From the NCBI GenBank assembly GCA_949498985.1, contig CATECQ010000002.1, positions 1-56,429 on the forward strand: 56,429 nt of DNA, written 5' to 3'. The notes under the pieces are model-generated. The model was not told where the DNA came from. It saw nothing but the letters and a program-made list of their open reading frames with translations, and did not search any database. This stretch comes from Glaciecola sp. HTCC2999. GTDB lineage: Bacteria; Pseudomonadota; Gammaproteobacteria; Enterobacterales; Alteromonadaceae. Below, one piece after another: positions 1 to 56,429 of this stretch (positions within the stretch are counted from its first letter, which is position 1; every line of letters begins with the position of its first letter). The translations under genes and the position numbers were made by a program.

Positions 1-22
1 CACTGTAGTGTAAGCACTCGTT

Positions 23-109
23 GCCCGGGTGGTGAAATTGGTAGACACAAGGGATTTAAAATCCCTCGCTGGTAACAGCGTGCCGGTTCAAGTCCGGCCC
101 TGGGCACCA
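23..109 (+). tRNA. tRNA-Leu (anticodon UAA)
   Basis: An 87-nt class II tRNA with an encoded CCA end. The acceptor arm GCCCGGG pairs with CCTGGGC (one G-U pair), the D-arm carries TGGTAGA, and the anticodon stem AGGGA/TCCCT encloses a 7-nt loop with anticodon TAA. A short variable arm (GCTGGTAACAGC) and a standard T-arm with GGTTCAAGTCC follow. The long variable arm and UAA anticodon fit a leucine tRNA reading UUA/UUG. No second tRNA is visible next to it. Confidence 0.97.
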
Positions 110-271
110 TTTACTTCTTACCTATATGTTGTAAATGTAAAAAATCATATTTTAATGTTTATTACTATGCTTCCAGTATCCTTATTATCGTTTGATTAAT
201 ACTGGATATTTGTTTCTTGCATCTGTTCATTAACCCGTTAATAATGAAAATAAATATTAATGGATTGTATA

Positions 272-1126
272 ATGTCAATATCTATGTTTGAAAGTTTACT
301 TGTGACACCCGAACAGTTAAATGATGCGCTCCTAGACCCTCAAAAAAATGTGGTACCCATATTCACGTCGATTTCATCACCAGGTTCGAACAACGACATT
401 GTTATCCCTGAAGAGGTTATAACGGGTTCTTTATTTTTTGATTTTGAACACACATTTGCTGATCCTGATTTTCCAGGAATGCAAATGATGCCTGATGAAT
501 TACATTTTACAGCAGCAGCCCAGACTATGGGACTTAATCATGATACGACGTATGTTGTATATGATGATAAAGGCATATTTAGTGCGCCTCGTGTATATAA
601 GATGTTAGAAGCTTCAGGGCATAAACAAGTGCATGTGTTAGATGGTGGCTTACCAGCTTGGATAGCAAAGTCATTCCCTATGCAAAAAGGCTTAAGTGTT
701 GCGTCAACTACGGGTGATTTTGTTGCTCAGGCACAAACAGTATTTATTAATAAAGTTGAAATGTTAACGATTATTGCTCAACAATCTCACCATATTATTG
801 ATGCACGATGTCCAGAGCGTTTCTATGCTCGAACTCCCGAACCGAGATTAAATATGCGGGGAGGGCATATGCCTGGAGCTAAGAATTTACCTTATTCTGA
901 GTGTCTAGACGGTGGTTTTTATAAAAGTCTTTCCCAGTTAGATCGTTTGTTTTCAAAATTAGATATTAAATCTTCCGACCCTATTGTTTTCACCTGTGGT
1001 TCCGGTGTTACTGCCTGTTTATTAAGCGTTGCTGCTCAGGTGAGTGGTTTCAAAAATATTTGTATTTATGACGGCTCTTGGTCTGAATGGGCCAGTGGTT
1101 CTGATACACCGATTGTAACGAATTAA
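272..1126 (+). CDS. sseA: Sulfurtransferase, rhodanese family (SseA-like)
   Basis: A two-domain rhodanese that should transfer sulfur from 3-mercaptopyruvate or thiosulfate to a thiol acceptor. The inactive N-terminal rhodanese domain is followed by a catalytic C-terminal domain with the active-site loop CGSGVTAC near residue 242. The CGSGVT form is typical of mercaptopyruvate sulfurtransferases, while thiosulfate sulfurtransferases usually have CRxGx[R/T]. I chose the ATG at 272 because a GGA lies 7 nt upstream; an in-frame ATG at 260 would add four residues and has no ribosome site. The stop overlaps the next start in a TAATG, which suggests translational coupling with the LysE-type gene. 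The exact substrate is inferred from the loop only. Confidence 0.88.
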   Translation: MSISMFESLLVTPEQLNDALLDPQKNVVPIFTSISSPGSNNDIVIPEEVITGSLFFDFEHTFADPDFPGMQMMPDELHFTAAAQTMGLNHDTTYVVYDDKGIFSAPRVYKMLEASGHKQVHVLDGGLPAWIAKSFPMQKGLSVASTTGDFVAQAQTVFINKVEMLTIIAQQSHHIIDARCPERFYARTPEPRLNMRGGHMPGAKNLPYSECLDGGFYKSLSQLDRLFSKLDIKSSDPIVFTCGSGVTACLLSVAAQVSGFKNICIYDGSWSEWASGSDTPIVTN

Positions 1127-1758
1127 TGTTTTCACAGTACTGGGTTGAATTTTTGACGATTGCTGGTGTGCATTTAATCGCAGTGGCTAGTCCTGGGCCC
1201 GACTTTGCTATTGTAGTTAAACAGGTTGTTGCATTTGGGCGCAAGCCAGCAATTTATACCAGTCTTGGTGTGGGTTTAGGTATCATGTTACATGTCATTT
1301 ATTCGATTTTTGGTTTAGGCATGTTAATTAAAACCACTCCTTTACTATATCAAGGATTATTATATGTAGCTGCAAGTTATCTTATATATATTGGTGTATT
1401 GTCGTTGCGGTCAAAGCCATATATTGCTGAGCAGACAGATGTGGATACACCAAATCTCCCAATGCCTTCAGCGTTAAGCGCATTTCGATTGGGGTTTATT
1501 ACAAATGGACTAAATCCTAAAGCGACGTTATTTTTCTTGTCATTATTTACCGCGATCATTTCTCCTAGTACGCCAGAGTCAATTCGCTGGTCTTATGGCG
1601 TATATTTGGCGGTTGCAACAGGTTTATGGTTTATATTGCTTAGTGTGTTGTTATCACATTCTCGAATAGATCGTCATTTAAAGCGTTATCGTCACGTAAT
1701 TGATAGATTGATGGGCGTGGTATTGATATTATTAGCGTTAAGTATTGTGTTGTATTGA
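1126..1758 (+). CDS. LysE/RhtB-family amino-acid exporter
   Basis: A 210-aa inner-membrane protein with the LysE/RhtB family layout: an N-terminal segment with the family signature ASPGPDFA (residues about 22-29), about six hydrophobic helices and a conserved NPKA in the middle (NGLNPKATLFF). Family members export amino acids such as lysine, threonine, homoserine or cysteine; the substrate here cannot be told. It overlaps the sulfurtransferase stop by one base, so the two are probably co-translated. That pairing makes export of a sulfur amino acid an attractive but unproven idea. Confidence 0.87.
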   Translation: MFSQYWVEFLTIAGVHLIAVASPGPDFAIVVKQVVAFGRKPAIYTSLGVGLGIMLHVIYSIFGLGMLIKTTPLLYQGLLYVAASYLIYIGVLSLRSKPYIAEQTDVDTPNLPMPSALSAFRLGFITNGLNPKATLFFLSLFTAIISPSTPESIRWSYGVYLAVATGLWFILLSVLLSHSRIDRHLKRYRHVIDRLMGVVLILLALSIVLY

Positions 1759-1770
1759 TAATTGAGAATT

Positions 1771-2505
1771 ATGCCGACCCCTAATAATCGACTTGAAGCC
1801 GCTTTAAATGGTGAATACATTTTTGACATAAAAACGTTGTTGAAAGAATCCCATGTCCAAACTAAGAAACAAATATTTCCCTTTATCGGAGCTATGTTTT
1901 TAGCGTTTGTAGGAGTGATTGTCTTTGCTATGATTTTATTTTCTATCTTCAACGTAACCAACCCCTTGGAAATAGAAAGTAGCACAGTATTACAAATTGA
2001 AATGTTATTATTATTTTTCTTAGCCCCGATTATGACGGGTTTCTTGGTCATGGGTATTCGAAATGCATCGCAAAAAACAATAAAACCGTTAGATATGATG
2101 GCTTATTTCCCACGGATATTTATGCTGGGTTTAGTCTCCGTATTTCTTTCTTTATGGATCAGTGTTGGCTTTCAATTATTTATCTTACCTGGCCTATATT
2201 TATGGGTAGTCACTTCCTTAGTCTTACCTTTACTTGTAGATAAGGGAGCTAAACCATTTTATGCGATTAAACTCTCATTTCTGCTAGCCAATAAATATCT
2301 AAGTTCTTTTATATTTATCCATGGCATCATCATTTTATTAGTGATTGTTTCCGCGCTGACTTACGGACTATTATTTCTATATACTGTCCCGCTAATATTA
2401 ACACTCAAAGGTAGAGTGTATGCGGATTTAGTGGGTTATGATGAACACAATAATTTAATAGATATATCAGAATCGAGAAAAGATGACACCACATTTGATG
2501 CGTAA
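1771..2505 (+). CDS. Multi-pass inner-membrane protein, unknown function
   Basis: About 244 residues with a soluble N-terminus of some 35 residues and roughly six hydrophobic segments, ending in a charged tail. I do not recognise a named family; the layout recalls small uncharacterised membrane proteins that sit beside bax-like genes in Alteromonadales. A TTG at 1762 could add three residues, but the ATG at 1771 has GAG five bases upstream and is preferred. It starts 12 bases after the LysE-type gene and its 3' end overlaps the next gene by 23 bases, so it belongs to the same transcript. Confidence 0.7.
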   Translation: MPTPNNRLEAALNGEYIFDIKTLLKESHVQTKKQIFPFIGAMFLAFVGVIVFAMILFSIFNVTNPLEIESSTVLQIEMLLLFFLAPIMTGFLVMGIRNASQKTIKPLDMMAYFPRIFMLGLVSVFLSLWISVGFQLFILPGLYLWVVTSLVLPLLVDKGAKPFYAIKLSFLLANKYLSSFIFIHGIIILLVIVSALTYGLLFLYTVPLILTLKGRVYADLVGYDEHNNLIDISESRKDDTTFDA

Positions 2506-3406
2506 ACCATTTTTTCTAGTTGTCTTCGTTATTGTGATGACGGGGGCATTTATTGTGCCGTTTGTGCAACCTCCAGTCCCCATCATCAAGGCTGATTCCA
2601 GTTCTACACTTAATTCATTTACTCTTGAGTTTGATAAGCATTTTAAAGAAATTGATGTTCCAAAATTTAGTGAAATTAAAGATGTCACAACAAAAAAACG
2701 GACTTATTTTGAATTCATAGGAAAATTAGCGGCTGAAAATAATCAGCTAATTTTGCGTAAGCGTAGTTTTATACAACACCTAAGGGATGAATATATTGAT
2801 TATATTCAATCAAATCCTGACTTATCGTTACAGGATTTTAACACTCAGTTTCTGACATTTTCTCAACAACAAAAATTACAATTTTTAATGACAGAATACC
2901 GAGTCAACAATAAAAAAATAGCTGATCTTTTTTCTGAATTATTGTTACGAGTTAATACGATACCTGTTGAATTAATACAGGTACAAACAGCAAATGAATC
3001 AGGGTGGGGAACGTCACGGTTTGCCGTTCAAGGTTATAACTTTTTTGGTTTGTGGTGTTATGAAACTGGCTGTGGCTTCGTCCCAAAAAAACGTGCTGAA
3101 GGTATGACTCACGAAGTTGCTAAATTTTCCACACCCGCTCAAGGGATGTACCGATATGTACGAAATCTTAATAGAAATCGTGCATATCGACAGTTAAGAA
3201 TTAAACGTCTTTCATTGTCTCAAGCCTCCCCATCTTTATCATTTCAACATGCTATGGAGTTGACGACTACTTTAGGATCATATTCTGAACGTGGTCAGGA
3301 TTATATTGATGAATTACAATCTATGTTGAGGGTTAATCGCTCGCTATTAGGATTAGTAAGAGTCACAACAATATTGCATGTGCAAGGATCAGAAACTAAC
3401 AATTAA
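2483..3406 (+). CDS. bax: Bax-like glucosaminidase-domain protein
   Basis: A 307-aa exported or membrane-anchored protein. After an N-terminal hydrophobic segment (residues about 8-22) and a linker, the C-terminal half matches the glucosaminidase-type fold of E. coli Bax and FlgJ-like peptidoglycan hydrolases. Residues about 165-200 read ...QTANESGWGTSRFA..NFFGLWC, with the conserved catalytic-type Glu in NESGWG, followed by FxTPAQGMYRYVRNLN. It probably cuts beta-N-acetylglucosaminyl bonds in peptidoglycan in the periplasm. The start overlaps the upstream membrane-protein gene by 23 bases. Activity is inferred from family membership. Confidence 0.82.
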   Translation: MTPHLMRKPFFLVVFVIVMTGAFIVPFVQPPVPIIKADSSSTLNSFTLEFDKHFKEIDVPKFSEIKDVTTKKRTYFEFIGKLAAENNQLILRKRSFIQHLRDEYIDYIQSNPDLSLQDFNTQFLTFSQQQKLQFLMTEYRVNNKKIADLFSELLLRVNTIPVELIQVQTANESGWGTSRFAVQGYNFFGLWCYETGCGFVPKKRAEGMTHEVAKFSTPAQGMYRYVRNLNRNRAYRQLRIKRLSLSQASPSLSFQHAMELTTTLGSYSERGQDYIDELQSMLRVNRSLLGLVRVTTILHVQGSETNN

Positions 3407-3434
3407 AGTGTCTATTCATTTAAAGAGAGCCGCC

Positions 3435-4133
3435 GTGAAATTAAACCTAAAAAATATAGCATCATTAGCCTTAGGGTGTTGTTTATTTAGTAATGTATTT
3501 ACTGTTTTTGCACAAGGCAGTGTGCTATCAGAACGTGTTAAACAACCCAATATTCTTGAGGTAGCATATAAGACGTTTTACTCTCACACCCGTAAAATTT
3601 CGAGTGAAGATATTACGGCTTTGAGATTTGCATTTGGTTTTACTAATATTCATGCTCCTGATAAGTTATGTCAGATAAATCAAGCGCGTATTGATACTCA
3701 AAAAGTCACTATTGATTTACTTGTTACTCCTGAACAGCGTTTTTCAATACCCACTGAGAAAGCACTAAAATTAGCCGATGCAATGGTAGTTTTAGATATT
3801 GAGCAACCCGCTAATCATTGTGATATTAATGTTCAAATTGAAACCTTGCCTGAATACTTAGTGACTCAATATTCAGTAGATGATTTACGCTTTATTCAAT
3901 CTCAGTATGTTGCATTCTTTGATGAGATGGGAGGATTTATGTCTTTTTTAATGCCTCAAGTGAGCGGATTACAAATGCGTTTTGCCGATGAGACATTAAA
4001 TTATCCACTCAATAATGGCCTAGCTATTGTTCAAGGTATTTTGAGAATATCATCTCAACAGCTTAAAGAAGTAAAGACAATCGTATTACCAGAGGCTCCC
4101 TTAAGAATTACTGCTCTGACATCATCTAAGTAA
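3435..4133 (+). CDS. DUF2987-type secreted protein
   Basis: A secreted protein of about 232 residues with a clear signal peptide (KLNLKNIASLALGCC...VFAQG). It resembles the DUF2987 proteins of Shewanella and Vibrio, which have no known function; that match is from memory of the family and moderately sure. I chose the GTG at 3435 because AAAGAGAG lies just upstream and the signal peptide begins at once. An in-frame start at 3378, overlapping the bax-like gene, would put 19 poorly conserved residues before the signal peptide. It is the last gene of the rightward string and faces the rssA-like gene across 13 bases. Confidence 0.72.
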   Translation: MKLNLKNIASLALGCCLFSNVFTVFAQGSVLSERVKQPNILEVAYKTFYSHTRKISSEDITALRFAFGFTNIHAPDKLCQINQARIDTQKVTIDLLVTPEQRFSIPTEKALKLADAMVVLDIEQPANHCDINVQIETLPEYLVTQYSVDDLRFIQSQYVAFFDEMGGFMSFLMPQVSGLQMRFADETLNYPLNNGLAIVQGILRISSQQLKEVKTIVLPEAPLRITALTSSK

Positions 4134-4146
4134 TCATCCTAGTAAA

Positions 4147-5049
4147 TTAGCCATTTAGATAACTTAATTGATATAAAATCTGTTTTTCTAGACGCTCTAC
4201 TGCTTCTTTACCTACAGCATAGAGCTCTTCAGCTTTTTCAAACTCTAGAATCCCCACATCACGTAAATTGGGTTCAATTAAAATATCAGGTGGATCACCG
4301 GCTAATCGAGAACGAGTGACACGAGCTTGCATAATATCTAAACTATTACTCATAACACTCATTATTCCTGGAGGTGTTTGTTGATTATCGTTTGGATCAG
4401 GTGAAAACCAATTTCTAAATATACTCTGTTGTTTTTCTAGTTTTTCATCTGTTTTACGTTGTGCATTTTCGTGTGCGGTAATATTTTTATCAATCATTTC
4501 AGGGCGAAAATCTGCACTGAGGTTCACCGCAATAACAAAATCCGCTCCCATTAGGCGACACAAATTAACGGGAACAGGGTTCACTACAGCACCATCGACA
4601 AGCCAACGATTCTCAAACTGAACCGGAGCAAATAATGCTGGGATAGAACATGACGCACGAACAGCATCCACAACAGGCCCTGATTGAAATATAATTTCTC
4701 GACCTGAATATAAATCAGTTGCAGGAATAGCAAAAGGTCTTTGCATTTCTTCAAAAGTTGTGACAGAAAAATCATCAGCTAAGCGTTTAAACACTTGCTC
4801 GCCACTTGCCAAGCCACTTCTAGTAAAGCCAATCCCTAATAAACGTAATACTTCCCATTCAGTTAAATCAAAGGCCCAATCCTTTAATTGAGTAAGATTA
4901 CCGGATGCATAAGCCGCTCCTACATAGGCTCCAATTGAACATCCAGAAACCACGTCAATTTGAATGCCTAAATTTTCAAGCGCTTCGATGATCCCAAGAT
5001 GAGTCCATCCTCTGGCAGCTCCAGCACCTAATGCTAAACCAATCTTCAT
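4147..5049 (-). CDS. rssA: Patatin-like phospholipase, RssA family
   Basis: A 300-aa cytoplasmic patatin-like protein. The oxyanion glycine motif GAGAARG is at residues 8-14, the nucleophile elbow GCSIG puts Ser at 38, and the second dyad residue is Asp152 in VDGAVV. Length and layout match E. coli RssA/YchK-type proteins, which are serine esterases or lipid acyl hydrolases of uncertain physiological substrate. Its ATG overlaps the ttcA stop codon by one base, so the genes are co-transcribed and probably coupled. No signal peptide is seen. Confidence 0.88.
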   Translation of the reverse strand: MKIGLALGAGAARGWTHLGIIEALENLGIQIDVVSGCSIGAYVGAAYASGNLTQLKDWAFDLTEWEVLRLLGIGFTRSGLASGEQVFKRLADDFSVTTFEEMQRPFAIPATDLYSGREIIFQSGPVVDAVRASCSIPALFAPVQFENRWLVDGAVVNPVPVNLCRLMGADFVIAVNLSADFRPEMIDKNITAHENAQRKTDEKLEKQQSIFRNWFSPDPNDNQQTPPGIMSVMSNSLDIMQARVTRSRLAGDPPDILIEPNLRDVGILEFEKAEELYAVGKEAVERLEKQILYQLSYLNG

Positions 5050-5915
5050 TATGTTAACTCGACTACGTGTATGTCATCTTCATGAGGTGTCATTGTATTA
5101 ATTGTAATGGGATCAAAGGCAGTATCACCATTATCATTCTTCATTCCGTTGGCTTCTATTTCAGTAAAAGGAAATAAATCACTGTCGCATAAATGAGATG
5201 GAATAACTTGTTGCAGTGACTTTGCCATCGATGCAATCCTAGTAGGATAACGTTCATGCCAATCTTGTAACATCATTTTAATTTGTTTGCGTTGCAGATT
5301 TTCTTGAGAACCACATAAGTTACAAGGAATAATAGGGTATTGCTGTATTCTACTGTAATGAGATATGTCATTTTCCGCGCAAAACGCCAAAGGTCTGATA
5401 ACAACATGTTCACCATTGTCTGAGACTAATTTAGGTGGCATCGACTTTAATTGGCCGCCATGAAACATATTGAGTAATAACGTTTCGAGCATATCATCAC
5501 GGTGATGTCCCAGGGCAATTTTCGTTGCCCCATATTCTTTAGCGGTACGATAAAGAATGGCACGACGTAAACGAGAGCAAAGCGCACACGTCGTTTTCCC
5601 TTCTGGCGTTTTTTCTTTAACGATACTATATGTATCTTCAGTCACGATATAATGTTCTATACCCCGTTGAGATAAATATTCAGGCAGTATATGTTCGGGG
5701 AAACCGGGTTGTTTTTGGTCTAAATTCACAGCAAAAATAGCGAAATTAATGGGAGCAACTTGTTGTAAATACAACAAATTATCAAGCATAGTATAGGAAT
5801 CTTTGCCGCCAGAGAGGCAGACCATGACACGGTCACCGTCTTCTATCATCTTATATTGTGTAATCGCTTGTGCAGTTTGTTTACGTAATTTTTGTTGAAT
5901 TTTTTGTGCGTTCAT
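5049..5915 (-). CDS. ttcA: tRNA 2-thiocytidine biosynthesis protein TtcA
   Basis: A 288-aa ATP pyrophosphatase of the PP-loop family that thiolates cytidine 32 in some tRNAs. The PP-loop SGGKDS is at residues 35-40. Cys110 and Cys113 (CALC) together with the later PCNLCGS supply the cysteines expected to hold the [4Fe-4S] cluster, and [10 protein letters not shown] follows. The length is slightly below the E. coli protein and the C-terminal tail is variable. The position next to uspE and fnr is as in Shewanella-type genomes. Function is assigned with high confidence from these motifs. Confidence 0.95.
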
Positions 5916-5953
5916 ATCTATGCCTATATTACTCAGGCTAAATTATAAACTGA

Positions 5954-6871
5954 TTAATGTTTTGGGGATACAAAACCGTCAGGTTTAATAGTTAAAACAT
6001 CACATTCAATGTTATTCATTAAATGCTCTGCAGTATTACCTAAAGTAAAACCTGTTAAACTTGATTTGCTGCCACTACCAATAATTAATAAATCAGCATC
6101 AATATTTGATGCGACGTTGGGTATAACTTTTTCAGGTAATCCTTCTTTTACGTATAGATTATTATTATCAATCCTATGTCGCAAACCAAAACGATTCATT
6201 GCTTGTTTATGATGATTTTTGATTGCAACATTTAATGAGTTAAATACATAGGAAGGGCTGGTGATAGGAAATGAAATACGAGGATAGGCATTGACTAAGT
6301 GTAAATTACTGGAGAATAATTTTGCAAAATCTTCCGCGGTAGAAGTCAGTTTATCGTTCAGATCAGTATGCGTTAAATCCTCATCACCAGTATTAACAGC
6401 CGTCAAAATATCATCATATGTCGGCCAATCATTATTTTTCACAAGCAATACTGGAATAGGAGATTTACGCATTAAATGCCAGTCTAGTGGAGTGAAAACT
6501 AAACTAGTAACGACAGCGTCATGCTTAGTTGATTTTATAATGATATCGGCGCTTTCATCTTTAGCAGTTTCAACAATACTATCGTAAACACGTTTATGCC
6601 AATTAATAGCAGTTATGGTTTGTTCAGGTAATGAATAATTACTCATTAAATTAGATAATGCTTGGTATTGGTCTGCAATATACTCAGCACGAAATTCTTC
6701 ACGTTCGTGAGTAGATAACATAGTGGTCAAATCATAGGAAGGGTGATAGACGGATAGTAATACCATGAGCTTGGCGCCTGTCCTATTCACTAAGTCAATA
6801 CCTCTACTTAATGCAGGTTGTTGAACCTGATTAGGTTCAATAACCACTAATACAGAGTTTATATCTAACAT
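5954..6871 (-). CDS. uspE: Universal stress protein E
   Basis: A 305-aa cytoplasmic tandem universal stress protein with two Usp domains (about 1-150 and 155-300), as in E. coli UspE. The first domain starts LDINSVLVVIEPN. The second ends with GSGSKSSLTGFTLGNTAEHLMN, a form of the Usp nucleotide-binding signature G-2x-G-9x-G(S/T). UspE proteins are linked to stress survival, motility and adhesion. It lies 124 bases after fnr in the same direction, as in enterobacteria and Shewanella. The intergenic space contains a perfect palindrome, listed separately. Confidence 0.92.
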   Translation of the reverse strand: MLDINSVLVVIEPNQVQQPALSRGIDLVNRTGAKLMVLLSVYHPSYDLTTMLSTHEREEFRAEYIADQYQALSNLMSNYSLPEQTITAINWHKRVYDSIVETAKDESADIIIKSTKHDAVVTSLVFTPLDWHLMRKSPIPVLLVKNNDWPTYDDILTAVNTGDEDLTHTDLNDKLTSTAEDFAKLFSSNLHLVNAYPRISFPITSPSYVFNSLNVAIKNHHKQAMNRFGLRHRIDNNNLYVKEGLPEKVIPNVASNIDADLLIIGSGSKSSLTGFTLGNTAEHLMNNIECDVLTIKPDGFVSPKH

Positions 6872-6889
6872 AATGTGTCCTAAAACGAC

Positions 6890-6910
6890 TTATCATTAGC
6901 GCAATGATAA
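6890..6910. promoter_or_regulatory. Perfect palindrome in the uspE upstream region
   Basis: Arms TTATCATT and AATGATAA flank AGCGC, giving a 21-bp perfect inverted repeat 19 bases before the uspE start. It could be an operator or an RNA hairpin in the 5' leader. It does not match the FNR consensus, and it resembles Fur half-sites only loosely. Confidence 0.4.
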
Positions 6911-6995
6911 CATTCGAATCATATCATTCTTTTAGTGAAGTAAACATTGTACATAATTACATAAATCATGGCGCTAAAGTATGAATAATTCATTA

Positions 6996-7742
6996 TTAAC
7001 TGGCTAATTGCTGTAGTAATTCATCATGCAGTCCTTTAGATTTAGCCAGCATTACATCATATTCAAGTACGATAATCAGTTTACCATCCACTTTAATTAG
7101 CTTTTCTTTTTGAAATCGGGTTAGCAAACGAGAAATAGTTTCAATAGTCACTCCTAAATAATTACCAATATCATTTCGGGTCATTGTTAAGTGAAACTGC
7201 TTATTAGAGAAACCTCGCTCACCAAAACGTTGTGATAATTGTGTTAGAAAATACAATAAACGTTCTTCTGCTTTACGTTTATTTAACAGCATCATGAGTT
7301 CATGTTTTTGTTTAAATTCACTACTCATAGAATTCATGATTTGTTTACGTAATTTAGGAAAACGTTCAGCTAGTTGATCTAATGTATGATAGGGGAGCTC
7401 ACACACCATTGACGTTTCTAAAGCAATAGCAGTGGATTGATGATGGTTTGAATTTAATGAATCAAACCCTAAGAGATCACCTGGAAAATGAAAACCGACG
7501 ACTTGTTCTTGACCATCTTCGCTACTCACAACGGTTTTAAATGAACCAGTTCGAACGGCATATAAAGAGTTAAATGGGGTGTCATCACTAAATAAAATGG
7601 TGTTTTTCTGTAGGGGATTTTCGCGCTTAATTATATCATCTAATGATTCTAACTCGTTATCATTTAAACTAACGGGCAGACAAAGGTGTGAAAAACTGCA
7701 CGTCTGGCAATGTATTGATATATCTAACTCTTTCATACCCAT
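6996..7742 (-). CDS. fnr: Anaerobic regulator Fnr/EtrA
   Basis: A 248-aa CRP/FNR-family transcription factor that senses oxygen through a [4Fe-4S] cluster. All four cluster cysteines are present: Cys12, Cys15 and Cys21 (CQTCSFSHLC) and Cys114, a constant offset of eight from the E. coli residues 20, 23, 29 and 122. The recognition helix reads VTIETISRLLTRF, with the Glu, Ser and Arg that read TTGAT-N4-ATCAA. Called EtrA in Shewanella. It lies between uspE and the cbb3 maturation genes, and a good FNR box lies before ccoN, so it probably controls the oxidase next door. Confidence 0.96.
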   Translation of the reverse strand: MGMKELDISIHCQTCSFSHLCLPVSLNDNELESLDDIIKRENPLQKNTILFSDDTPFNSLYAVRTGSFKTVVSSEDGQEQVVGFHFPGDLLGFDSLNSNHHQSTAIALETSMVCELPYHTLDQLAERFPKLRKQIMNSMSSEFKQKHELMMLLNKRKAEERLLYFLTQLSQRFGERGFSNKQFHLTMTRNDIGNYLGVTIETISRLLTRFQKEKLIKVDGKLIIVLEYDVMLAKSKGLHDELLQQLAS

Positions 7743-7795
7743 TCACATACTGACAAAAACCTAAAAACAAGGCCGAATTTTCTAATACTGCCAGT

Positions 7796-8455
7796 CTAGC
7801 CTAATAACCCTATAATTAACAATGTTATTGCACTTACGATCATAAATACTGACACACATTTCCTAAGCCAATGTTGTGAAAATAATTCATGAATAAATTG
7901 TCCGCTCATACTGGTTGCGAACATAGCAGGAAGAGTCCCCACACCAAACCAAAACATAATAAGTGCACCTTTAAAAGCATGACCTGATGTCACTGACCAA
8001 GCTAAGGTTGAATATACCAATCCACAGGGTAACCACCCCCAAATCATGCCATAAGGTATTGCTTTTACTGCAGTATTTAATGGTAAAAAACGAGATGAAA
8101 AAGGCTTGATGCGTTTAAAAAAATGGTTTCCTAAGTGTTCTAGCCAAGTCAAACTCTGCGTGTATCCGCCAATATATATACCCAGTAATAATAGTAAGAT
8201 ACTCGAAATAATGAGTAAAATATCATTAGTAATATAAGTATATTCCGATAATATAGCGCCTGAATAACCAGCCATACCACCGATCATTGTATAACTAAAA
8301 ATCCGACCAAAGTTGTATGCAATCAGCAATGCCACTCGCCCAACTTTAGGAGTGGCACTAAATAATAAACTACTGGCAATCCCACCGCACATACCTACAC
8401 AATGTACACCACCTGCTAAGCCGATTAATAATGCTGTGACATAAATAGGTTCCAT
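7796..8455 (-). CDS. TauE/SafE-type membrane protein of the cco cluster
   Basis: A 219-aa inner-membrane protein of the sulfite exporter TauE/SafE (UreH/DsbD-like) type with about six helices. The N-terminal LAGGVHCVGMCGG carries a conserved Cys pair typical of the small group that sits beside ccoS. Genes of this kind follow ccoS in many proteobacteria and are suspected to act in copper delivery or redox handling during cbb3 oxidase assembly, but the transported species is not settled. The start overlaps the ccoS stop by one base, so it belongs to the ccoH-I-S operon. Confidence 0.82.
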   Translation of the reverse strand: MEPIYVTALLIGLAGGVHCVGMCGGIASSLLFSATPKVGRVALLIAYNFGRIFSYTMIGGMAGYSGAILSEYTYITNDILLIISSILLLLLGIYIGGYTQSLTWLEHLGNHFFKRIKPFSSRFLPLNTAVKAIPYGMIWGWLPCGLVYSTLAWSVTSGHAFKGALIMFWFGVGTLPAMFATSMSGQFIHELFSQHWLRKCVSVFMIVSAITLLIIGLLG

Positions 8456-8637
8456 TAAACATCTCTATCGATTGGTTTTTTATCTTGATTTGACGTGACA
8501 TCATCGTCAAAGAGAATGGAGGAGCCTTGACGTTCAAGATCTTCAAACTGGTTCGCTTTAACGGCCCAAAAAAATACAATGATCGCCAAAGCAACAATGA
8601 TAATTGCAATCGGTATAAGCACATAAATGACGTTCAT
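8455..8637 (-). CDS. ccoS: cbb3 oxidase assembly protein CcoS
   Basis: A 60-aa single-span membrane protein: MNVIYVLIPIAIIIVALAII is the helix, followed by FFWAVKANQFEDLER, the family signature (FxWAVxxGQFDDL). CcoS is needed for insertion of haem and copper into the CcoN subunit of cbb3 oxidase. It overlaps ccoI by one base upstream and the TauE-like gene by one base downstream, so all three are co-translated. Confidence 0.93.
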   Translation of the reverse strand: MNVIYVLIPIAIIIVALAIIVFFWAVKANQFEDLERQGSSILFDDDVTSNQDKKPIDRDV

Positions 8638-11048
8638 TAAAATTTTCCTGTAGATTGAAATGAAAGTAACCTAGAAGAATTATACACTACGATGATGGAA
8701 CTTAACGACATTCCAAGAGCTGCCATCCAAGGCGTAAGATAACCTGCAATACCGAACGGTAGTATGAGTAAATTATAACCTAATGCCCACATAAAATTCT
8801 GTTTCACTACCGTTTTACAGCGTTGTGCTAATGCGATTAATAACGGTAACGGAGCAATTGATGGATGTAAAAATAAAATATCAGAAGCATTTTTAGCTAA
8901 ATCAGATGCATTACCCACACTGACAGAGACATTAGCTTGTGCTAACACAGGGGAATCATTGATCCCATCACCTAACATTAATACTCTATCTCCTTGAGTC
9001 TGGAAATAACTTACTATCTGTAATTTATCTTTAGGAGAGCACTGGGCATGTCGAGAGGGAATATCTAACAGATTACCTATAGCATTTACGTTAACTTCAG
9101 CGTCACCACTGAGTATCGTTTGTTTAAAAAGTCGAAGTTGTTTGACGGTAGATAAAGTATCTTCTTTTAACGCATCATCTAACCAAATGGCACCTAGTAT
9201 AGAGGTATCATTTTCAATATAAATTGTGGCATTACTAATCGCTGGATGCTGTGCAATTTGATCGTTATGATGCATGAATTTAGCTTGACCGCATCGATAA
9301 GTGTGTCCATGAATAGTGCCTTCCACACCTAAATTAAGATATTGTTTAGGCTGAGTAACTGGATGCACTTTAAACTCTTTAAAAGCATGTGCAATGGGAT
9401 GTTCAGAATATTGTTCGAGACTAGCTATCAAGGCTAAAAGTTCAGATTCATTTTCTTTACTGACACAGACAGTGCGTTTAATTGAGAATTGCCCTTGAGT
9501 CAGCGTACCTGTTTTATCAAATATTATATGATTGATATCATTTAAAGCTTCAAGAACATTAGCCTGTTTAAGTAACACACCCGAACGTTGTAAACGTGCC
9601 ATCGCCGATGTTAAAGCTGATGGTGTGGCTAAACCTAACGCACATGGGCACGTAGCTATTAGGATCGTCACGGTTATCCAGAAGGCATCAGGATTTCCTA
9701 ATGCCTCCCAAGTAAAATAGGTAATTGTAGCGATAATTAGCACCGCACTCACAAAATACTGTGATAAACGATCAGCCATAATCGCAATTTGGGGTTTTTG
9801 AGCCATCGCGTTAGTTTGTAAACGTAATATTTGATTCACTAAAGCATATTTGAGTTCACTTGTGACGTTAATCTCTATGCTTTGATGCCGATTTAACGTC
9901 CCACCGAAAACCTGTTGCCCCTTTGATTTAGTCACAGGTTCAAATTCACCTGTTAACATGGACTCATCAATCAGGGTACTACCTTGTGTAATAATTCCAT
10001 CAATAGGAATAATTTCTCCAGGTTTAACCAAAACGATTTGACCGGGTGTTAATGATTTTGCGGTGACTATCGATACTTCTGAAGACTCCGGAGTTAGCAC
10101 TGAAGCACTTACAGGTACATATTTCATGGTGTTAGATGCGATTTCTGTGGCTTTATATCGTGCTCGATGTTCTAAAAACCGACTAGTCAGTAAAAAGAAA
10201 ATAAACATACAGATAGATTCAAAGAACACATCACCAGTATGCAAATAGGTTGCTTTGATACCCGCTAAATATGTTCCTAGGATAGCAATAGTAACCGGCA
10301 CATCCATATTTAATCTACGCTGACTAATAGCCTTGATTGCCCCTAAATAAAAGGTTGAACCAGAATAAAACACAACAGGGGTAGTTAACACTAAACTAAT
10401 CCATTGAAAGTATTCACGCATAACTGCATCAATATTGCCGAGCCAATCAAAATAAAAGCCCATCGATAACATCATTACTTGCATGGTCATAATCCCAGCT
10501 AGACCAAGTTGTTTAATAAATTGTTTGTGTGCTTTTTGGTAAGTTAATTCATGTTGCTCGGGTGAAAATGGCTGTGCTTCATAGCCTAAAGAGGACAATC
10601 CACTTAAGATTGCGGATAAAGATATTTGACTAGGATCCCATTTGATGGATGCGCGAGCTGCACCTACATTGACAGCATTTTGAATGACCCCAGGTTGTTT
10701 CACCAAGTGACGTTCAATCAGCCATCCACATGCTGCACAAGTAATTCCTTCCAGTGTTAATTGCACTTCTTTCAAATCACCAGTATCAATCACAAAATCT
10801 GATTGTAATTCTGGCGCATCATAAATACTCAATTTAGACAATAATGCCGCTTGCTCATCTGCAGATGGAGCTTGTAGCGCTTTTTCAGTACGAAACTGAT
10901 AATAATCAGTTAATTGATTATCGACAATGGATTGAGCGACAGCTTGGCAACCTGGACAGCACATAACTTGAGGTTTATCAAAAATACGTACTACGAATTG
11001 GTGCTCGTTAGGTGCATCTAGGCCACAATGAAAACACGTGATATGCAT
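8637..11048 (-). CDS. ccoI: Copper P1B-type ATPase CcoI/FixI
   Basis: An 803-aa copper-transporting P-type ATPase that exports Cu(I) for cbb3 oxidase assembly. An N-terminal Cys-rich zinc-ribbon-like part (CFHCGLDAP...CCPGCQAV) precedes a heavy-metal-associated domain with CAAC at 104-107. Membrane helices follow, with the CPC ion-path motif at 467-469, the phosphorylation motif DKTGTLT with Asp511, the HP motif (SEHPIAHAF) and GDGIND. The Cys-rich N-terminus marks the FixI/CcoI subgroup rather than CopA. It lies 18 bases after ccoH and overlaps ccoS. Confidence 0.95.
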   Translation of the reverse strand: MHITCFHCGLDAPNEHQFVVRIFDKPQVMCCPGCQAVAQSIVDNQLTDYYQFRTEKALQAPSADEQAALLSKLSIYDAPELQSDFVIDTGDLKEVQLTLEGITCAACGWLIERHLVKQPGVIQNAVNVGAARASIKWDPSQISLSAILSGLSSLGYEAQPFSPEQHELTYQKAHKQFIKQLGLAGIMTMQVMMLSMGFYFDWLGNIDAVMREYFQWISLVLTTPVVFYSGSTFYLGAIKAISQRRLNMDVPVTIAILGTYLAGIKATYLHTGDVFFESICMFIFFLLTSRFLEHRARYKATEIASNTMKYVPVSASVLTPESSEVSIVTAKSLTPGQIVLVKPGEIIPIDGIITQGSTLIDESMLTGEFEPVTKSKGQQVFGGTLNRHQSIEINVTSELKYALVNQILRLQTNAMAQKPQIAIMADRLSQYFVSAVLIIATITYFTWEALGNPDAFWITVTILIATCPCALGLATPSALTSAMARLQRSGVLLKQANVLEALNDINHIIFDKTGTLTQGQFSIKRTVCVSKENESELLALIASLEQYSEHPIAHAFKEFKVHPVTQPKQYLNLGVEGTIHGHTYRCGQAKFMHHNDQIAQHPAISNATIYIENDTSILGAIWLDDALKEDTLSTVKQLRLFKQTILSGDAEVNVNAIGNLLDIPSRHAQCSPKDKLQIVSYFQTQGDRVLMLGDGINDSPVLAQANVSVSVGNASDLAKNASDILFLHPSIAPLPLLIALAQRCKTVVKQNFMWALGYNLLILPFGIAGYLTPWMAALGMSLSSIIVVYNSSRLLSFQSTGKF

Positions 11049-11066
11049 CTGATGTCTCTACTCGTA

Positions 11067-11579
11067 TTAATAATCCGGCGCAAAGATAATTGTGCCAGAA
11101 TAGGGGAGTTGTAGTGTTTTTTGTAATTTCCATTCATCGTTTTGTGGCAGTAATGATACACGCCATTTACCTTCAATTGGGGCATCATACGAACTGCGAT
11201 ATATACCATTCGCATCACGTGTTAAAAGTAGCGTGAAGTCTTTATTGGCTAATGTGACATGATAAAAGTTTAATTTAAGGGCATCACCTTGTTTTGGGGC
11301 TCCTTGAATAAATTCGATAGACACCGCGCCATTTGTAATCGTCAAACGCGTATCAATCCCTAGCTGTAATGCACGCTCCAGCTTATCTAAACGAGTGTTA
11401 ATGCCACGGCCTTCTTTATAGTATTCATCGATGACCAAGTCATTTTGTGTGGTTACTGCTAATTTGGCATAGTTAAGTGAAAAGATCATAGATGATAAAG
11501 GCACGATAATTAAAAACCATGGCCAGAATTGTTTATACCAAGGAATTGATTTATCCGATGACGGCTGCGAACTACTCAT
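11067..11579 (-). CDS. ccoH: cbb3 oxidase accessory protein CcoH/FixH
   Basis: A protein of about 170 residues with one N-terminal helix (FWPWFLIIVPLSSMIFSLNYA) and a periplasmic FixH domain containing DLVIDEYYKEGRGIN. CcoH interacts with cbb3 subunits and stabilises the complex. The ATG at 11579 is preferred because GGGAG sits five bases upstream; a TTG at 11591 would place that ribosome site inside the gene. A terminator-like hairpin lies between ccoP and this start, so the maturation genes may be expressed at a lower level than ccoNOQP. Confidence 0.9.
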   Translation of the reverse strand: MSSSQPSSDKSIPWYKQFWPWFLIIVPLSSMIFSLNYAKLAVTTQNDLVIDEYYKEGRGINTRLDKLERALQLGIDTRLTITNGAVSIEFIQGAPKQGDALKLNFYHVTLANKDFTLLLTRDANGIYRSSYDAPIEGKWRVSLLPQNDEWKLQKTLQLPYSGTIIFAPDY

Positions 11580-11614
11580 CCTGGCTCCCAATAAGGCGAA
11601 GAGATTAAAAACAT

Positions 11615-11641
11615 TAAAAAAGCCCCGTAAAAACGAGGCTT
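11615..11641 (-). terminator. Rho-independent terminator after ccoP
   Basis: On the minus strand the arms AAGCCTCGT and ACGGGGCTT (one mismatch) enclose a short T-rich loop and are followed by six T residues. It sits between the ccoP stop and the ccoH start. It can end or attenuate ccoNOQP transcription before the maturation genes. Confidence 0.72.
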
Positions 11642-11660
11642 ATATAATACCATATAATTA

Positions 11661-12623
11661 CTATTTGTTAGATAAACTATAAATATAGGCTGAGACTACG
11701 TGTATCTTATCGTCTCCAAGTGTTTTATTAAAGGCAGGCATCACACCATTTCGACCGTAAGTTAACGTTTCTGTGACAGCACGTTTGCTACCACCGTATA
11801 ACCAGATGTTATCAGTTAAGTTTGGTGCGCCAAGCATTTGATTACCTTTACCATCCATGCCATGACAGGCAGCACAGGCCATGAAACGTGATTTGCCTTT
11901 TTCGGCAAGACTTTGATTCACCTGACGACCAGATAAGCTTAACGTATATTCTACGACTTCTTTAATTCCTTCTTCACCAAAAGCATCTAACCAAGCCGGC
12001 ATCATTGCATTACGACCACGTTGTAATGTTTCAACAATCTTATTTGCTGAGCCACCATACAACCAATCATCATCAGTGAGGTTAGGGAAGCCTCCATTTT
12101 GACCACGAGCATCAGAACCGTGACATTGCGCACAGTTTTGCAAAAATAAACGTTGGCCAACTTTTAAAACATCGACATGTTCATCGTTAGTAGCAAGAGT
12201 CTCTATGTCCACTTTTGCGTATTCTGCAAAGATAGGATCATACTTTTCACTCGCAAATTTAAGTTCGCGGTCATACTGTACCAGTGCACCAGATTCGGTC
12301 GATGCTTGTAAAGCTTGTTCTGATTCTTCTAATGATAAAATAGTTTGGTTAGAACTTTGCCAGCCTAATAAACCTTTATATGCACCTAAACCAGGGTAGA
12401 GGGCTAGATAAACTAAAGCCCACACGATCGTGATATAGAATAAAATTGTCCACCAGCGTGGTAATTGGTTATTTAATTCAACGATACCATCAAACTCATG
12501 GCCCATTGATTCGCCTTCTTTGACACCAGTTTTATTCGATAAACACCAACGTAGTAGCATGTAACTACCTGCGATAGAGCCTAATGTAATTATTGATATC
12601 CATATTGTCCAAAACGTCGTCAT
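11661..12623 (-). CDS. ccoP: cbb3 cytochrome oxidase subunit III (dihaem), CcoP
   Basis: A 320-aa membrane-anchored dihaem cytochrome c. Two hydrophobic helices at the N-terminus are followed by a periplasmic region with two CXXCH haem sites (CAQCH and CAACH), each followed by a region ending GGSA/GGSK...GR.xMPA that supplies the Met ligand. It passes electrons from soluble cytochromes c to CcoO/CcoN. The first helix pair is typical of the long CcoP form. It starts two bases before the ccoQ stop codon in a four-gene operon. Confidence 0.96.
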   Translation of the reverse strand: MTTFWTIWISIITLGSIAGSYMLLRWCLSNKTGVKEGESMGHEFDGIVELNNQLPRWWTILFYITIVWALVYLALYPGLGAYKGLLGWQSSNQTILSLEESEQALQASTESGALVQYDRELKFASEKYDPIFAEYAKVDIETLATNDEHVDVLKVGQRLFLQNCAQCHGSDARGQNGGFPNLTDDDWLYGGSANKIVETLQRGRNAMMPAWLDAFGEEGIKEVVEYTLSLSGRQVNQSLAEKGKSRFMACAACHGMDGKGNQMLGAPNLTDNIWLYGGSKRAVTETLTYGRNGVMPAFNKTLGDDKIHVVSAYIYSLSNK

Positions 12624-12625
12624 GT

Positions 12626-12796
12626 TTAAGACTCCTGTTTGTCTTTTGTAGTCGGTTTTTCTTCATCATCAAATACAAGATTTGCAGCTTCTTCAAAACG
12701 GGTTTTATTCCGACTAGTGAAAGCCCAATAAAGTACCCCGATAAAAGCGATGAAGACGATGACAGTAAAAATACTGCCGATAATAGCTTGATCCAT
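12626..12796 (-). CDS. ccoQ: cbb3 oxidase subunit IV, CcoQ
   Basis: A 56-aa gene found by reading the space between ccoO and ccoP. It encodes one membrane helix (AIIGSIFTVIVFIAFIGVLY) followed by WAFTSRNKTRFEEAANLVFD, the standard FixQ/CcoQ signature, and an acidic/lysine-rich tail. CcoQ stabilises the cbb3 complex. The ATG overlaps the ccoO stop (TAATG), which supports the start. Its size and position between ccoO and ccoP are exactly as expected. Confidence 0.95.
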   Translation of the reverse strand: MDQAIIGSIFTVIVFIAFIGVLYWAFTSRNKTRFEEAANLVFDDEEKPTTKDKQES

Positions 12797-13401
12797 TATT
12801 TTAAATGTGTCCCGAGAGATTGAAGATAGGCAATTAATGCTTCCATTTCTGTCTTACCTTCTACGGCAGCTTTAGCACCATCAATATCCTCATCGGTATA
12901 TGGCACGCCAAAATCTCTAAATAACGATAATTTATCGGCAATTAACTCACCGTCTAATGTGTTTTCTGCTAACCAAGGGTATCCAGGCATATTCGATTCT
13001 GGTACAACATTACGCGGATTAATTAAGTGAACACGATGCCACTCATCAGAATAACGGCCGCCAACTCGAGCTAAATCTGGACCCGTTCGTTTTGAGCCCC
13101 ATAGGAATGGACGCTCCCAAACAGACTCACCAGCAACAGAGTAATGTCCATAACGCTCAGTTTCAGCTCGAAAAGGACGGATCATTTGAGAATGACAACC
13201 TACACATCCTTCACGAATATAAATATCGCGGCCTTCCATTTGTAGAGCTGTATAAGGTTTTAGACCTTTAACAGGTTCCATTGTTTGTTGTTGAAACATT
13301 AAAGGGGTAATTTGTGCCATCGCACCTAAGGCAATAGCAAATAAAACCAATACTGTTAATAGACCAACATTTTTTTCAATTAACTCATGTGGATTTTTCA
13401 T
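12796..13401 (-). CDS. ccoO: cbb3 cytochrome oxidase subunit II (monohaem), CcoO
   Basis: A 201-aa membrane-anchored monohaem cytochrome c. One N-terminal helix (about 10-30) is followed by the haem site CVGCHSQM and a C-terminal YPWLAENxLDG region with the likely axial Met upstream of it (ESNMPGYPW). It takes electrons from CcoP and passes them to the CcoN haem b. It lies 10 bases after ccoN and overlaps ccoQ by one base. Confidence 0.96.
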
Positions 13402-13411
13402 GCTTATCTCC

Positions 13412-14845
13412 TTAAGCTACTGCAACAGAGGCATCATTGATAGATTCAGCCTTTGGTGCACGAATAGTCTTATAGCAGTTGTAAGCCATGATCAACATGC
13501 CTGCTACAACAAACATACCGCCGATTGCTCGCAAGATGTAGAAAGGCTTAGAGGCTTCTAAAGACTCTACAAAGCTGTAAGTAAGTGTACCGTCTGCGTT
13601 AACTGCACGCCACATAAGTCCTTGAAGCACGCCAGACATCCACATAGCGACTATGTATAAAACAACGCCAATCGTGGCAAACCAGAAATGAACATTCACT
13701 AATGAAGTACTGTACATTTTAGGTTGTCCAAATAGTATCGGTACTAAATGGTACACAGAACCAATTGAAACCATTGCAACCCAACCTAATGCACCCGAGT
13801 GAACATGGCCAATGGTCCAGTCAGTATAATGAGATAACGCGTTAACAGTTTTAATTGCCATCATCGGACCTTCAAAAGTAGACATACCATAGAAAGAAAG
13901 TGAAACAATTAAGAAGCGTAATACAGGGTCAGTACGTAATTTATGCCATGCACCTGATAAAGTCATAATCCCATTAATCATGCCGCCCCAAGAAGGGACA
14001 AATAAGATTATAGACATCGCCATACCCAATGATTGTGTCCAATCAGGTAGAGCTGTGTAGTGTAAGTGGTGAGGTCCTGCCCAAATATATAATGAAATTA
14101 ACGCCCAGAAATGAACGATAGATAAACGGTATGAATAGACTGGACGACCTGCTTGCTTAGGGACGAAATAATACATCATGCCTAAGAAACCGGCAGTCAG
14201 GAAGAAACCTACTGCATTATGACCATACCACCACTGCATCATGGCATCTACTGCACCAGCATAAATCGAATATGATTTACCAAATGAAACAGGAATGGCC
14301 ATGGAATTACCAATGTGTAACACAGCAACAGTTAGCATAAACGCACCGAAAAACCAGTTAGCCACATAGATATGTGAGGTTTTACGTATGATTAAGGTAC
14401 CGAAAAAGTTAATTATGTAAGCCAGCCAAACAATTGTAATAAGAATATCAATCGGCCATTCTAGTTCGGCGTATTCTTTTGATGATGTCATGCCAAGTGG
14501 TAACGTAATAACCGCAGAGACAATGACTGCTTGCCAACCCCAGAAAGTGAAAGCTGCTAATTTATCTGAAAATAAACGGACCTGAGAAGTTCTTTGTACA
14601 ACATAAAATGAGGTAGCAAATAAAGCACAACCTCCAAATGCAAAAATGACAGCATTAGTATGAAGTGGGCGTAATCGTGAATAGGTTAACCAAGGTATGT
14701 CAAAGTTAAGTGCAGGGGCAAATAACTGAATGGCTAATAATAAGCCAATGGACATACCTATAATTCCCCAGACGACGGTCATTACCGTAAATTGCCTAAC
14801 GACTTTATAGTTGTAGTTAGGTTGAACTTGAGTTGTCTCGCTCAT
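13412..14845 (-). CDS. ccoN: cbb3 cytochrome oxidase catalytic subunit I, CcoN
   Basis: A 477-aa integral membrane protein with about 12 helices that reduces oxygen at a high-affinity haem b3-CuB site and pumps protons. Visible haem and copper ligands include the His in [14 protein letters not shown], the His in [11 protein letters not shown], the HH pair in AGPHHLHYT and the HVHSG motif near the C-terminus. It is the first gene of ccoNOQP. The upstream 217-bp region, shared with a divergent gene, contains a near-consensus FNR box. Micro-oxic induction by Fnr is therefore likely. Confidence 0.97.
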
Positions 14846-15002
14846 TGGGTCGTTCTTCCATTGTTAAAATTAAATACGGGTTAATAATTAAGATTCAATC
14901 TTAATCACGGTTAAAAACCTAAAGATTATAATGTCACTTAACGCATAATGAGTGGGATGATATAGTGTTTAAAAACAAATTGGTAGACCAACTAAGCAAT
15001 GC

Positions 15003-15016
15003 TTGATCAAGGTCAA
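15003..15016. promoter_or_regulatory. FNR box between ccoN and the divergent gene
   Basis: TTGATCAAGGTCAA matches TTGAT-N4-ATCAA with a single mismatch (G for A at position 10). It is centred about 165 bases before ccoN and 54 bases before the divergent gene at 15063, so it could serve either or both. An fnr gene with the matching recognition helix lies 7 kb away. Confidence 0.7.
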
Positions 15017-15062
15017 TGTATTTAACAATTTGTTTACACGAGGCTAATAAGGGCGCAACAAA

Positions 15063-15515
15063 ATGATGGTAAAAAATTCACATAAAGCGCTATTTTTGCT
15101 CGCTTTTATCATTATATTGATGATTATCTATGTGAAAAACAGAGACACTTCTAATAAAGATACCGATACTTGTCAGTTACATGCTCAAAAATGCACCATT
15201 TTAGTTGCTGAAGGGCCTTTTCAGGTACAAATCATTGACCAATTAGTCGTAGAAGAGCTCATTGGTGTGCAAATTAGTTTACCTAGTTCGTTAAAAATTG
15301 AACAAATTTACATCGAAGGTATAAATATGTACATGGGGAAAAGTCCGGTACAACAACTTTCAGTAAATAGTCATGCTATGAATTCATCACAACATCTATG
15401 GAATGGTGAATTTTTTTTAGGGAGCTGCTCTCTTGAAACAATGCATTGGCAAATGGTGATTGAACTAGCCGGAAAGGAGCAGGTGATAAAAGTACCTTTT
15501 ACCACCTACCTTTAA
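15063..15515 (+). CDS. Hypothetical membrane-anchored protein beside ccoN
   Basis: A 150-aa protein with one N-terminal helix (about 10-24) and a predicted periplasmic part containing paired cysteines (CQLHAQKC at about 37-44, and one Cys near 121). I do not recognise a named family. It is divergent from ccoN and shares the FNR box region, so a link to cbb3 oxidase or haem/copper handling is possible from context only. It converges on the bacterioferritin genes with a gap of three bases. Confidence 0.65.
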   Translation: MMVKNSHKALFLLAFIIILMIIYVKNRDTSNKDTDTCQLHAQKCTILVAEGPFQVQIIDQLVVEELIGVQISLPSSLKIEQIYIEGINMYMGKSPVQQLSVNSHAMNSSQHLWNGEFFLGSCSLETMHWQMVIELAGKEQVIKVPFTTYL

Positions 15516-15518
15516 ATA

Positions 15519-15986
15519 TTATAACTGACTTTGCAGATAGATTTCTAAACCCAATGATTTGATTAGTCCAAGTTGTTGTTCTAACCAATGAGCATGATCC
15601 ATCTCAGTATCATCTAATAACACTAACAACATATCACGGGTCACGTAATCACGTTCTTTTTCGCACAGATCAATGGTTATGCGTAACTGCTCAGCGACTG
15701 CATATTCAACGCGTAAATCACTGGCTAACATATCAGGGACCGTCGTACCTATCTTGAAGCCGGATCTGGTAATCATATCTGGTTGCCCTTCAAGAAACAG
15801 CATTCTTTGAATAAGTTTAGTTGCATGACCTTTTTCATCATCAAATTCATGATTGATTCGTTCAAACAATTTCATATACCCCCAGTCTTCATACATTTGT
15901 GCATGAATAAAATACTGGTCCATAGCCGCTAATTCATAACTGAGTAAGTTATTGAGTGCATCAATAATCGCTGGTTTACTTTGCAT
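15519..15986 (-). CDS. bfr: Bacterioferritin subunit with ferroxidase centre
   Basis: A 155-aa bacterioferritin subunit for iron storage. All ferroxidase ligands can be placed: Glu18, Glu51, His54, Glu94, and the ExxH pair Glu128/His131. The haem-binding Met (position 52 in E. coli) is Lys here, so this subunit should oxidise iron but not ligate the intersubunit haem. It is the second gene of a pair, 12 bases after the partner subunit. The partner has the reverse pattern, so a heteropolymer is likely, as in other two-subunit bacterioferritins. Confidence 0.93.
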   Translation of the reverse strand: MQSKPAIIDALNNLLSYELAAMDQYFIHAQMYEDWGYMKLFERINHEFDDEKGHATKLIQRMLFLEGQPDMITRSGFKIGTTVPDMLASDLRVEYAVAEQLRITIDLCEKERDYVTRDMLLVLLDDTEMDHAHWLEQQLGLIKSLGLEIYLQSQL

Positions 15987-15998
15987 AATATGATGTCC

Positions 15999-16469
15999 TT
16001 AGAGTTGTGATTGTAGATATAAGGAAAGCCCCATATCTGTAATTTGCTGTTGCTGGGTCAGTAAATAATCTAAGTATTCTTCTTCATCAACTAATTGCTT
16101 AGTTAGCATGTCTCGAGAGACAAAATCTTGTTCTGATTCGCACAGTTCAATGCTATTTACGAGAAGATGGATGTGTGATTGTTGAAATTTCACATCACAA
16201 GCAAGCATTTCTTCGGGATCTTCACCAATAAAGAGTTTTCCAAGCGCTTGTAAATTAGGCAGTCCCTCTAAAAACAAGATACGTTCTATTAATTCATCGG
16301 CTTGTTTCATATCTTTGATAGATTTTTTATATTCACTCGAATTTAATGCGCTATATCCCCAATTTTTATACATACGAGCATGCAAAAAATATTGGTTGAT
16401 TGAAGTCAGTTCTGAAGTCAGTACAGTATTAAGTTGGCTTAACAAGGTTGGCGTACTTTTCATCTTCAT
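15999..16469 (-). CDS. bfr: Bacterioferritin subunit with haem Met, no ferroxidase centre
   Basis: A 156-aa bacterioferritin subunit. Met54 aligns with the haem-binding Met52 of E. coli Bfr. Most ferroxidase ligands are changed: Glu51 to Asp, His54 to Gln, Glu94 to Gln and His130 to Tyr; only Glu18 (here Glu20) and the Glu127 equivalent remain. It should bind haem but not oxidise iron by itself and is expected to mix with the downstream subunit. It is the first gene of the pair and a Fur-box-like sequence lies 73 bases upstream. Confidence 0.92.
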   Translation of the reverse strand: MKMKSTPTLLSQLNTVLTSELTSINQYFLHARMYKNWGYSALNSSEYKKSIKDMKQADELIERILFLEGLPNLQALGKLFIGEDPEEMLACDVKFQQSHIHLLVNSIELCESEQDFVSRDMLTKQLVDEEEYLDYLLTQQQQITDMGLSLYLQSQL

Positions 16470-16541
16470 CTCCTTTGTTTATTTTGATCAGTATAAAGGA
16501 ATTGTGCGAATAATAAAATTATTTAATAAAATCAGTGACTT

Positions 16542-16560
16542 GCTAATGATAATTGTTATT
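16542..16560. promoter_or_regulatory. Fur-box-like site upstream of the bfr pair
   Basis: GCTAATGATAATTGTTATT matches the 19-bp Fur consensus GATAATGATAATCATTATC at 15 positions. It lies 73 bases upstream of the first bfr start and overlaps the last two bases of the antiporter gene. Iron control of the bacterioferritin pair is the natural reading. Confidence 0.6.
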
Positions 16561-18139
16561 ATTTTGATTTCGAACACACTTTGGCCCACTGTAATGACTC
16601 TTCTGCGAAACCTAAGCCAGCCTCTGTAAAAAAGTTAAATACCCTGTCAACACCTTGACCAATTAATGGAGCAACTTCGTCTTCGTAACGTGCTATAGCG
16701 GCAATACGCCCAGTGTATTGAGCTTGTTTTAGTTGTTGTGTGATGTTTGCAGCGTCATCAACTGATGGCAGGGCTATCAACACTAATTCAATATTAGTGA
16801 TATCTAAATTGTCCCATAAATCAATATCTTCGCCGTCACCAATAACTGCGTTCTTACCTAAATTAGCTAAGTCTCTAATTTTATCTCTATCAGAGTCAAT
16901 CCCGCACACACCATCGCCTAATTGTGCGTGTATTGCACTAAAAGCGCCTTTACCAACGCGCCCCATACCGATAACTAATACTTTTGCTGAGCCAAGAGAA
17001 GGATAAATATCTTGTTTTAACGGTGTTTTTTTCTCAAAACATTTTATGCGGTTTTTGTTATTACAATAAAATTGATGTGATTTTTGATAGAAAACACTCG
17101 TCACAATAAAAGAAAATGCTGTAGCTAAGGCCAGAATGACAAGCCATTGTGACTCCAGCAAACCTCCTGATACCGCAACAGCACCGATAATCAGACCAAA
17201 CTCACTGTAATTGGACATAACTAATGAGCTTAAATATGCTGTTCTTGCACGCAAGCGTAGGCTGACAAATATGGCAAAAAATAACGCAAACTTCACAGGC
17301 AATATTAAACATAAAATCAAAGCAAAACTCATTAACTCCAATGTGGGTAATGCAGTTAAACCAATCGTTAAAAAGAATCCAATTAAAAATAAATCTTTAA
17401 AAGACATAAGCGATTTTGATAATTCTGATGCTTTGGCCTGACCTGCTAGTAAAACACCCGCTATTAAAGCACCTAAATCACCTTTGACACCAACCACATC
17501 AAATAAATGATAAGCGCCCAGGGCGAAAATAAAACCAGTCAACGGTAGCATTTCACCGTGTCCTGAGCCGTTTATAATACGATGTAATAGAGGGCGAAGA
17601 GGGACAAGTAATAATAGTAAAGCTGCCCAAGGCGAGGGAACATTTCCAGTTACCGAGACTAAAAATAAGACGGCAAAAATGTCTTGAATAACGAGTATGC
17701 CGATGGCTAGTTGACCGTGACGAGTTTTGATTTCCCCAGCTTCATCTAATATTTTGACCACGCATACTGTCGATGAAAAGCTAAATGCAAAGCCGATCAG
17801 TAAGGCGGTTTGCCAGCTCAAATTAAACAGGGATGTGCTAATCAATAATCCAAGAGCATATATAACAATACTACACAATACTATCCACAATATAGTATGT
17901 GCAATAGCACCTACCAAAATCTCACGTTTCAATAAATCTTGAACATTTAGCTTTAGCCCTATGGTAAAGAGCATAATCGTAATGCCTAAATCTGCGATTG
18001 CTTGTAGCGTATCGTTATTGGTGTAGCCGAGTAGGTTAAGAACAAAACCAGCTAACAAAAAGCCAATAAGGGGAGGGAGCTTGCAAAACTTAGCGATTAA
18101 TCCAAATCCAAACGCAACAATCAAAAACATGATATCCAT
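16559..18139 (-). CDS. CPA2-family cation:proton antiporter with TrkA-N domain
   Basis: A 526-aa inner-membrane protein. About 12 helices of a Kef/YbaL-type Na+/H+ exchanger domain (residues 1-350) are followed by a cytoplasmic RCK/TrkA-N domain (about 385-510) with the nucleotide-binding motif GMGRVGKGAF. It resembles YbaL and KefB/C proteins, which exchange K+ or Na+ for H+ and are gated by NAD(H) or glutathione adducts. It follows the hydrolase gene by 17 bases in the same direction and may be the last member of that operon. The transported ion is not determined by the sequence. Confidence 0.88.
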   Translation of the reverse strand: MDIMFLIVAFGFGLIAKFCKLPPLIGFLLAGFVLNLLGYTNNDTLQAIADLGITIMLFTIGLKLNVQDLLKREILVGAIAHTILWIVLCSIVIYALGLLISTSLFNLSWQTALLIGFAFSFSSTVCVVKILDEAGEIKTRHGQLAIGILVIQDIFAVLFLVSVTGNVPSPWAALLLLLVPLRPLLHRIINGSGHGEMLPLTGFIFALGAYHLFDVVGVKGDLGALIAGVLLAGQAKASELSKSLMSFKDLFLIGFFLTIGLTALPTLELMSFALILCLILPVKFALFFAIFVSLRLRARTAYLSSLVMSNYSEFGLIIGAVAVSGGLLESQWLVILALATAFSFIVTSVFYQKSHQFYCNNKNRIKCFEKKTPLKQDIYPSLGSAKVLVIGMGRVGKGAFSAIHAQLGDGVCGIDSDRDKIRDLANLGKNAVIGDGEDIDLWDNLDITNIELVLIALPSVDDAANITQQLKQAQYTGRIAAIARYEDEVAPLIGQGVDRVFNFFTEAGLGFAEESLQWAKVCSKSK

Positions 18140-18156
18140 GTAATGAAACTTCCTTT

Positions 18157-19110
18157 TTAATATTTACCGATAAATCGAATTATTTCATCTGCTGTTTGTT
18201 GTGGAGCCTCAAGCATCGGCATATGCCCTAAATCATCCCAGATAACAGTGACAGTCTTGGCTTTATCTTGCCATATTTGCGCACAAGAGATATGAATAAT
18301 GTCATCCAGACCTCCCCACAACATTAATATTGGACACTCAATATTAGCAAGTTTATCGTCGAGCACATGATCCAGGTTGAAAAAATCTTGATAAATATGG
18401 ACCAGCTCAGGTTTTCTCTTCACATATTCGTTAGCTTTAAATAGCTTAACAGATTTAGGGAAAAAGGGCGGTTTTGCCATGGTTAGTTTAAAAAAATCAT
18501 CAAATTGTTCTGGAGAATCCATAAAAAATGGATTTCGGCCTTGCATCGCAATAGATTGTAGAGTGCTCGGTCTTGGGGGGGTAACGCCTGCAGGATCAAC
18601 ACAAATTATAGATGCTGTGTGATGTGGGAAATCTAAAGCAAATTGTGCAGCTAGAAAGCCTCCCATTGAATTTCCTGCCAGATGTACCTCTTGTAAATCC
18701 AATGCACTGATAAACTCATAAAGTCGCTGTGACTGTGCCGGTATAGAATAGTCTGCATCCACTTGATACCCTGTTTGTCCATGCCCGGGTAAATCTAACA
18801 ATATAACATGATAATGTTTACCCAACTGATTAGCACAACGTAACCATACGGAATGGTCTGCACTAAAGCCATGTAACAATATTAACGTGGGTTTGGTTAT
18901 TTTGTCTTTGCCTCGACTTCTCTTTTTGTAACGAGCGTTTGATAAATAATAATAATTACATTGTTTAATCCGTCGTTGTTGCGGTGTAAATCCATACAAA
19001 CTTGATTCTATGGTACTAGATAAACGCAGTATGTAGCCGCCAAACTCAGCTGGATAATACAACGCACCAAATAGGATCATACCCACAATAATAATGAAAA
19101 AAATTGTCAT
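18157..19110 (-). CDS. Alpha/beta hydrolase
   Basis: A 317-aa alpha/beta hydrolase with an N-terminal membrane helix (about 3-20). The motif LLHGFSADHSVW is the oxyanion region, GNSMGG is the nucleophile elbow with the catalytic Ser, and LGHMPMLEAP near the C-terminus supplies the His. It probably cleaves an ester or lactone. It follows the SDR by nine bases and the monooxygenase upstream, so the three may act in order: oxygen insertion, redox change, ester or lactone hydrolysis. The substrate is unknown. Confidence 0.86.
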   Translation of the reverse strand: MTIFFIIIVGMILFGALYYPAEFGGYILRLSSTIESSLYGFTPQQRRIKQCNYYYLSNARYKKRSRGKDKITKPTLILLHGFSADHSVWLRCANQLGKHYHVILLDLPGHGQTGYQVDADYSIPAQSQRLYEFISALDLQEVHLAGNSMGGFLAAQFALDFPHHTASIICVDPAGVTPPRPSTLQSIAMQGRNPFFMDSPEQFDDFFKLTMAKPPFFPKSVKLFKANEYVKRKPELVHIYQDFFNLDHVLDDKLANIECPILMLWGGLDDIIHISCAQIWQDKAKTVTVIWDDLGHMPMLEAPQQTADEIIRFIGKY

Positions 19111-19119
19111 AGGTGACTC

Positions 19120-19962
19120 CTATTGAAAGCCTTTATGGTCAGGGGAATATTCGTTTTTGTCTACCAGTGCTAATCCTTTAGCAATGATTTTTTTCAATTG
19201 CTTAAGTGGTAATAATTTTGACAACCAGTAGGTTTTTTGAGCGTGGTTTCCGTAAATAATTCTTGGATTATTTTTCACTACATCATCTAAGACAACTTGA
19301 CACATTTCGTCACTTGGTGTGGTTAGAAATTTATGTTTAAACTTGGCTGTTTTTTGAGAACGGGCAATATCAGTATCAACACCACCTGGGTGAACTAAAT
19401 GCACCTGAACTTGTGGATATACATGTGCCAGTTCTACCATTAATGCTTCAGTATAACCCCTTACTGCAAATTTACTTGCACAGTAGTCAGAGGCATTTGG
19501 CGTTCCAATAAAGCCAAAGATACTCGAAATATTTACGATGCTTGCCCAGTCTTGTTTCACTAATAAAGGAATAAAACATCGACAACCATAGACAACACCA
19601 TAAAAATTAACATCCATGGTTTGTTTAATTTGTGTCTCCATACTGGCCCAAAATGGCTGCGCAGCGCCTTCAATACCCGCATTGTTAATAAGCATATGAC
19701 AGCCACCAAACTGTGCTAATGCTAAATCTTTAAATTGTTGCCAATGCTCTGGTTGACTGACATCCATAATCATTGAAGCAACCTTTTGATTTCTGTTTAA
19801 TGCATTAACTAGGGCAATCGTTTCATTCAGACCTTCTTCATCAACATCACTGAGCAACAACTTTGCTCCTTGTTGAGCTAGTAACGTAGCGTAACTTCGC
19901 CCCATACCCGAGGCAGCCCCTGTAATGGCGATAATTTTTTCGTGATAAAAAGACATTGTCAT
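19120..19962 (-). CDS. Short-chain dehydrogenase/reductase
   Basis: A 280-aa classical SDR. The cofactor motif TGAASGMG is near residue 14, NNAG is in the middle, and the catalytic Ser plus YCASK are near residues 145-162. An Asp after beta-strand 2 (LLLSDVDEEGL) favours NAD(H) over NADP(H). It lies between a flavin monooxygenase and an alpha/beta hydrolase with gaps of 16 and 9 bases. The neighbouring genes suggest oxidation or reduction of a lipid-like alcohol or ketone, but this is inference. Confidence 0.9.
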   Translation of the reverse strand: MTMSFYHEKIIAITGAASGMGRSYATLLAQQGAKLLLSDVDEEGLNETIALVNALNRNQKVASMIMDVSQPEHWQQFKDLALAQFGGCHMLINNAGIEGAAQPFWASMETQIKQTMDVNFYGVVYGCRCFIPLLVKQDWASIVNISSIFGFIGTPNASDYCASKFAVRGYTEALMVELAHVYPQVQVHLVHPGGVDTDIARSQKTAKFKHKFLTTPSDEMCQVVLDDVVKNNPRIIYGNHAQKTYWLSKLLPLKQLKKIIAKGLALVDKNEYSPDHKGFQ

Positions 19963-19978
19963 TGTTATACCTTAATTA

Positions 19979-21448
19979 TTATTGTATGTCGTGGTCACTT
20001 AACTTAAAGCGTTGGCACATTCGTTTAAAAACAAAAGAAAAACCTGGAAACATGGCTATTACCTTACCAGATGCACTTTTATACCAACTGTTACAACCAC
20101 CAGTATGCCAGACTGTTCGAGTCATTTCTTTGTGTACCATGTTGGTATATCTAGTTTCTGCTGATTGGGTTGGCTGAATGGTTGTTTTGTTATGCGCAGT
20201 AACATAATTAATAGCTTGCATGATGTAGTGCATCTGCGCTTCTATCACAAATATCGCACTGGTATGCCCAATACCCGTATTAGGTCCAGTGACAATAAAA
20301 TAATTGGGAAAATCGGGCACACAGGTACCTAAATAAGCTCGTGGGTAATCAGACCAAACTTGACTCAATTGAGTCCCGTTTTTCCCAGTTACAGGATAGG
20401 AAATTAATCCATCAGTTGCATCATAACCTGTAGAATAAATAATAACGTCAAGATCTAATGATGTCCCATCTTCAGTATCAATCCCTGACGGTGTAATCGT
20501 TTTAATGCCATTATCTTTAGCAAATAAACTCACATGTTTTCGGGATATAGCAGGATAGTAGGTATTGGATAAAATAATACGTTTGCAGCCAATGGTAAAA
20601 TCAGGGGTCAGTTTTTTACGTAATTCTAGATCAGCAACTTGATTTTTGAGTTGTTTACGAGCTGGTCCTCCCGCAAACAAGTTCAACACCCATTTTGAAT
20701 ATTTAAAACCTATAACACGGGTTTCTAATCCCCAATAAATAGCATTACGCAACAGGCTATATACCCATTTTATGCCTAATAATTTCTGAACCCAAGTTGA
20801 GAATTTAATATCTGGGCGCGGTATTATCCAGTGAGCAGAACGTTGAAATACAGCTAGTGTCCTGACCTCATCGACAATGGCTGGAATAATTTGTGCTGCA
20901 GAGGCTCCACTTCCGATGATGGCGACTTTTTTATCTTTTAATGAAAAATCATCGGGCCAATTATTGGTATGAAAACTGACTCCAGTAAATTTGTTCTTGC
21001 CTGGGAAATCGGGGATGACAGGCATTGATAGGGGACCTGTAGCATTAATAATAAACCGAGTAGTTATCGCTGGCTGATTTTGTATATTGATCTGCCAATG
21101 CTGTTTATCTTCATCCCAATGAGCATCAACTACTTCGTGATTTAATTTTACGTGTGCGTGTAAATTAAAGGTATTAAAGACGGATTTCGTATATTGAGCC
21201 AACTCAGGCTGAGTAACGAACATCTGAGACCACTGATATGGCAAGTTTGAAAGTGAATATAACGGTGACTGTACATCTACAGCTGCCCCAGGATAACGAT
21301 TTTGTAGCCATGTCCCGCCGGCAAAACTTCGACGTTCTAACATTACAAAATCATGAATAGCTTGTTTTTTAAGATTAATTGCTGCAGCTTGTCCACCAAA
21401 GCCACTGCCGATGACAACTACTTGGAAATTGTGTGAGTTAATCACCAT
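19979..21448 (-). CDS. Flavin-containing monooxygenase (Baeyer-Villiger type)
   Basis: A 489-aa FAD/NADPH monooxygenase. Two Rossmann motifs are present: VVIGSGFGGQAA at the N-terminus for FAD and VAIIGSGASAAQ in the middle for NADPH. Between them FTGVSFHTNNW fits the Baeyer-Villiger fingerprint FxGxxxHxxxW. Such enzymes insert oxygen next to a ketone to form an ester, or oxygenate N and S atoms. It is the first gene of a four-gene string (monooxygenase, SDR, hydrolase, antiporter). The context favours ketone-to-ester chemistry followed by ester hydrolysis. Confidence 0.9.
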   Translation of the reverse strand: MVINSHNFQVVVIGSGFGGQAAAINLKKQAIHDFVMLERRSFAGGTWLQNRYPGAAVDVQSPLYSLSNLPYQWSQMFVTQPELAQYTKSVFNTFNLHAHVKLNHEVVDAHWDEDKQHWQINIQNQPAITTRFIINATGPLSMPVIPDFPGKNKFTGVSFHTNNWPDDFSLKDKKVAIIGSGASAAQIIPAIVDEVRTLAVFQRSAHWIIPRPDIKFSTWVQKLLGIKWVYSLLRNAIYWGLETRVIGFKYSKWVLNLFAGGPARKQLKNQVADLELRKKLTPDFTIGCKRIILSNTYYPAISRKHVSLFAKDNGIKTITPSGIDTEDGTSLDLDVIIYSTGYDATDGLISYPVTGKNGTQLSQVWSDYPRAYLGTCVPDFPNYFIVTGPNTGIGHTSAIFVIEAQMHYIMQAINYVTAHNKTTIQPTQSAETRYTNMVHKEMTRTVWHTGGCNSWYKSASGKVIAMFPGFSFVFKRMCQRFKLSDHDIQ

Positions 21449-21573
21449 TCATCCTTATTGTTATTATTTGTTATACATCATTGCAATACAACTTTTTAAC
21501 ATTAATTGTACGAATAGAAAAGAGATGAAAATAAATAACGATTAAAGATTTATCTTTATGCGTAAACACAAAT

Positions 21574-22344
21574 TTATTTTTTAGGGGTAAAAGTGGCGAT
21601 AGCGAGGGCTCCAGTCACCAAAACACATCCAATAACAACAATACTTGCAGTAGCATTGATTTGTCCATATAGAGAAAACCTAATCATTTCGACACAATAG
21701 GTAAAAGGATTATATTGACAGATCCAGTATAACAACAAACTGGATTCTTGAATTTTCCATAATGGATATAGTGCACTAGACATAAAAAACATTGGAAAAA
21801 TCACAAAATTCATGACACCTGCGAAATTTTCAAGCTGCTTAATGAAATTGGATAAAATCAAACCTAATGCCCCTAAGAAGAACGCACTTAAAAACACGCT
21901 AGGGATAGCATATAAAAATCCCAACCAAGGAATGTCCACATTGACCAGATGTGCTAATAATAAAAAAATAACGACTTGGATTAGTGATAGACAGGCCGCA
22001 GCAATCAGTTTACTGAATAAGAGAAAACTTTTGGGTATTGGGCTCATTAATAATATTTTCATACTACCCATTTCTCTATCATAGACCATTGATAGTGAAG
22101 TCTGCATAGAATTAAATAAGACAATCATCGCGCACAGACCCGGGACGATATATTCCTGGTACAGAATATAGCTTTCATAAGGAGGCATGATTGATACACC
22201 CAGTGCACTTCTAAATCCGGCTGCAAACACAACTAACCACAGTAAAGGTCTAACGAGCGCGCTTAACAAACGAGAACGTTGTTGAAAAAAACGTAAAATT
22301 TCACGACTCAGTATTGCCCAAAAACAGATAAAATATCGTGTCAT
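21574..22344 (-). CDS. pedC: ABC-2 type permease of the PQQ-alcohol system (PedC-like)
   Basis: A 256-aa ABC-2 type membrane subunit with about six helices. It is the last gene of a four-gene set (substrate-binding protein, beta-propeller, ATPase, permease) that matches the composition and order of P. putida pedA1A2BC. That system is linked in the literature to lanthanide-dependent growth. The ABC-2 fold is more usual in exporters, so the direction of transport is not obvious from the sequence. Its ATG overlaps the ATPase stop by one base. Assignment rests on fold, gene order and the adjacent DYD-type alcohol dehydrogenase. Confidence 0.83.
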   Translation of the reverse strand: MTRYFICFWAILSREILRFFQQRSRLLSALVRPLLWLVVFAAGFRSALGVSIMPPYESYILYQEYIVPGLCAMIVLFNSMQTSLSMVYDREMGSMKILLMSPIPKSFLLFSKLIAAACLSLIQVVIFLLLAHLVNVDIPWLGFLYAIPSVFLSAFFLGALGLILSNFIKQLENFAGVMNFVIFPMFFMSSALYPLWKIQESSLLLYWICQYNPFTYCVEMIRFSLYGQINATASIVVIGCVLVTGALAIATFTPKK

Positions 22345-23072
22345 TATATGAGTCCTTCAGGCTGAGTTAGAAAGCGGTATAAATCAAACACATTCTCTTG
22401 ATGGTAATGATGAAGTAGTTGTTCACATTTTCCATTTGTGATTAATTGACCTTGATTAAGAATGAATAAGGCGTCTTCATTTTTAACTTCATCCATTAAG
22501 TGTGTTGTCCATAAAACAGTTAATGAACGAGATTGTGCTAATGCTCGAATATGTTCAATAATGAGTTTTCGACTATCAACATCTAGCCCCACAGTCGCCT
22601 CATCAAGTAATAAGAAGTCCGGATTGTGGATCATGCATCGTGCTATTTCCACTCGGCGTCGATGGCCTTCATTAAGTGAACGGATCTTATCATCTAATCT
22701 ATCTAATAAAGCTAAACTTGTTAATATTGGTGTGATATTTTCGATAACACGTTTGGCTGATAATCCATGTAATGCACCAAAGTAAGTGAGATTCTGTTTG
22801 ACACTTAGATCGAGGTCTAATGTCGTTTGTTGAAAAACTACACCAATTTTAGCCATAACATCCCGCTGATGAGTCGTAATATCAAGAGAATCATACGTTA
22901 ACATGCCATTTTGTAATGGACGTTGCGCTGTCAGAAGGCTTAACAATGTACTTTTACCTGCACCATTGGGCCCCAGTATGACATTAAATCCCGGCATTAA
23001 ATTAAGTGACACGCTATCTAGCGCTAACTTGCCTCGAAATTGATAACTAACATCGCTAATATTTATAGACAT
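22344..23072 (-). CDS. pedB: ABC ATPase of the PQQ-alcohol system (PedB-like)
   Basis: A 242-aa ABC ATP-binding subunit. Walker A GPNGAGKST is near residue 34, the Q-loop is VFQQTTLD, the signature is LNEGHRRRVEIAR (degenerate from LSGGQ), and Walker B is LLLDEATVGLD, followed by the H-loop WTTHLMDE. The altered signature LNEGHRRR is a useful marker of this subgroup, annotated as the ATP-binding protein of the PQQ-dependent alcohol dehydrogenase system. It pairs with the permease by a one-base overlap. Confidence 0.87.
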   Translation of the reverse strand: MSINISDVSYQFRGKLALDSVSLNLMPGFNVILGPNGAGKSTLLSLLTAQRPLQNGMLTYDSLDITTHQRDVMAKIGVVFQQTTLDLDLSVKQNLTYFGALHGLSAKRVIENITPILTSLALLDRLDDKIRSLNEGHRRRVEIARCMIHNPDFLLLDEATVGLDVDSRKLIIEHIRALAQSRSLTVLWTTHLMDEVKNEDALFILNQGQLITNGKCEQLLHHYHQENVFDLYRFLTQPEGLI

Positions 23073-23081
23073 GTAATTCTC

Positions 23082-24092
23082 TTAATTAACCTGTTTAACG
23101 GCGACGCCCCAGGGATAGCGACCCACTTTTATCGATTTAATCGTTTTTAAATTATTGGTATCAATTACACTGATATCACCACTAATCCCGTTAGTGGTTA
23201 ATAATAAGGATTCGTCGGCGTTAAACGCTAACTGCCACACGCGTCGACCGACGAGTAAATATTTTTCTACAGCCATAGTCTCAGTGTTGACGACAGCTAC
23301 ATGATTACTCGGTCCTAGCGCAATAAACGCAAGAGGTTTTGATTCCATGAGTACAATTCCCACGGGCTGAATTCTATCGCTATGAATTCCTCGAATGGTA
23401 AAAGTTATTTCGTGCTTAACACTTTGATCATCTACATTGAAAACAGTTAATTGACCGCCTATTTCAGACGTCACCCAGAGCTCTTTATTATCCTGTGTGA
23501 ACATGGCTGCTCGAGGACGAGCGCCGACTAAGCTATTGGCATAGTTTTCATTAGTTTTTGTATCAATCCAATGTACCATATTAGTTGTTTCTGAGGTCAC
23601 AATCATTTTTGATCCGTCAGGTGATACAGCTAACCCTTCTGGTTCCACCCCAACATCTATTTGAGTAATGACTTGTTGGCTGGGAATATCGATAACGGTA
23701 AGGAGTGCATCATCTTCATTGGCAGTATAAATAGTCGTACCGTTAGGGTGTAAAGCAATGGTTTCGGGATCTTCACCTGATGGCAATTCACCAATAATTT
23801 GATCACTCGCCATATCAAGTATTTGGATCCTATCAATATCGCTAGCACAAATATAAGCAAGACTTTGATCATGGTTAAAGATAAAACCTCGTGGACGGTC
23901 GCCCACAGATATCTCTTTGACAACACTAAAGTCATCAAGGTCAACAACGGATATAGAATTATCTTTTTCGTTGGTCACATATGCGAGCTCTTTTGCTATA
24001 ACATTAGAGGTAATGATACACATTACACTCACAACAGCCATGGACTTAATCAGTTGATTAAAGATGTGAGGACATCCTGAACGTTTAGACAT
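23082..24092 (-). CDS. pedA2: PQQ-catabolism-associated YVTN beta-propeller protein (PedA2-like)
   Basis: A 336-aa exported beta-propeller with a signal peptide (about 1-30) and six to seven YVTN-type blades (ELAYVTNEKDNSISVVDLDD, IYTANEDDALLTVID and similar). It matches the family named PQQ-dependent catabolism-associated beta-propeller protein. In Pseudomonas the homologue is part of the PedA1A2BC system. It should lie in the periplasm and may bind a small ligand or cofactor. It is nine bases before the ATPase gene and 43 bases after the binding-protein gene. Confidence 0.88.
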   Translation of the reverse strand: MSKRSGCPHIFNQLIKSMAVVSVMCIITSNVIAKELAYVTNEKDNSISVVDLDDFSVVKEISVGDRPRGFIFNHDQSLAYICASDIDRIQILDMASDQIIGELPSGEDPETIALHPNGTTIYTANEDDALLTVIDIPSQQVITQIDVGVEPEGLAVSPDGSKMIVTSETTNMVHWIDTKTNENYANSLVGARPRAAMFTQDNKELWVTSEIGGQLTVFNVDDQSVKHEITFTIRGIHSDRIQPVGIVLMESKPLAFIALGPSNHVAVVNTETMAVEKYLLVGRRVWQLAFNADESLLLTTNGISGDISVIDTNNLKTIKSIKVGRYPWGVAVKQVN

Positions 24093-24135
24093 ATCTATTC
24101 CTTAAAAACGCTGTATTAGTAATATATTAGCAGTG

Positions 24136-25335
24136 TTACTGACACACTTCTCGACGGTCAAACCCTAGAGTATCAAGTTCTGATATAGGATGCATAAAGC
24201 CGGTTTGAGGAGCTCGCGCAACTAAACCCAAGGGATGGGTTAACTCAATTGGCATACGTAGCTGCCCGTTAAAATCACGAAAAGTTAGCTTGCGTCCTTT
24301 GTAAGCCGCTAATTGAAACTGTTCACTGCGCATGTATGTTGCTAAATCTAGGGCATCTATCCCTTTAGTTTGCTGTACAGCATATGCAATAGACCTTACA
24401 GCAACGTATGCATCAAAATCAGCCTGTTCCATATAACGTTGGTGTAAGTCATTAAAACGATTTTGTAACTGTTTTGCACCCCATTGTTCAATACTTGGAT
24501 GCCAGGTATCAGCGACTAGGCCGGCGGTGCCAACTACAGGGCGGGGATAAAAAGTATTATATGGGACATATTGACCAAATTGTTGATGAACATCAGCAAC
24601 AACGACAACATCATAGGGTGTCGATGTTTGTGTAAATAAAGGAATATCTTGACTGACTGTACGGCGTAAATCAGTATTAAATGTCCATTTTTTTTCAGTG
24701 GTAATGTTAATTTTATATCGCTTTGCTGTCCGCTTAAATGAATTAACCCAATCACTATCCTCTAGCGTATCCCCATCAATCAAAAATATATTACTCAGGC
24801 GCTTAGACAGCAACCATTGACCTAATGCATCCGTTATTTGTGCAAAGCTAGGTGTAGTATGAAACAGAGATGAACTACAAATTTCTTGTCTAAGTGCATT
24901 ATCACGGTTTGAAACATTAATAATTAATGCGGGTTGGGTTAAGGTGCCATTGTAACGAACTAATGATCTCAACATAGCACTATCCAGATCGACTAATAGC
25001 AGCTGATTATTCAAATCATAGTTAGACCAATTTATAGGAGAATCATTCGGAAAATCAGGAAGTTTCAGAGTGCTAAATGCAAATTGCTGACGAAGAAATT
25101 TACCCGTGGTATTACTATCTGCTACACCCAGTTCAATACCTGCAACACCTGCATTCGATGGTGGAGTCAATAATGGATTAGTGTAATAGTTAGCTTCATT
25201 CTCTTGGAATAAATAGATGATATTAACTTGCAAAGGCTGTGCGTTTGCCAATATGGGATACGGTAGAATTATTAACAAGCAAATGAAAAAAATGTTTGAA
25301 AAACAGAGTTTTACTAATGGATAAATTACGTTCAT
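24136..25335 (-). CDS. pedA1: Periplasmic binding protein of the PQQ-alcohol ABC system (PedA1-like)
   Basis: A protein of about 399 residues with a long signal peptide ending near ILANA. The fold looks like a type I periplasmic binding protein (Leu/Ile/Val-binding type), for example DGDTLEDSDWVNSFKRTAKR and AYVAVRSIAYAVQQT. It matches the family annotated as the substrate-binding protein of the PQQ-dependent alcohol dehydrogenase system. I prefer the ATG at 25335, since the signal peptide begins there; a TTG at 25377 would add 14 residues. It is the first gene of a leftward operon and is divergent from the cytochrome gene. Confidence 0.85.
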   Translation of the reverse strand: MNVIYPLVKLCFSNIFFICLLIILPYPILANAQPLQVNIIYLFQENEANYYTNPLLTPPSNAGVAGIELGVADSNTTGKFLRQQFAFSTLKLPDFPNDSPINWSNYDLNNQLLLVDLDSAMLRSLVRYNGTLTQPALIINVSNRDNALRQEICSSSLFHTTPSFAQITDALGQWLLSKRLSNIFLIDGDTLEDSDWVNSFKRTAKRYKINITTEKKWTFNTDLRRTVSQDIPLFTQTSTPYDVVVVADVHQQFGQYVPYNTFYPRPVVGTAGLVADTWHPSIEQWGAKQLQNRFNDLHQRYMEQADFDAYVAVRSIAYAVQQTKGIDALDLATYMRSEQFQLAAYKGRKLTFRDFNGQLRMPIELTHPLGLVARAPQTGFMHPISELDTLGFDRREVCQ

Positions 25336-25411
25336 ATATAGATGTTCTACAAAATACAACAGTGTCTTTTTTAACAAAAATTTATATATTTAGCATTACA
25401 ATTATCATAAT

Positions 25412-25428
25412 TCATACTAAAGGAGGGG
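25412..25428 (+). promoter_or_regulatory. Degenerate copy of the island motif before pedF
   Basis: TCATACTAAAGGAGG matches 11 of 15 positions of TCCTACTTTGGGAGG, the reverse complement of the 28933 site. It lies in the divergent promoter region of pedF and the pedA1 operon. It also doubles as a strong ribosome site for a tiny ORF, so the regulatory reading is less certain than for the other copies. Confidence 0.35.
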
Positions 25429-25433
25429 AAGAT

Positions 25434-25505
25434 GTGACGCTAAAGTCGAATTATTTGTTAAAGGTAGGTTATGTATATTACTCGAAGATTAATTTAATTT
25501 ACTAA
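25434..25505 (+). CDS. Possible 23-aa leader peptide before pedF
   Basis: A GTG start preceded at five bases by AAAGGAGGGG, an unusually strong ribosome site for this window. It encodes MTLKSNYLLKVGYVYYSKIN plus three residues and stops 12 bases before the cytochrome gene. It is not PqqA: the Glu-x3-Tyr pair is missing. It may be a short leader that aids translation of the cytochrome gene, or a chance ORF; the ribosome site is the only strong support. Confidence 0.3.
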   Translation: MTLKSNYLLKVGYVYYSKINLIY

Positions 25506-25517
25506 TAGGGTACAAAC

Positions 25518-25952
25518 ATGAAATTAGCGACTAAGTTAGGAGCATTCGCATTAGGATTAGCACTCTCGGGTCATACACTCGCACATGGACCGGTTACTCC
25601 TCAAGCTATAGATAGCTCATCATTACCTCAATTAGGTGAAGAATGGGCCGAGACTAATCCTTATAGGGAAGTTGAGGGAGAAATGAAAACAGAAATTTTG
25701 CGTGTAGGTGCCTCAGCTTATAATCAAAACTGTGCTCGTTGTCACGGACTTGAGGCAATTAGTGGTGGTATTGCACCAGATTTACGTTATCTAGCTGCAG
25801 ATTATGATGGTGATGAGTGGTATGTGTACCGAGTTGTCAATGGTGCTGTTAGAAACGGAGCCGTTTATATGCCTAAAATGACTGAGCATTTGTCGCAAGA
25901 AGCGCTTTGGGCAGTGCGTTCATTTGTGGAATCTGTAGCACCAGAGCAATAA
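25518..25952 (+). CDS. pedF: Cytochrome c-550, electron acceptor of the quinoprotein (PedF-like)
   Basis: A 144-aa exported monohaem cytochrome c. A signal peptide ends near residue 22 (LAHG). The haem site CARCHG is at residues 72-77, and YMPKMTEHL near the C-terminus offers the axial Met. It fits the PedF/cytochrome c-550 group that accepts electrons from PQQ alcohol dehydrogenases. It is followed after four bases by the XoxJ-like gene and then the dehydrogenase. Electrons from this cytochrome could enter the cbb3 oxidase encoded 12 kb away, though that link is inference. Confidence 0.88.
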   Translation: MKLATKLGAFALGLALSGHTLAHGPVTPQAIDSSSLPQLGEEWAETNPYREVEGEMKTEILRVGASAYNQNCARCHGLEAISGGIAPDLRYLAADYDGDEWYVYRVVNGAVRNGAVYMPKMTEHLSQEALWAVRSFVESVAPEQ

Positions 25953-25956
25953 TCCA

Positions 25957-26841
25957 TTGCGCATCTTAGCTATAATTATCAGTGTGTGGTGCTTGTCATT
26001 CTTTGCTCAAGCACGCTCACTCGATGATATTATTGAATCTAAGTATATTGTTATTGCTGTATACAACGATTATCTTCCTTTTTCTGCCAAAGTTGCAGGT
26101 AAGCCTGTCGGTATTGATGTCGAAATAGCATCTGAAATTGCTGCATCATTAAACGTTGAATTACGTCTTAAATGGATGACTGCAGATGAAAGCTCAGAAG
26201 ACGATTTACGCAATAATTTATGGAAAGGGCACTTTCTGGATAAAACTAAAGCCGATCTAATGTTACGAGTTCCTTATGATAAGGACTATAAACTTAAACG
26301 CGATGATGTTGGTTTACTAGTTCACGAACAAGTTCACATGTTTGCTCCCTATCATACCGAAACTTGGAAAATCGTGTTTGATACGAGTCGTTTAGAAGCT
26401 GTGCCTACCATGGCTTTATTCCAATACCATCCTATTGGTGTCGAAATAGATTCTATTCCACAGTTTTATTTGATGTCTGCCTTTCGAGGTAGTATGCGTA
26501 AAAATACACGGCAATTTAATACGTTAGATTTGGCTGTTCAAGGCATGGTTAATGCTGAAGTTGACGCAGTTATGGGCCTACGGTCTCAAATCACGTCATT
26601 ACATCACCAGTTACAAAGTTCAGCCTCACCAAAATCATCACAGTATCAACTCGCTAACAATGCTTTCCCGTTATTAGGCAAACAAAAATGGGATATTGGC
26701 ATGGCAGTGCATACTGATTTTCGAGCTCTAGGTTACAGCGTAGGTGATATCGTTTTTGCCATGATCGATGATGGTCGAATGGCCAATATTTTTGCTAAAC
26801 ATCATGCTCACTTTGAAATTCCTACTTACTATTCCAAATAA
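25957..26841 (+). CDS. Quinoprotein-associated periplasmic protein (MxaJ/XoxJ-like)
   Basis: A 294-aa exported protein of the family 3 solute-binding fold with a signal peptide (about 1-19). It matches the group annotated as quinoprotein dehydrogenase-associated putative ABC transporter substrate-binding protein, which includes MxaJ and XoxJ. XoxJ is proposed to activate or assemble the dehydrogenase with its cytochrome rather than to feed a transporter. The start is a TTG at 25957, four bases after the cytochrome stop, with no closer ATG. No transporter genes of family 3 lie nearby, consistent with an assembly role. Confidence 0.82.
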   Translation: MRILAIIISVWCLSFFAQARSLDDIIESKYIVIAVYNDYLPFSAKVAGKPVGIDVEIASEIAASLNVELRLKWMTADESSEDDLRNNLWKGHFLDKTKADLMLRVPYDKDYKLKRDDVGLLVHEQVHMFAPYHTETWKIVFDTSRLEAVPTMALFQYHPIGVEIDSIPQFYLMSAFRGSMRKNTRQFNTLDLAVQGMVNAEVDAVMGLRSQITSLHHQLQSSASPKSSQYQLANNAFPLLGKQKWDIGMAVHTDFRALGYSVGDIVFAMIDDGRMANIFAKHHAHFEIPTYYSK

Positions 26842-26938
26842 TTCTCCACAATGGTAGCTATACATTTTCTCATCCTAATGGATGAAAAAATTCAGACCAG
26901 GGTGTGATAGGTTTCAATCCTTTACCGATTTATGATGA

Positions 26939-26988
26939 GCATTAACTTGGCATTAACATATTGATACACGTTGTTAATGGCATTTAAT
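26939..26988 (+). promoter_or_regulatory. Candidate promoter and activator repeats of the alcohol dehydrogenase
   Basis: A -35 TTGATA (26961-26966) and -10 TTTAAT (26983-26988) are spaced 16 bp. Just upstream, GCATTAAC occurs twice in direct orientation (26939-26946 and 26950-26957), 11 bp apart. An inverted partial copy GTTAATG follows at 26973-26979. One-turn spacing beside the -35 fits a dimeric activator site. The binder is unknown; the LuxR-type regulator at 36635 is a candidate. Confidence 0.5.
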
Positions 26989-27031
26989 AGAAACACGTGT
27001 ATAGACAATAAACTTTCATGAGGAAATGAGA

Positions 27032-28819
27032 ATGTTAAATAAAGGTAAAGCAAAAGCTCTTTCTTTATCAATGTTAGTATCTCTTGCATTGGCTGGTACA
27101 GCACATGCACAGGTTACTGATAATGATATTGTAAACGATCATCTAACCACCAATGAAGTTGTGACCAATGGTCTTGGCCTTCATGGTCAGCGTTATAGTA
27201 CGTTAGATACAATTAATACTAAAACGGTTGAAGATATCCGTCCTGTTTGGGCATTCTCATTAGGTGGTGAAAAGCAGCGTGGTCAAGAATCACAACCAAT
27301 GATTAAAGATGGTGTGATGTATGTCACGGGTTCTTACTCTCGTGTGTTTGCAATTGATGCACGTACAGGTAAAGAATTATGGCAATACGAAGCACGTTTA
27401 CCCGATGGAATTATGCCTTGTTGTGACGTAATAAACCGAGGTGTAGCTTTATATGGTGATCTAGTTATTTTTGGTACGCTTGATGCGAAGTTAGTAGCGT
27501 TAAATAAAGATACCGGTAAAGTCGTATGGAAGAAGAAAGTTGAAGACTACAAAGCGGGTTATTCAATTTCAGCAGCCCCCATTGTAGTTAAAGGCAAAGT
27601 CATCACCGGTGTCGCGGGTGGTGAATTTGGAATTGTAGGTAAAGTGCGTGCATACGATGCGAGCAATGGTAAGTTAGTTTGGGAACGTCCAACTGTTGAA
27701 GGCCATATGGGTTATATCGTCAAAGACGGTAAAAAAGTTGAAAATGGTATCTCAGGTGGTGCTCCCGGTAAAACTTGGCCAGCTGACTTATGGAAATCCG
27801 GTGGCGCAGCGCCATGGTTAGGTGGCACATATGATGCTGATACTGATTCTTTATTTTTCGGTACAGGTAACCCAGCACCATGGAACTCTCACTTACGTCC
27901 AGGTGATAACTATTTCTCAGCCTCACGTTTAGCAATTGACCCTGATACAGGTAAAATCAAATGGCATTTCCAAACTACCCCGCATGATGGATGGGATTAT
28001 GATGGCGTAAACGAAGTTGTATCATTTGATTATCAAGAACAAGGCAAAACGGTTAAAGCCGCTGCAACGGCTGACCGAAATGGTTTTTTCTATGTCTTGA
28101 ATCGTGAAAATGGTGATTTTATTCGTGGATTCCCATTTGTTGATAAAATCACATGGGCCAAAGGCTTAAATGCAGACGGTTCACCAATCTATAACGAACC
28201 TAATCGCCCAGGTAACCCTGCAAGTTCTAGTGATGGCAAAAAAGGTCAGGCAGTTGTTACAGCACCTTCATTCTTAGGCGGTAAAAACTGGATGCCGATG
28301 GCATTTAGCCAAGATACTGGATTATTCTATGTCCCAACCAATGAGTGGGAAATGGAAATTTGGAATGAACCTACTGCATATAAAAAAGGCGCCGCTTATT
28401 TAGGTGCTGGATTTACAATCAAAGCCCTTAAAGAGGATTATATCGGTGTACTTCGAGCGATTGATCCAAAAACGGGTGAGACAGTTTGGCGTTATAATAA
28501 TTATGCACCTTTATGGGGTGGTGTATTAGCCACTGCGGGTAACTTAGTATTTACAGGTAACCCAGAAGGTTATTTAATTGCCTTTGATGCGAAAACAGGT
28601 GAAGAACTTTATAAGTTTAATACAGGTTCAGGTATCGTTGGTTCTCCTGTTACATGGGAGATGGACGGCGAACAGTATATCTCTGTTTTATCTGGATGGG
28701 GTGGTGCAGTTCCATTATGGGGCGGTGACGTTGCTAAACGTGTGAAAGACCTTAACCAAGGTGGTAGCGTTTGGACTTTCAAACTACCTAAAAAGTTTGC
28801 TAACTTAGCTCGAAACTAA
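27032..28819 (+). CDS. pedH: PQQ-dependent alcohol dehydrogenase, lanthanide type (PedH/ExaF-like)
   Basis: A 595-aa periplasmic quinoprotein with an eight-bladed propeller, oxidising primary alcohols to aldehydes with PQQ and a bound metal. A signal peptide ends near AHA. Adjacent Cys130-Cys131 (PCCDVI) form the ring that shields PQQ. The catalytic region reads [13 protein letters not shown]: Asp322 is the catalytic base and Asp324, two residues later, is the extra ligand found in lanthanide-dependent enzymes (DYD), where Ca-dependent MxaF has Ala. GAGGA lies seven bases before the ATG at 27032 and only one before an ATG at 27026, so 27032 is the likely start. No calcium-type paralogue is present in the window. 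Confidence 0.93.
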
Positions 28820-28847
28820 TTTTCAAATTAGCTTTTAAGTAGATAAA

Positions 28848-28886
28848 AACCTCGGTAAAAGATGATGCTTTACCGAGGTTTTTTTT
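28848..28886 (+). terminator. Rho-independent terminator after the alcohol dehydrogenase
   Basis: Perfect 12-bp arms AACCTCGGTAAA and TTTACCGAGGTT enclose a 9-nt loop and run into eight T residues. This should end the pedF/XoxJ-like/dehydrogenase transcript. Confidence 0.92.
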
Positions 28887-28932
28887 ATGTCTGTAAGACA
28901 GATTTAAATCTATTACTAAAATGTTAAAAAAC

Positions 28933-28947
28933 CCTCCCAAAGTAGGA
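28933..28947 (+). promoter_or_regulatory. Island motif copy before the aldehyde dehydrogenase
   Basis: CCTCCCAAAGTAGGA, the reference copy of the recurring motif. It lies about 160 bases before the aldehyde dehydrogenase start and downstream of the dehydrogenase terminator, so it belongs to the promoter region of the next gene. Confidence 0.5.
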
Positions 28948-29020
28948 AGTTTTTAAACCCATCGAGTAATAGTAGAACGTAATGAACAAGCGCAATATAG
29001 CTTTTGTAATTAACTTTAAT

Positions 29021-29048
29021 TATTAAACAGTCATGCAGCTGTTTAATA
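29021..29048 (+). repeat. Inverted repeat in the aldehyde dehydrogenase leader
   Basis: Perfect 10-bp arms TATTAAACAG and CTGTTTAATA with an 8-nt spacer, followed by GTTTTATT. It lies 57 bases before the ATG at 29106. It may be an operator or a leader hairpin with weak terminator character. Confidence 0.5.
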
Positions 29049-29105
29049 GTTTTATTAGGTTGTCCATCTATCCACAGCCTATCAATAACGATAACCGAGG
29101 TGTTT

Positions 29106-30626
29106 ATGATCTATGCAAATCCAGGGAGTGAAGGCTCTATATTTTCTTTTAAGGCGAAGTACGATAACTATATTGGTGGTGAATGGGTTGCCCCTGTAAA
29201 AGGTGATTACTTTACTAATACAACCTCAGTCGACGGAAGTGATATCTGTCAAATTGCTCGTTCAAGCGCTGAAGATATTGAACTTGCATTAGATGCGGCA
29301 CATGCAGCGAGAGATGCTTGGGGTAGAACGTCAGTAACTGAACGTTCAAATATGTTATTGAAAATTGCAGACCGTATTGAAGCCAATCTTGAAGTGCTTG
29401 CCGTTGCTGAAACTTGGGATAACGGAAAACCCATTCGTGAAACATTAAATGCCGATGTTCCACTATGTGTTGACCATTTCCGCTATTATGCTGGTTGTAT
29501 TCGTGCTCAAGAAGGTCACATGTCTGAAATTGATGAGAATACGGTGGCCTATCATTTCCATGAGCCTATGGGTGTAGTAGGGCAAATCATTCCTTGGAAT
29601 TTCCCGTTATTAATGGCTGCTTGGAAGCTTGCGCCAGCTCTTGCGGCAGGTAATACCATTGTTCTCAAACCTGCTGAACAAACCCCAGCAAGTATTATGG
29701 TGTTATTAGAAATCATTGGTGATTTGATCCCTGCAGGTGTATTAAATGTGGTGAATGGTTTTGGTAAAGAAGCGGGTGAAGCTTTAGCTACATCGACTCG
29801 AATTGCTAAAATTGCATTTACTGGTTCTACGCCAGTGGGTGAGCATATTCTAAAATGTGCTGCAGAGAACTTAATTCCGTCTACAGTTGAATTAGGTGGG
29901 AAATCACCTAATATTTTCTTCGAAGATATTATGAATCAAGAAGACGCATTCATTGATAAATGCGCTGAAGGATTTGTATTAGGTTACTTTAACCAAGGTG
30001 AAGTATGTACCTGTCCATCTCGTGCATTAATTCAAGAAAGTATCTATGACCAATTTATGGAACGTGTTTTAGCTAAAACTAAAGCGATTGTTCGCGGCAA
30101 CCCACTTGATACTGATGTAATGGTGGGAGCTCAAGCATCAGGTCAGCAATATGAAAAAATCCTTTCTTATATTGATATTGGCCGTGGTGAAGGTGCTGAA
30201 ATAGTCACTGGTGGTGAAAAAGAATCATTAAATGATGATTTGGATTCAGGTTTCTATGTTCAGCCAACCATTTTAAAAGGTGATAACACCATGCGAGTCT
30301 TCCAAGAAGAAATTTTTGGTCCTGTTATCGCAGTAACAACGTTTAAAACAGAAGAAGAGGCATTAGCTATTGCTAATGATAGTCAGTTCGGTTTAGGCGC
30401 AGGTTTATGGACACGTGATACTAACCGTTCTTACCGTGTAGGACGTAAGATTGAAGCAGGTCGCGTATGGACTAATTGTTATCACCTATATCCAGCTCAT
30501 GCTGCCTTTGGTGGTTACAAGAAGTCTGGTATTGGGCGTGAAACGCATAAGATGATGCTTGATCATTACCAACAAACTAAGAATTTATTAGTCAGCTATG
30601 ACATAAATCCACTTGGTTTCTTCTAA
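29106..30626 (+). CDS. Aldehyde dehydrogenase (ExaC/AldB type)
   Basis: A 506-aa NAD(P)-dependent aldehyde dehydrogenase. The general base is Glu262 in VELGGKSPN and the nucleophile is Cys301 in [11 protein letters not shown]. The NADH-binding region [19 protein letters not shown] is typical. The extra Cys after the nucleophile (CTC) is characteristic of the ExaC/AldB group that follows alcohol oxidation. The protein should convert the aldehyde made by the quinoprotein to acid in the cytoplasm. GAGG five bases upstream supports the ATG at 29106 over a GTG at 29100. It has its own terminator. Confidence 0.94.
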
Positions 30627-30654
30627 GTTTTAAATAAATTAATGAGTGTGTCTT

Positions 30655-30693
30655 ATGGTGACGTTTATGATGATATTCGTCACCATTTTTTTT
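30655..30693 (+). terminator. Rho-independent terminator after the aldehyde dehydrogenase
   Basis: Perfect 9-bp arms ATGGTGACG and CGTCACCAT enclose a loop of 14 nt and are followed by a run of T residues. Confidence 0.88.
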
Positions 30694-30727
30694 GCTTGGT
30701 AAGAACATAAATTAGGGGTTATTACCC

Positions 30728-32863
30728 ATGCGTATATTCGCAATCACAATCAAATTATGTGCATGGATAATATTCTTTGGTGTCTTTTTTACTCAACATC
30801 CTGTTGATGCTAAAGAAGGCGATGTGACTGATATACCTACTGCGATTGAAGAAATTTTTCCCACCGCCACACGTATTGGTGAACCTGAACCCGATATTCC
30901 CGTTATTCCAATTTACCAACTTAATGAATTATTAGGTTACGCATTTGAAAGCCAACACTTTGCAAATTTCATGGGATTTTCAGGAGAGCCGATAAATATC
31001 TTAATTGGTCTTGATGCCAAAGGGGTAATACTGGGATTAAAAGTAATTAAACACAATGAACCTATATTTTTGCATGGTTTGGGTGAAAAACCTTTTTTTG
31101 AGTTTGTGGATCAATACAAAAACCATTCAGTACGTGAACGATATATTATTGGTAGTGATGAGAGAAACTCTCCCAACGCAACTTATTTTGATGGTATTAC
31201 GCGTGCAACCGTGTCGGTGTTAGTAGTGAATGACACCATAGTGACATCGGCATTAAAAGTGGCTCGCGCCAAATTAGATGGATTTGTTGCACCGAGTAAC
31301 AAGATTCTTAAACCTGAAGCAGATATATTTGAAACTCTTAGTTTTGTCGAATTAATGGATAGGGGACTGATCACCCATTGGCAAATGTCTCGTGCTGATA
31401 TTGATAATAATAGCGACATTACGAGTGAAGTTAGAGAGGCAATAAATCAAATAGAAGAAAAAAGTGAATATTTTATTGATATGTATATGGCCTTTATCAA
31501 TATTCCACTGGTTGGTAAAAATTTGCTGGGGGAAGCTGAATTTGCCCGTTTACAAGAAAACCTGAAACCAGGTGAACATGCACTATTAATGCTCAGTAAA
31601 GGGGATTACTCCTATGTGAATGACGAATTTGTACCACAAACTCCGCCTTCTCATTTATCATTATCGCAAAGTGGATTTCCTACCGACATTCGTGATATTG
31701 ATTTTTATAGTTTTTATGAACCTGAATTTGTTACTGATTTACCCATTTATAATGATATTCATATATTGCGATTAAAATCTCAATCCGGTTTTGAACTGAG
31801 TCGAGAGATGACTTTAGGAATGGGTATTAATTACAAGGCATCTTTCTTTGACATACAACAACATATATTTCCATATTCTGTTACCTTACCCGATTCTTTA
31901 TTTATGCTTAACCCGGATGCGATGGCTGCTAAACCAATGCCATTGTGGATGCGAATATGGCTAGACCGAACTTGGATCATTGCCGTTACCTGCCTTTATC
32001 TCATGATCTTAACGGTACTATTTGTCAAACAAACTTCTCTTGTCAAACATGAACAGGTAACTCATTGGGTGAGGGGAGTATCATTAGTTTTTGTTTTATT
32101 TTTTATTGGATTCTATGCCCAAGGACAATTGTCGGTAGTCAATATTTACACTTTGTTTTTAGCTTTATATAACGGTTTTAAGATAGAGGTCTTCTTACTC
32201 GATCCTGTGATATTTATATTATGGGTGTATGTTTTCGTTAGTTTATTCTTATTTGGACGAGGCCTATATTGTGGATGGTTATGCCCTTTTGGTGCGCTTC
32301 AGGAATTTGCTGGAGTTTTAGCTAAAAAGCTCTCCATCAAACAAATTAAAATTAAACCTCAATATCATCGCATTGGTCAGTCTATCAAATATGTGATTTT
32401 AGTTGGGTTAGTTGGGAGTGCCTTCTTTTCATTGAATATCGCAGAACAACTGGCTGAAGTTGAACCGTTCAAAACTTCCATTACTTTACACTTTGTCAGA
32501 ACATGGCCATTTGTCGTTTACGCAGTGTTATTATTATTGCTGAGCATGAAAATTCATAAAGTTTATTGCCGTTACCTTTGTCCATTAGGTGCCGGATTAG
32601 CCGTATTGGGCCGTTTCCCGATATTTAAATGGCTCAGACGAAGGGATGAATGTGGGTCACCTTGTCAACTTTGTAAAACAAAAAAATGTGAAATTGATGC
32701 CATTAAATCTACTGGTGAAATTGATTATGGAGAATGTATTCAGTGCCTTGAATGCGTTGTAACCATTGAAAATCCAGAAATTTGTGTGATTGATAAATAC
32801 AAAGATAAAAAACGGGGTACTAGACGTGCAAGTTCAGAGGTTATTACAGTAAAACCCATTTAA
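30728..32863 (+). CDS. NosR/NirI-like FMN and iron-sulfur membrane protein
   Basis: A 711-aa membrane protein with a signal peptide and a periplasmic FMN-binding domain (about 90-180) whose FGDxxT-like site reads DGITRATVSV. After an inter-domain stretch come about six helices (about 415-630) with polyferredoxin motifs CGWLCPFGALQE and CRYLCPLGAG. A C-terminal double [4Fe-4S] region follows (CGSPCQLCKTKKC and CIQCLEC). This is the layout of NosR/NirI flavoproteins, which move electrons across the membrane and are needed for reductase activity. No nitrous oxide or nitrite reductase genes are in the window, so its role here is open; it sits between the aldehyde dehydrogenase and the sensor genes. 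Confidence 0.85.
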   Translation: MRIFAITIKLCAWIIFFGVFFTQHPVDAKEGDVTDIPTAIEEIFPTATRIGEPEPDIPVIPIYQLNELLGYAFESQHFANFMGFSGEPINILIGLDAKGVILGLKVIKHNEPIFLHGLGEKPFFEFVDQYKNHSVRERYIIGSDERNSPNATYFDGITRATVSVLVVNDTIVTSALKVARAKLDGFVAPSNKILKPEADIFETLSFVELMDRGLITHWQMSRADIDNNSDITSEVREAINQIEEKSEYFIDMYMAFINIPLVGKNLLGEAEFARLQENLKPGEHALLMLSKGDYSYVNDEFVPQTPPSHLSLSQSGFPTDIRDIDFYSFYEPEFVTDLPIYNDIHILRLKSQSGFELSREMTLGMGINYKASFFDIQQHIFPYSVTLPDSLFMLNPDAMAAKPMPLWMRIWLDRTWIIAVTCLYLMILTVLFVKQTSLVKHEQVTHWVRGVSLVFVLFFIGFYAQGQLSVVNIYTLFLALYNGFKIEVFLLDPVIFILWVYVFVSLFLFGRGLYCGWLCPFGALQEFAGVLAKKLSIKQIKIKPQYHRIGQSIKYVILVGLVGSAFFSLNIAEQLAEVEPFKTSITLHFVRTWPFVVYAVLLLLLSMKIHKVYCRYLCPLGAGLAVLGRFPIFKWLRRRDECGSPCQLCKTKKCEIDAIKSTGEIDYGECIQCLECVVTIENPEICVIDKYKDKKRGTRRASSEVITVKPI

Positions 32864-32873
32864 GCCCAAAAAC

Positions 32874-32888
32874 CCTACTAAAGTACTA
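32874..32888 (+). promoter_or_regulatory. Island motif copy before the FIST/histidine kinase genes
   Basis: CCTACTAAAGTACTA matches CCTCCCAAAGTAGGA at 11 of 15 positions and keeps the AAAGTA core. It lies 62 bases upstream of the FIST gene. Confidence 0.35.
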
Positions 32889-32949
32889 ATTTAATAGTGT
32901 TTGATTTACTTTATATTAACAAATCAATTCTGTATTTATATTTGATCAA

Positions 32950-34092
32950 ATGTCTATCAGTACTACTGCTATCAGCCATGCCAGCGATCCTCACATTGCG
33001 TGTTTAGAGTTAAAGGCTCAATTAGACTTAAATCAAGTCAGTACACTCATTTTTTATTGTTCGTCTTCCTATGAATTAGATGCGCTTGCTTTTAATATAA
33101 ATCAACATTTCCCAGATAATGAATGTGTCGGTTGCACAACAGCTGGTGAGTTTGCTTTTGAAGGTTATGAGACGAATACCATTGTCGTAGTCGCTTATCA
33201 CGATAGTCATTTTGCGATTCAAACCACACTGGTTGAAAATCTAACTTCGTTTGACTTACTAGATGCTCAACAGATCATGAATACGCTGAAAAAAGAAATG
33301 GCCCCTAAAGCAATTGCCCCATTGGATTCACAAAGTTTTTTATTTTCTCTTGTAGATGGATTAGCAGCTAAAGAAGAAGAGTTTTTGATTACATTTGATA
33401 GTTGCAGTGCTGGTTTACCCCATTTTGGAGGTTCTGCAGGGGATGGATTAAATCTAAATAAAACGTATGTGTTCTATAATGGTAAGTTCAGACATTCAGC
33501 TGCCATTATCATGTTAATCAATACCGTACAAAAATTTTCAGTATTTTCGGTGAATCATGTTAAAGATTCATTGAGTAAATTAGTCGTCACTGATGCTGAT
33601 CCAAATACGCGACAAGTATTTGAAATTAATGGTGAACCTGCAGCAACTGTATATGCTGATTTATTAGGTTTAGAGGTTAACGATTTAGAGCATGAAGTAT
33701 TTTCTCTTCATCCAGTCGCAGTAAAAATTGCGGGTCAATATTATATTCGTTCAATCCAACGAGTGAATAAAGATTTTTATTCCTTGTCATTTTACTGTGC
33801 TGTAGATATTGGTATTGTTTTAAATGAAGTTGATTTACTGGATATTAATGCCCCTTTGTTAAAAAAGCTCGAAAGTATAAAGAATCACTTAGGTGAACCT
33901 CATGTAGTGATGGGCTGTGATTGTTTTTTAAGGCGCTTAGAAGTGGCATCAAAAGACCAAAGTTTAGAAACACAACACATTCAACAACAATATAAGCTTG
34001 TTGGTTTTAACGCATATGGTGAACACATTAATGGTATGCATTTAAACCAAACATTTACTGGTGTTTACATTAGTCAGGAACATTATGAGTAA
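32950..34092 (+). CDS. FIST-domain sensory protein
   Basis: A 380-aa cytoplasmic protein made of an N-terminal FIST domain and a FIST_C domain (about 230-370). FIST domains are thought to sense small ligands, perhaps amino acids, and are usually paired with signal transduction proteins. No ribosome site is seen before the ATG at 32950; TTTGATCAAA directly precedes it. The gene overlaps the downstream histidine kinase by eight bases, so the FIST protein may present a ligand signal to that kinase. This arrangement is reminiscent of the ErcS' region in P. aeruginosa ethanol-oxidation control; the comparison is from memory. Confidence 0.86.
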   Translation: MSISTTAISHASDPHIACLELKAQLDLNQVSTLIFYCSSSYELDALAFNINQHFPDNECVGCTTAGEFAFEGYETNTIVVVAYHDSHFAIQTTLVENLTSFDLLDAQQIMNTLKKEMAPKAIAPLDSQSFLFSLVDGLAAKEEEFLITFDSCSAGLPHFGGSAGDGLNLNKTYVFYNGKFRHSAAIIMLINTVQKFSVFSVNHVKDSLSKLVVTDADPNTRQVFEINGEPAATVYADLLGLEVNDLEHEVFSLHPVAVKIAGQYYIRSIQRVNKDFYSLSFYCAVDIGIVLNEVDLLDINAPLLKKLESIKNHLGEPHVVMGCDCFLRRLEVASKDQSLETQHIQQQYKLVGFNAYGEHINGMHLNQTFTGVYISQEHYE

Positions 34093-36625
34093 CTCAAAGC
34101 CCGAAGAACAGCTTAGTCCTCAAGCGGAAATTGCGGCGCTGAAGTTAAAAAACGAGCGTTTGCAAAAAATTAACGATGCGTTAATTTTTAGAATAGAAGA
34201 AGGACCGGGTAATAATGCTGCTTACTCTGCATTTGAAAATTCAGTGCATTTAGCACTTCAAGTTAATTTGAAAACACATGAACTTAATGATGCTTTAGCT
34301 AAATTGCAAGGCCTTAATACACAGTTATCTCAAGCTAACCAAGAAGCCAATTTATTTCGTCAACGCTTCGTTGATGCCATTGAAAGTATTTCTGAAGCCT
34401 TTGTTTTACTTGATGATCAAGGAAATATAATTTACCAAAATTCCAATTTCAAACAGTTATGGCAACAAACCGAACTCAACTCTTTAGTTGGCTCAAATTA
34501 TTATGAACTTAAAGCTCTCGGTAAATTAAAAGGGATTATATTGAGTGTCACTCCTAACAGTGACAACAATAATTCGGTTTATCATTTTAGTAATAACCGT
34601 TGGTATCAGCTTAATGAGAAGCGTATCCAAGATGGAGGTATGGTCTTATTATTTACAGATATTACCCACATTAAACATGCAGAATCTCAACGGTACGAAC
34701 TGGCAATAGCGCAAAAGAATAAATTACTCCAAAACCTAATTGATAACCTTTCTCAAGGTGTATTACTACTTAATAAAAACAACGCCCCAGAAGTATGGAA
34801 TGCCAAATTTGAACAGTTTTGTGAGTTATCACATGAAAGTATTCAAAATGTCTCTGAATTACATGAATTTAATACTATTACTGAAGTATTTTTATATCCC
34901 TCACGTGAATTAAATTTTCATATACAGGAACTCAGTAATGGCAAAGTCATTGACGTACGTCGACATTTTGTCAGTGATGGACAAAGTATTATTACGTTAT
35001 CTGATATTACAGAACAACACCAATATGAACAGTCTATACGCGAAAGTGAAAATTGGATTAGAACGATCACCGATAACGTACCAGCGATGATTGCCTATGT
35101 GAACAAACAAAAACAATTTATGTTCACTAATAAAGTTTATAACCAGTGGTATGGTGATCAAAATCACGATTTAGTTGGTCAAGATCTTGAGGAAAGTAAT
35201 TTATTTGAAGATTGGGAACGCATTTCCGTGTTTGTTAATCGTGCGCTTGACGGTGAAATGGTTTCATTTGAAAGTAAAGAAACTAGTGTTAATGGTCGAG
35301 TGAGTTATTTACAAAAGTCTTATGTGCCTAATATCAATAGTAATGGTACGGTCGATGGATTTTTTGTGTTAGTCAACGATATTACCGACCGAATTCGTGC
35401 ATCACAAGCATTACAAAGTGCTAATTTTGAACTTGAAGAACGAGTGCAAATTCGAACTAGAGCACTAGAAAATGAAATAGAAAGTCGCAAACACACTCAA
35501 GCACGTTTATCTGAAGCTATCATTTCAGCTAAAGAAGCTACAGAATCTAAATCAAAATTTTTAGCTGCGGTGTCGCATGATTTATTACAACCTCTTAATG
35601 CTGCACAACTATTTTCGGCTTCATTGCTCGGGAGTTTAGACGCATCAGAGAAACCATTACTTAATTCAATTAAAAGCTCATTAAATGATTTAGAAAATCT
35701 GATTGTTACGTTAGTGGATATTTCAAAATTAGATGCAGGATTAATTAAACCTGATGTCCAAGTATTCCCACTAAATTCATTGTTATCTAATATTGCTGCA
35801 GATTATGAAAAAATATCACTCCTTCATGATATTGAATTTTCGTTCGTCCCTACACAGTTGTATGTGAAATCCGACAGTTTATTGCTGGCACGAATTTTAC
35901 GAAATTATTTATCTAATGCGATCCGTTACGCTCGTGGAGGGAAGGTCACATTAGGTTGTCGTCGACGGGATAATTATGTAGAAATTCAAGTATTAGATTC
36001 AGGTGAAGGTATTGCAAAGGATGACTTACAAGAAATATTTAAAGAGTTTAAACGGCTAAAGGGTGCTGTCCAAGCACAACAAAGCCTGGGATTAGGATTA
36101 GCCATTGTTGATAAGATGGCTAAAGTACTAGAACATGATATTAATGTGCAATCACAACTCGGACGGGGTTCTTGTTTTTCGGTAAGTTTACCCATTGTGA
36201 ATGCGTCACAATATCACGAACATTCAGTAACTGAAGCTTCAGAACCTCAAATGCTTAACGCGGCTAAAATTTGGGTTGTTGATAATGATCCTAAGATATG
36301 CCATGCGATGGAAGTATTACTCAACATGTGGGATTGTGATGTCACCGTTGCCACATCATTAGATGTATTAAAAGATAGTATTGATATAACGCAAGCTCCC
36401 TGTGACATTTTGATTATAGACTATCACCTTGATCATGAACAGACAGGTATTATGGTCAGCAATACGATAACTAAGCTAAGACAAGACCCTATACCGACTA
36501 TTATGATATCGGCTAACTATTCTCAAACACTTCAAGAAGAGTGCAAACGGACAAATATTGTTTTATTAAACAAACCCGTTAAACCACTAAAATTACGTAT
36601 GATCATGCAGCAATGTTTAGGCTAG
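34085..36625 (+). CDS. Hybrid sensor histidine kinase (ErcS'/NahK-like)
   Basis: An 846-aa cytoplasmic kinase without membrane segments. An N-terminal coiled coil is followed by three PAS domains (about 100-190, 215-310, 325-440), a second coiled coil, a HisKA domain with His498 in VSHDLLQPLNA, and an ATPase domain with NAIRYA, DSGEGI and LGLGLAIV. A C-terminal receiver domain has Asp779 in IIDYHLD. The DLLQPLNA H-box is typical of the NahK/ErcS' group. AGGAA four bases upstream supports the ATG at 34085. It faces the LuxR-type response regulator across nine bases, and the two probably form the pair that controls alcohol oxidation. Confidence 0.88.
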   Translation: MSNSKPEEQLSPQAEIAALKLKNERLQKINDALIFRIEEGPGNNAAYSAFENSVHLALQVNLKTHELNDALAKLQGLNTQLSQANQEANLFRQRFVDAIESISEAFVLLDDQGNIIYQNSNFKQLWQQTELNSLVGSNYYELKALGKLKGIILSVTPNSDNNNSVYHFSNNRWYQLNEKRIQDGGMVLLFTDITHIKHAESQRYELAIAQKNKLLQNLIDNLSQGVLLLNKNNAPEVWNAKFEQFCELSHESIQNVSELHEFNTITEVFLYPSRELNFHIQELSNGKVIDVRRHFVSDGQSIITLSDITEQHQYEQSIRESENWIRTITDNVPAMIAYVNKQKQFMFTNKVYNQWYGDQNHDLVGQDLEESNLFEDWERISVFVNRALDGEMVSFESKETSVNGRVSYLQKSYVPNINSNGTVDGFFVLVNDITDRIRASQALQSANFELEERVQIRTRALENEIESRKHTQARLSEAIISAKEATESKSKFLAAVSHDLLQPLNAAQLFSASLLGSLDASEKPLLNSIKSSLNDLENLIVTLVDISKLDAGLIKPDVQVFPLNSLLSNIAADYEKISLLHDIEFSFVPTQLYVKSDSLLLARILRNYLSNAIRYARGGKVTLGCRRRDNYVEIQVLDSGEGIAKDDLQEIFKEFKRLKGAVQAQQSLGLGLAIVDKMAKVLEHDINVQSQLGRGSCFSVSLPIVNASQYHEHSVTEASEPQMLNAAKIWVVDNDPKICHAMEVLLNMWDCDVTVATSLDVLKDSIDITQAPCDILIIDYHLDHEQTGIMVSNTITKLRQDPIPTIMISANYSQTLQEECKRTNIVLLNKPVKPLKLRMIMQQCLG

Positions 36626-36634
36626 CTTGACCTT

Positions 36635-37300
36635 CTAACGTTTTAAATAATGGTCGAAGTCAATGTTTGCACTACCCACAACCACTTTAACCCGATTAGA
36701 TGCGCCGAGTTTCTTGAGAATGGATGAAACATGAGATTTAACAGTCGTTTCAGAAATATTCATTTCATAGGCAATATATTTATTCGCTTCACCTTGAGTT
36801 AAATATTTTAAAACCATTAACTCTTTACGCGTTAACAACTGCATTTTCTCCGGCAATATTTCAAAATCTTTATTACCCGCGGTATTTTGGGGTGTGATTG
36901 GTGCACGGATTAAATCTGATGGTAAGCATACATTACCATTAAAAATAGACTCTAAAGAGTTAGTAATAGTATCAACAGATGATGATTTAGAAATAAAACC
37001 TACTGCACCATATGAAATAGTTTGTAATATTTGTTGTTTTTCATTTTCTGCAGATACAATAACAACGGGCAGGTTAGGGTGTTCGTTCCTCAGTTCTAAT
37101 AAACCATTTAAACCAGATGTACTTGGCATATTTAAATCGAGCAGAACTAAGTCGATATCATCGTGTTGTGTTATTTGCGATTTAGCGGCCTCAATAGAAT
37201 CGGCTTCAAGACATGCTGAGCCGGTAAACTTATCCGCAATTATACCAGTAATTGCTTGTCTAAAAATAGGGTGATCGTCAACAACTAATAACTTATACAT
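36635..37300 (-). CDS. LuxR/NarL-type response regulator (ErbR/AgmR/PedR1-like)
   Basis: A 221-aa response regulator. The receiver domain starts YKLLVVDDHPIFRQ and has the phosphoacceptor Asp55 in LVLLDLNMPS. The C-terminal LuxR-type helix-turn-helix reads LTRKELMVLKYLTQGEANK then SETTVKSHVSSILKKL. I chose the ATG at 37300 because the receiver begins there; the longer frame would add 19 residues with no homology. The group includes AgmR/ErbR/PedR1, activators of PQQ alcohol dehydrogenase genes. It is the best candidate to bind the recurrent motif in this island. Confidence 0.87.
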   Translation of the reverse strand: MYKLLVVDDHPIFRQAITGIIADKFTGSACLEADSIEAAKSQITQHDDIDLVLLDLNMPSTSGLNGLLELRNEHPNLPVVIVSAENEKQQILQTISYGAVGFISKSSSVDTITNSLESIFNGNVCLPSDLIRAPITPQNTAGNKDFEILPEKMQLLTRKELMVLKYLTQGEANKYIAYEMNISETTVKSHVSSILKKLGASNRVKVVVGSANIDFDHYLKR

Positions 37301-37395
37301 AACATCACTCTCACAGTTTAATAACAGGTCTGATGATAGCATAATTAAATTCCTCACAGTGTTATTTAATAGCTAAAATTCATAGTTAATATAAA

Positions 37396-37420
37396 GAAAA
37401 AGGGTGCCATTATGACACCC
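37396..37420 (-). terminator. Rho-independent terminator after the porin gene
   Basis: On the minus strand GGGTG and CACCC arms (extended by further pairs inside) enclose a short loop and are followed by TTTTTC. It lies 60 bases downstream of the porin stop. Confidence 0.7.
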
Positions 37421-37479
37421 AATAATTAAATTATTTAGATTTATCTATTTTACTGAAATAAATTTAAATAATCATTATC

Positions 37480-38640
37480 TTAGAATGTAACGACCGTACC
37501 GATAGAGAAGGTACCATTATCTTCTGCAACACTGCTTACTGAGTTCTCAGATTCTGTATTGTTATACTCTGCGACTAAAATTACGCCTGGACGAACAGTA
37601 CGGAAATAACCGAGTGCGAAGTTAGAGTGTTTTGTAACACCTGCATCTGGAGCAACTTTATCGAGATTTTCTGTCTCACCTGATGAGATTACAAAACGAT
37701 TATCGCCCATTGTGTATGATGCTTGTAATAAATACCCTTCAGATTCATTTGACTCTGCACCAACGACATGGTCAAGTCCAGCCACATGGCCTAAACCTTC
37801 TGATGAATAACCCGATGCAGTTAATGATATTCCAGAGAACTTAACATTAACACCATAGCCTAAGCCAGATTGATCTTGCTCAACACCTTCAACTTCACTT
37901 GATTGAGAAACGCCGTTTAGCCATACTTTAGCATCAACGCTATCCATTGAAGCTGCATATATAGCTTCAAACTCAACACGTGGAGTATCTTCTGAAGATC
38001 CTGCTGCCGCTTTATTTGGATCCATGATACCAATAGCTAAGCTTAAGCCATTCATATCATTAGTGCGGTAAGTGATTTGAGATTTAGGAAACGGATAAGA
38101 ATAACCGGTAGAAATATTACCGAATGACACATTACCACCATCAACCAAACCAAATGTATCAGATGTTTGACCATAGCCAAGTAATAATTCATCGCCAAGG
38201 ATGTTAGTACGGTTAAATAAACCAAAATCTTTACCTAACGTTAAAGATCCCCAATCACCTGATAATTTTGCATAGAATTGACGTACATCAATTAGAGAGT
38301 TCGTTCCAAGGGCATTCGCTCCACGGTTTAAATCGGTATCATTAACACTGACCCAAAATGATGAACGTACTTCTATTTTCATATCATCTAATTGTTTGCC
38401 ATAGCCAAACCCAATGTTATTAGGTAAGAAACCCATTTTGACACGTGACTGATCACGACTAGTAGTGACACCATCAGCATTCGTTGCATCAATGCTTGAA
38501 TTGACATAAAAGATATTAATTAAACCATCAGCAGTAAAAGTAGTATCGTCGTTGCTATAAATTTCAACAGCAGCGTTAGCAGCAGTAGAACTTGCTAAAA
38601 TAGCTGTAGCGAGTAAACTTTTCGTTAAAGTATGTTTCAT
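37480..38640 (-). CDS. Outer-membrane porin (Gram-negative general porin fold)
   Basis: A 386-aa outer-membrane protein with a signal peptide ending ANA (about 23) and alternating beta-strand sequence throughout, ending in the outer-membrane insertion signal with a C-terminal Phe (FSIGTVVTF). It belongs to the 16-strand trimeric porin group, with conserved RQFYAKLSGDWGSLTLGKDFG. In this setting it may admit alcohols or other small substrates. A copy of the island motif lies about 120 bases upstream, so it is probably part of the alcohol regulon. Confidence 0.88.
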   Translation of the reverse strand: MKHTLTKSLLATAILASSTAANAAVEIYSNDDTTFTADGLINIFYVNSSIDATNADGVTTSRDQSRVKMGFLPNNIGFGYGKQLDDMKIEVRSSFWVSVNDTDLNRGANALGTNSLIDVRQFYAKLSGDWGSLTLGKDFGLFNRTNILGDELLLGYGQTSDTFGLVDGGNVSFGNISTGYSYPFPKSQITYRTNDMNGLSLAIGIMDPNKAAAGSSEDTPRVEFEAIYAASMDSVDAKVWLNGVSQSSEVEGVEQDQSGLGYGVNVKFSGISLTASGYSSEGLGHVAGLDHVVGAESNESEGYLLQASYTMGDNRFVISSGETENLDKVAPDAGVTKHSNFALGYFRTVRPGVILVAEYNNTESENSVSSVAEDNGTFSIGTVVTF

Positions 38641-38757
38641 ATTTGCGTCCTAATGTGTGTTTTATGTTATTGAATTGACACAATACTGTGAAAATCTTAA
38701 TCACATAATTCCACATATTATTGAATTGTAAGGTTATTTAGACATACACTTTAGCGT

Positions 38758-38772
38758 TAGGACTTTGGGAGG
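38758..38772 (-). promoter_or_regulatory. Island motif copy before the porin gene
   Basis: Read on the minus strand, CCTCCCAAAGTCCTA matches CCTCCCAAAGTAGGA at 12 of 15 positions, with the CCTCCCAAAGT part intact. It lies about 120 bases before the porin start. Confidence 0.4.
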
Positions 38773-38818
38773 AGGTAATTACTACTTTACGGGAAATAAG
38801 GAAACGCTCAACATCTGG

Positions 38819-39544
38819 CTAAGATAAAATGCCGGATAACAAGCCTGGGTATTTTCTTAACAATCCAGTTTTCATTTGAGTAATATTTTCATCTTCAATA
38901 CTCGATGTGCGTGTTGGCTGAAACTGATGAATAACCTTTGTTGGCCGATTAGATAAAAACACAATATTATCCGCTAAATATAGGGCTTCCGATAAATCAT
39001 GCGTGACAAATAAAATGGTAGTACGGAATCTTTTTGCTAATTTCATTAACACATCACGACACTGTTTAGCTGTTGGGGCATCTAAGGAAACAAAGGGCTC
39101 ATCTAGTAATAAAATAGTAGGGTTAACAGCAAATGCACGTGCAATACTTGCGCGTCGTTGCATACCACCCGATAACGTATTAGGGAAATGATGACTATGT
39201 TCAGCTAAGCCTACATCAGCAAGTAGCTGTTTGAGGTGATCAGGTTCAACATCAGGTGACACCAATGCAATATTGTCATAAACACTCAGCCAAGGTAATA
39301 ACCGAGGCTCTTGAAAAATATAACCCAGTGTTTGTTTATCCTGATAATCTACTTTAATTGTATTTGTGAGAGGATATAGACCGGCTACACAATTAAGTAA
39401 GCTACTTTTACCACATCCAGAAGGACCAACAATGCAAACAAATTGCTGGTCGGGGATGGATAAATCAATAAAATCAATGACTATTTGCTCAGAACTAAAA
39501 CCAAATTGATTAATTGTTATTGATATTGCGTCGTTATCGTCCAC
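38819..39544 (-). CDS. ABC importer ATPase (SsuB/TauB/NrtD type)
   Basis: A protein of about 241 residues. Walker A GPSGCGKSS, Q-loop FQEPRLLPW, signature LSGGMQRRASIAR, Walker B LLLDEPFVSLD and H-loop FVTHDLSEAL are all intact. QEPRLLPW is typical of the nitrate/sulfonate/taurine group. I prefer a GTG at 39544, giving an 11-base overlap with the permease gene. A longer frame would reach 39685, but its first 47 residues have no homology. It is the last gene of the TonB receptor/ABC importer operon. Confidence 0.85.
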   Translation of the reverse strand: MDDNDAISITINQFGFSSEQIVIDFIDLSIPDQQFVCIVGPSGCGKSSLLNCVAGLYPLTNTIKVDYQDKQTLGYIFQEPRLLPWLSVYDNIALVSPDVEPDHLKQLLADVGLAEHSHHFPNTLSGGMQRRASIARAFAVNPTILLLDEPFVSLDAPTAKQCRDVLMKLAKRFRTTILFVTHDLSEALYLADNIVFLSNRPTKVIHQFQPTRTSSIEDENITQMKTGLLRKYPGLLSGILS

Positions 39545-40313
39545 GCTGTACTCGCTTATCAAAAGGTTTAAAACACAGTAGTTCGATGAAAAACACGACA
39601 CCAATAAATGCCATGGTGTAAGCAAGGATCCCGGCGATATCAAAAAACTGAAACATGCTGTGTAATGCAAAACCAACACCATCACTGCGTCCTAATAACT
39701 CGACGACAAGTACAATTTTCCATATTAATGATAATCCATTACGCGCAGCAGCTAAGAAAAAGGGATAAAGTTGAGGTAAGTATATATAACGCAAATAGCG
39801 TACCCAAGAAATTTGATAAACTTGCGCTAACTCAGTTAATTTAGGATCAGTAGTACGTGCCCCTTCGCGTAACATAACCGCAACCGTTGGGATTTTATTG
39901 ATTACTACAGCAGTAATAGCTGCCGTTTCTACTAAACCAATCCATATGTAAGAAAGGATAATCACCACTAGTGCAGGTATATTAAGTAATATGATTAACA
40001 CACTATCTGTTATCAAATTGAACCAGCCACGCGCGCCCATGAGTATGCCAATAATACTTCCTAACAACATCGCAAGTATAAAACTAATCCCAACGCGAGA
40101 GACAGTAATCAATAGATTGTTGATTAAGTCACCCTGCGTAGTATGATAAAAAAATGCTTCTAAAGTATTAATAAGCGATGGGAAATCCGGTGACGCTAAC
40201 CACATAGCGAATAATTGCCAGCCAAATAATAAACTTAAAAACACACTAATTTTAATGAGTGTAGAGTAGGGCAAGTGATTATTAATTGAAGGGGTCACTG
40301 TTGACTTAGCCAT
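39534..40313 (-). CDS. ABC importer permease (SsuC/TauC type)
   Basis: A 259-aa permease with about six helices and the conserved cytoplasmic loop for the ATPase (ARTTDPKLTELAQVYQISWVR). It fits the nitrate/sulfonate/taurine importer group. The start overlaps the binding-protein gene by 19 bases and the end overlaps the ATPase gene. The group moves many small molecules, including thiamine precursors, sulfonates and metals in complex form, so the substrate cannot be deduced from this subunit. Confidence 0.87.
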   Translation of the reverse strand: MAKSTVTPSINNHLPYSTLIKISVFLSLLFGWQLFAMWLASPDFPSLINTLEAFFYHTTQGDLINNLLITVSRVGISFILAMLLGSIIGILMGARGWFNLITDSVLIILLNIPALVVIILSYIWIGLVETAAITAVVINKIPTVAVMLREGARTTDPKLTELAQVYQISWVRYLRYIYLPQLYPFFLAAARNGLSLIWKIVLVVELLGRSDGVGFALHSMFQFFDIAGILAYTMAFIGVVFFIELLCFKPFDKRVQRGR

Positions 40314-41341
40314 ATCGGCATAGCCTCAGACCAGTAGATATTGGCATCAAATGCTGCTTTTTGACCGAGAAGATCATGACCTCCAAGACTACGATAGACA
40401 TCAAATAGTTGCTGGGTTGCATTGATTTCGTTGATGGTGAAATTGTTTAATAACGTTTCTGGATAATAAGTACGAAGACGATTAAATACGGTCTCATTTT
40501 CTGCTTTTATTAAATGAGCAATGCGGTCCCACTCTTCGGATTGTTCAGATAGGCGTTGTTTAGCACTAAATGAGGCACGTAAAAACCCCTTCAGTAATAA
40601 CGAAGACTCGGTGGCAAAATTTTCGTCAAAGACCCATCCTAATAATGGTATATCACTCTGTATCCCCAAACTAGATAACATCGTCGTTACTGGCAACACA
40701 AGCACCATGCCTGCTGCTTCTAAACGCGCATTATAATGCCAGAAATTGATACTTGAATCTAAATCGCCAGACAACATCAATCGATTAAGCAAGGGCGGTG
40801 CAGCGAATTTAACGTTTAATTGATCCGCTATATTAATGTTTTGTTGTTTAGCGTACGCTTGAAACAATAGCCAATTTTTATCAACTGAGCCTCCAGCAAT
40901 TCCAATAGAGTGTGTTTTACTATCCATTAGACTAGTAAGCGAGGTACCTTTAGTCGTATATACACCGCCAGTGGCTTTAACCGTCGGCATAATGACAAAA
41001 GGTCTACCTTGGCTACGTTGACGGCTAACCCAGAATAAGTCAGTCATAATGATATCTACTGCACCGCTTTGTAATGCCACAGCAGAAGCATTTTTACTAG
41101 CAAATGGGATGACTTCAAGTGAAAATCCATTGGCGGCATCAAGCTTATGATGCTTAATAACATTCATTTGCCAGTTAATTGTACCGAATTTTAAAACACC
41201 TACTTTCAGAATAGGAAGAGGGGTGACTGTTAAGGCTTTTGCTTGAGTTATATTGGGTGCGAGTCCATAAACGACAATACACCAAAAACTAACTAGCACA
41301 ACTGCGCATAAATCTTTGCTTAACCCTCTGCCAATCTTCAT
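40295..41341 (-). CDS. ABC importer substrate-binding protein (SsuA/NMT1 type)
   Basis: A 348-aa exported protein with a signal peptide (about 1-33) and the two-lobe NMT1/SsuA-type fold: LKVGVLKFGTINWQMNVIKH at the start of the mature part, then LQSGAVDIIMTDLFWVSRQR. It begins eight bases after the TonB receptor stop, so both are transcribed together. The receptor and this importer therefore probably carry the same ligand across the two membranes. No sulfonate or taurine metabolism genes are present nearby. Confidence 0.85.
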   Translation of the reverse strand: MKIGRGLSKDLCAVVLVSFWCIVVYGLAPNITQAKALTVTPLPILKVGVLKFGTINWQMNVIKHHKLDAANGFSLEVIPFASKNASAVALQSGAVDIIMTDLFWVSRQRSQGRPFVIMPTVKATGGVYTTKGTSLTSLMDSKTHSIGIAGGSVDKNWLLFQAYAKQQNINIADQLNVKFAAPPLLNRLMLSGDLDSSINFWHYNARLEAAGMVLVLPVTTMLSSLGIQSDIPLLGWVFDENFATESSLLLKGFLRASFSAKQRLSEQSEEWDRIAHLIKAENETVFNRLRTYYPETLLNNFTINEINATQQLFDVYRSLGGHDLLGQKAAFDANIYWSEAMPIWLSQQ

Positions 41342-41349
41342 TATGAACC

Positions 41350-43767
41350 TTAAAATCTAAATTGACTGTTAATCGACATCATCCGTGGATGACCCACACC
41401 AATGAAGTAGGGCGAGTCAATTTCAGGATAAATATCTTCTAACACTTCATCTGCTTCGCCATAAGTACCAAAGGTTTCATAGTCATGGTCAAATACATTA
41501 TCGACTCTGACTGAAACAGTCCATTGTGGAGTAACGTTATAGGTTGAATACACATTGAATAACCCATAACCGTCAATTTGTTTATTTTCATTCGCTTCAT
41601 CACCACGATAATACTGTTTAGAGGCATAAATAAACTGCATACCTGTCAACCAATTATCTGAAATATAATATTCGCTTGCTAATTTAAATTGATGTGCAGG
41701 CTGCCCAGGAATTGTATCGCCTGGAGATACTTCTCGATCTGGACCTAATGGGTTCATTGGGCTAAACGATGTAAAAGCCGATTCAAATGTCGCTGCTAGG
41801 TAGTTATAAGAACCACGTATTGAAAAGTTTTCAAATTGACGGGAAGCTGACAATTCAACCCCTAAGCGTTGTGTCTTGTCTATATTAATAAAATAACCAC
41901 GAGATGACGTCGTACCGGCTTGCTGAAAAATAATGTCATCTAAACTGTGAGAAGCAAACACAGTGGCATTATATTGGACTGTATCAAATTGACCTAATAG
42001 AGAAGCCTCAAGGGTACGCGTAACCACACGTTCCAGTGGTGGATCAGCAACAAAGCCGTTAGGTAAACGACATGGATCGTTTTCGTCGGCACAGCTCAAC
42101 TCGGCAGGACTAGGAACGCGAGTTGATTGAGCTAATGACACATTGAAACGTGTATTATCATCAATTTGAACATCCATACCAATAGCGGGATTCACACTGA
42201 CAAATTTATGATCGCCATCTAAAGAACCTTCACCATCCGCTAATGTATCATTCATTAGGACATGGTCCCGATTATAACGAAGTGCCATATTCAGTGTCGT
42301 TTTAGCAGATAGTTGGCTCACATTGGATACATAAAAGAATTCAGATTGAGTATCAACTAATAATCGAACCATCGCTTCAGCATCCATAATCCCAATAATT
42401 GGATTTACTGTGCGTGTATCAGTTGCTGTTTCATTTTCTAGAATACCGAAAGTCGTATCAGCAGCATAACTAATATCGCCTTTAATAATGCCACCACCAT
42501 AAATAGTCGTCGAGGGTCGATCCATGAACGTATGTTCATGGATTAATTGTGCTGTCGCCCCCATACTTTTATTTTCGGCACGTCCGGTATTATAAGTCCC
42601 ATCGACTTCATTAGGATCGATGGTTGAGATTTCACTGAAAGCTAAATCATCATAACCAACAAATTCGACCACCTCAAAATCATCAGCATCTGCTATTTCA
42701 TCGTCATCATCGTCGTCATCATCTGCGATAGCATTTACATCATCATCGTCATCATCATCCATTTCACATAATGTAATAGCGCCGTTATCCAAGGCACAAG
42801 CCCCAAAATCGCTGTCATCACCATTAATAGATGCAGTCGTATTTTCACGTGCAAACAGATTAACTACCAAATTTAATGAATCATTAATATCCGTATTGAT
42901 ATTTAATGTAACAAAATTAAGTTCGTTATTGGTTTGATCAGGATGAGTGTATACCGATGAACGAGATTCAAAAGTAGGGAGATCTACAGGAATTGCGCCA
43001 TTGCCTAGTAACTCATTATCTACATGTAATAAACTCACATCAACTTGGGTTGCACCATCTTTATAAGACAACGTTGAAAATAATTGTTTTACTTCACTAG
43101 GTGAAAAATCACGCCAGCCATCTTCTTCATATTGATTAACTAACGCATAATAAGCCCAGTTACCTTGATGACCGCCGGTTTGTAATGACCATTCTTCACG
43201 ACCATATTGTCCAGTAGAAATATTTAATTCAGTTTCATTGTAAGTAAAGCCATTTTTAGTATTGAGTGCTAACGCACCGCCTAATGTATTTTGACCAAAC
43301 ACAGGATTAGATGTTGAAAACAATACAGCATTGTCTAAGGCTTCTAATGGCACCAAATCCCAATTGACTGTATCACCGAAGGGTTCATTGACGCGAGTTC
43401 CATTTAAATATACAGATAAGCCTTGAGGCAAGCCTAATAATGGTGACGCGGTAAAACCACGATATTGGACATCAGGTTGAAATGGATTATTTTGTACATC
43501 ATTAATATTTACACTAACGAGCTGATTACGTAAAATTTCAGCGAGCGAACGGTTAGGGAGCTTATGGAGAGTAGCACTATCTAGTGTTTGAGTTTGACCA
43601 ATAATAGATCGTGTATCACTTAATTGACTTAAAGGATTTGCTCCAACAACCACAATATTCTCAATAAGAGACGTATTATCATCCTCCGCGTTTTGGTCTG
43701 ATGGACTGATTAGAGCATTCGCCTGGAAAGATAAAGCAATACAGCAGATTAAATAACTTTTTTTCAT
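41350..43767 (-). CDS. TonB-dependent receptor with Asp-rich extracellular loop
   Basis: An 805-aa outer-membrane receptor with a signal peptide, a plug domain (about 50-165; SLAEILRNQLVSVNI and NTLGGALALNT) and a 22-strand barrel ending in Phe (SINSQFRF). Residues 337-363 hold 19 acidic residues: D337-D343, D349-D356, E357, D360, D362 and D363. They lie in the region expected for an extracellular loop. This is not a usual feature of siderophore or cobalamin receptors and resembles a metal-binding loop. It is the first gene of an operon with an ABC importer and has a 13/15 copy of the island motif upstream. Ligand candidates are a lanthanide or its chelate, PQQ, or calcium. Confidence 0.9.
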   Translation of the reverse strand: MKKSYLICCIALSFQANALISPSDQNAEDDNTSLIENIVVVGANPLSQLSDTRSIIGQTQTLDSATLHKLPNRSLAEILRNQLVSVNINDVQNNPFQPDVQYRGFTASPLLGLPQGLSVYLNGTRVNEPFGDTVNWDLVPLEALDNAVLFSTSNPVFGQNTLGGALALNTKNGFTYNETELNISTGQYGREEWSLQTGGHQGNWAYYALVNQYEEDGWRDFSPSEVKQLFSTLSYKDGATQVDVSLLHVDNELLGNGAIPVDLPTFESRSSVYTHPDQTNNELNFVTLNINTDINDSLNLVVNLFARENTTASINGDDSDFGACALDNGAITLCEMDDDDDDDVNAIADDDDDDDDEIADADDFEVVEFVGYDDLAFSEISTIDPNEVDGTYNTGRAENKSMGATAQLIHEHTFMDRPSTTIYGGGIIKGDISYAADTTFGILENETATDTRTVNPIIGIMDAEAMVRLLVDTQSEFFYVSNVSQLSAKTTLNMALRYNRDHVLMNDTLADGEGSLDGDHKFVSVNPAIGMDVQIDDNTRFNVSLAQSTRVPSPAELSCADENDPCRLPNGFVADPPLERVVTRTLEASLLGQFDTVQYNATVFASHSLDDIIFQQAGTTSSRGYFINIDKTQRLGVELSASRQFENFSIRGSYNYLAATFESAFTSFSPMNPLGPDREVSPGDTIPGQPAHQFKLASEYYISDNWLTGMQFIYASKQYYRGDEANENKQIDGYGLFNVYSTYNVTPQWTVSVRVDNVFDHDYETFGTYGEADEVLEDIYPEIDSPYFIGVGHPRMMSINSQFRF
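42682..42760 (-). repeat. Low-complexity GAT/GAC codon tract (poly-Asp)
   Basis: Two runs of seven and eight Asp codons separated by VNAIA, written with a mixture of GAT and GAC codons, followed by further acidic codons. The mixed codons suggest selection for the amino acids rather than a single-codon slippage expansion. Confidence 0.85.
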
Positions 43768-44113
43768 TATTATGCTTATTCACTATAAGATTAATAAATT
43801 GTTAATGATTTGAATAATAAAGATATTTTTAGGGTAATCAAAATAGATATTTATCTATGATATGTATAAATGTGCTTTAATTTCAATGATTTAAATGAAA
43901 ATTATTAAATTAACTCCTTCTAAAGTAGGAGCTAACTATTCATAAAGAATGAGGGAATTAGCAGACAAATATTAATAAATATGTCTTTAGCAAATGATCA
44001 TGGTTAAATAGTGAGTGCTAAAGAACGTATCTTAGGCTGAACTACCGTTTAGGTCACTAATTTACGATATTATAATATAAGCCATTGATTAAGATGGCTT
44101 AATATTACAAAAA
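43768..44113. other. Intergenic region between the alcohol island and the Tn3 element
   Basis: 346 bases, very AT-rich. It contains the island motif at 43916-43930, the promoter side of the TonB receptor gene. The half next to the transposase stop should contain one end of the transposon, but I found no convincing terminal repeat. No ORF or RNA gene is seen. Confidence 0.6.
43916..43930 (+). promoter_or_regulatory. Island motif copy before the TonB receptor operon
   Basis: CCTTCTAAAGTAGGA matches CCTCCCAAAGTAGGA at 13 of 15 positions. It also forms an imperfect dyad with outer arms CTCCT and AGGAG. It lies about 150 bases upstream of the receptor start. Confidence 0.5.
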
Positions 44114-47100
44114 TTAAATTGATATGTCTCTCATCTGCTTTAATGTAGACCCAAATTGGCTTCGCACAACTGGGTTAAATTCATAAATACCCATAAAGTT
44201 AATGTGCGCCCAAGCGATAACAGAGCCAGTCGTTATTGATTCAATGACATTCATACGTTCATCATGTGAATCAAGAGACAAACAATAGTCAGACAAAAAT
44301 AAGTAGTTCCATAGAATAATCATATTGCGTAACAAGGTATTACTGGCCATGACCAATTGAATCTCGTCCTGCAGACCGACTTGTAACTTACCGTTTCTTC
44401 CAAACAGTACTTTGTCTGCAAGTTTTTGACCTAACTCGACTCTGTTAAGCTGCTTCTGAATATTTTGCCTGAGCGCTTCATCGTCTACATAGTTTAAAAT
44501 GAAGTGGGTCTTTAGCAAGCGTCCGAATTCTTTAAAGGCTTTATATAGTATGTTGTCTCGCTCACTACTGGATAACATTTTTAACATTTGTGAAGCACTG
44601 CAGCGCTTCAATTTCATAGACGCCATAAGCCTTAATATATCATCCCAATTTTCCAATATAAGTTTCTTATTGATTTGCGTCTTTGGCGCTAATGGCGAAT
44701 CAGAGTATTTGCTGGTTTTTTTAGACTCATAAGCATAAAGAGTCTGATGATGAACATTTTTAATGCGTGGTGCAAAAGACACGTCCATGAAATGCAAGCC
44801 CGCAAAAACAGCTTCAGTATAACCATGCGTGTCGGTGCTATGAAAGTGCTCCTCTGTATCGTCTTGCATTAATGCATGTTTTGATGAAACTAACCCTTCA
44901 AGGACATAAGGCGCCTCGCGATCTGATGACGTTAATACATTGACATGAAAAAATGACTGCTTTTCGTCAAGAAAACTATTAACGCTTATCCCTTGTTCTT
45001 TGCCGTAATATTTGTATGAATAATTTGCAAGCAAAGAGTTCACGTTAACCACAACTTTCTTACCATCGCTACTTGAATGTAGTCTCCCATCATTTTCATT
45101 ATATATGGTGGGTAAGGAGAGCGATTGGATCGTTTTGACTAAAAGATCATTTGCTCGTTGGAAATTTTGAGCAGATATCCATGAATTTTCAGTATCTTTT
45201 AACGCTTTTTCTGAAAATAACTTACTTGCCCTAGCAAGCTCTGTATGACCCAAGTTTGTCCCTAAACTTAATATTGTGGCAAACAGTAAGCGCACGTCTA
45301 CTTCAGATTTACCAGCACGTGGAAGACGATTACGAAAACAGCCTGAAAAATCAGTATGCCGGTTTATTTCGAACATGACATCTTGAAGCGTAATTGAGCG
45401 GGAAGCTCCCAACAGCGTGGGTATGTATTTCGCGATTGAAAATTCGGGGTCTGGATATTTAATCCGCCAGGTACCATCTTCTTTTGTCGAAAAATGTGAG
45501 TTTTCATTGTTGTTAATCCGCTTAATGACGTCCTCAAATTTTCTCGTTACGCTCTGACCAATGTCGGCAAGTAACGCTTTTCCATCTGAAAACTTTTCAA
45601 GCGATGCTGCTGCCAACAGCCTTTTTCGATGATGACTCCACTCTTCGATACCAATCATATAACTTGGCGTTTGTCTGTAACGATAGGAATAAGTTAACGT
45701 TAATGACTTGTTCTTTAGTCCCTTCGCCACGCTCATGAATAGGAACGTCCGATATTTGTTTATTGGATTGATATCGTCTTCTTCATTTAGGTGAGCCAAT
45801 TCGATTTTACTTAAGAACGCAGTAGGTGAGTCTTCATCAATACTTTTTGGCTGGGATAAGTAGAAGGTTATGGCATCTAACAGTCCTTGATCTTTGCTTT
45901 GCTTGTCAAAGCTCATAGACTTAATAAGCGGACCTAATGTGCGCTGGAGTTTAATGCTGTTTTCAAACAGCGAGCGATAATAATCAGCATGGGTAGCTAG
46001 TTTAGTAATACTGTTTCCAACACGTTCAATATGCTTTTCAAAATAAGGGTTTTCGGCATTAAAAAAAGCACTTATTAGCTGGTGTGCGCGCTCGTTTCGT
46101 TCTTCAAAAGACAAATCCGCATCTTGGGTGATGGAATATACTAGCTCTAACACTCTCTTGGCATCTTTTGCACTATTTAGTACTGTCTTATTAGCCTCAA
46201 GTGTACTGACTCGTTGCTCGTCGCGTTTGGTCCGCTCGTTACCTTTTGCTTTGTTTGTAAATTGTTTAACTACTTTTAAAATAGCATCAGCAGAAAAATC
46301 ATGGCGCTTATAAAACTGATCATAAATAAAAGACAAATAGTAAAGCGACTGTTTGTTGTCATTTTTCAATCGCCTGATTTCATCGTTATTCCCTAAGTAG
46401 ATCGCATCTGAAAAATGCTTAATCGCTTCGTCTGTGAGCCCCATTTTTTTGTAAACAGGTGATAGTTCAAAAAAGTGCTCGCCAAACACCTGTAGTATTG
46501 CCGCATTTTGATTGAGGATCCTTTGGCCAAGGCCTTGATCGATTCTCTTTAACTCTCTGATGCTATATAGATGCGATTGCGCAGAAAAAAACTGCAACAG
46601 CGACTTTTTCTTTTTGAGTGATAATGACTTTTCAACCAAATCAAGCATCCGTGTTTCATAAGAATGAAAAGCAGTCGAGATAATGTCAACAAACTGATTA
46701 TATGAGGGGATCTCGACGCGACGCATCCAACAATAAGAGACAAGTGCAAACAACATATCTTCTTTGTTCATGCGGATGGATACTAAGCTGTCTGCATGTG
46801 CTGCTAATAGTGCATTCGTGTTAGATGTCATCGCTTGCCAGTTGTATTGCGCAAGTATTTGTTTCTTTTGCCGAGAGGCAATTTCTGGCGAATACGTCGA
46901 TAAATCAATAGTGCTTTTAAGTGATAGTACTTTTGTTGCCCTTTTTATATCGGCGTCAATATAGCGACTTGTTTCAAAAAACCGTCCCTTTGCTTGAAAG
47001 TAGGCCTTTGACACTAAGTAACCAACCTTGGCAACGTCAGATTGCATTTTGTTCAATATCTTTTTAGTTTCGACATCTAAAGTGAAATAGCCAATAGTTG

Positions 47101-47173
47101 CTTCTTTCGTTAGTTTTGGTACGCTATCAAACGCTCGCTTTCTCGCTGAAGAAAGTACTTTCATTTTCGCCAT
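44114..47173 (-). mobile_element. tnpA: Tn3-family transposase TnpA
   Basis: A 1019-aa transposase of the Tn3 family. The N-terminal region matches the DUF4158-type DNA-binding part. The C-terminal DDE catalytic domain has Asp703 (SSSDGKK), Asp781 (STDTHGYTE) and Glu913 (NRVELG). The spacings of 78 and 132 residues are close to those in Tn3 itself (76 and 130), so the triad looks intact and the enzyme may be active. GGA eight bases before the ATG at 47173 sets the start; the longer frame to 47314 covers the promoter. No resolvase gene is seen next to it, and I could not define terminal inverted repeats. Confidence 0.93.
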
Positions 47174-47229
47174 TTTATCATTCCTTTTAGTTATTAAAAT
47201 CAACCTATCAATTACGTTATCTCTAAAAA

Positions 47230-47330
47230 CGTGCAGTGTACACTGTTGAAATCTAAAGAAATGGTAATTAAAAACGCAATATATATAACTGTATGGTCTT
47301 ACTAAGCGTGTCATTTTCGTGTAGTGTACA
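47230..47330. repeat. Two direct repeats between tnpA and the SprT-like gene
   Basis: CGTGCAGTGTACA (47230-47242) and CGTGTAGTGTACA (47318-47330) differ at one position and are 88 bases apart. The first extends into a perfect 12-bp palindrome CAGTGTACACTG (47234-47245). They occupy the divergent promoter region of tnpA and the SprT-like gene. They could be operators for a common repressor or part of a resolution site. Confidence 0.55.
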
Positions 47331-47339
47331 AAAGATAAT

Positions 47340-48170
47340 GTGTCAATAATTCACGGATGTTCATCAGCAAAAATGTCGCCCACTAACGAACTCTACGCGC
47401 CTCTGATAAAGGCATTTGACCACTTTAATCGCGCATTATTTAATAACGAATTGCCGCCTGTCATTTTTACTGTCCAACGTAAGAAGAACGTGATGGGGTT
47501 CTTCGCAGCAAAACGGTGGGGGAATGCGCAAGGTGAGCTCTGCAGTGAGTTAAGTATTAATCCTTCCTATTTTGCTTCGTCGAGAATAATAGAAGTTTTT
47601 CAGACCTTGGTTCATGAGATGGTGCATGCATGGCAATTCCATTTTGGTCTGCCCAGCGAGGGTCATTATCATAATAAAGAGTGGGCGCAGAAGATGATGG
47701 ACATAGGCTTGATGCCCTCAGATACTGGGGAGCCGGGTGGGGCGATTGTCGGACGCAATATGAGCGACTTTATTATGAAGCAGGGCGCGTTTATGCAAGC
47801 GGCTAACGAGCTTCTAGATGACAAAACGTTCAATTTACGCTGGGTTGACCGCTTAGCCCTACCTAAACTTTACGAGCCGATAATTGTTGATAATCCAGTA
47901 TTTAAACCAAATTCGCAAGTTGAACACTGCGCTCATGCAAGTGATCTCATAAATGCAAACGTCATTTCGCTGCGGGATGAAGCGCAGTTCGCATCATTTG
48001 CATCTCAGCGCGAGGACTTTTCGTCAATGCAGGATTTTTTAATCCCAGAAGTAGCAAAACGCCAAACACGATCAAAGTATGTGTGCCCTGGGTGCAGCAC
48101 TAAAATTTATGGCAAAGCGTCACTAAATGTTATTTGCGGTGATTGCGAGTTACCATTCATAAAGGAATAA
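47340..48170 (+). CDS. SprT-like zinc metalloprotein of the Tn3 element
   Basis: A 276-aa SprT-like protein. The zinc protease motif HEMVH has His92, Glu93 and His96, and a C-terminal zinc ribbon contains CPGCSTKIYG...CGDC. Similar plasmid and transposon proteins occur beside Tn3-family transposases in gammaproteobacteria. SprT/Spartan-type proteins digest DNA-protein crosslinks in eukaryotes; the bacterial role is unproven. The GTG at 47340 has only a weak ribosome site; the conserved part begins at the ATG at 47373 (MSPTNELYAPL), which may be the true start. It is divergent from tnpA and shares its promoter region. Confidence 0.85.
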   Translation: MSIIHGCSSAKMSPTNELYAPLIKAFDHFNRALFNNELPPVIFTVQRKKNVMGFFAAKRWGNAQGELCSELSINPSYFASSRIIEVFQTLVHEMVHAWQFHFGLPSEGHYHNKEWAQKMMDIGLMPSDTGEPGGAIVGRNMSDFIMKQGAFMQAANELLDDKTFNLRWVDRLALPKLYEPIIVDNPVFKPNSQVEHCAHASDLINANVISLRDEAQFASFASQREDFSSMQDFLIPEVAKRQTRSKYVCPGCSTKIYGKASLNVICGDCELPFIKE

Positions 48171-48516
48171 CCGCTAATCAGGTTTAGCATGTTATCGCTA
48201 GCCACGAGTCTATTTATCTTATTTTCATTTTGCATGCCACCGAGAGTTTAGATTGTATCATCCAAATTATGTCATACTGATTTAATCATCTTATAAAAGT
48301 TCAATTGCATGTAATTAGCATAAATTAATATGTTGCCCTTACCGTTGCTCCTTTGAACTTAAGTTGCTTGCGTTAATACTAACTCACTAGATGTCGCATA
48401 AATGTACCGCTATCATTTCGCGATTAAAAGTTAAATAACAATGCTACAATAACTCATTTGACCTTATGCGAGACCATTAACTACTTCTTTTATAGTAGTA
48501 ATTAAACAATGGCTTC
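48171..48516. other. Intergenic region after the SprT-like gene
   Basis: 346 bases, AT-rich, with no ORF I can support. A small hairpin (ACTACT and AGTAGT arms, 48480-48499) lies just downstream of the merR-type stop and could be a weak terminator, though no U-run follows. One end of the Tn3 element probably falls near here, but its repeat could not be identified. Confidence 0.5.
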
Positions 48517-48900
48517 TTAGCAGTCTCCTTTCAACCCTTCTAAAATTGGGCATTCGGGTTGTTCACTCAATTTGCATTGCTTGACCAACGATTGCAAAAA
48601 CGTCATTGCGCTTTTCAATTCTTGTATTTTTATTTGTAAATCTTTCTTCTTGTGTTCTGAAAGCGCCAGTATCGTTGTTCTGTCTTTCACAGAATCGAAC
48701 TGTATAAGTTGCTTGATTTCAGCAATAGAAAAACCTGCTAACTTTGCATTTTTTATAAATTGCAATTTTTCTATGTGCGATAGTGCATATTGACGAATAC
48801 CAGTTTGATTTGAAGGTATGTCTAATAATTGCTCGCGTTGGTAATAACGTATTGTTTCGACGCTCACATTCGCTTTGTTGGCAAGTTCACTAATTTTCAT
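48517..48900 (-). CDS. MerR-family metal regulator
   Basis: A 127-aa MerR-family activator. The N-terminal winged helix (ISELANKANVSVETIRYYQRE) is followed by a dimerisation helix and a C-terminal loop with Cys109, Cys117 and Cys127. It looks like a mercury-type MerR in size and tail, but position 82, which is Cys in true Hg(II) MerR proteins, is Glu here. The metal is therefore uncertain. It is divergent from the glutaredoxin-MauE gene and a MerR-type operator lies between them. Confidence 0.85.
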   Translation of the reverse strand: MKISELANKANVSVETIRYYQREQLLDIPSNQTGIRQYALSHIEKLQFIKNAKLAGFSIAEIKQLIQFDSVKDRTTILALSEHKKKDLQIKIQELKSAMTFLQSLVKQCKLSEQPECPILEGLKGDC

Positions 48901-48911
48901 TTTTTTACCTC

Positions 48912-48943
48912 TTGACTCCGTACCTAACTACGTAGTTTATCAT
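48912..48943 (+). promoter_or_regulatory. MerR-type promoter and operator for the glutaredoxin-MauE gene
   Basis: -35 TTGACT (48912-48917) and -10 TATCAT (48938-48943) are separated by a long 20-bp spacer, typical of MerR-family promoters. In the spacer an imperfect dyad has ACTCCGTAC on the left and ACTACGTAGT on the right, centred on CTA. Confidence 0.7.
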
Positions 48944-48976
48944 GCGTGTTATCGTAAATTAAGACAAAGGTTATTT

Positions 48977-49702
48977 ATGAGTAAAACAGCAACATTGTAT
49001 AGAATGGAAACCGCAAAGCATACTTGCCCCTTTGGTTTAAGAGCTAAGGATTTACTTAAGCGGCAAAACTATCATGTTGACGATAGGGTTCTAAAGAGTC
49101 GTGAAGAGATAGAAAAAATAAAAGATAAGCTTGATGTTGAAACAACACCGCAAGTTATTATTGATGAAAAAAGAATCGGCGGTTTTGAAGATTTAGAACG
49201 TTTCTTCGGTAAATCTAAAAAAGAAGACGATACCTCATATTTCCCCGTGGGTGCATTATTTTCCATTGCCGCATTATTGGCGGCCGGTTTATCGTTTCAA
49301 TCATCCTCTGCTTTTCAAGTTGCAGATACCATCATGCTCTTTATCGGTCTGTCGATGATTATGCTTGGTTTACTCAAGTTGCAAAATATCGACGGGTTCG
49401 TGAATGGCTTTTTAGGGTATGACATATTAGCACGCCGTTATGTGCCGTACGCCTTTGTGTATCCGTTTGCAGAAGTCACCGCTGGGCTTTTAATGGTTAG
49501 CGGTTTATTTCCATACATCTCGGTTCCGCTAATGTTGTTTATTGGCGGCGTGGGTGGTATTTCAGTGTTTAAAGCAGTGTATATCGATAAACGAGACTTA
49601 AAATGTGCGTGTGTAGGAGGTGGATCAAATGTGCCATTGGGCTTTGTTTCATTTTCTGAAAATACAGTGATGGTTGGTGCGGCGATATGGATGATAATCT
49701 AG
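48977..49702 (+). CDS. Glutaredoxin-MauE fusion membrane protein
   Basis: A protein of about 241 residues. The N-terminal 85 residues form a glutaredoxin-like domain with HTCPFG (Cys17) and the cis-proline loop TTPQVIID; only the first active-site Cys is present. The rest is a MauE/DoxX-type membrane domain of four helices ending with a CACVGG motif. MauE-type proteins handle thiol redox, so the fusion may reduce a metal-bound or disulfide target. AAGG six bases upstream supports the ATG at 48977. It is controlled by the divergent MerR protein. Confidence 0.83.
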   Translation: MSKTATLYRMETAKHTCPFGLRAKDLLKRQNYHVDDRVLKSREEIEKIKDKLDVETTPQVIIDEKRIGGFEDLERFFGKSKKEDDTSYFPVGALFSIAALLAAGLSFQSSSAFQVADTIMLFIGLSMIMLGLLKLQNIDGFVNGFLGYDILARRYVPYAFVYPFAEVTAGLLMVSGLFPYISVPLMLFIGGVGGISVFKAVYIDKRDLKCACVGGGSNVPLGFVSFSENTVMVGAAIWMII

Positions 49703-49797
49703 GATGCATCTTATTGAGATGGACATATTCACTGACACGCTGAGACTACTATCCAAACGAACTTATCCAACGGTAAAATTTTGTTTATAATAAAAAC

Positions 49798-50034
49798 ATG
49801 AAAAGACATTGTGTAGTGAAAAGCTAAATAATAATCGTTGCCTTGCTGACATCACAGCTTGGCAATGCATTTGCTTTTGCGCCGCCCATGCAAGATTGTG
49901 GTATGGAAATGTTGTCTAACACTTACCAAAGCTCGCATGAAATGATGACTGATATGGCGCAAATCATGCCATGCCAAATGGACTGTTGTGACATGACTTC
50001 TACTACGTCGTGTTGTGAAGGAGAGGGCCAGTGA
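49798..50034 (+). pseudogene. Cys/Met-rich secreted protein with stop codon in its signal peptide
   Basis: Reading from the ATG at 49798 gives MKRHCVVKS, then an in-frame TAA, then IIIVALLTSQLGNAFAF, the rest of a signal peptide, followed by a 50-residue Cys/Met-rich domain (CGMEM, MPCQMDCCDM, CCEGEG). The intact ancestral gene probably encoded a small periplasmic copper- or silver-binding protein. A TTG at 49843 can start an ORF downstream of the stop, but it would lack the positive n-region. It is probably broken. Confidence 0.65.
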
Positions 50035-50140
50035 AGCTCGCTTATTTCAGCAAACGCGTCTAATAGGTTTGCGCCTTTTGTAAAGTGCGCCTGCATGTTC
50101 ACTATCGTTGTTACACTCATTTATTCTACGAGTAAGTTTT

Positions 50141-50776
50141 ATGTTTACATTATTTCAAAAAAACAAGCAAATATGGTCTCAACACCATACGTTTAAACCC
50201 TACAAAGCACAGTCATACAAAACAGCTAAAACCTTTATCGCTGGTTTAGTCTTTATTCAGTCATCCTGTCTATTAGCGCAATCACCCTCAAACCAACCAC
50301 AGCAAACGTTAACGCTTCAAGATACGATTGAAATAGCACTTAGCAATGATGAGTGGCTAATAAAGAGTGAATTAACGCGGTCGAGGCTTAATTGGCGGTA
50401 TTTGGTTGCTGTACTTAGAAAACTTTAACTTTTCAGTCGCCGTGGGTGTTGGCTTTATTGCACTTGCAGGCGTGGCAGTGGAAATTGGAATAATTATGCT
50501 GGCATATTTAGACAATAAAGTGAAAGAGTTAGGCGACAATTATAACCAAGATGTTTTAAAAAATGCGGTGATTGAAGGCTCACAAATGCGAATAAGGCCG
50601 GTCATGATGACGTTTACTTCCATTATATTTGGTTTGCTGCCAGTCATGTACGGCACGGGTACGGGATCAGAAGTGATGAGCCGCATTGCTGCGCCAATGG
50701 TGGGGGAATGGTCAGCGCCTTAATACTTACGCTTATTGTGCTGCCTGCTGTTTATTATTTGTGGCGGCGTGCATAA
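50141..50776 (+). pseudogene. Deleted cusC-cusA remnant (RND metal efflux)
   Basis: The first part (50141 to about 50390) encodes a signal peptide and the start of a TolC/CusC-type outer-membrane protein (TLTLQDTIEIALSNDEWL). From about 50394, in another frame, the sequence becomes the C-terminus of a CusA-type pump: GGIWLLYLENFNFSVAVGVG, GVAVEIGIIMLAYL, GSQMRIRPVMMTF and GTGTGSEVMSRIAAPMVG. One G is missing from the homopolymer near 50702-50706; adding it restores MVSALILTLIVLPAVYYLW. An internal deletion has removed the rest of cusC, cusB and most of cusA. No function is expected. Confidence 0.9.
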
Positions 50777-50785
50777 ATAGACAGA

Positions 50786-50816
50786 CAAAATAAGCGGCAG
50801 CAGGCTCTGTCGCTTA
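50786..50816 (-). terminator. Terminator-like hairpin after the PbrR-like gene
   Basis: Arms TAAGCGGCAG and CTGTCGCTTA (one mismatch) enclose CAGGCT. On the minus strand it is followed by TTTTG, downstream of the PbrR-like stop. It may act on the RND remnant side too. Confidence 0.5.
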
Positions 50817-50850
50817 TACACTTAGTAAAAAACTCAAGTCCTATTATTAT

Positions 50851-51267
50851 TTAATTAGTTGACGTTCGAGAAGTAACGATATTATCCAATTGCTGTAAGA
50901 CCCCGCAGTCTTTTACTTTTTTATCATCCTCACAAGCTGAACGAAATGAAAGAAGTGTCTTTTGTAATGCATTCAACTCAATGATGCGACTTTCGATATC
51001 TTTAATATGCTTATCAATTGTCGCATTGACACTTTCGCAACTATTGTCCGGGTTCGCGCGCGTTTCAAGAACTAGACTAATCTCTTCAAGCGTCATATCC
51101 AGCGCTCGGCATTGCTTAATAAACAGCAACTGCTTTAGCGCTTCGTCCGAGTAAAGTCGATAATTCGATTGCGTGCGCTGTGGTGCTGCTAACAACGCCT
51201 TTCGTTCATAAAAGCGAATAGTTTGGATACTTAGGCCTGTTTTATCTGCTAACTGTCCTATTTTCAT
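50851..51267 (-). CDS. MerR-family Pb/Cd-type regulator (PbrR/CadR-like)
   Basis: A 138-aa MerR-family regulator. The N-terminal helix-turn-helix (IGQLADKTGLSIQTIRFYER) is standard. Metal-site cysteines are Cys77, Cys112 and Cys121, with the CX8C spacing of PbrR-type sensors (the CadR type has CX6C). It should sense Pb(II), Cd(II) or Zn(II) and activate the divergent CDF gene by untwisting its 19-bp-spaced promoter. The operator between the genes is a perfect dyad. Confidence 0.88.
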   Translation of the reverse strand: MKIGQLADKTGLSIQTIRFYERKALLAAPQRTQSNYRLYSDEALKQLLFIKQCRALDMTLEEISLVLETRANPDNSCESVNATIDKHIKDIESRIIELNALQKTLLSFRSACEDDKKVKDCGVLQQLDNIVTSRTSTN

Positions 51268-51286
51268 TTTACTTTACCTGATGCGC

Positions 51287-51317
51287 TTGACTCTATACCA
51301 AGTATAGAGTTTACACT
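51287..51317 (+). promoter_or_regulatory. PbrR/CadR-type promoter and operator
   Basis: -35 TTGACT (51287-51292), spacer 19 bp, -10 TACACT (51312-51317). The spacer holds a perfect dyad with arms ACTCTATAC and GTATAGAGT around CAA (51290-51310). This is the classic MerR-family arrangement for the gene at 51351. Confidence 0.9.
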
Positions 51318-51350
51318 TGTGTAATGAGTCAGTAAAGCGAGTGTTTTTTT

Positions 51351-51977
51351 ATGAGTGGGTGTGGGTGCGACATTGAAATCAAAGACCAAGAACAAAAAAG
51401 GGTGTTGTATTGGTTATTAGGCATTAATGCCGTGATGTTCGTGGTTGAGATGAGCGTAGGTCTGTTAGCAGACTCAACAGCGCTTATCGCAGATTCATTG
51501 GATATGCTAGCGGATGCGGTCGTGTATGGTATTGGTATTTATGCAGTGGGCAAAACCATTATTCTCAAAGCAAACGCCGCAAAAATAAGTGGCTATTTTC
51601 AATTAATACTTGGCCTCATTATTTTATTTGATATTGCTCGTCGTTCGATATTAGGAAGTGATCCAGAGTCATTGTTAATGATGGGGATGGGTTTTGTTGC
51701 CCTAATCGCCAACGTCATATGTTTATTAATCATTAGAAAACAGAAGAGTGGCGAAGTACATATGCGAGCAAGTTGGATTTTCTCGGCAAACGACGTCATT
51801 GCCAACATGGGCGTAATATTAGCTGGCGTGACGGTTTATCTATTTGACACTCGATGGCCCGATTTAGTGATTGGCCTTATTGTGTCTATCATTGTTTTAC
51901 GCGGTGCAATTTCAATATTAAAAGACGCCAAACAAGAGCTTCGCAATAACAGTCAATCTATCGGAGAAGCATTATGA
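51351..51977 (+). CDS. CDF-family cation transporter (short, Cys-rich N-terminus)
   Basis: A 208-aa cation diffusion facilitator with six helices and a CGC motif at the N-terminus (MSGCGCDIE). The metal sites in helices 2 and 5 read DSLDMLAD and NDVIAN, so the canonical HxxxD of zinc-type CDF proteins is changed to DxxxD and NDxxxN. That, with the adjacent PbrR-like regulator, suggests a softer or different metal than Zn. It overlaps the DUF3703 gene by four bases. Confidence 0.85.
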   Translation: MSGCGCDIEIKDQEQKRVLYWLLGINAVMFVVEMSVGLLADSTALIADSLDMLADAVVYGIGIYAVGKTIILKANAAKISGYFQLILGLIILFDIARRSILGSDPESLLMMGMGFVALIANVICLLIIRKQKSGEVHMRASWIFSANDVIANMGVILAGVTVYLFDTRWPDLVIGLIVSIIVLRGAISILKDAKQELRNNSQSIGEAL

Positions 51978-52339
51978 ATTTCACGCAAGCAGCAAAACCT
52001 TATGTAGAAGAAAAATTAAGAGATGCGCAACAAGCATTTACAAATAAAGATGATGATGCAGGATTTAAAGCCTTAGAAGATGCACATGTGATTGGTCAGC
52101 ATTCAACTTATCACCATACCCGAGTGCACTATGAAATGCTGAAACTTGGATTAAAACACAAGAACATGAAAGAAGTATTTGGGCAAATATTTAGAATAAT
52201 AGGTGCCATAACGAAAACAGCGATAGGCTTATTACCAGAGGGTAACACGGGTGGTGCAAATGTTAGCCCATTCAAGCCCATGCCAGTTTCGCCTGCAAAT
52301 AAAGCAATCTTGGATAAGATTAAACATGCACAGTCATAA
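51974..52339 (+). CDS. DUF3703-family protein
   Basis: A 121-aa soluble protein of the DUF3703 family with several His residues (HVIGQHSTYHHTRVHYEML) in a predicted helical region. DUF3703 genes are commonly found beside CDF and MerR genes in metal-resistance clusters; function is unknown. It overlaps the upstream CDF gene by four bases (ATGA) and the next CDF gene by 14 bases. Confidence 0.82.
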   Translation: MNFTQAAKPYVEEKLRDAQQAFTNKDDDAGFKALEDAHVIGQHSTYHHTRVHYEMLKLGLKHKNMKEVFGQIFRIIGAITKTAIGLLPEGNTGGANVSPFKPMPVSPANKAILDKIKHAQS

Positions 52340-53237
52340 CCACTCACATAACCATACGCACTCAGATGGAAATTCTGACGATGCCTCAAGGCGCATTGGC
52401 TGGGCGTTCTTTTTAAATGTGGTGTTCACCATCATCGAGTTTATCGGTGGTTGGCTAACCAATAGCACCGCTATCATGGCAGACGCGGTACATGACCTCG
52501 GCGATAGTCTGTCAATTGGCACAGCGTGGGGATTGAACAAGCTTAGCGATAAATCAGCTAATAAAACCTTCTCATATGGATATAAACGCTTTTCTTTATT
52601 GAGCGCGTTGATTAACGGTTTAGTGCTAACGGTCGGCTCTATTTGGATATTGTTTGAAGCAGTCCCTCGTTTAGCAGAGCCTGAAATGCCCCAAGTAGAG
52701 GGGATGTTAGCTTTATCTATTTTTGGTATGGCAGTAAACGGTTTTGCCGCTTATAAACTAAGTGAAGGAACGTCATTAAACGAACGAGTGCTTAATTGGC
52801 ACTTGCTAGAAGATGTGCTCGGTTGGGTGGCAGTGTTTATTGTATCGATCGTCTTAATGTTTAAGCCATGGGCGATTTTAGATCCCATCCTGTCCATTGG
52901 CTTTACTTTGTTCATCCTCTTCAATGTGTTTCGTAACCTAAAAGAAACCCTGATGCTATTTTTACAGGCAACGCCAGATGAGGAGCAAATGTCAAAAATC
53001 CGAAACGATTTGCTTGCAAATGATAAGGTAAGTGACCTCCATCATTTTCATATTTGGTCTTTAGACGGCGAGCGAAATGTAATGACAGTCCATCTTGTTT
53101 TACAGGGTGAGGTGAACATTGAGCACATCCAGACATTGAAGCATAGCGTACAAACATCATTAGCAAAGTACGACTTTGAACACACTACAGTCGAAATAGA
53201 ATTTGCCGATGAACAATGTCGTGACGAAGTGAAATAG
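52326..53237 (+). CDS. CDF-family zinc/cadmium exporter (CzcD-like)
   Basis: A protein of about 303 residues with a His-rich N-terminus (HSHNHSHNHTH) and six helices. The metal sites in helices 2 and 5 are canonical: HDLGD and HLLED (HxxxD). A cytoplasmic domain (about 210-290) contains the metal-binding region HHFHIWSLDG. This is a CzcD/ZitB-type Zn/Cd/Co exporter. I chose the ATG at 52326, where the His-rich start begins, instead of a 25-residue longer frame. Confidence 0.9.
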   Translation: MHSHNHSHNHTHSDGNSDDASRRIGWAFFLNVVFTIIEFIGGWLTNSTAIMADAVHDLGDSLSIGTAWGLNKLSDKSANKTFSYGYKRFSLLSALINGLVLTVGSIWILFEAVPRLAEPEMPQVEGMLALSIFGMAVNGFAAYKLSEGTSLNERVLNWHLLEDVLGWVAVFIVSIVLMFKPWAILDPILSIGFTLFILFNVFRNLKETLMLFLQATPDEEQMSKIRNDLLANDKVSDLHHFHIWSLDGERNVMTVHLVLQGEVNIEHIQTLKHSVQTSLAKYDFEHTTVEIEFADEQCRDEVK

Positions 53238-53256
53238 GCTTGGTAGACTAGTACTC

Positions 53257-53634
53257 ATGAAAAATTTAAAACGTCTAAGTTACATCATGATCTCGCTGAT
53301 ACTCTTTCAGTCGTTTTCTGCTGTGGCCAATTCCTTAGATTTTCATGCAATCGATACACAACATCTGCAACATGAACACCAGCATTCAGAGCACAATCAG
53401 GCGTCAAATGATATTCCAATTAAAGTGCTTGGTGAGTCAGCAAAAGCAGATCACCATAACCCTGCCGATTGCCATCATTGTGGCCACTGCCACGGCACGC
53501 ATGCGCAGTGGTTAGGTCAGCACAACATCAACAATCTACAAGCTGTGGTATCTATCCACAATTTTAATTATTTGGATGCGATTATCGACGCACCCATCAA
53601 CCGATTACTACGCCCACCCAAAACACTATCCTAA
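53257..53634 (+). CDS. His-rich secreted protein of the metal cluster
   Basis: A 125-aa protein with a signal peptide (about 1-24) and a mature part rich in His and Cys, for example HEHQHSEHN and DCHHCGHCHGTH. It should bind metal in the periplasm. It resembles small His-rich proteins placed just upstream of czcCBA operons. It lies 19 bases after the CDF gene and 71 bases before the CzcC-type gene. Confidence 0.75.
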   Translation: MKNLKRLSYIMISLILFQSFSAVANSLDFHAIDTQHLQHEHQHSEHNQASNDIPIKVLGESAKADHHNPADCHHCGHCHGTHAQWLGQHNINNLQAVVSIHNFNYLDAIIDAPINRLLRPPKTLS

Positions 53635-53705
53635 TATCGCTTTCGATAGTGTCGCGTTGATGACTCTCGCGACGCTGAATATTGATAAATTATTAGGATG
53701 TTCTA

Positions 53706-55133
53706 ATGAAAATGTTTCATATTTTTGTGCATGTACGCGCCATTGCGTTTGCTTGCGCATTGGGCTTAACGTTGAGCCCACTTACCGCTCAAGCGGTACA
53801 AACTAATCGCTATATAGATGATGGTGTTCAAGCGCCTATGCGAGAAACGCTGAGCCTTGAAGATACGGTAAGACTTACACTTGCCAATAATCCAAGTTTA
53901 TATGAGTTTGAATTTAGACAGCGAGCAATTGACGGTGAATCAAAAACCGCCGCGCTTAAACCCGCACTGAACGCTGGGGTTGAACTAGAGAACTTTATGG
54001 GAACCGGCGAGGTATCGGGCATTAAGGAGCTTGAAGTCAGTTTAACTTTGTCATCTGTGTTACAGCTCAATGACAAGCCTAGCGCAAGATTGAACGTACT
54101 CTCTGAGCGTAAAATACAACAAGAGGTGGAAAAGAAAATACGCACATTAGATGTCCTTGGCGAGCTGAATCGTCGTTACATCGAAGCACTTGTATTTCAG
54201 GCCACCTTAGACGTGAAAAACGATGCAGAGACACTTGCACTCTATACTTATAACGCAGTTGCTAAGCGGGTTGATGCAGGCGCGTCACCATTGCTAGAGC
54301 AAAAACGCGCCCAAGCCGCGCTAGCCCAAGCAAAACTCGATGTTAAATTAGCTCAAGAAAGTCTTCAATTTGCAATGCGTAGTCTTGCCATCATGTGGGG
54401 CGAACAAACGCCCACTTTTAAGCGAGTGGAAGGTCAACTTTTTGCGTTTCAAGACATTGGCTCATTCGAGACGCTTTCGACCGCTATCCAAAGCAGTCCG
54501 CATATAGAGTTGTTCGCAAAACAAAACCGTGTTCAAGCAGCGCAGCTTAGGTTAGTGCAAGCCAACAATCGAGCTGACATTGAGTGGTCAGCGGGTGTTC
54601 GACGAATACAAGGTATTGATGAAACGACTTTAATAGCTGGGATCAGCGTGCCATTGTTTCAACAAAAACGAAACCTAGGTGAATACGAGGCGCAAAAAGC
54701 TCGCCTTGATGCAATAGAGGTGCAAAAACAGAGCAATGTGCGCAGTCTATTGCATTCAGTTAATCAGGCCTTAGGTGAGCACACCCGCGCATTATTAGAA
54801 GTTGACGCTATTCAACAAACCGTCATACCGCCTCTTGCAGAAGCCTTGGATTTAGTCGAAAGCGCTTATTTAGATGGCAGATTTAGCTATTTGGAATGGG
54901 TATCTACTCGACAAGAATTCTTAAATACGCGCCTGACATTAATCGAGGCGGCGTCTCAAGTGCACCTAAGCAAAACAGAAATTGAAACGCTTACCGGTCT
55001 TGCACTTAAGGCTCCACAAAGCGGCACTGCAAAAACGGATACTGCAAAGAGCAATGCTTCCAAAAAGCTAGACCACAACATCACTATGCAGCAGCCATCC
55101 AACATTTCGAGAAGAAGTAACGATCATGAATAA
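53706..55133 (+). CDS. czcC: Outer-membrane efflux protein of the CzcC/CusC type
   Basis: A 475-aa outer-membrane channel of the TolC superfamily with a signal peptide (about 1-30) and two copies of the outer-membrane efflux repeat. It is the outer-membrane part of the tripartite pump with the downstream CzcB and CzcA. Its C-terminus has an Ala/Lys/Ser-rich tail. It overlaps czcB by eight bases. The intact gene contrasts with the truncated cusC copy at 50141. Confidence 0.88.
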   Translation: MKMFHIFVHVRAIAFACALGLTLSPLTAQAVQTNRYIDDGVQAPMRETLSLEDTVRLTLANNPSLYEFEFRQRAIDGESKTAALKPALNAGVELENFMGTGEVSGIKELEVSLTLSSVLQLNDKPSARLNVLSERKIQQEVEKKIRTLDVLGELNRRYIEALVFQATLDVKNDAETLALYTYNAVAKRVDAGASPLLEQKRAQAALAQAKLDVKLAQESLQFAMRSLAIMWGEQTPTFKRVEGQLFAFQDIGSFETLSTAIQSSPHIELFAKQNRVQAAQLRLVQANNRADIEWSAGVRRIQGIDETTLIAGISVPLFQQKRNLGEYEAQKARLDAIEVQKQSNVRSLLHSVNQALGEHTRALLEVDAIQQTVIPPLAEALDLVESAYLDGRFSYLEWVSTRQEFLNTRLTLIEAASQVHLSKTEIETLTGLALKAPQSGTAKTDTAKSNASKKLDHNITMQQPSNISRRSNDHE

Positions 55134-56073
55134 ATTTACGCAATTAAAAACATTCACAATATTAAAAGCACTCATTTTAAGCGTCACGCTAATGATGATA
55201 CATGGGACGGTAAGCGCGGGAGACAAACAAGCAGGCGGTGATTCTCATGAGGACGATAAACACGCTGGTGAAGTCGTTACCATGAGTGATGAGACGGCTT
55301 TGCAAAATGGGATTACCACCGCAAATGTCATCGCTGGCGACATTTCACTTTCGACCACACTCTATGGGCGAATAAGTGCAGATCCGGGTTCATTGAGTCA
55401 TATCAGAGCACGTTTTGACGGTGTGATCAAAGATGTCAAAGTCAATATTGGCGACACAGTTAAAAAAGGAGATGTTTTAGCGGTCGTAGAATCAAATAAG
55501 AGCTTAAAAAGCTACTCGATTGTTTCTCCCTTTGAAGGCAACGTAATAGCGCGGCATGCCAATAACGGTGAGTTATCAAACGGACAAGTACTTTTTTCAT
55601 TAGCCAATTACAAGAATGTGTGGGCACAGTTAACCGTGTTCTCACAGCACCTCTCCAAAATAAAGGTAGGACAAGCTGTTGAATTAAGGCATGCAAACTT
55701 TGAACAGCTATCTGAAATTGCTTACCTGACACCTTCGGCCGATGGTAGCCCGCATTCGCTTGCTAACGTCACTGTGGATAATAGCAGTGGTTATTGGCCA
55801 TTAGGCACCTTGGTAAAGGCGCAGGTAACCACCACCACTAAGGCCGTAAGTCATATGGTGCCTGTTACTGCCGTGCAAGAGTATGAAGACAAGCAAGTGG
55901 TATTTGTTAGTTATGATAATGAATATAAACCACGCCCCGTGCAGCTTGGTGTGACGGATGGTCGCTTTATTGAAGTCATCAGCGGCATTGAATTAGGTGA
56001 GCTTGTTGTGGTTACCAACAGTTACCTGATCAAAGCAGATTTGGAAAAATCGGAGGCCGGTCATGATCATTAA
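55126..56073 (+). CDS. czcB: Periplasmic adaptor of the RND metal pump (CzcB-like)
   Basis: A 315-aa membrane fusion protein with a signal peptide and an acidic/His linker near the N-terminus (SHEDDKHAGE). The lipoyl-type hairpin reads IRARFDGVIKDVKVNIGDTV...IVSPFEGNVIARHANNGE, followed by a beta-barrel domain, and a C-terminal GHDH. The His-rich ends suggest metal binding. It overlaps czcC by eight bases and links that channel to the RND pump. Confidence 0.87.
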   Translation: MNKFTQLKTFTILKALILSVTLMMIHGTVSAGDKQAGGDSHEDDKHAGEVVTMSDETALQNGITTANVIAGDISLSTTLYGRISADPGSLSHIRARFDGVIKDVKVNIGDTVKKGDVLAVVESNKSLKSYSIVSPFEGNVIARHANNGELSNGQVLFSLANYKNVWAQLTVFSQHLSKIKVGQAVELRHANFEQLSEIAYLTPSADGSPHSLANVTVDNSSGYWPLGTLVKAQVTTTTKAVSHMVPVTAVQEYEDKQVVFVSYDNEYKPRPVQLGVTDGRFIEVISGIELGELVVVTNSYLIKADLEKSEAGHDH

Positions 56074-56133
56074 TGCCTCAATTCGATCGGAATATACATG
56101 TTTGCCACTGCAAGGCTTTAAAGGAGGCTTAAC

Positions 56134-56429
56134 ATGCTAGCTTCCATTATTCGCACCGCAATAGACAGGCGCGGTATATTTTTGATGCTGAGTTTTTTAG
56201 TCATTGGTTTTGGCTTATTTAGTTATCAAAAGCTGCCTATCGACGCCGTACCCGACATCACCAATGTCCAAGTACAAATTAATACACAAGCAACTGGTTA
56301 TTCGCCACTTGAAACTGAACAACGCATCACCTTTTTGGTAGAAAACGCTCTAGCGGGTTTACCAAACTTGGATTATACCCGTTCACTATCTCGTTATGGC
56401 TTGTCTCAAGTGACCGCCGTATTTGAAGA
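56134..56429 (+). CDS. czcA: Heavy-metal RND pump CzcA/CusA (5' part, runs off the window)
   Basis: The first 98 codons of an HME-RND efflux pump: an N-terminal helix (GIFLMLSFLVIGFGLFSYQK) and LPIDAVPDITNVQVQINTQA, a well-conserved CzcA signature. AGGAGG six bases before the ATG fixes the start. The rest lies beyond the right edge, so metal specificity cannot be read. Confidence 0.93.
   Translation, partial: MLASIIRTAIDRRGIFLMLSFLVIGFGLFSYQKLPIDAVPDITNVQVQINTQATGYSPLETEQRITFLVENALAGLPNLDYTRSLSRYGLSQVTAVFE

What the first reader, a model, noticed from the sequence alone, without database searches (positions are those of the whole stretch)
41350..43767. TonB receptor with an extracellular 19-of-27 acidic loop, in the lanthanide-type regulon
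Residues 337-363 contain two Asp runs (7 and 8) and four more acidic residues. They sit in a barrel loop between strands and are written with mixed Asp codons. Usual TonB receptors do not have this. The gene starts an operon with an ABC importer and carries the island motif. A natural hypothesis is a new receptor that captures lanthanide ions or lanthanide complexes, analogous in role but not in sequence to LutH of methylotrophs. Calcium or PQQ uptake are alternatives.
Basis: partly seen in the sequence, partly recalled or inferred. Interest (0 to 1): 0.82.

Follow-up and report, generated by a model that had tools for sequence, protein, structure and literature searches.

The report
LutH-type receptor with polyaspartate loop
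A marine bacterium carries, beside its rare-earth-type alcohol dehydrogenase genes, an outer-membrane receptor related to lanthanide-linked LutH-type receptors but bearing a highly acidic surface loop; the loop varies between species and its job is untested.

Summary
Confirmed: the 805-aa TonB-dependent receptor (TBDT), 41350-43767 on the minus strand, has 19 acidic residues in 337-363 (runs of 7 and 8 Asp). Twenty-eight other TBDTs from the genus reach 10 at most. AlphaFold2 puts the stretch, disordered, in long loop L4, extracellular by strand parity.

It is homologous to lanmodulin-linked (lut cluster) receptors: 27-29% identity full length, and a 100/100 clade excluding PqqU. It lies in a ped-type Ln-alcohol-dehydrogenase island and shares a promoter motif. 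Among 394 order genomes, the 6 with the receptor all have the dehydrogenase, found in 9.

The loop is a lineage embellishment: 41 of 77 family sequences have inserts of 15 aa or more, all at least 48% acidic, some Glu-rich; others, also with Ln-type dehydrogenases, lack it. NGDDSD and the CADEDDPC loop are more conserved.

Caveat: the downstream ABC importer's binding protein is nearest PqqT, a PQQ binder, so Ln-PQQ or PQQ cargo is open.

Verdict: probable LutH-family Ln receptor; loop as cation antenna is a hypothesis. New variant of a known kind.

The parts
41350..43767 (-). TonB-dependent receptor, LutH clade, 805 aa
   Evidence: Plug and barrel; model; clade with LanM-linked receptors
42679..42759 (-). 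codons of residues 337-363, the 19-of-27 acidic stretch in loop L4
42763..42825 (-). codons of residues 315-335, conserved NGDDSD...C...LCE segment of L4 (two Cys; a disulfide is inferred)
43916..43927 (-). regulon motif upstream of the receptor gene (1 mismatch)
40295..41341 (-). substrate-binding protein, PqqT-like
   Evidence: PDB 9b1u, E 3e-45; three PqqT entries rank first
39534..40313 (-). ABC permease (BPD_transp_1)
38819..39685 (-). ABC ATPase (start codon uncertain; the Pfam ABC_tran match begins at residue 73)
37480..38640 (-). porin (Porin_4); kind of gene like PP_2662 of the ped cluster
36635..37357 (-). LuxR-type response regulator
34061..36625 (+). NahK/ErcS-family hybrid histidine kinase
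   Evidence: NF041832 over cut-off
32950..34092 (+). NosP (FIST domains)
30728..32863 (+). NosR-like FMN/ferredoxin membrane protein
   Evidence: 613.8 bits, below the cut-off of 1000
29100..30626 (+). aldehyde dehydrogenase (named by me from the sequence; no family search was run on it)
   Evidence: homologues near the receptor in relatives
27026..28819 (+). PQQ-dependent alcohol dehydrogenase with Ln-type motif WDYD
   Evidence: (TIGR03075, 789 bits)
21574..25377 (-). Ped/Lut-type ABC set: PQQ_ABC_bind, beta-propeller, ATPase, PedC permease
   Evidence: TIGR03861 and 03866 over cut-off; 03863 and 03864 just below
28933..28944 (-). regulon motif upstream of the aldehyde dehydrogenase (0 mismatches)
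38761..38772 (+). regulon motif upstream of the porin (1 mismatch)

Best explanation
The gene encodes a LutH-family TonB-dependent receptor of the outer membrane, apparently co-regulated with a ped-type lanthanide alcohol dehydrogenase island. It most likely imports lanthanide, probably as a soluble complex, into the periplasm, where the WDYD dehydrogenase needs it. The cargo is held by conserved acidic and Cys-bearing loops (NGDDSD in L4, CADENDPC in L7, RGDEAN in L10). The Asp stretch is a fast-evolving, disordered extracellular insertion next to NGDDSD that raises negative charge at the mouth and may gather or steer cationic Ln species. Shown here: homology, extracellular placement by model, co-occurrence, shared motif, acidity of the inserts. 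Inferred: Ln as cargo, which loops touch it, co-regulation in fact, antenna role of the loop.
For: LanM-linked receptors in regions with LutA/LutF-type genes are full-length homologues: 26.7-28.7% identity, E 1e-79 to 2e-94; profile match to the one near lanmodulin on a Methylobacterium nodulans plasmid E 4e-105, against 2e-30 for PqqU. Unrooted tree: 33-row clade 100/100, PqqU and 17 other receptors outside. LutH of M. extorquens is needed for normal La uptake in vivo (PMC7391723, passages). In 394 order genomes the receptor is in 6 and the dehydrogenase in 9, the 6 all within the 9, the window's genome counted; in the genus 9 of 10 have both and the tenth neither. Of 43 receptor genomes, 39 carry a dehydrogenase orthologue with Asp at the Ln position and 3 a more distant homologue with WDFDGINE. 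Promoter motif shared with other island operons. Inserts of 15 aa or more: 41 of 77, mean 67% acidic, 2 Lys/Arg in 1273 residues, 10 of 41 with more Glu than Asp, so charge rather than Asp as such is kept.
Against: No binding, growth or expression data. The insert is short in 36 of 77 family sequences, many in the same gene setting. Seawater Ca is near 1e-2 M and Ln near 1e-11 M (PMC11996626, passage), so a flexible Asp run would mostly hold Ca/Mg. The operon partner is PqqT-like, a PQQ binder. Fourteen of 17 LanM regions read hold no clade receptor. 21 of 75 loci show no island gene in the flank held (some flanks are short), and one Ideonella plasmid member sits beside a gene annotated as nickel transporter. 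G111 and G197 have the dehydrogenase orthologue without the receptor. The motif is rare before the dehydrogenase itself (2 of 15). No lanmodulin match in the window's genome (genome 83.5% complete).
Confidence: 0.58

Rival explanations
1. The receptor imports PQQ, free or as its metal chelate, and hands it to the PqqT-like ABC importer of the same operon; lanthanide enters only as passenger or otherwise.
For: The SBP is closest to PqqT in sequence (E 3e-45) and fold (three PqqT entries rank first); in 15 of 29 loci with the SBP in the flank it lies within 400 bp downstream of the receptor. Nearest solved receptor by fold and profile is PqqU. Some relatives lie within a few kb of pqqE (L030, L087: with ORFs I took for pqqB/pqqC) or annotated pqqABCDE (L196). 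Two of the nine genus genomes with the receptor, G003 and G006, gave no pqqC.
Against: At the position of PqqU Y99 all 60 aligned family members have Leu, and at R365 Tyr or Phe; R304 aligns mostly with Asn, with an invariant Arg two residues off. PQQ is an anion (established chemistry) and the loops are strongly acidic. The window's genome has pqqC, so it can probably make PQQ. The receptor occurs without the SBP in 11 of 43 genomes, and LanM-linked homologues sit with Lut-type ABC genes instead.
Confidence: 0.25
2. The receptor has the LutH role, but the acidic stretch has nothing to do with metal: it is a tolerated low-complexity insertion or surface charge shield (against phage, toxins or anions) at a permissive loop.
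For: Length and sequence of the stretch vary sharply between relatives, from 4 to 51 residues; it is disordered in the model; relatives with a short one keep Ln-type dehydrogenases.
Against: Long inserts are consistently acidic, with 2 Lys/Arg in 1273 residues, and 10 of 41 have more Glu than Asp; the 36 short ones are still 51% acidic. Simple Asp codon slippage would not give Glu. The insert sits right after a conserved acidic segment with two Cys in the same loop.
Confidence: 0.4
3. Calcium uptake receptor.
For: Acidic loops bind Ca2+ (general knowledge); PqqU loop 6 holds a putative Ca2+ (PMC12124388, passage).
Against: Seawater Ca near 1e-2 M (passage) makes active import needless; the linked dehydrogenase has the Ln-type motif.
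Confidence: 0.03
4. Ordinary siderophore, B12 or sulfonate/sulfate-ester receptor that sits here by chance.
For: Generic family models hit weakly (TIGR01783, TIGR01779); the ABC set resembles SsuA/TauA/nitrate families.
Against: All far below curated cut-offs; clade separate from the 14 other genus receptors sampled; tight co-occurrence with the dehydrogenase; the SBP is PqqT-like, far ahead of SsuA and TauA.
Confidence: 0.05

Closest known systems
LutH of Methylorubrum extorquens AM1 (lut cluster), represented here by LanM-linked receptors L213, L215, L227 and L198
   Same: Full-length homology, plug motif near YRGFtASPlxGxPQG, L7 motif near ELxCAxxxxPCxLPNxxxxDPPL, and (for L213, L215, L227) LutA/LutF-type ABC genes in the same region
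   Different: 27-29% identity; no lanmodulin found in this genome; acidic L4 insertion; operon partner PqqT-like; the AM1 protein itself was not compared, and equating PQQ_ABC_bind/PedC-type genes with LutA/LutF is my inference
ped cluster of Pseudomonas putida KT2440
   Same: Porin, NosP, PedS1/NahK-type kinase, LuxR-type regulator, PedA/B/C-type ABC set, Ln-type dehydrogenase, aldehyde dehydrogenase (review PMC12997753, passages)
   Different: The review says KT2440 lacks a LutH homologue and its outer-membrane route is unresolved; here a LutH-family receptor is in the island
PqqU of E. coli
   Same: Best fold match and, with YncD (the same protein), best profile match among solved chains
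   Different: Outside the clade; signature Y99 and R365 not kept; 71 bits against a cut-off of 1200
PqqT of Methylobacterium extorquens (for the SBP)
   Same: Nearest solved protein in sequence and fold
   Different: 28% identity; Y161 of PqqT aligns, by my count, with F200 here; ligand untested

Membership tests
LutH clade | TonB receptor with plug and 22-strand barrel | tested here: met
   Pfam Plug and barrel; model with 22 strands when three broken ones are merged
LutH clade | Groups with receptors encoded beside LanM, apart from other TBDTs | tested here: met
   (100/100; the tool warns that outside branches, PqqU included, are long). Proxies: L213, L215, L227 (3 of 17 LanM regions read) and L198
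LutH clade | Lut/Ped-type ABC genes in the same cluster | tested here: met
   21574-25377, about 16 kb away in the island
LutH clade | Adjacent lanmodulin | tested here: not met
   No match in G000. Not taken as disqualifying: among methane oxidisers LanM is confined to Alphaproteobacteria while LutH-like receptors are broad (PMC12482762, passages)
LutH clade | Required for Ln uptake in vivo | not testable with these tools
   Needs a mutant
LutH clade | Direct comparison with M. extorquens AM1 LutH sequence | not tested
   Sequence not at hand; LanM-linked receptors used as proxies
PqqU | Aromatic residue at Y99 | tested here: not met
   Leu in 60 of 60
PqqU | R365 | tested here: not met
   Tyr/Phe in 60 of 60 at the aligned column; the alignment is weak there
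PqqU | R304 | tested here: inconclusive
   Aligns to N309; invariant R307 two residues away
PqqU | NCBIfam NF041535 cut-off 1200 bits | tested here: not met
   71 bits
PqqT (SBP 40295-41341) | Nearest to PqqT among solved SBPs | tested here: met
PqqT (SBP 40295-41341) | Binds PQQ | not testable with these tools
   Lys of the DKNW motif (K155) is kept in 24 of 24; its equation with the K142 of PqqT named in PMC12828617 is a guess from numbering
LanA of Methylotuvimicrobium | Homology to LanA | not tested
   No LanA sequence at hand; methanotroph relatives L087, L088, L090 at 32-34% may be LanA or LutH-like

The most novel reading that the evidence does not exclude
PQQ itself is the lanthanophore: the cell releases PQQ, which chelates trace lanthanide, and this LutH-family receptor takes back the Ln-PQQ chelate, aided by a polyanionic cation antenna, then passes it to the PqqT-like importer of the same operon, so metal and cofactor are scavenged together.
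Probability: 0.13. Interest if true: 0.88.

Novelty: new variant of a known kind. Interest (0 to 1): 0.6.

Why it matters
How lanthanides cross the outer membrane outside methylotrophs is unresolved; a 2026 review says so for P. putida's ped system (PMC12997753, passages), and a 2025 ocean study says that finding REE receptors unlike those of Methylobacteriaceae is limited by the lack of characterised receptors and of a residue signature (PMC11996626 section 20). This family offers marine candidates with recognisable conserved loops (NGDDSD, the ELSCADE..PC loop), an operon tie to a PqqT-like importer, and natural pairs of species with and without the acidic insertion for testing what it does at picomolar lanthanide.

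Tried and rejected
Asp loop as the diagnostic lanthanide site: rejected, because the stretch is short in 36 of 77 family sequences, including ones whose genomes have the Asp-type dehydrogenase. PqqU membership: rejected on residues and clade, although PqqU is the best fold match. Sulfonate importer for the ABC set: set aside after PqqT ranked far above SsuA and TauA. The second TBDT lying between receptor and SBP in some relatives as a PqqU: by eye no aromatic at the Y99 place, and the tree gives no supported grouping with PqqU (deep forks weak). Searches for print on such receptors in Alteromonadales or on acidic/polyaspartate loops showed nothing relevant in what was listed: 20 of 49 listed; 1 of 1; 4 of 4; 12 of 656, none of the 12 with LutH. 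The motif in the window alone was weak (12 hits against 5.7 expected, 1 of 100 shuffles as high); the relatives made the case, but they are related and not independent. Counter-cases: G111 and G197 have the dehydrogenase orthologue without the receptor at E 1e-60 (only two receptor candidates per genome were scored), and none showed in the regions read (the G197 contig ends there). Alteromonas-type relatives L057 and L076 have a Ca-type (WDFSG) dehydrogenase near the receptor, with an Asp-type one elsewhere.
Full report
1. The observation. The ORF at 41350-43767 is on the minus strand and encodes 805 residues. Residues 337-363 hold 19 Asp/Glu, in runs of seven and eight Asp plus E357, D360, D362 and D363, with mixed GAT/GAC codons. 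Shuffling the protein 5000 times gave at most 15 acidic per 27 residues. Of the 30 loci returned for TBDTs of ten genus genomes (best Pfam scores first; longest ORF of each locus taken), 28 are not of this family and reach at most 10, with Asp runs of 3 or less; the two others are family members with 23 and 17.

2. Placement. AlphaFold2 on an alignment of 60 homologues gave mean pLDDT 85 and pTM 0.83. Residues 340-355 are below 50. They lie in the long loop between strands 298-318 and 390-414. Counting from the strand list, with three broken strands merged, there are ten turns of 2-4 residues on one side and eleven loops of 3-71 residues on the other, so this is loop L4, extracellular by parity; no coordinates were available. 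These eleven loops hold 61 acidic and 10 basic residues in 225, and 31 and 10 in 154 without L4.

3. Surroundings. Eight bases downstream begins a set of substrate-binding protein, permease and ATPase genes. The neighbourhood is a ped-type island: porin, LuxR-type regulator, NahK/ErcS-family kinase, NosP, NosR-like protein, aldehyde dehydrogenase, a PQQ alcohol dehydrogenase with WDYD, a protein with a CxxCH haem motif, and the ABC set TIGR03861/03863/03864/03866. The Pseudomonas ped review lists the same kinds of genes (PMC12997753, passages). A Tn3-family transposase lies just upstream.

4. Relatives. One scan of GTDB contigs: 202 stretches matched a pattern, 116 encode relatives, the best 80 were kept, giving 75 loci. 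The scan needed one of two peptide patterns, so it favours close relatives. The loci are mostly Glaciecola, Alteromonas, Colwellia and other Alteromonadales, with some Oceanospirillales and Thiodiazotropha; the most distant (32-34%) are methanotrophs and Betaproteobacteria. Of 75 loci, 54 hold at least one island gene in the flank held, 27 a core PQQ gene, 29 the SBP; in 15 of those 29 the SBP lies within 400 bp downstream.

5. The loop across the family. In 77 aligned sequences (the 75 loci, the window and L018) NGDDSD is kept in the marine members and in two of three methanotroph ones; the stretch after LCE varies from 4 to 51 residues. Forty-one have 15 or more residues there; all are at least 48% acidic, mean 67%, with 2 Lys/Arg in 1273 residues, and ten have more Glu than Asp. 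Thirty-six are shorter (51% acidic overall), including Glaciecola pallidula and several Colwellia members in the same island type. So the acidity is consistent, but the long insert is not essential to the family. One Glaciecola MAG has repeats of DDDDH (L085).

6. Link to lanthanide enzymes. In 394 genomes of the order, the window's own included, the receptor is found in 6 and the dehydrogenase in 9 at E 1e-60 (8 of these at 76% identity or more, one at 37%); the 6 are all among the 9. Two with the orthologue, G111 and G197, lack the receptor. In the genus, 9 of 10 have both and the tenth has neither; pqqC is in 7 of 10, missing from the tenth and from two that have the receptor. Reading the metal motif: 39 have an orthologue (60% identity or more) with WD[YF]D; three methanotrophs have a more distant homologue with WDFDGINE (XoxF-type by my recall); one MAG (L068) is unclear. 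The motif TACTTTRGGAGG (up to 2 mismatches) precedes the receptor in 38 of 74 loci (background about 5%), the aldehyde dehydrogenase in 12 of 22, the porin in 16 of 29, and PQQ_ABC_bind and cytochrome c, which share a region, in 7 of 11 and 7 of 10 (background 4-10%). It precedes the dehydrogenase in only 2 of 15, NosP in 3 of 25, the regulator in 5 of 37, NahK in 1 of 28, SBP in 1 of 29 and the propeller in 0 of 17. These loci are related, so counts are not independent.

7. What family. A plasmid receptor of Methylobacterium nodulans, one gene away from a lanmodulin (NF053806, 175 bits over a cut-off of 135), matches the family profile at E 4e-105, against 2e-30 for PqqU. I then looked for lanmodulin in 398 genomes of the phylum: 14 have a match over the cut-off, 17 matches in all. 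All 17 regions were fetched: 3 have a receptor of this kind next to lanM, in each case with PQQ_ABC_bind, propeller and PedC-type genes, which I equate with the published lut cluster; 14 show no such receptor. The three match the window receptor at 26.7-28.7% over most of its length. A tree of 51 rows puts the window family, four LanM-linked receptors, methanotroph, beta- and alphaproteobacterial members in one clade of 33 with support 100/100; PqqU and 17 other receptors fall outside. The tool warns that the outside branches are long. BLAST gives E 2e-74 to 4e-97 to the LanM-linked receptors, 4e-7 to PqqU and 8e-7 to the nearest other genus receptor. M. extorquens lutH mutants show no La deposits and leave more La in the medium (PMC7391723, passages). 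The AM1 LutH and 5GB1C LanA sequences were not at hand.

8. The PQQ alternative. The operon SBP has PqqT as nearest solved relative by sequence (E 3e-45) and by fold (9ooz, 9b1u, 9b1v rank 1-3 at 4e-27 to 2e-26, next 4e-15). A review also names 9B1V as PqqT with PQQ and Gd (PMC12828617, passages). The SBP is in 4 of 394 order genomes, all four with the dehydrogenase and three with the receptor, and in 32 of 43 receptor genomes. PqqU is the top fold match of the receptor. Against a PqqU role: Y99 aligns to Leu in 60 of 60 and R365 to Tyr/Phe; R304 is uncertain (criteria from PMC12124388, passages). That paper also models metal co-binding with PQQ in PqqU homologues with Glu at K274; here that column holds no Glu.

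9. Mechanism. Most likely the receptor is the outer-membrane gate of the island's lanthanide supply, LutH-like, with TonB energy; the Ped/Lut-type set and the dehydrogenase lie behind it. The cargo is probably a complex, since free Ln in seawater is about 1e-11 M against Ca 1e-2 M (PMC11996626, passage). The acidic insertion may raise local Ln concentration or steer complexes; Ca and Mg competition is the main objection. Loop L7 (ELSCADENDPCRLPNGFVADPPL here) and NGDDSD are the better candidates for specific contacts. All of this paragraph is inference.

10. Novelty. The receptor kind is known (LutH); what is new, as far as the listings searched show, is the marine branch inside a ped-type island, its hyperacidic and variable L4 insertion, and its operon with a PqqT-like importer. 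Wider clade members do not all lie by PQQ genes: of eight plasmid regions read (of 36 records matched), four lie by PQQ-dehydrogenase genes or lanM (L196, L197, L198, L200), three do not in the flank read (L194, L195 beside a gene annotated as nickel transporter, L201), and one (L199) is interrupted by an IS66 element.

Noticed in passing
44114-47314, minus strand: A Tn3-family transposase gene (557 bits, over the cut-off) ends about 350 bp upstream of the receptor gene, on the same strand.
   Followed up: no
L022:12571-14694, L050:12449-14623 and similar gaps in other loci: In several Glaciecola and Colwellia relatives a second, unrelated TonB receptor lies between this receptor and the PqqT-like SBP; the window lacks it.
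   Followed up: partly
L085 (Glaciecola MAG), receptor at 9932-12379: The loop has become a DDDDH repeat array, 51 residues with 37 acidic and 6 His.
   Followed up: no
L057:1674-3536, L076:7171: A Ca-type (WDFSG) PQQ dehydrogenase sits near the receptor in these Alteromonas-type records, with an Asp-type one elsewhere in the genome.
   Followed up: partly
L195 (Ideonella dechloratans plasmid), 9791-12988: A clade member lies directly before a gene annotated as nickel transporter and within about 6 kb of genes annotated as methanobactin export and copper binding, which may mean another metal cargo in part of the clade.
   Followed up: no
L216-L221: In six genomes lanmodulin, a PQQ dehydrogenase homologue (40-42%) and the PqqT-like SBP lie within about 7 kb of each other.
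   Followed up: no
L229 (G111:C34): A genome with the dehydrogenase island and the PqqT-like ABC set but no LutH-family receptor in the region read; its outer-membrane route is unknown.
   Followed up: partly
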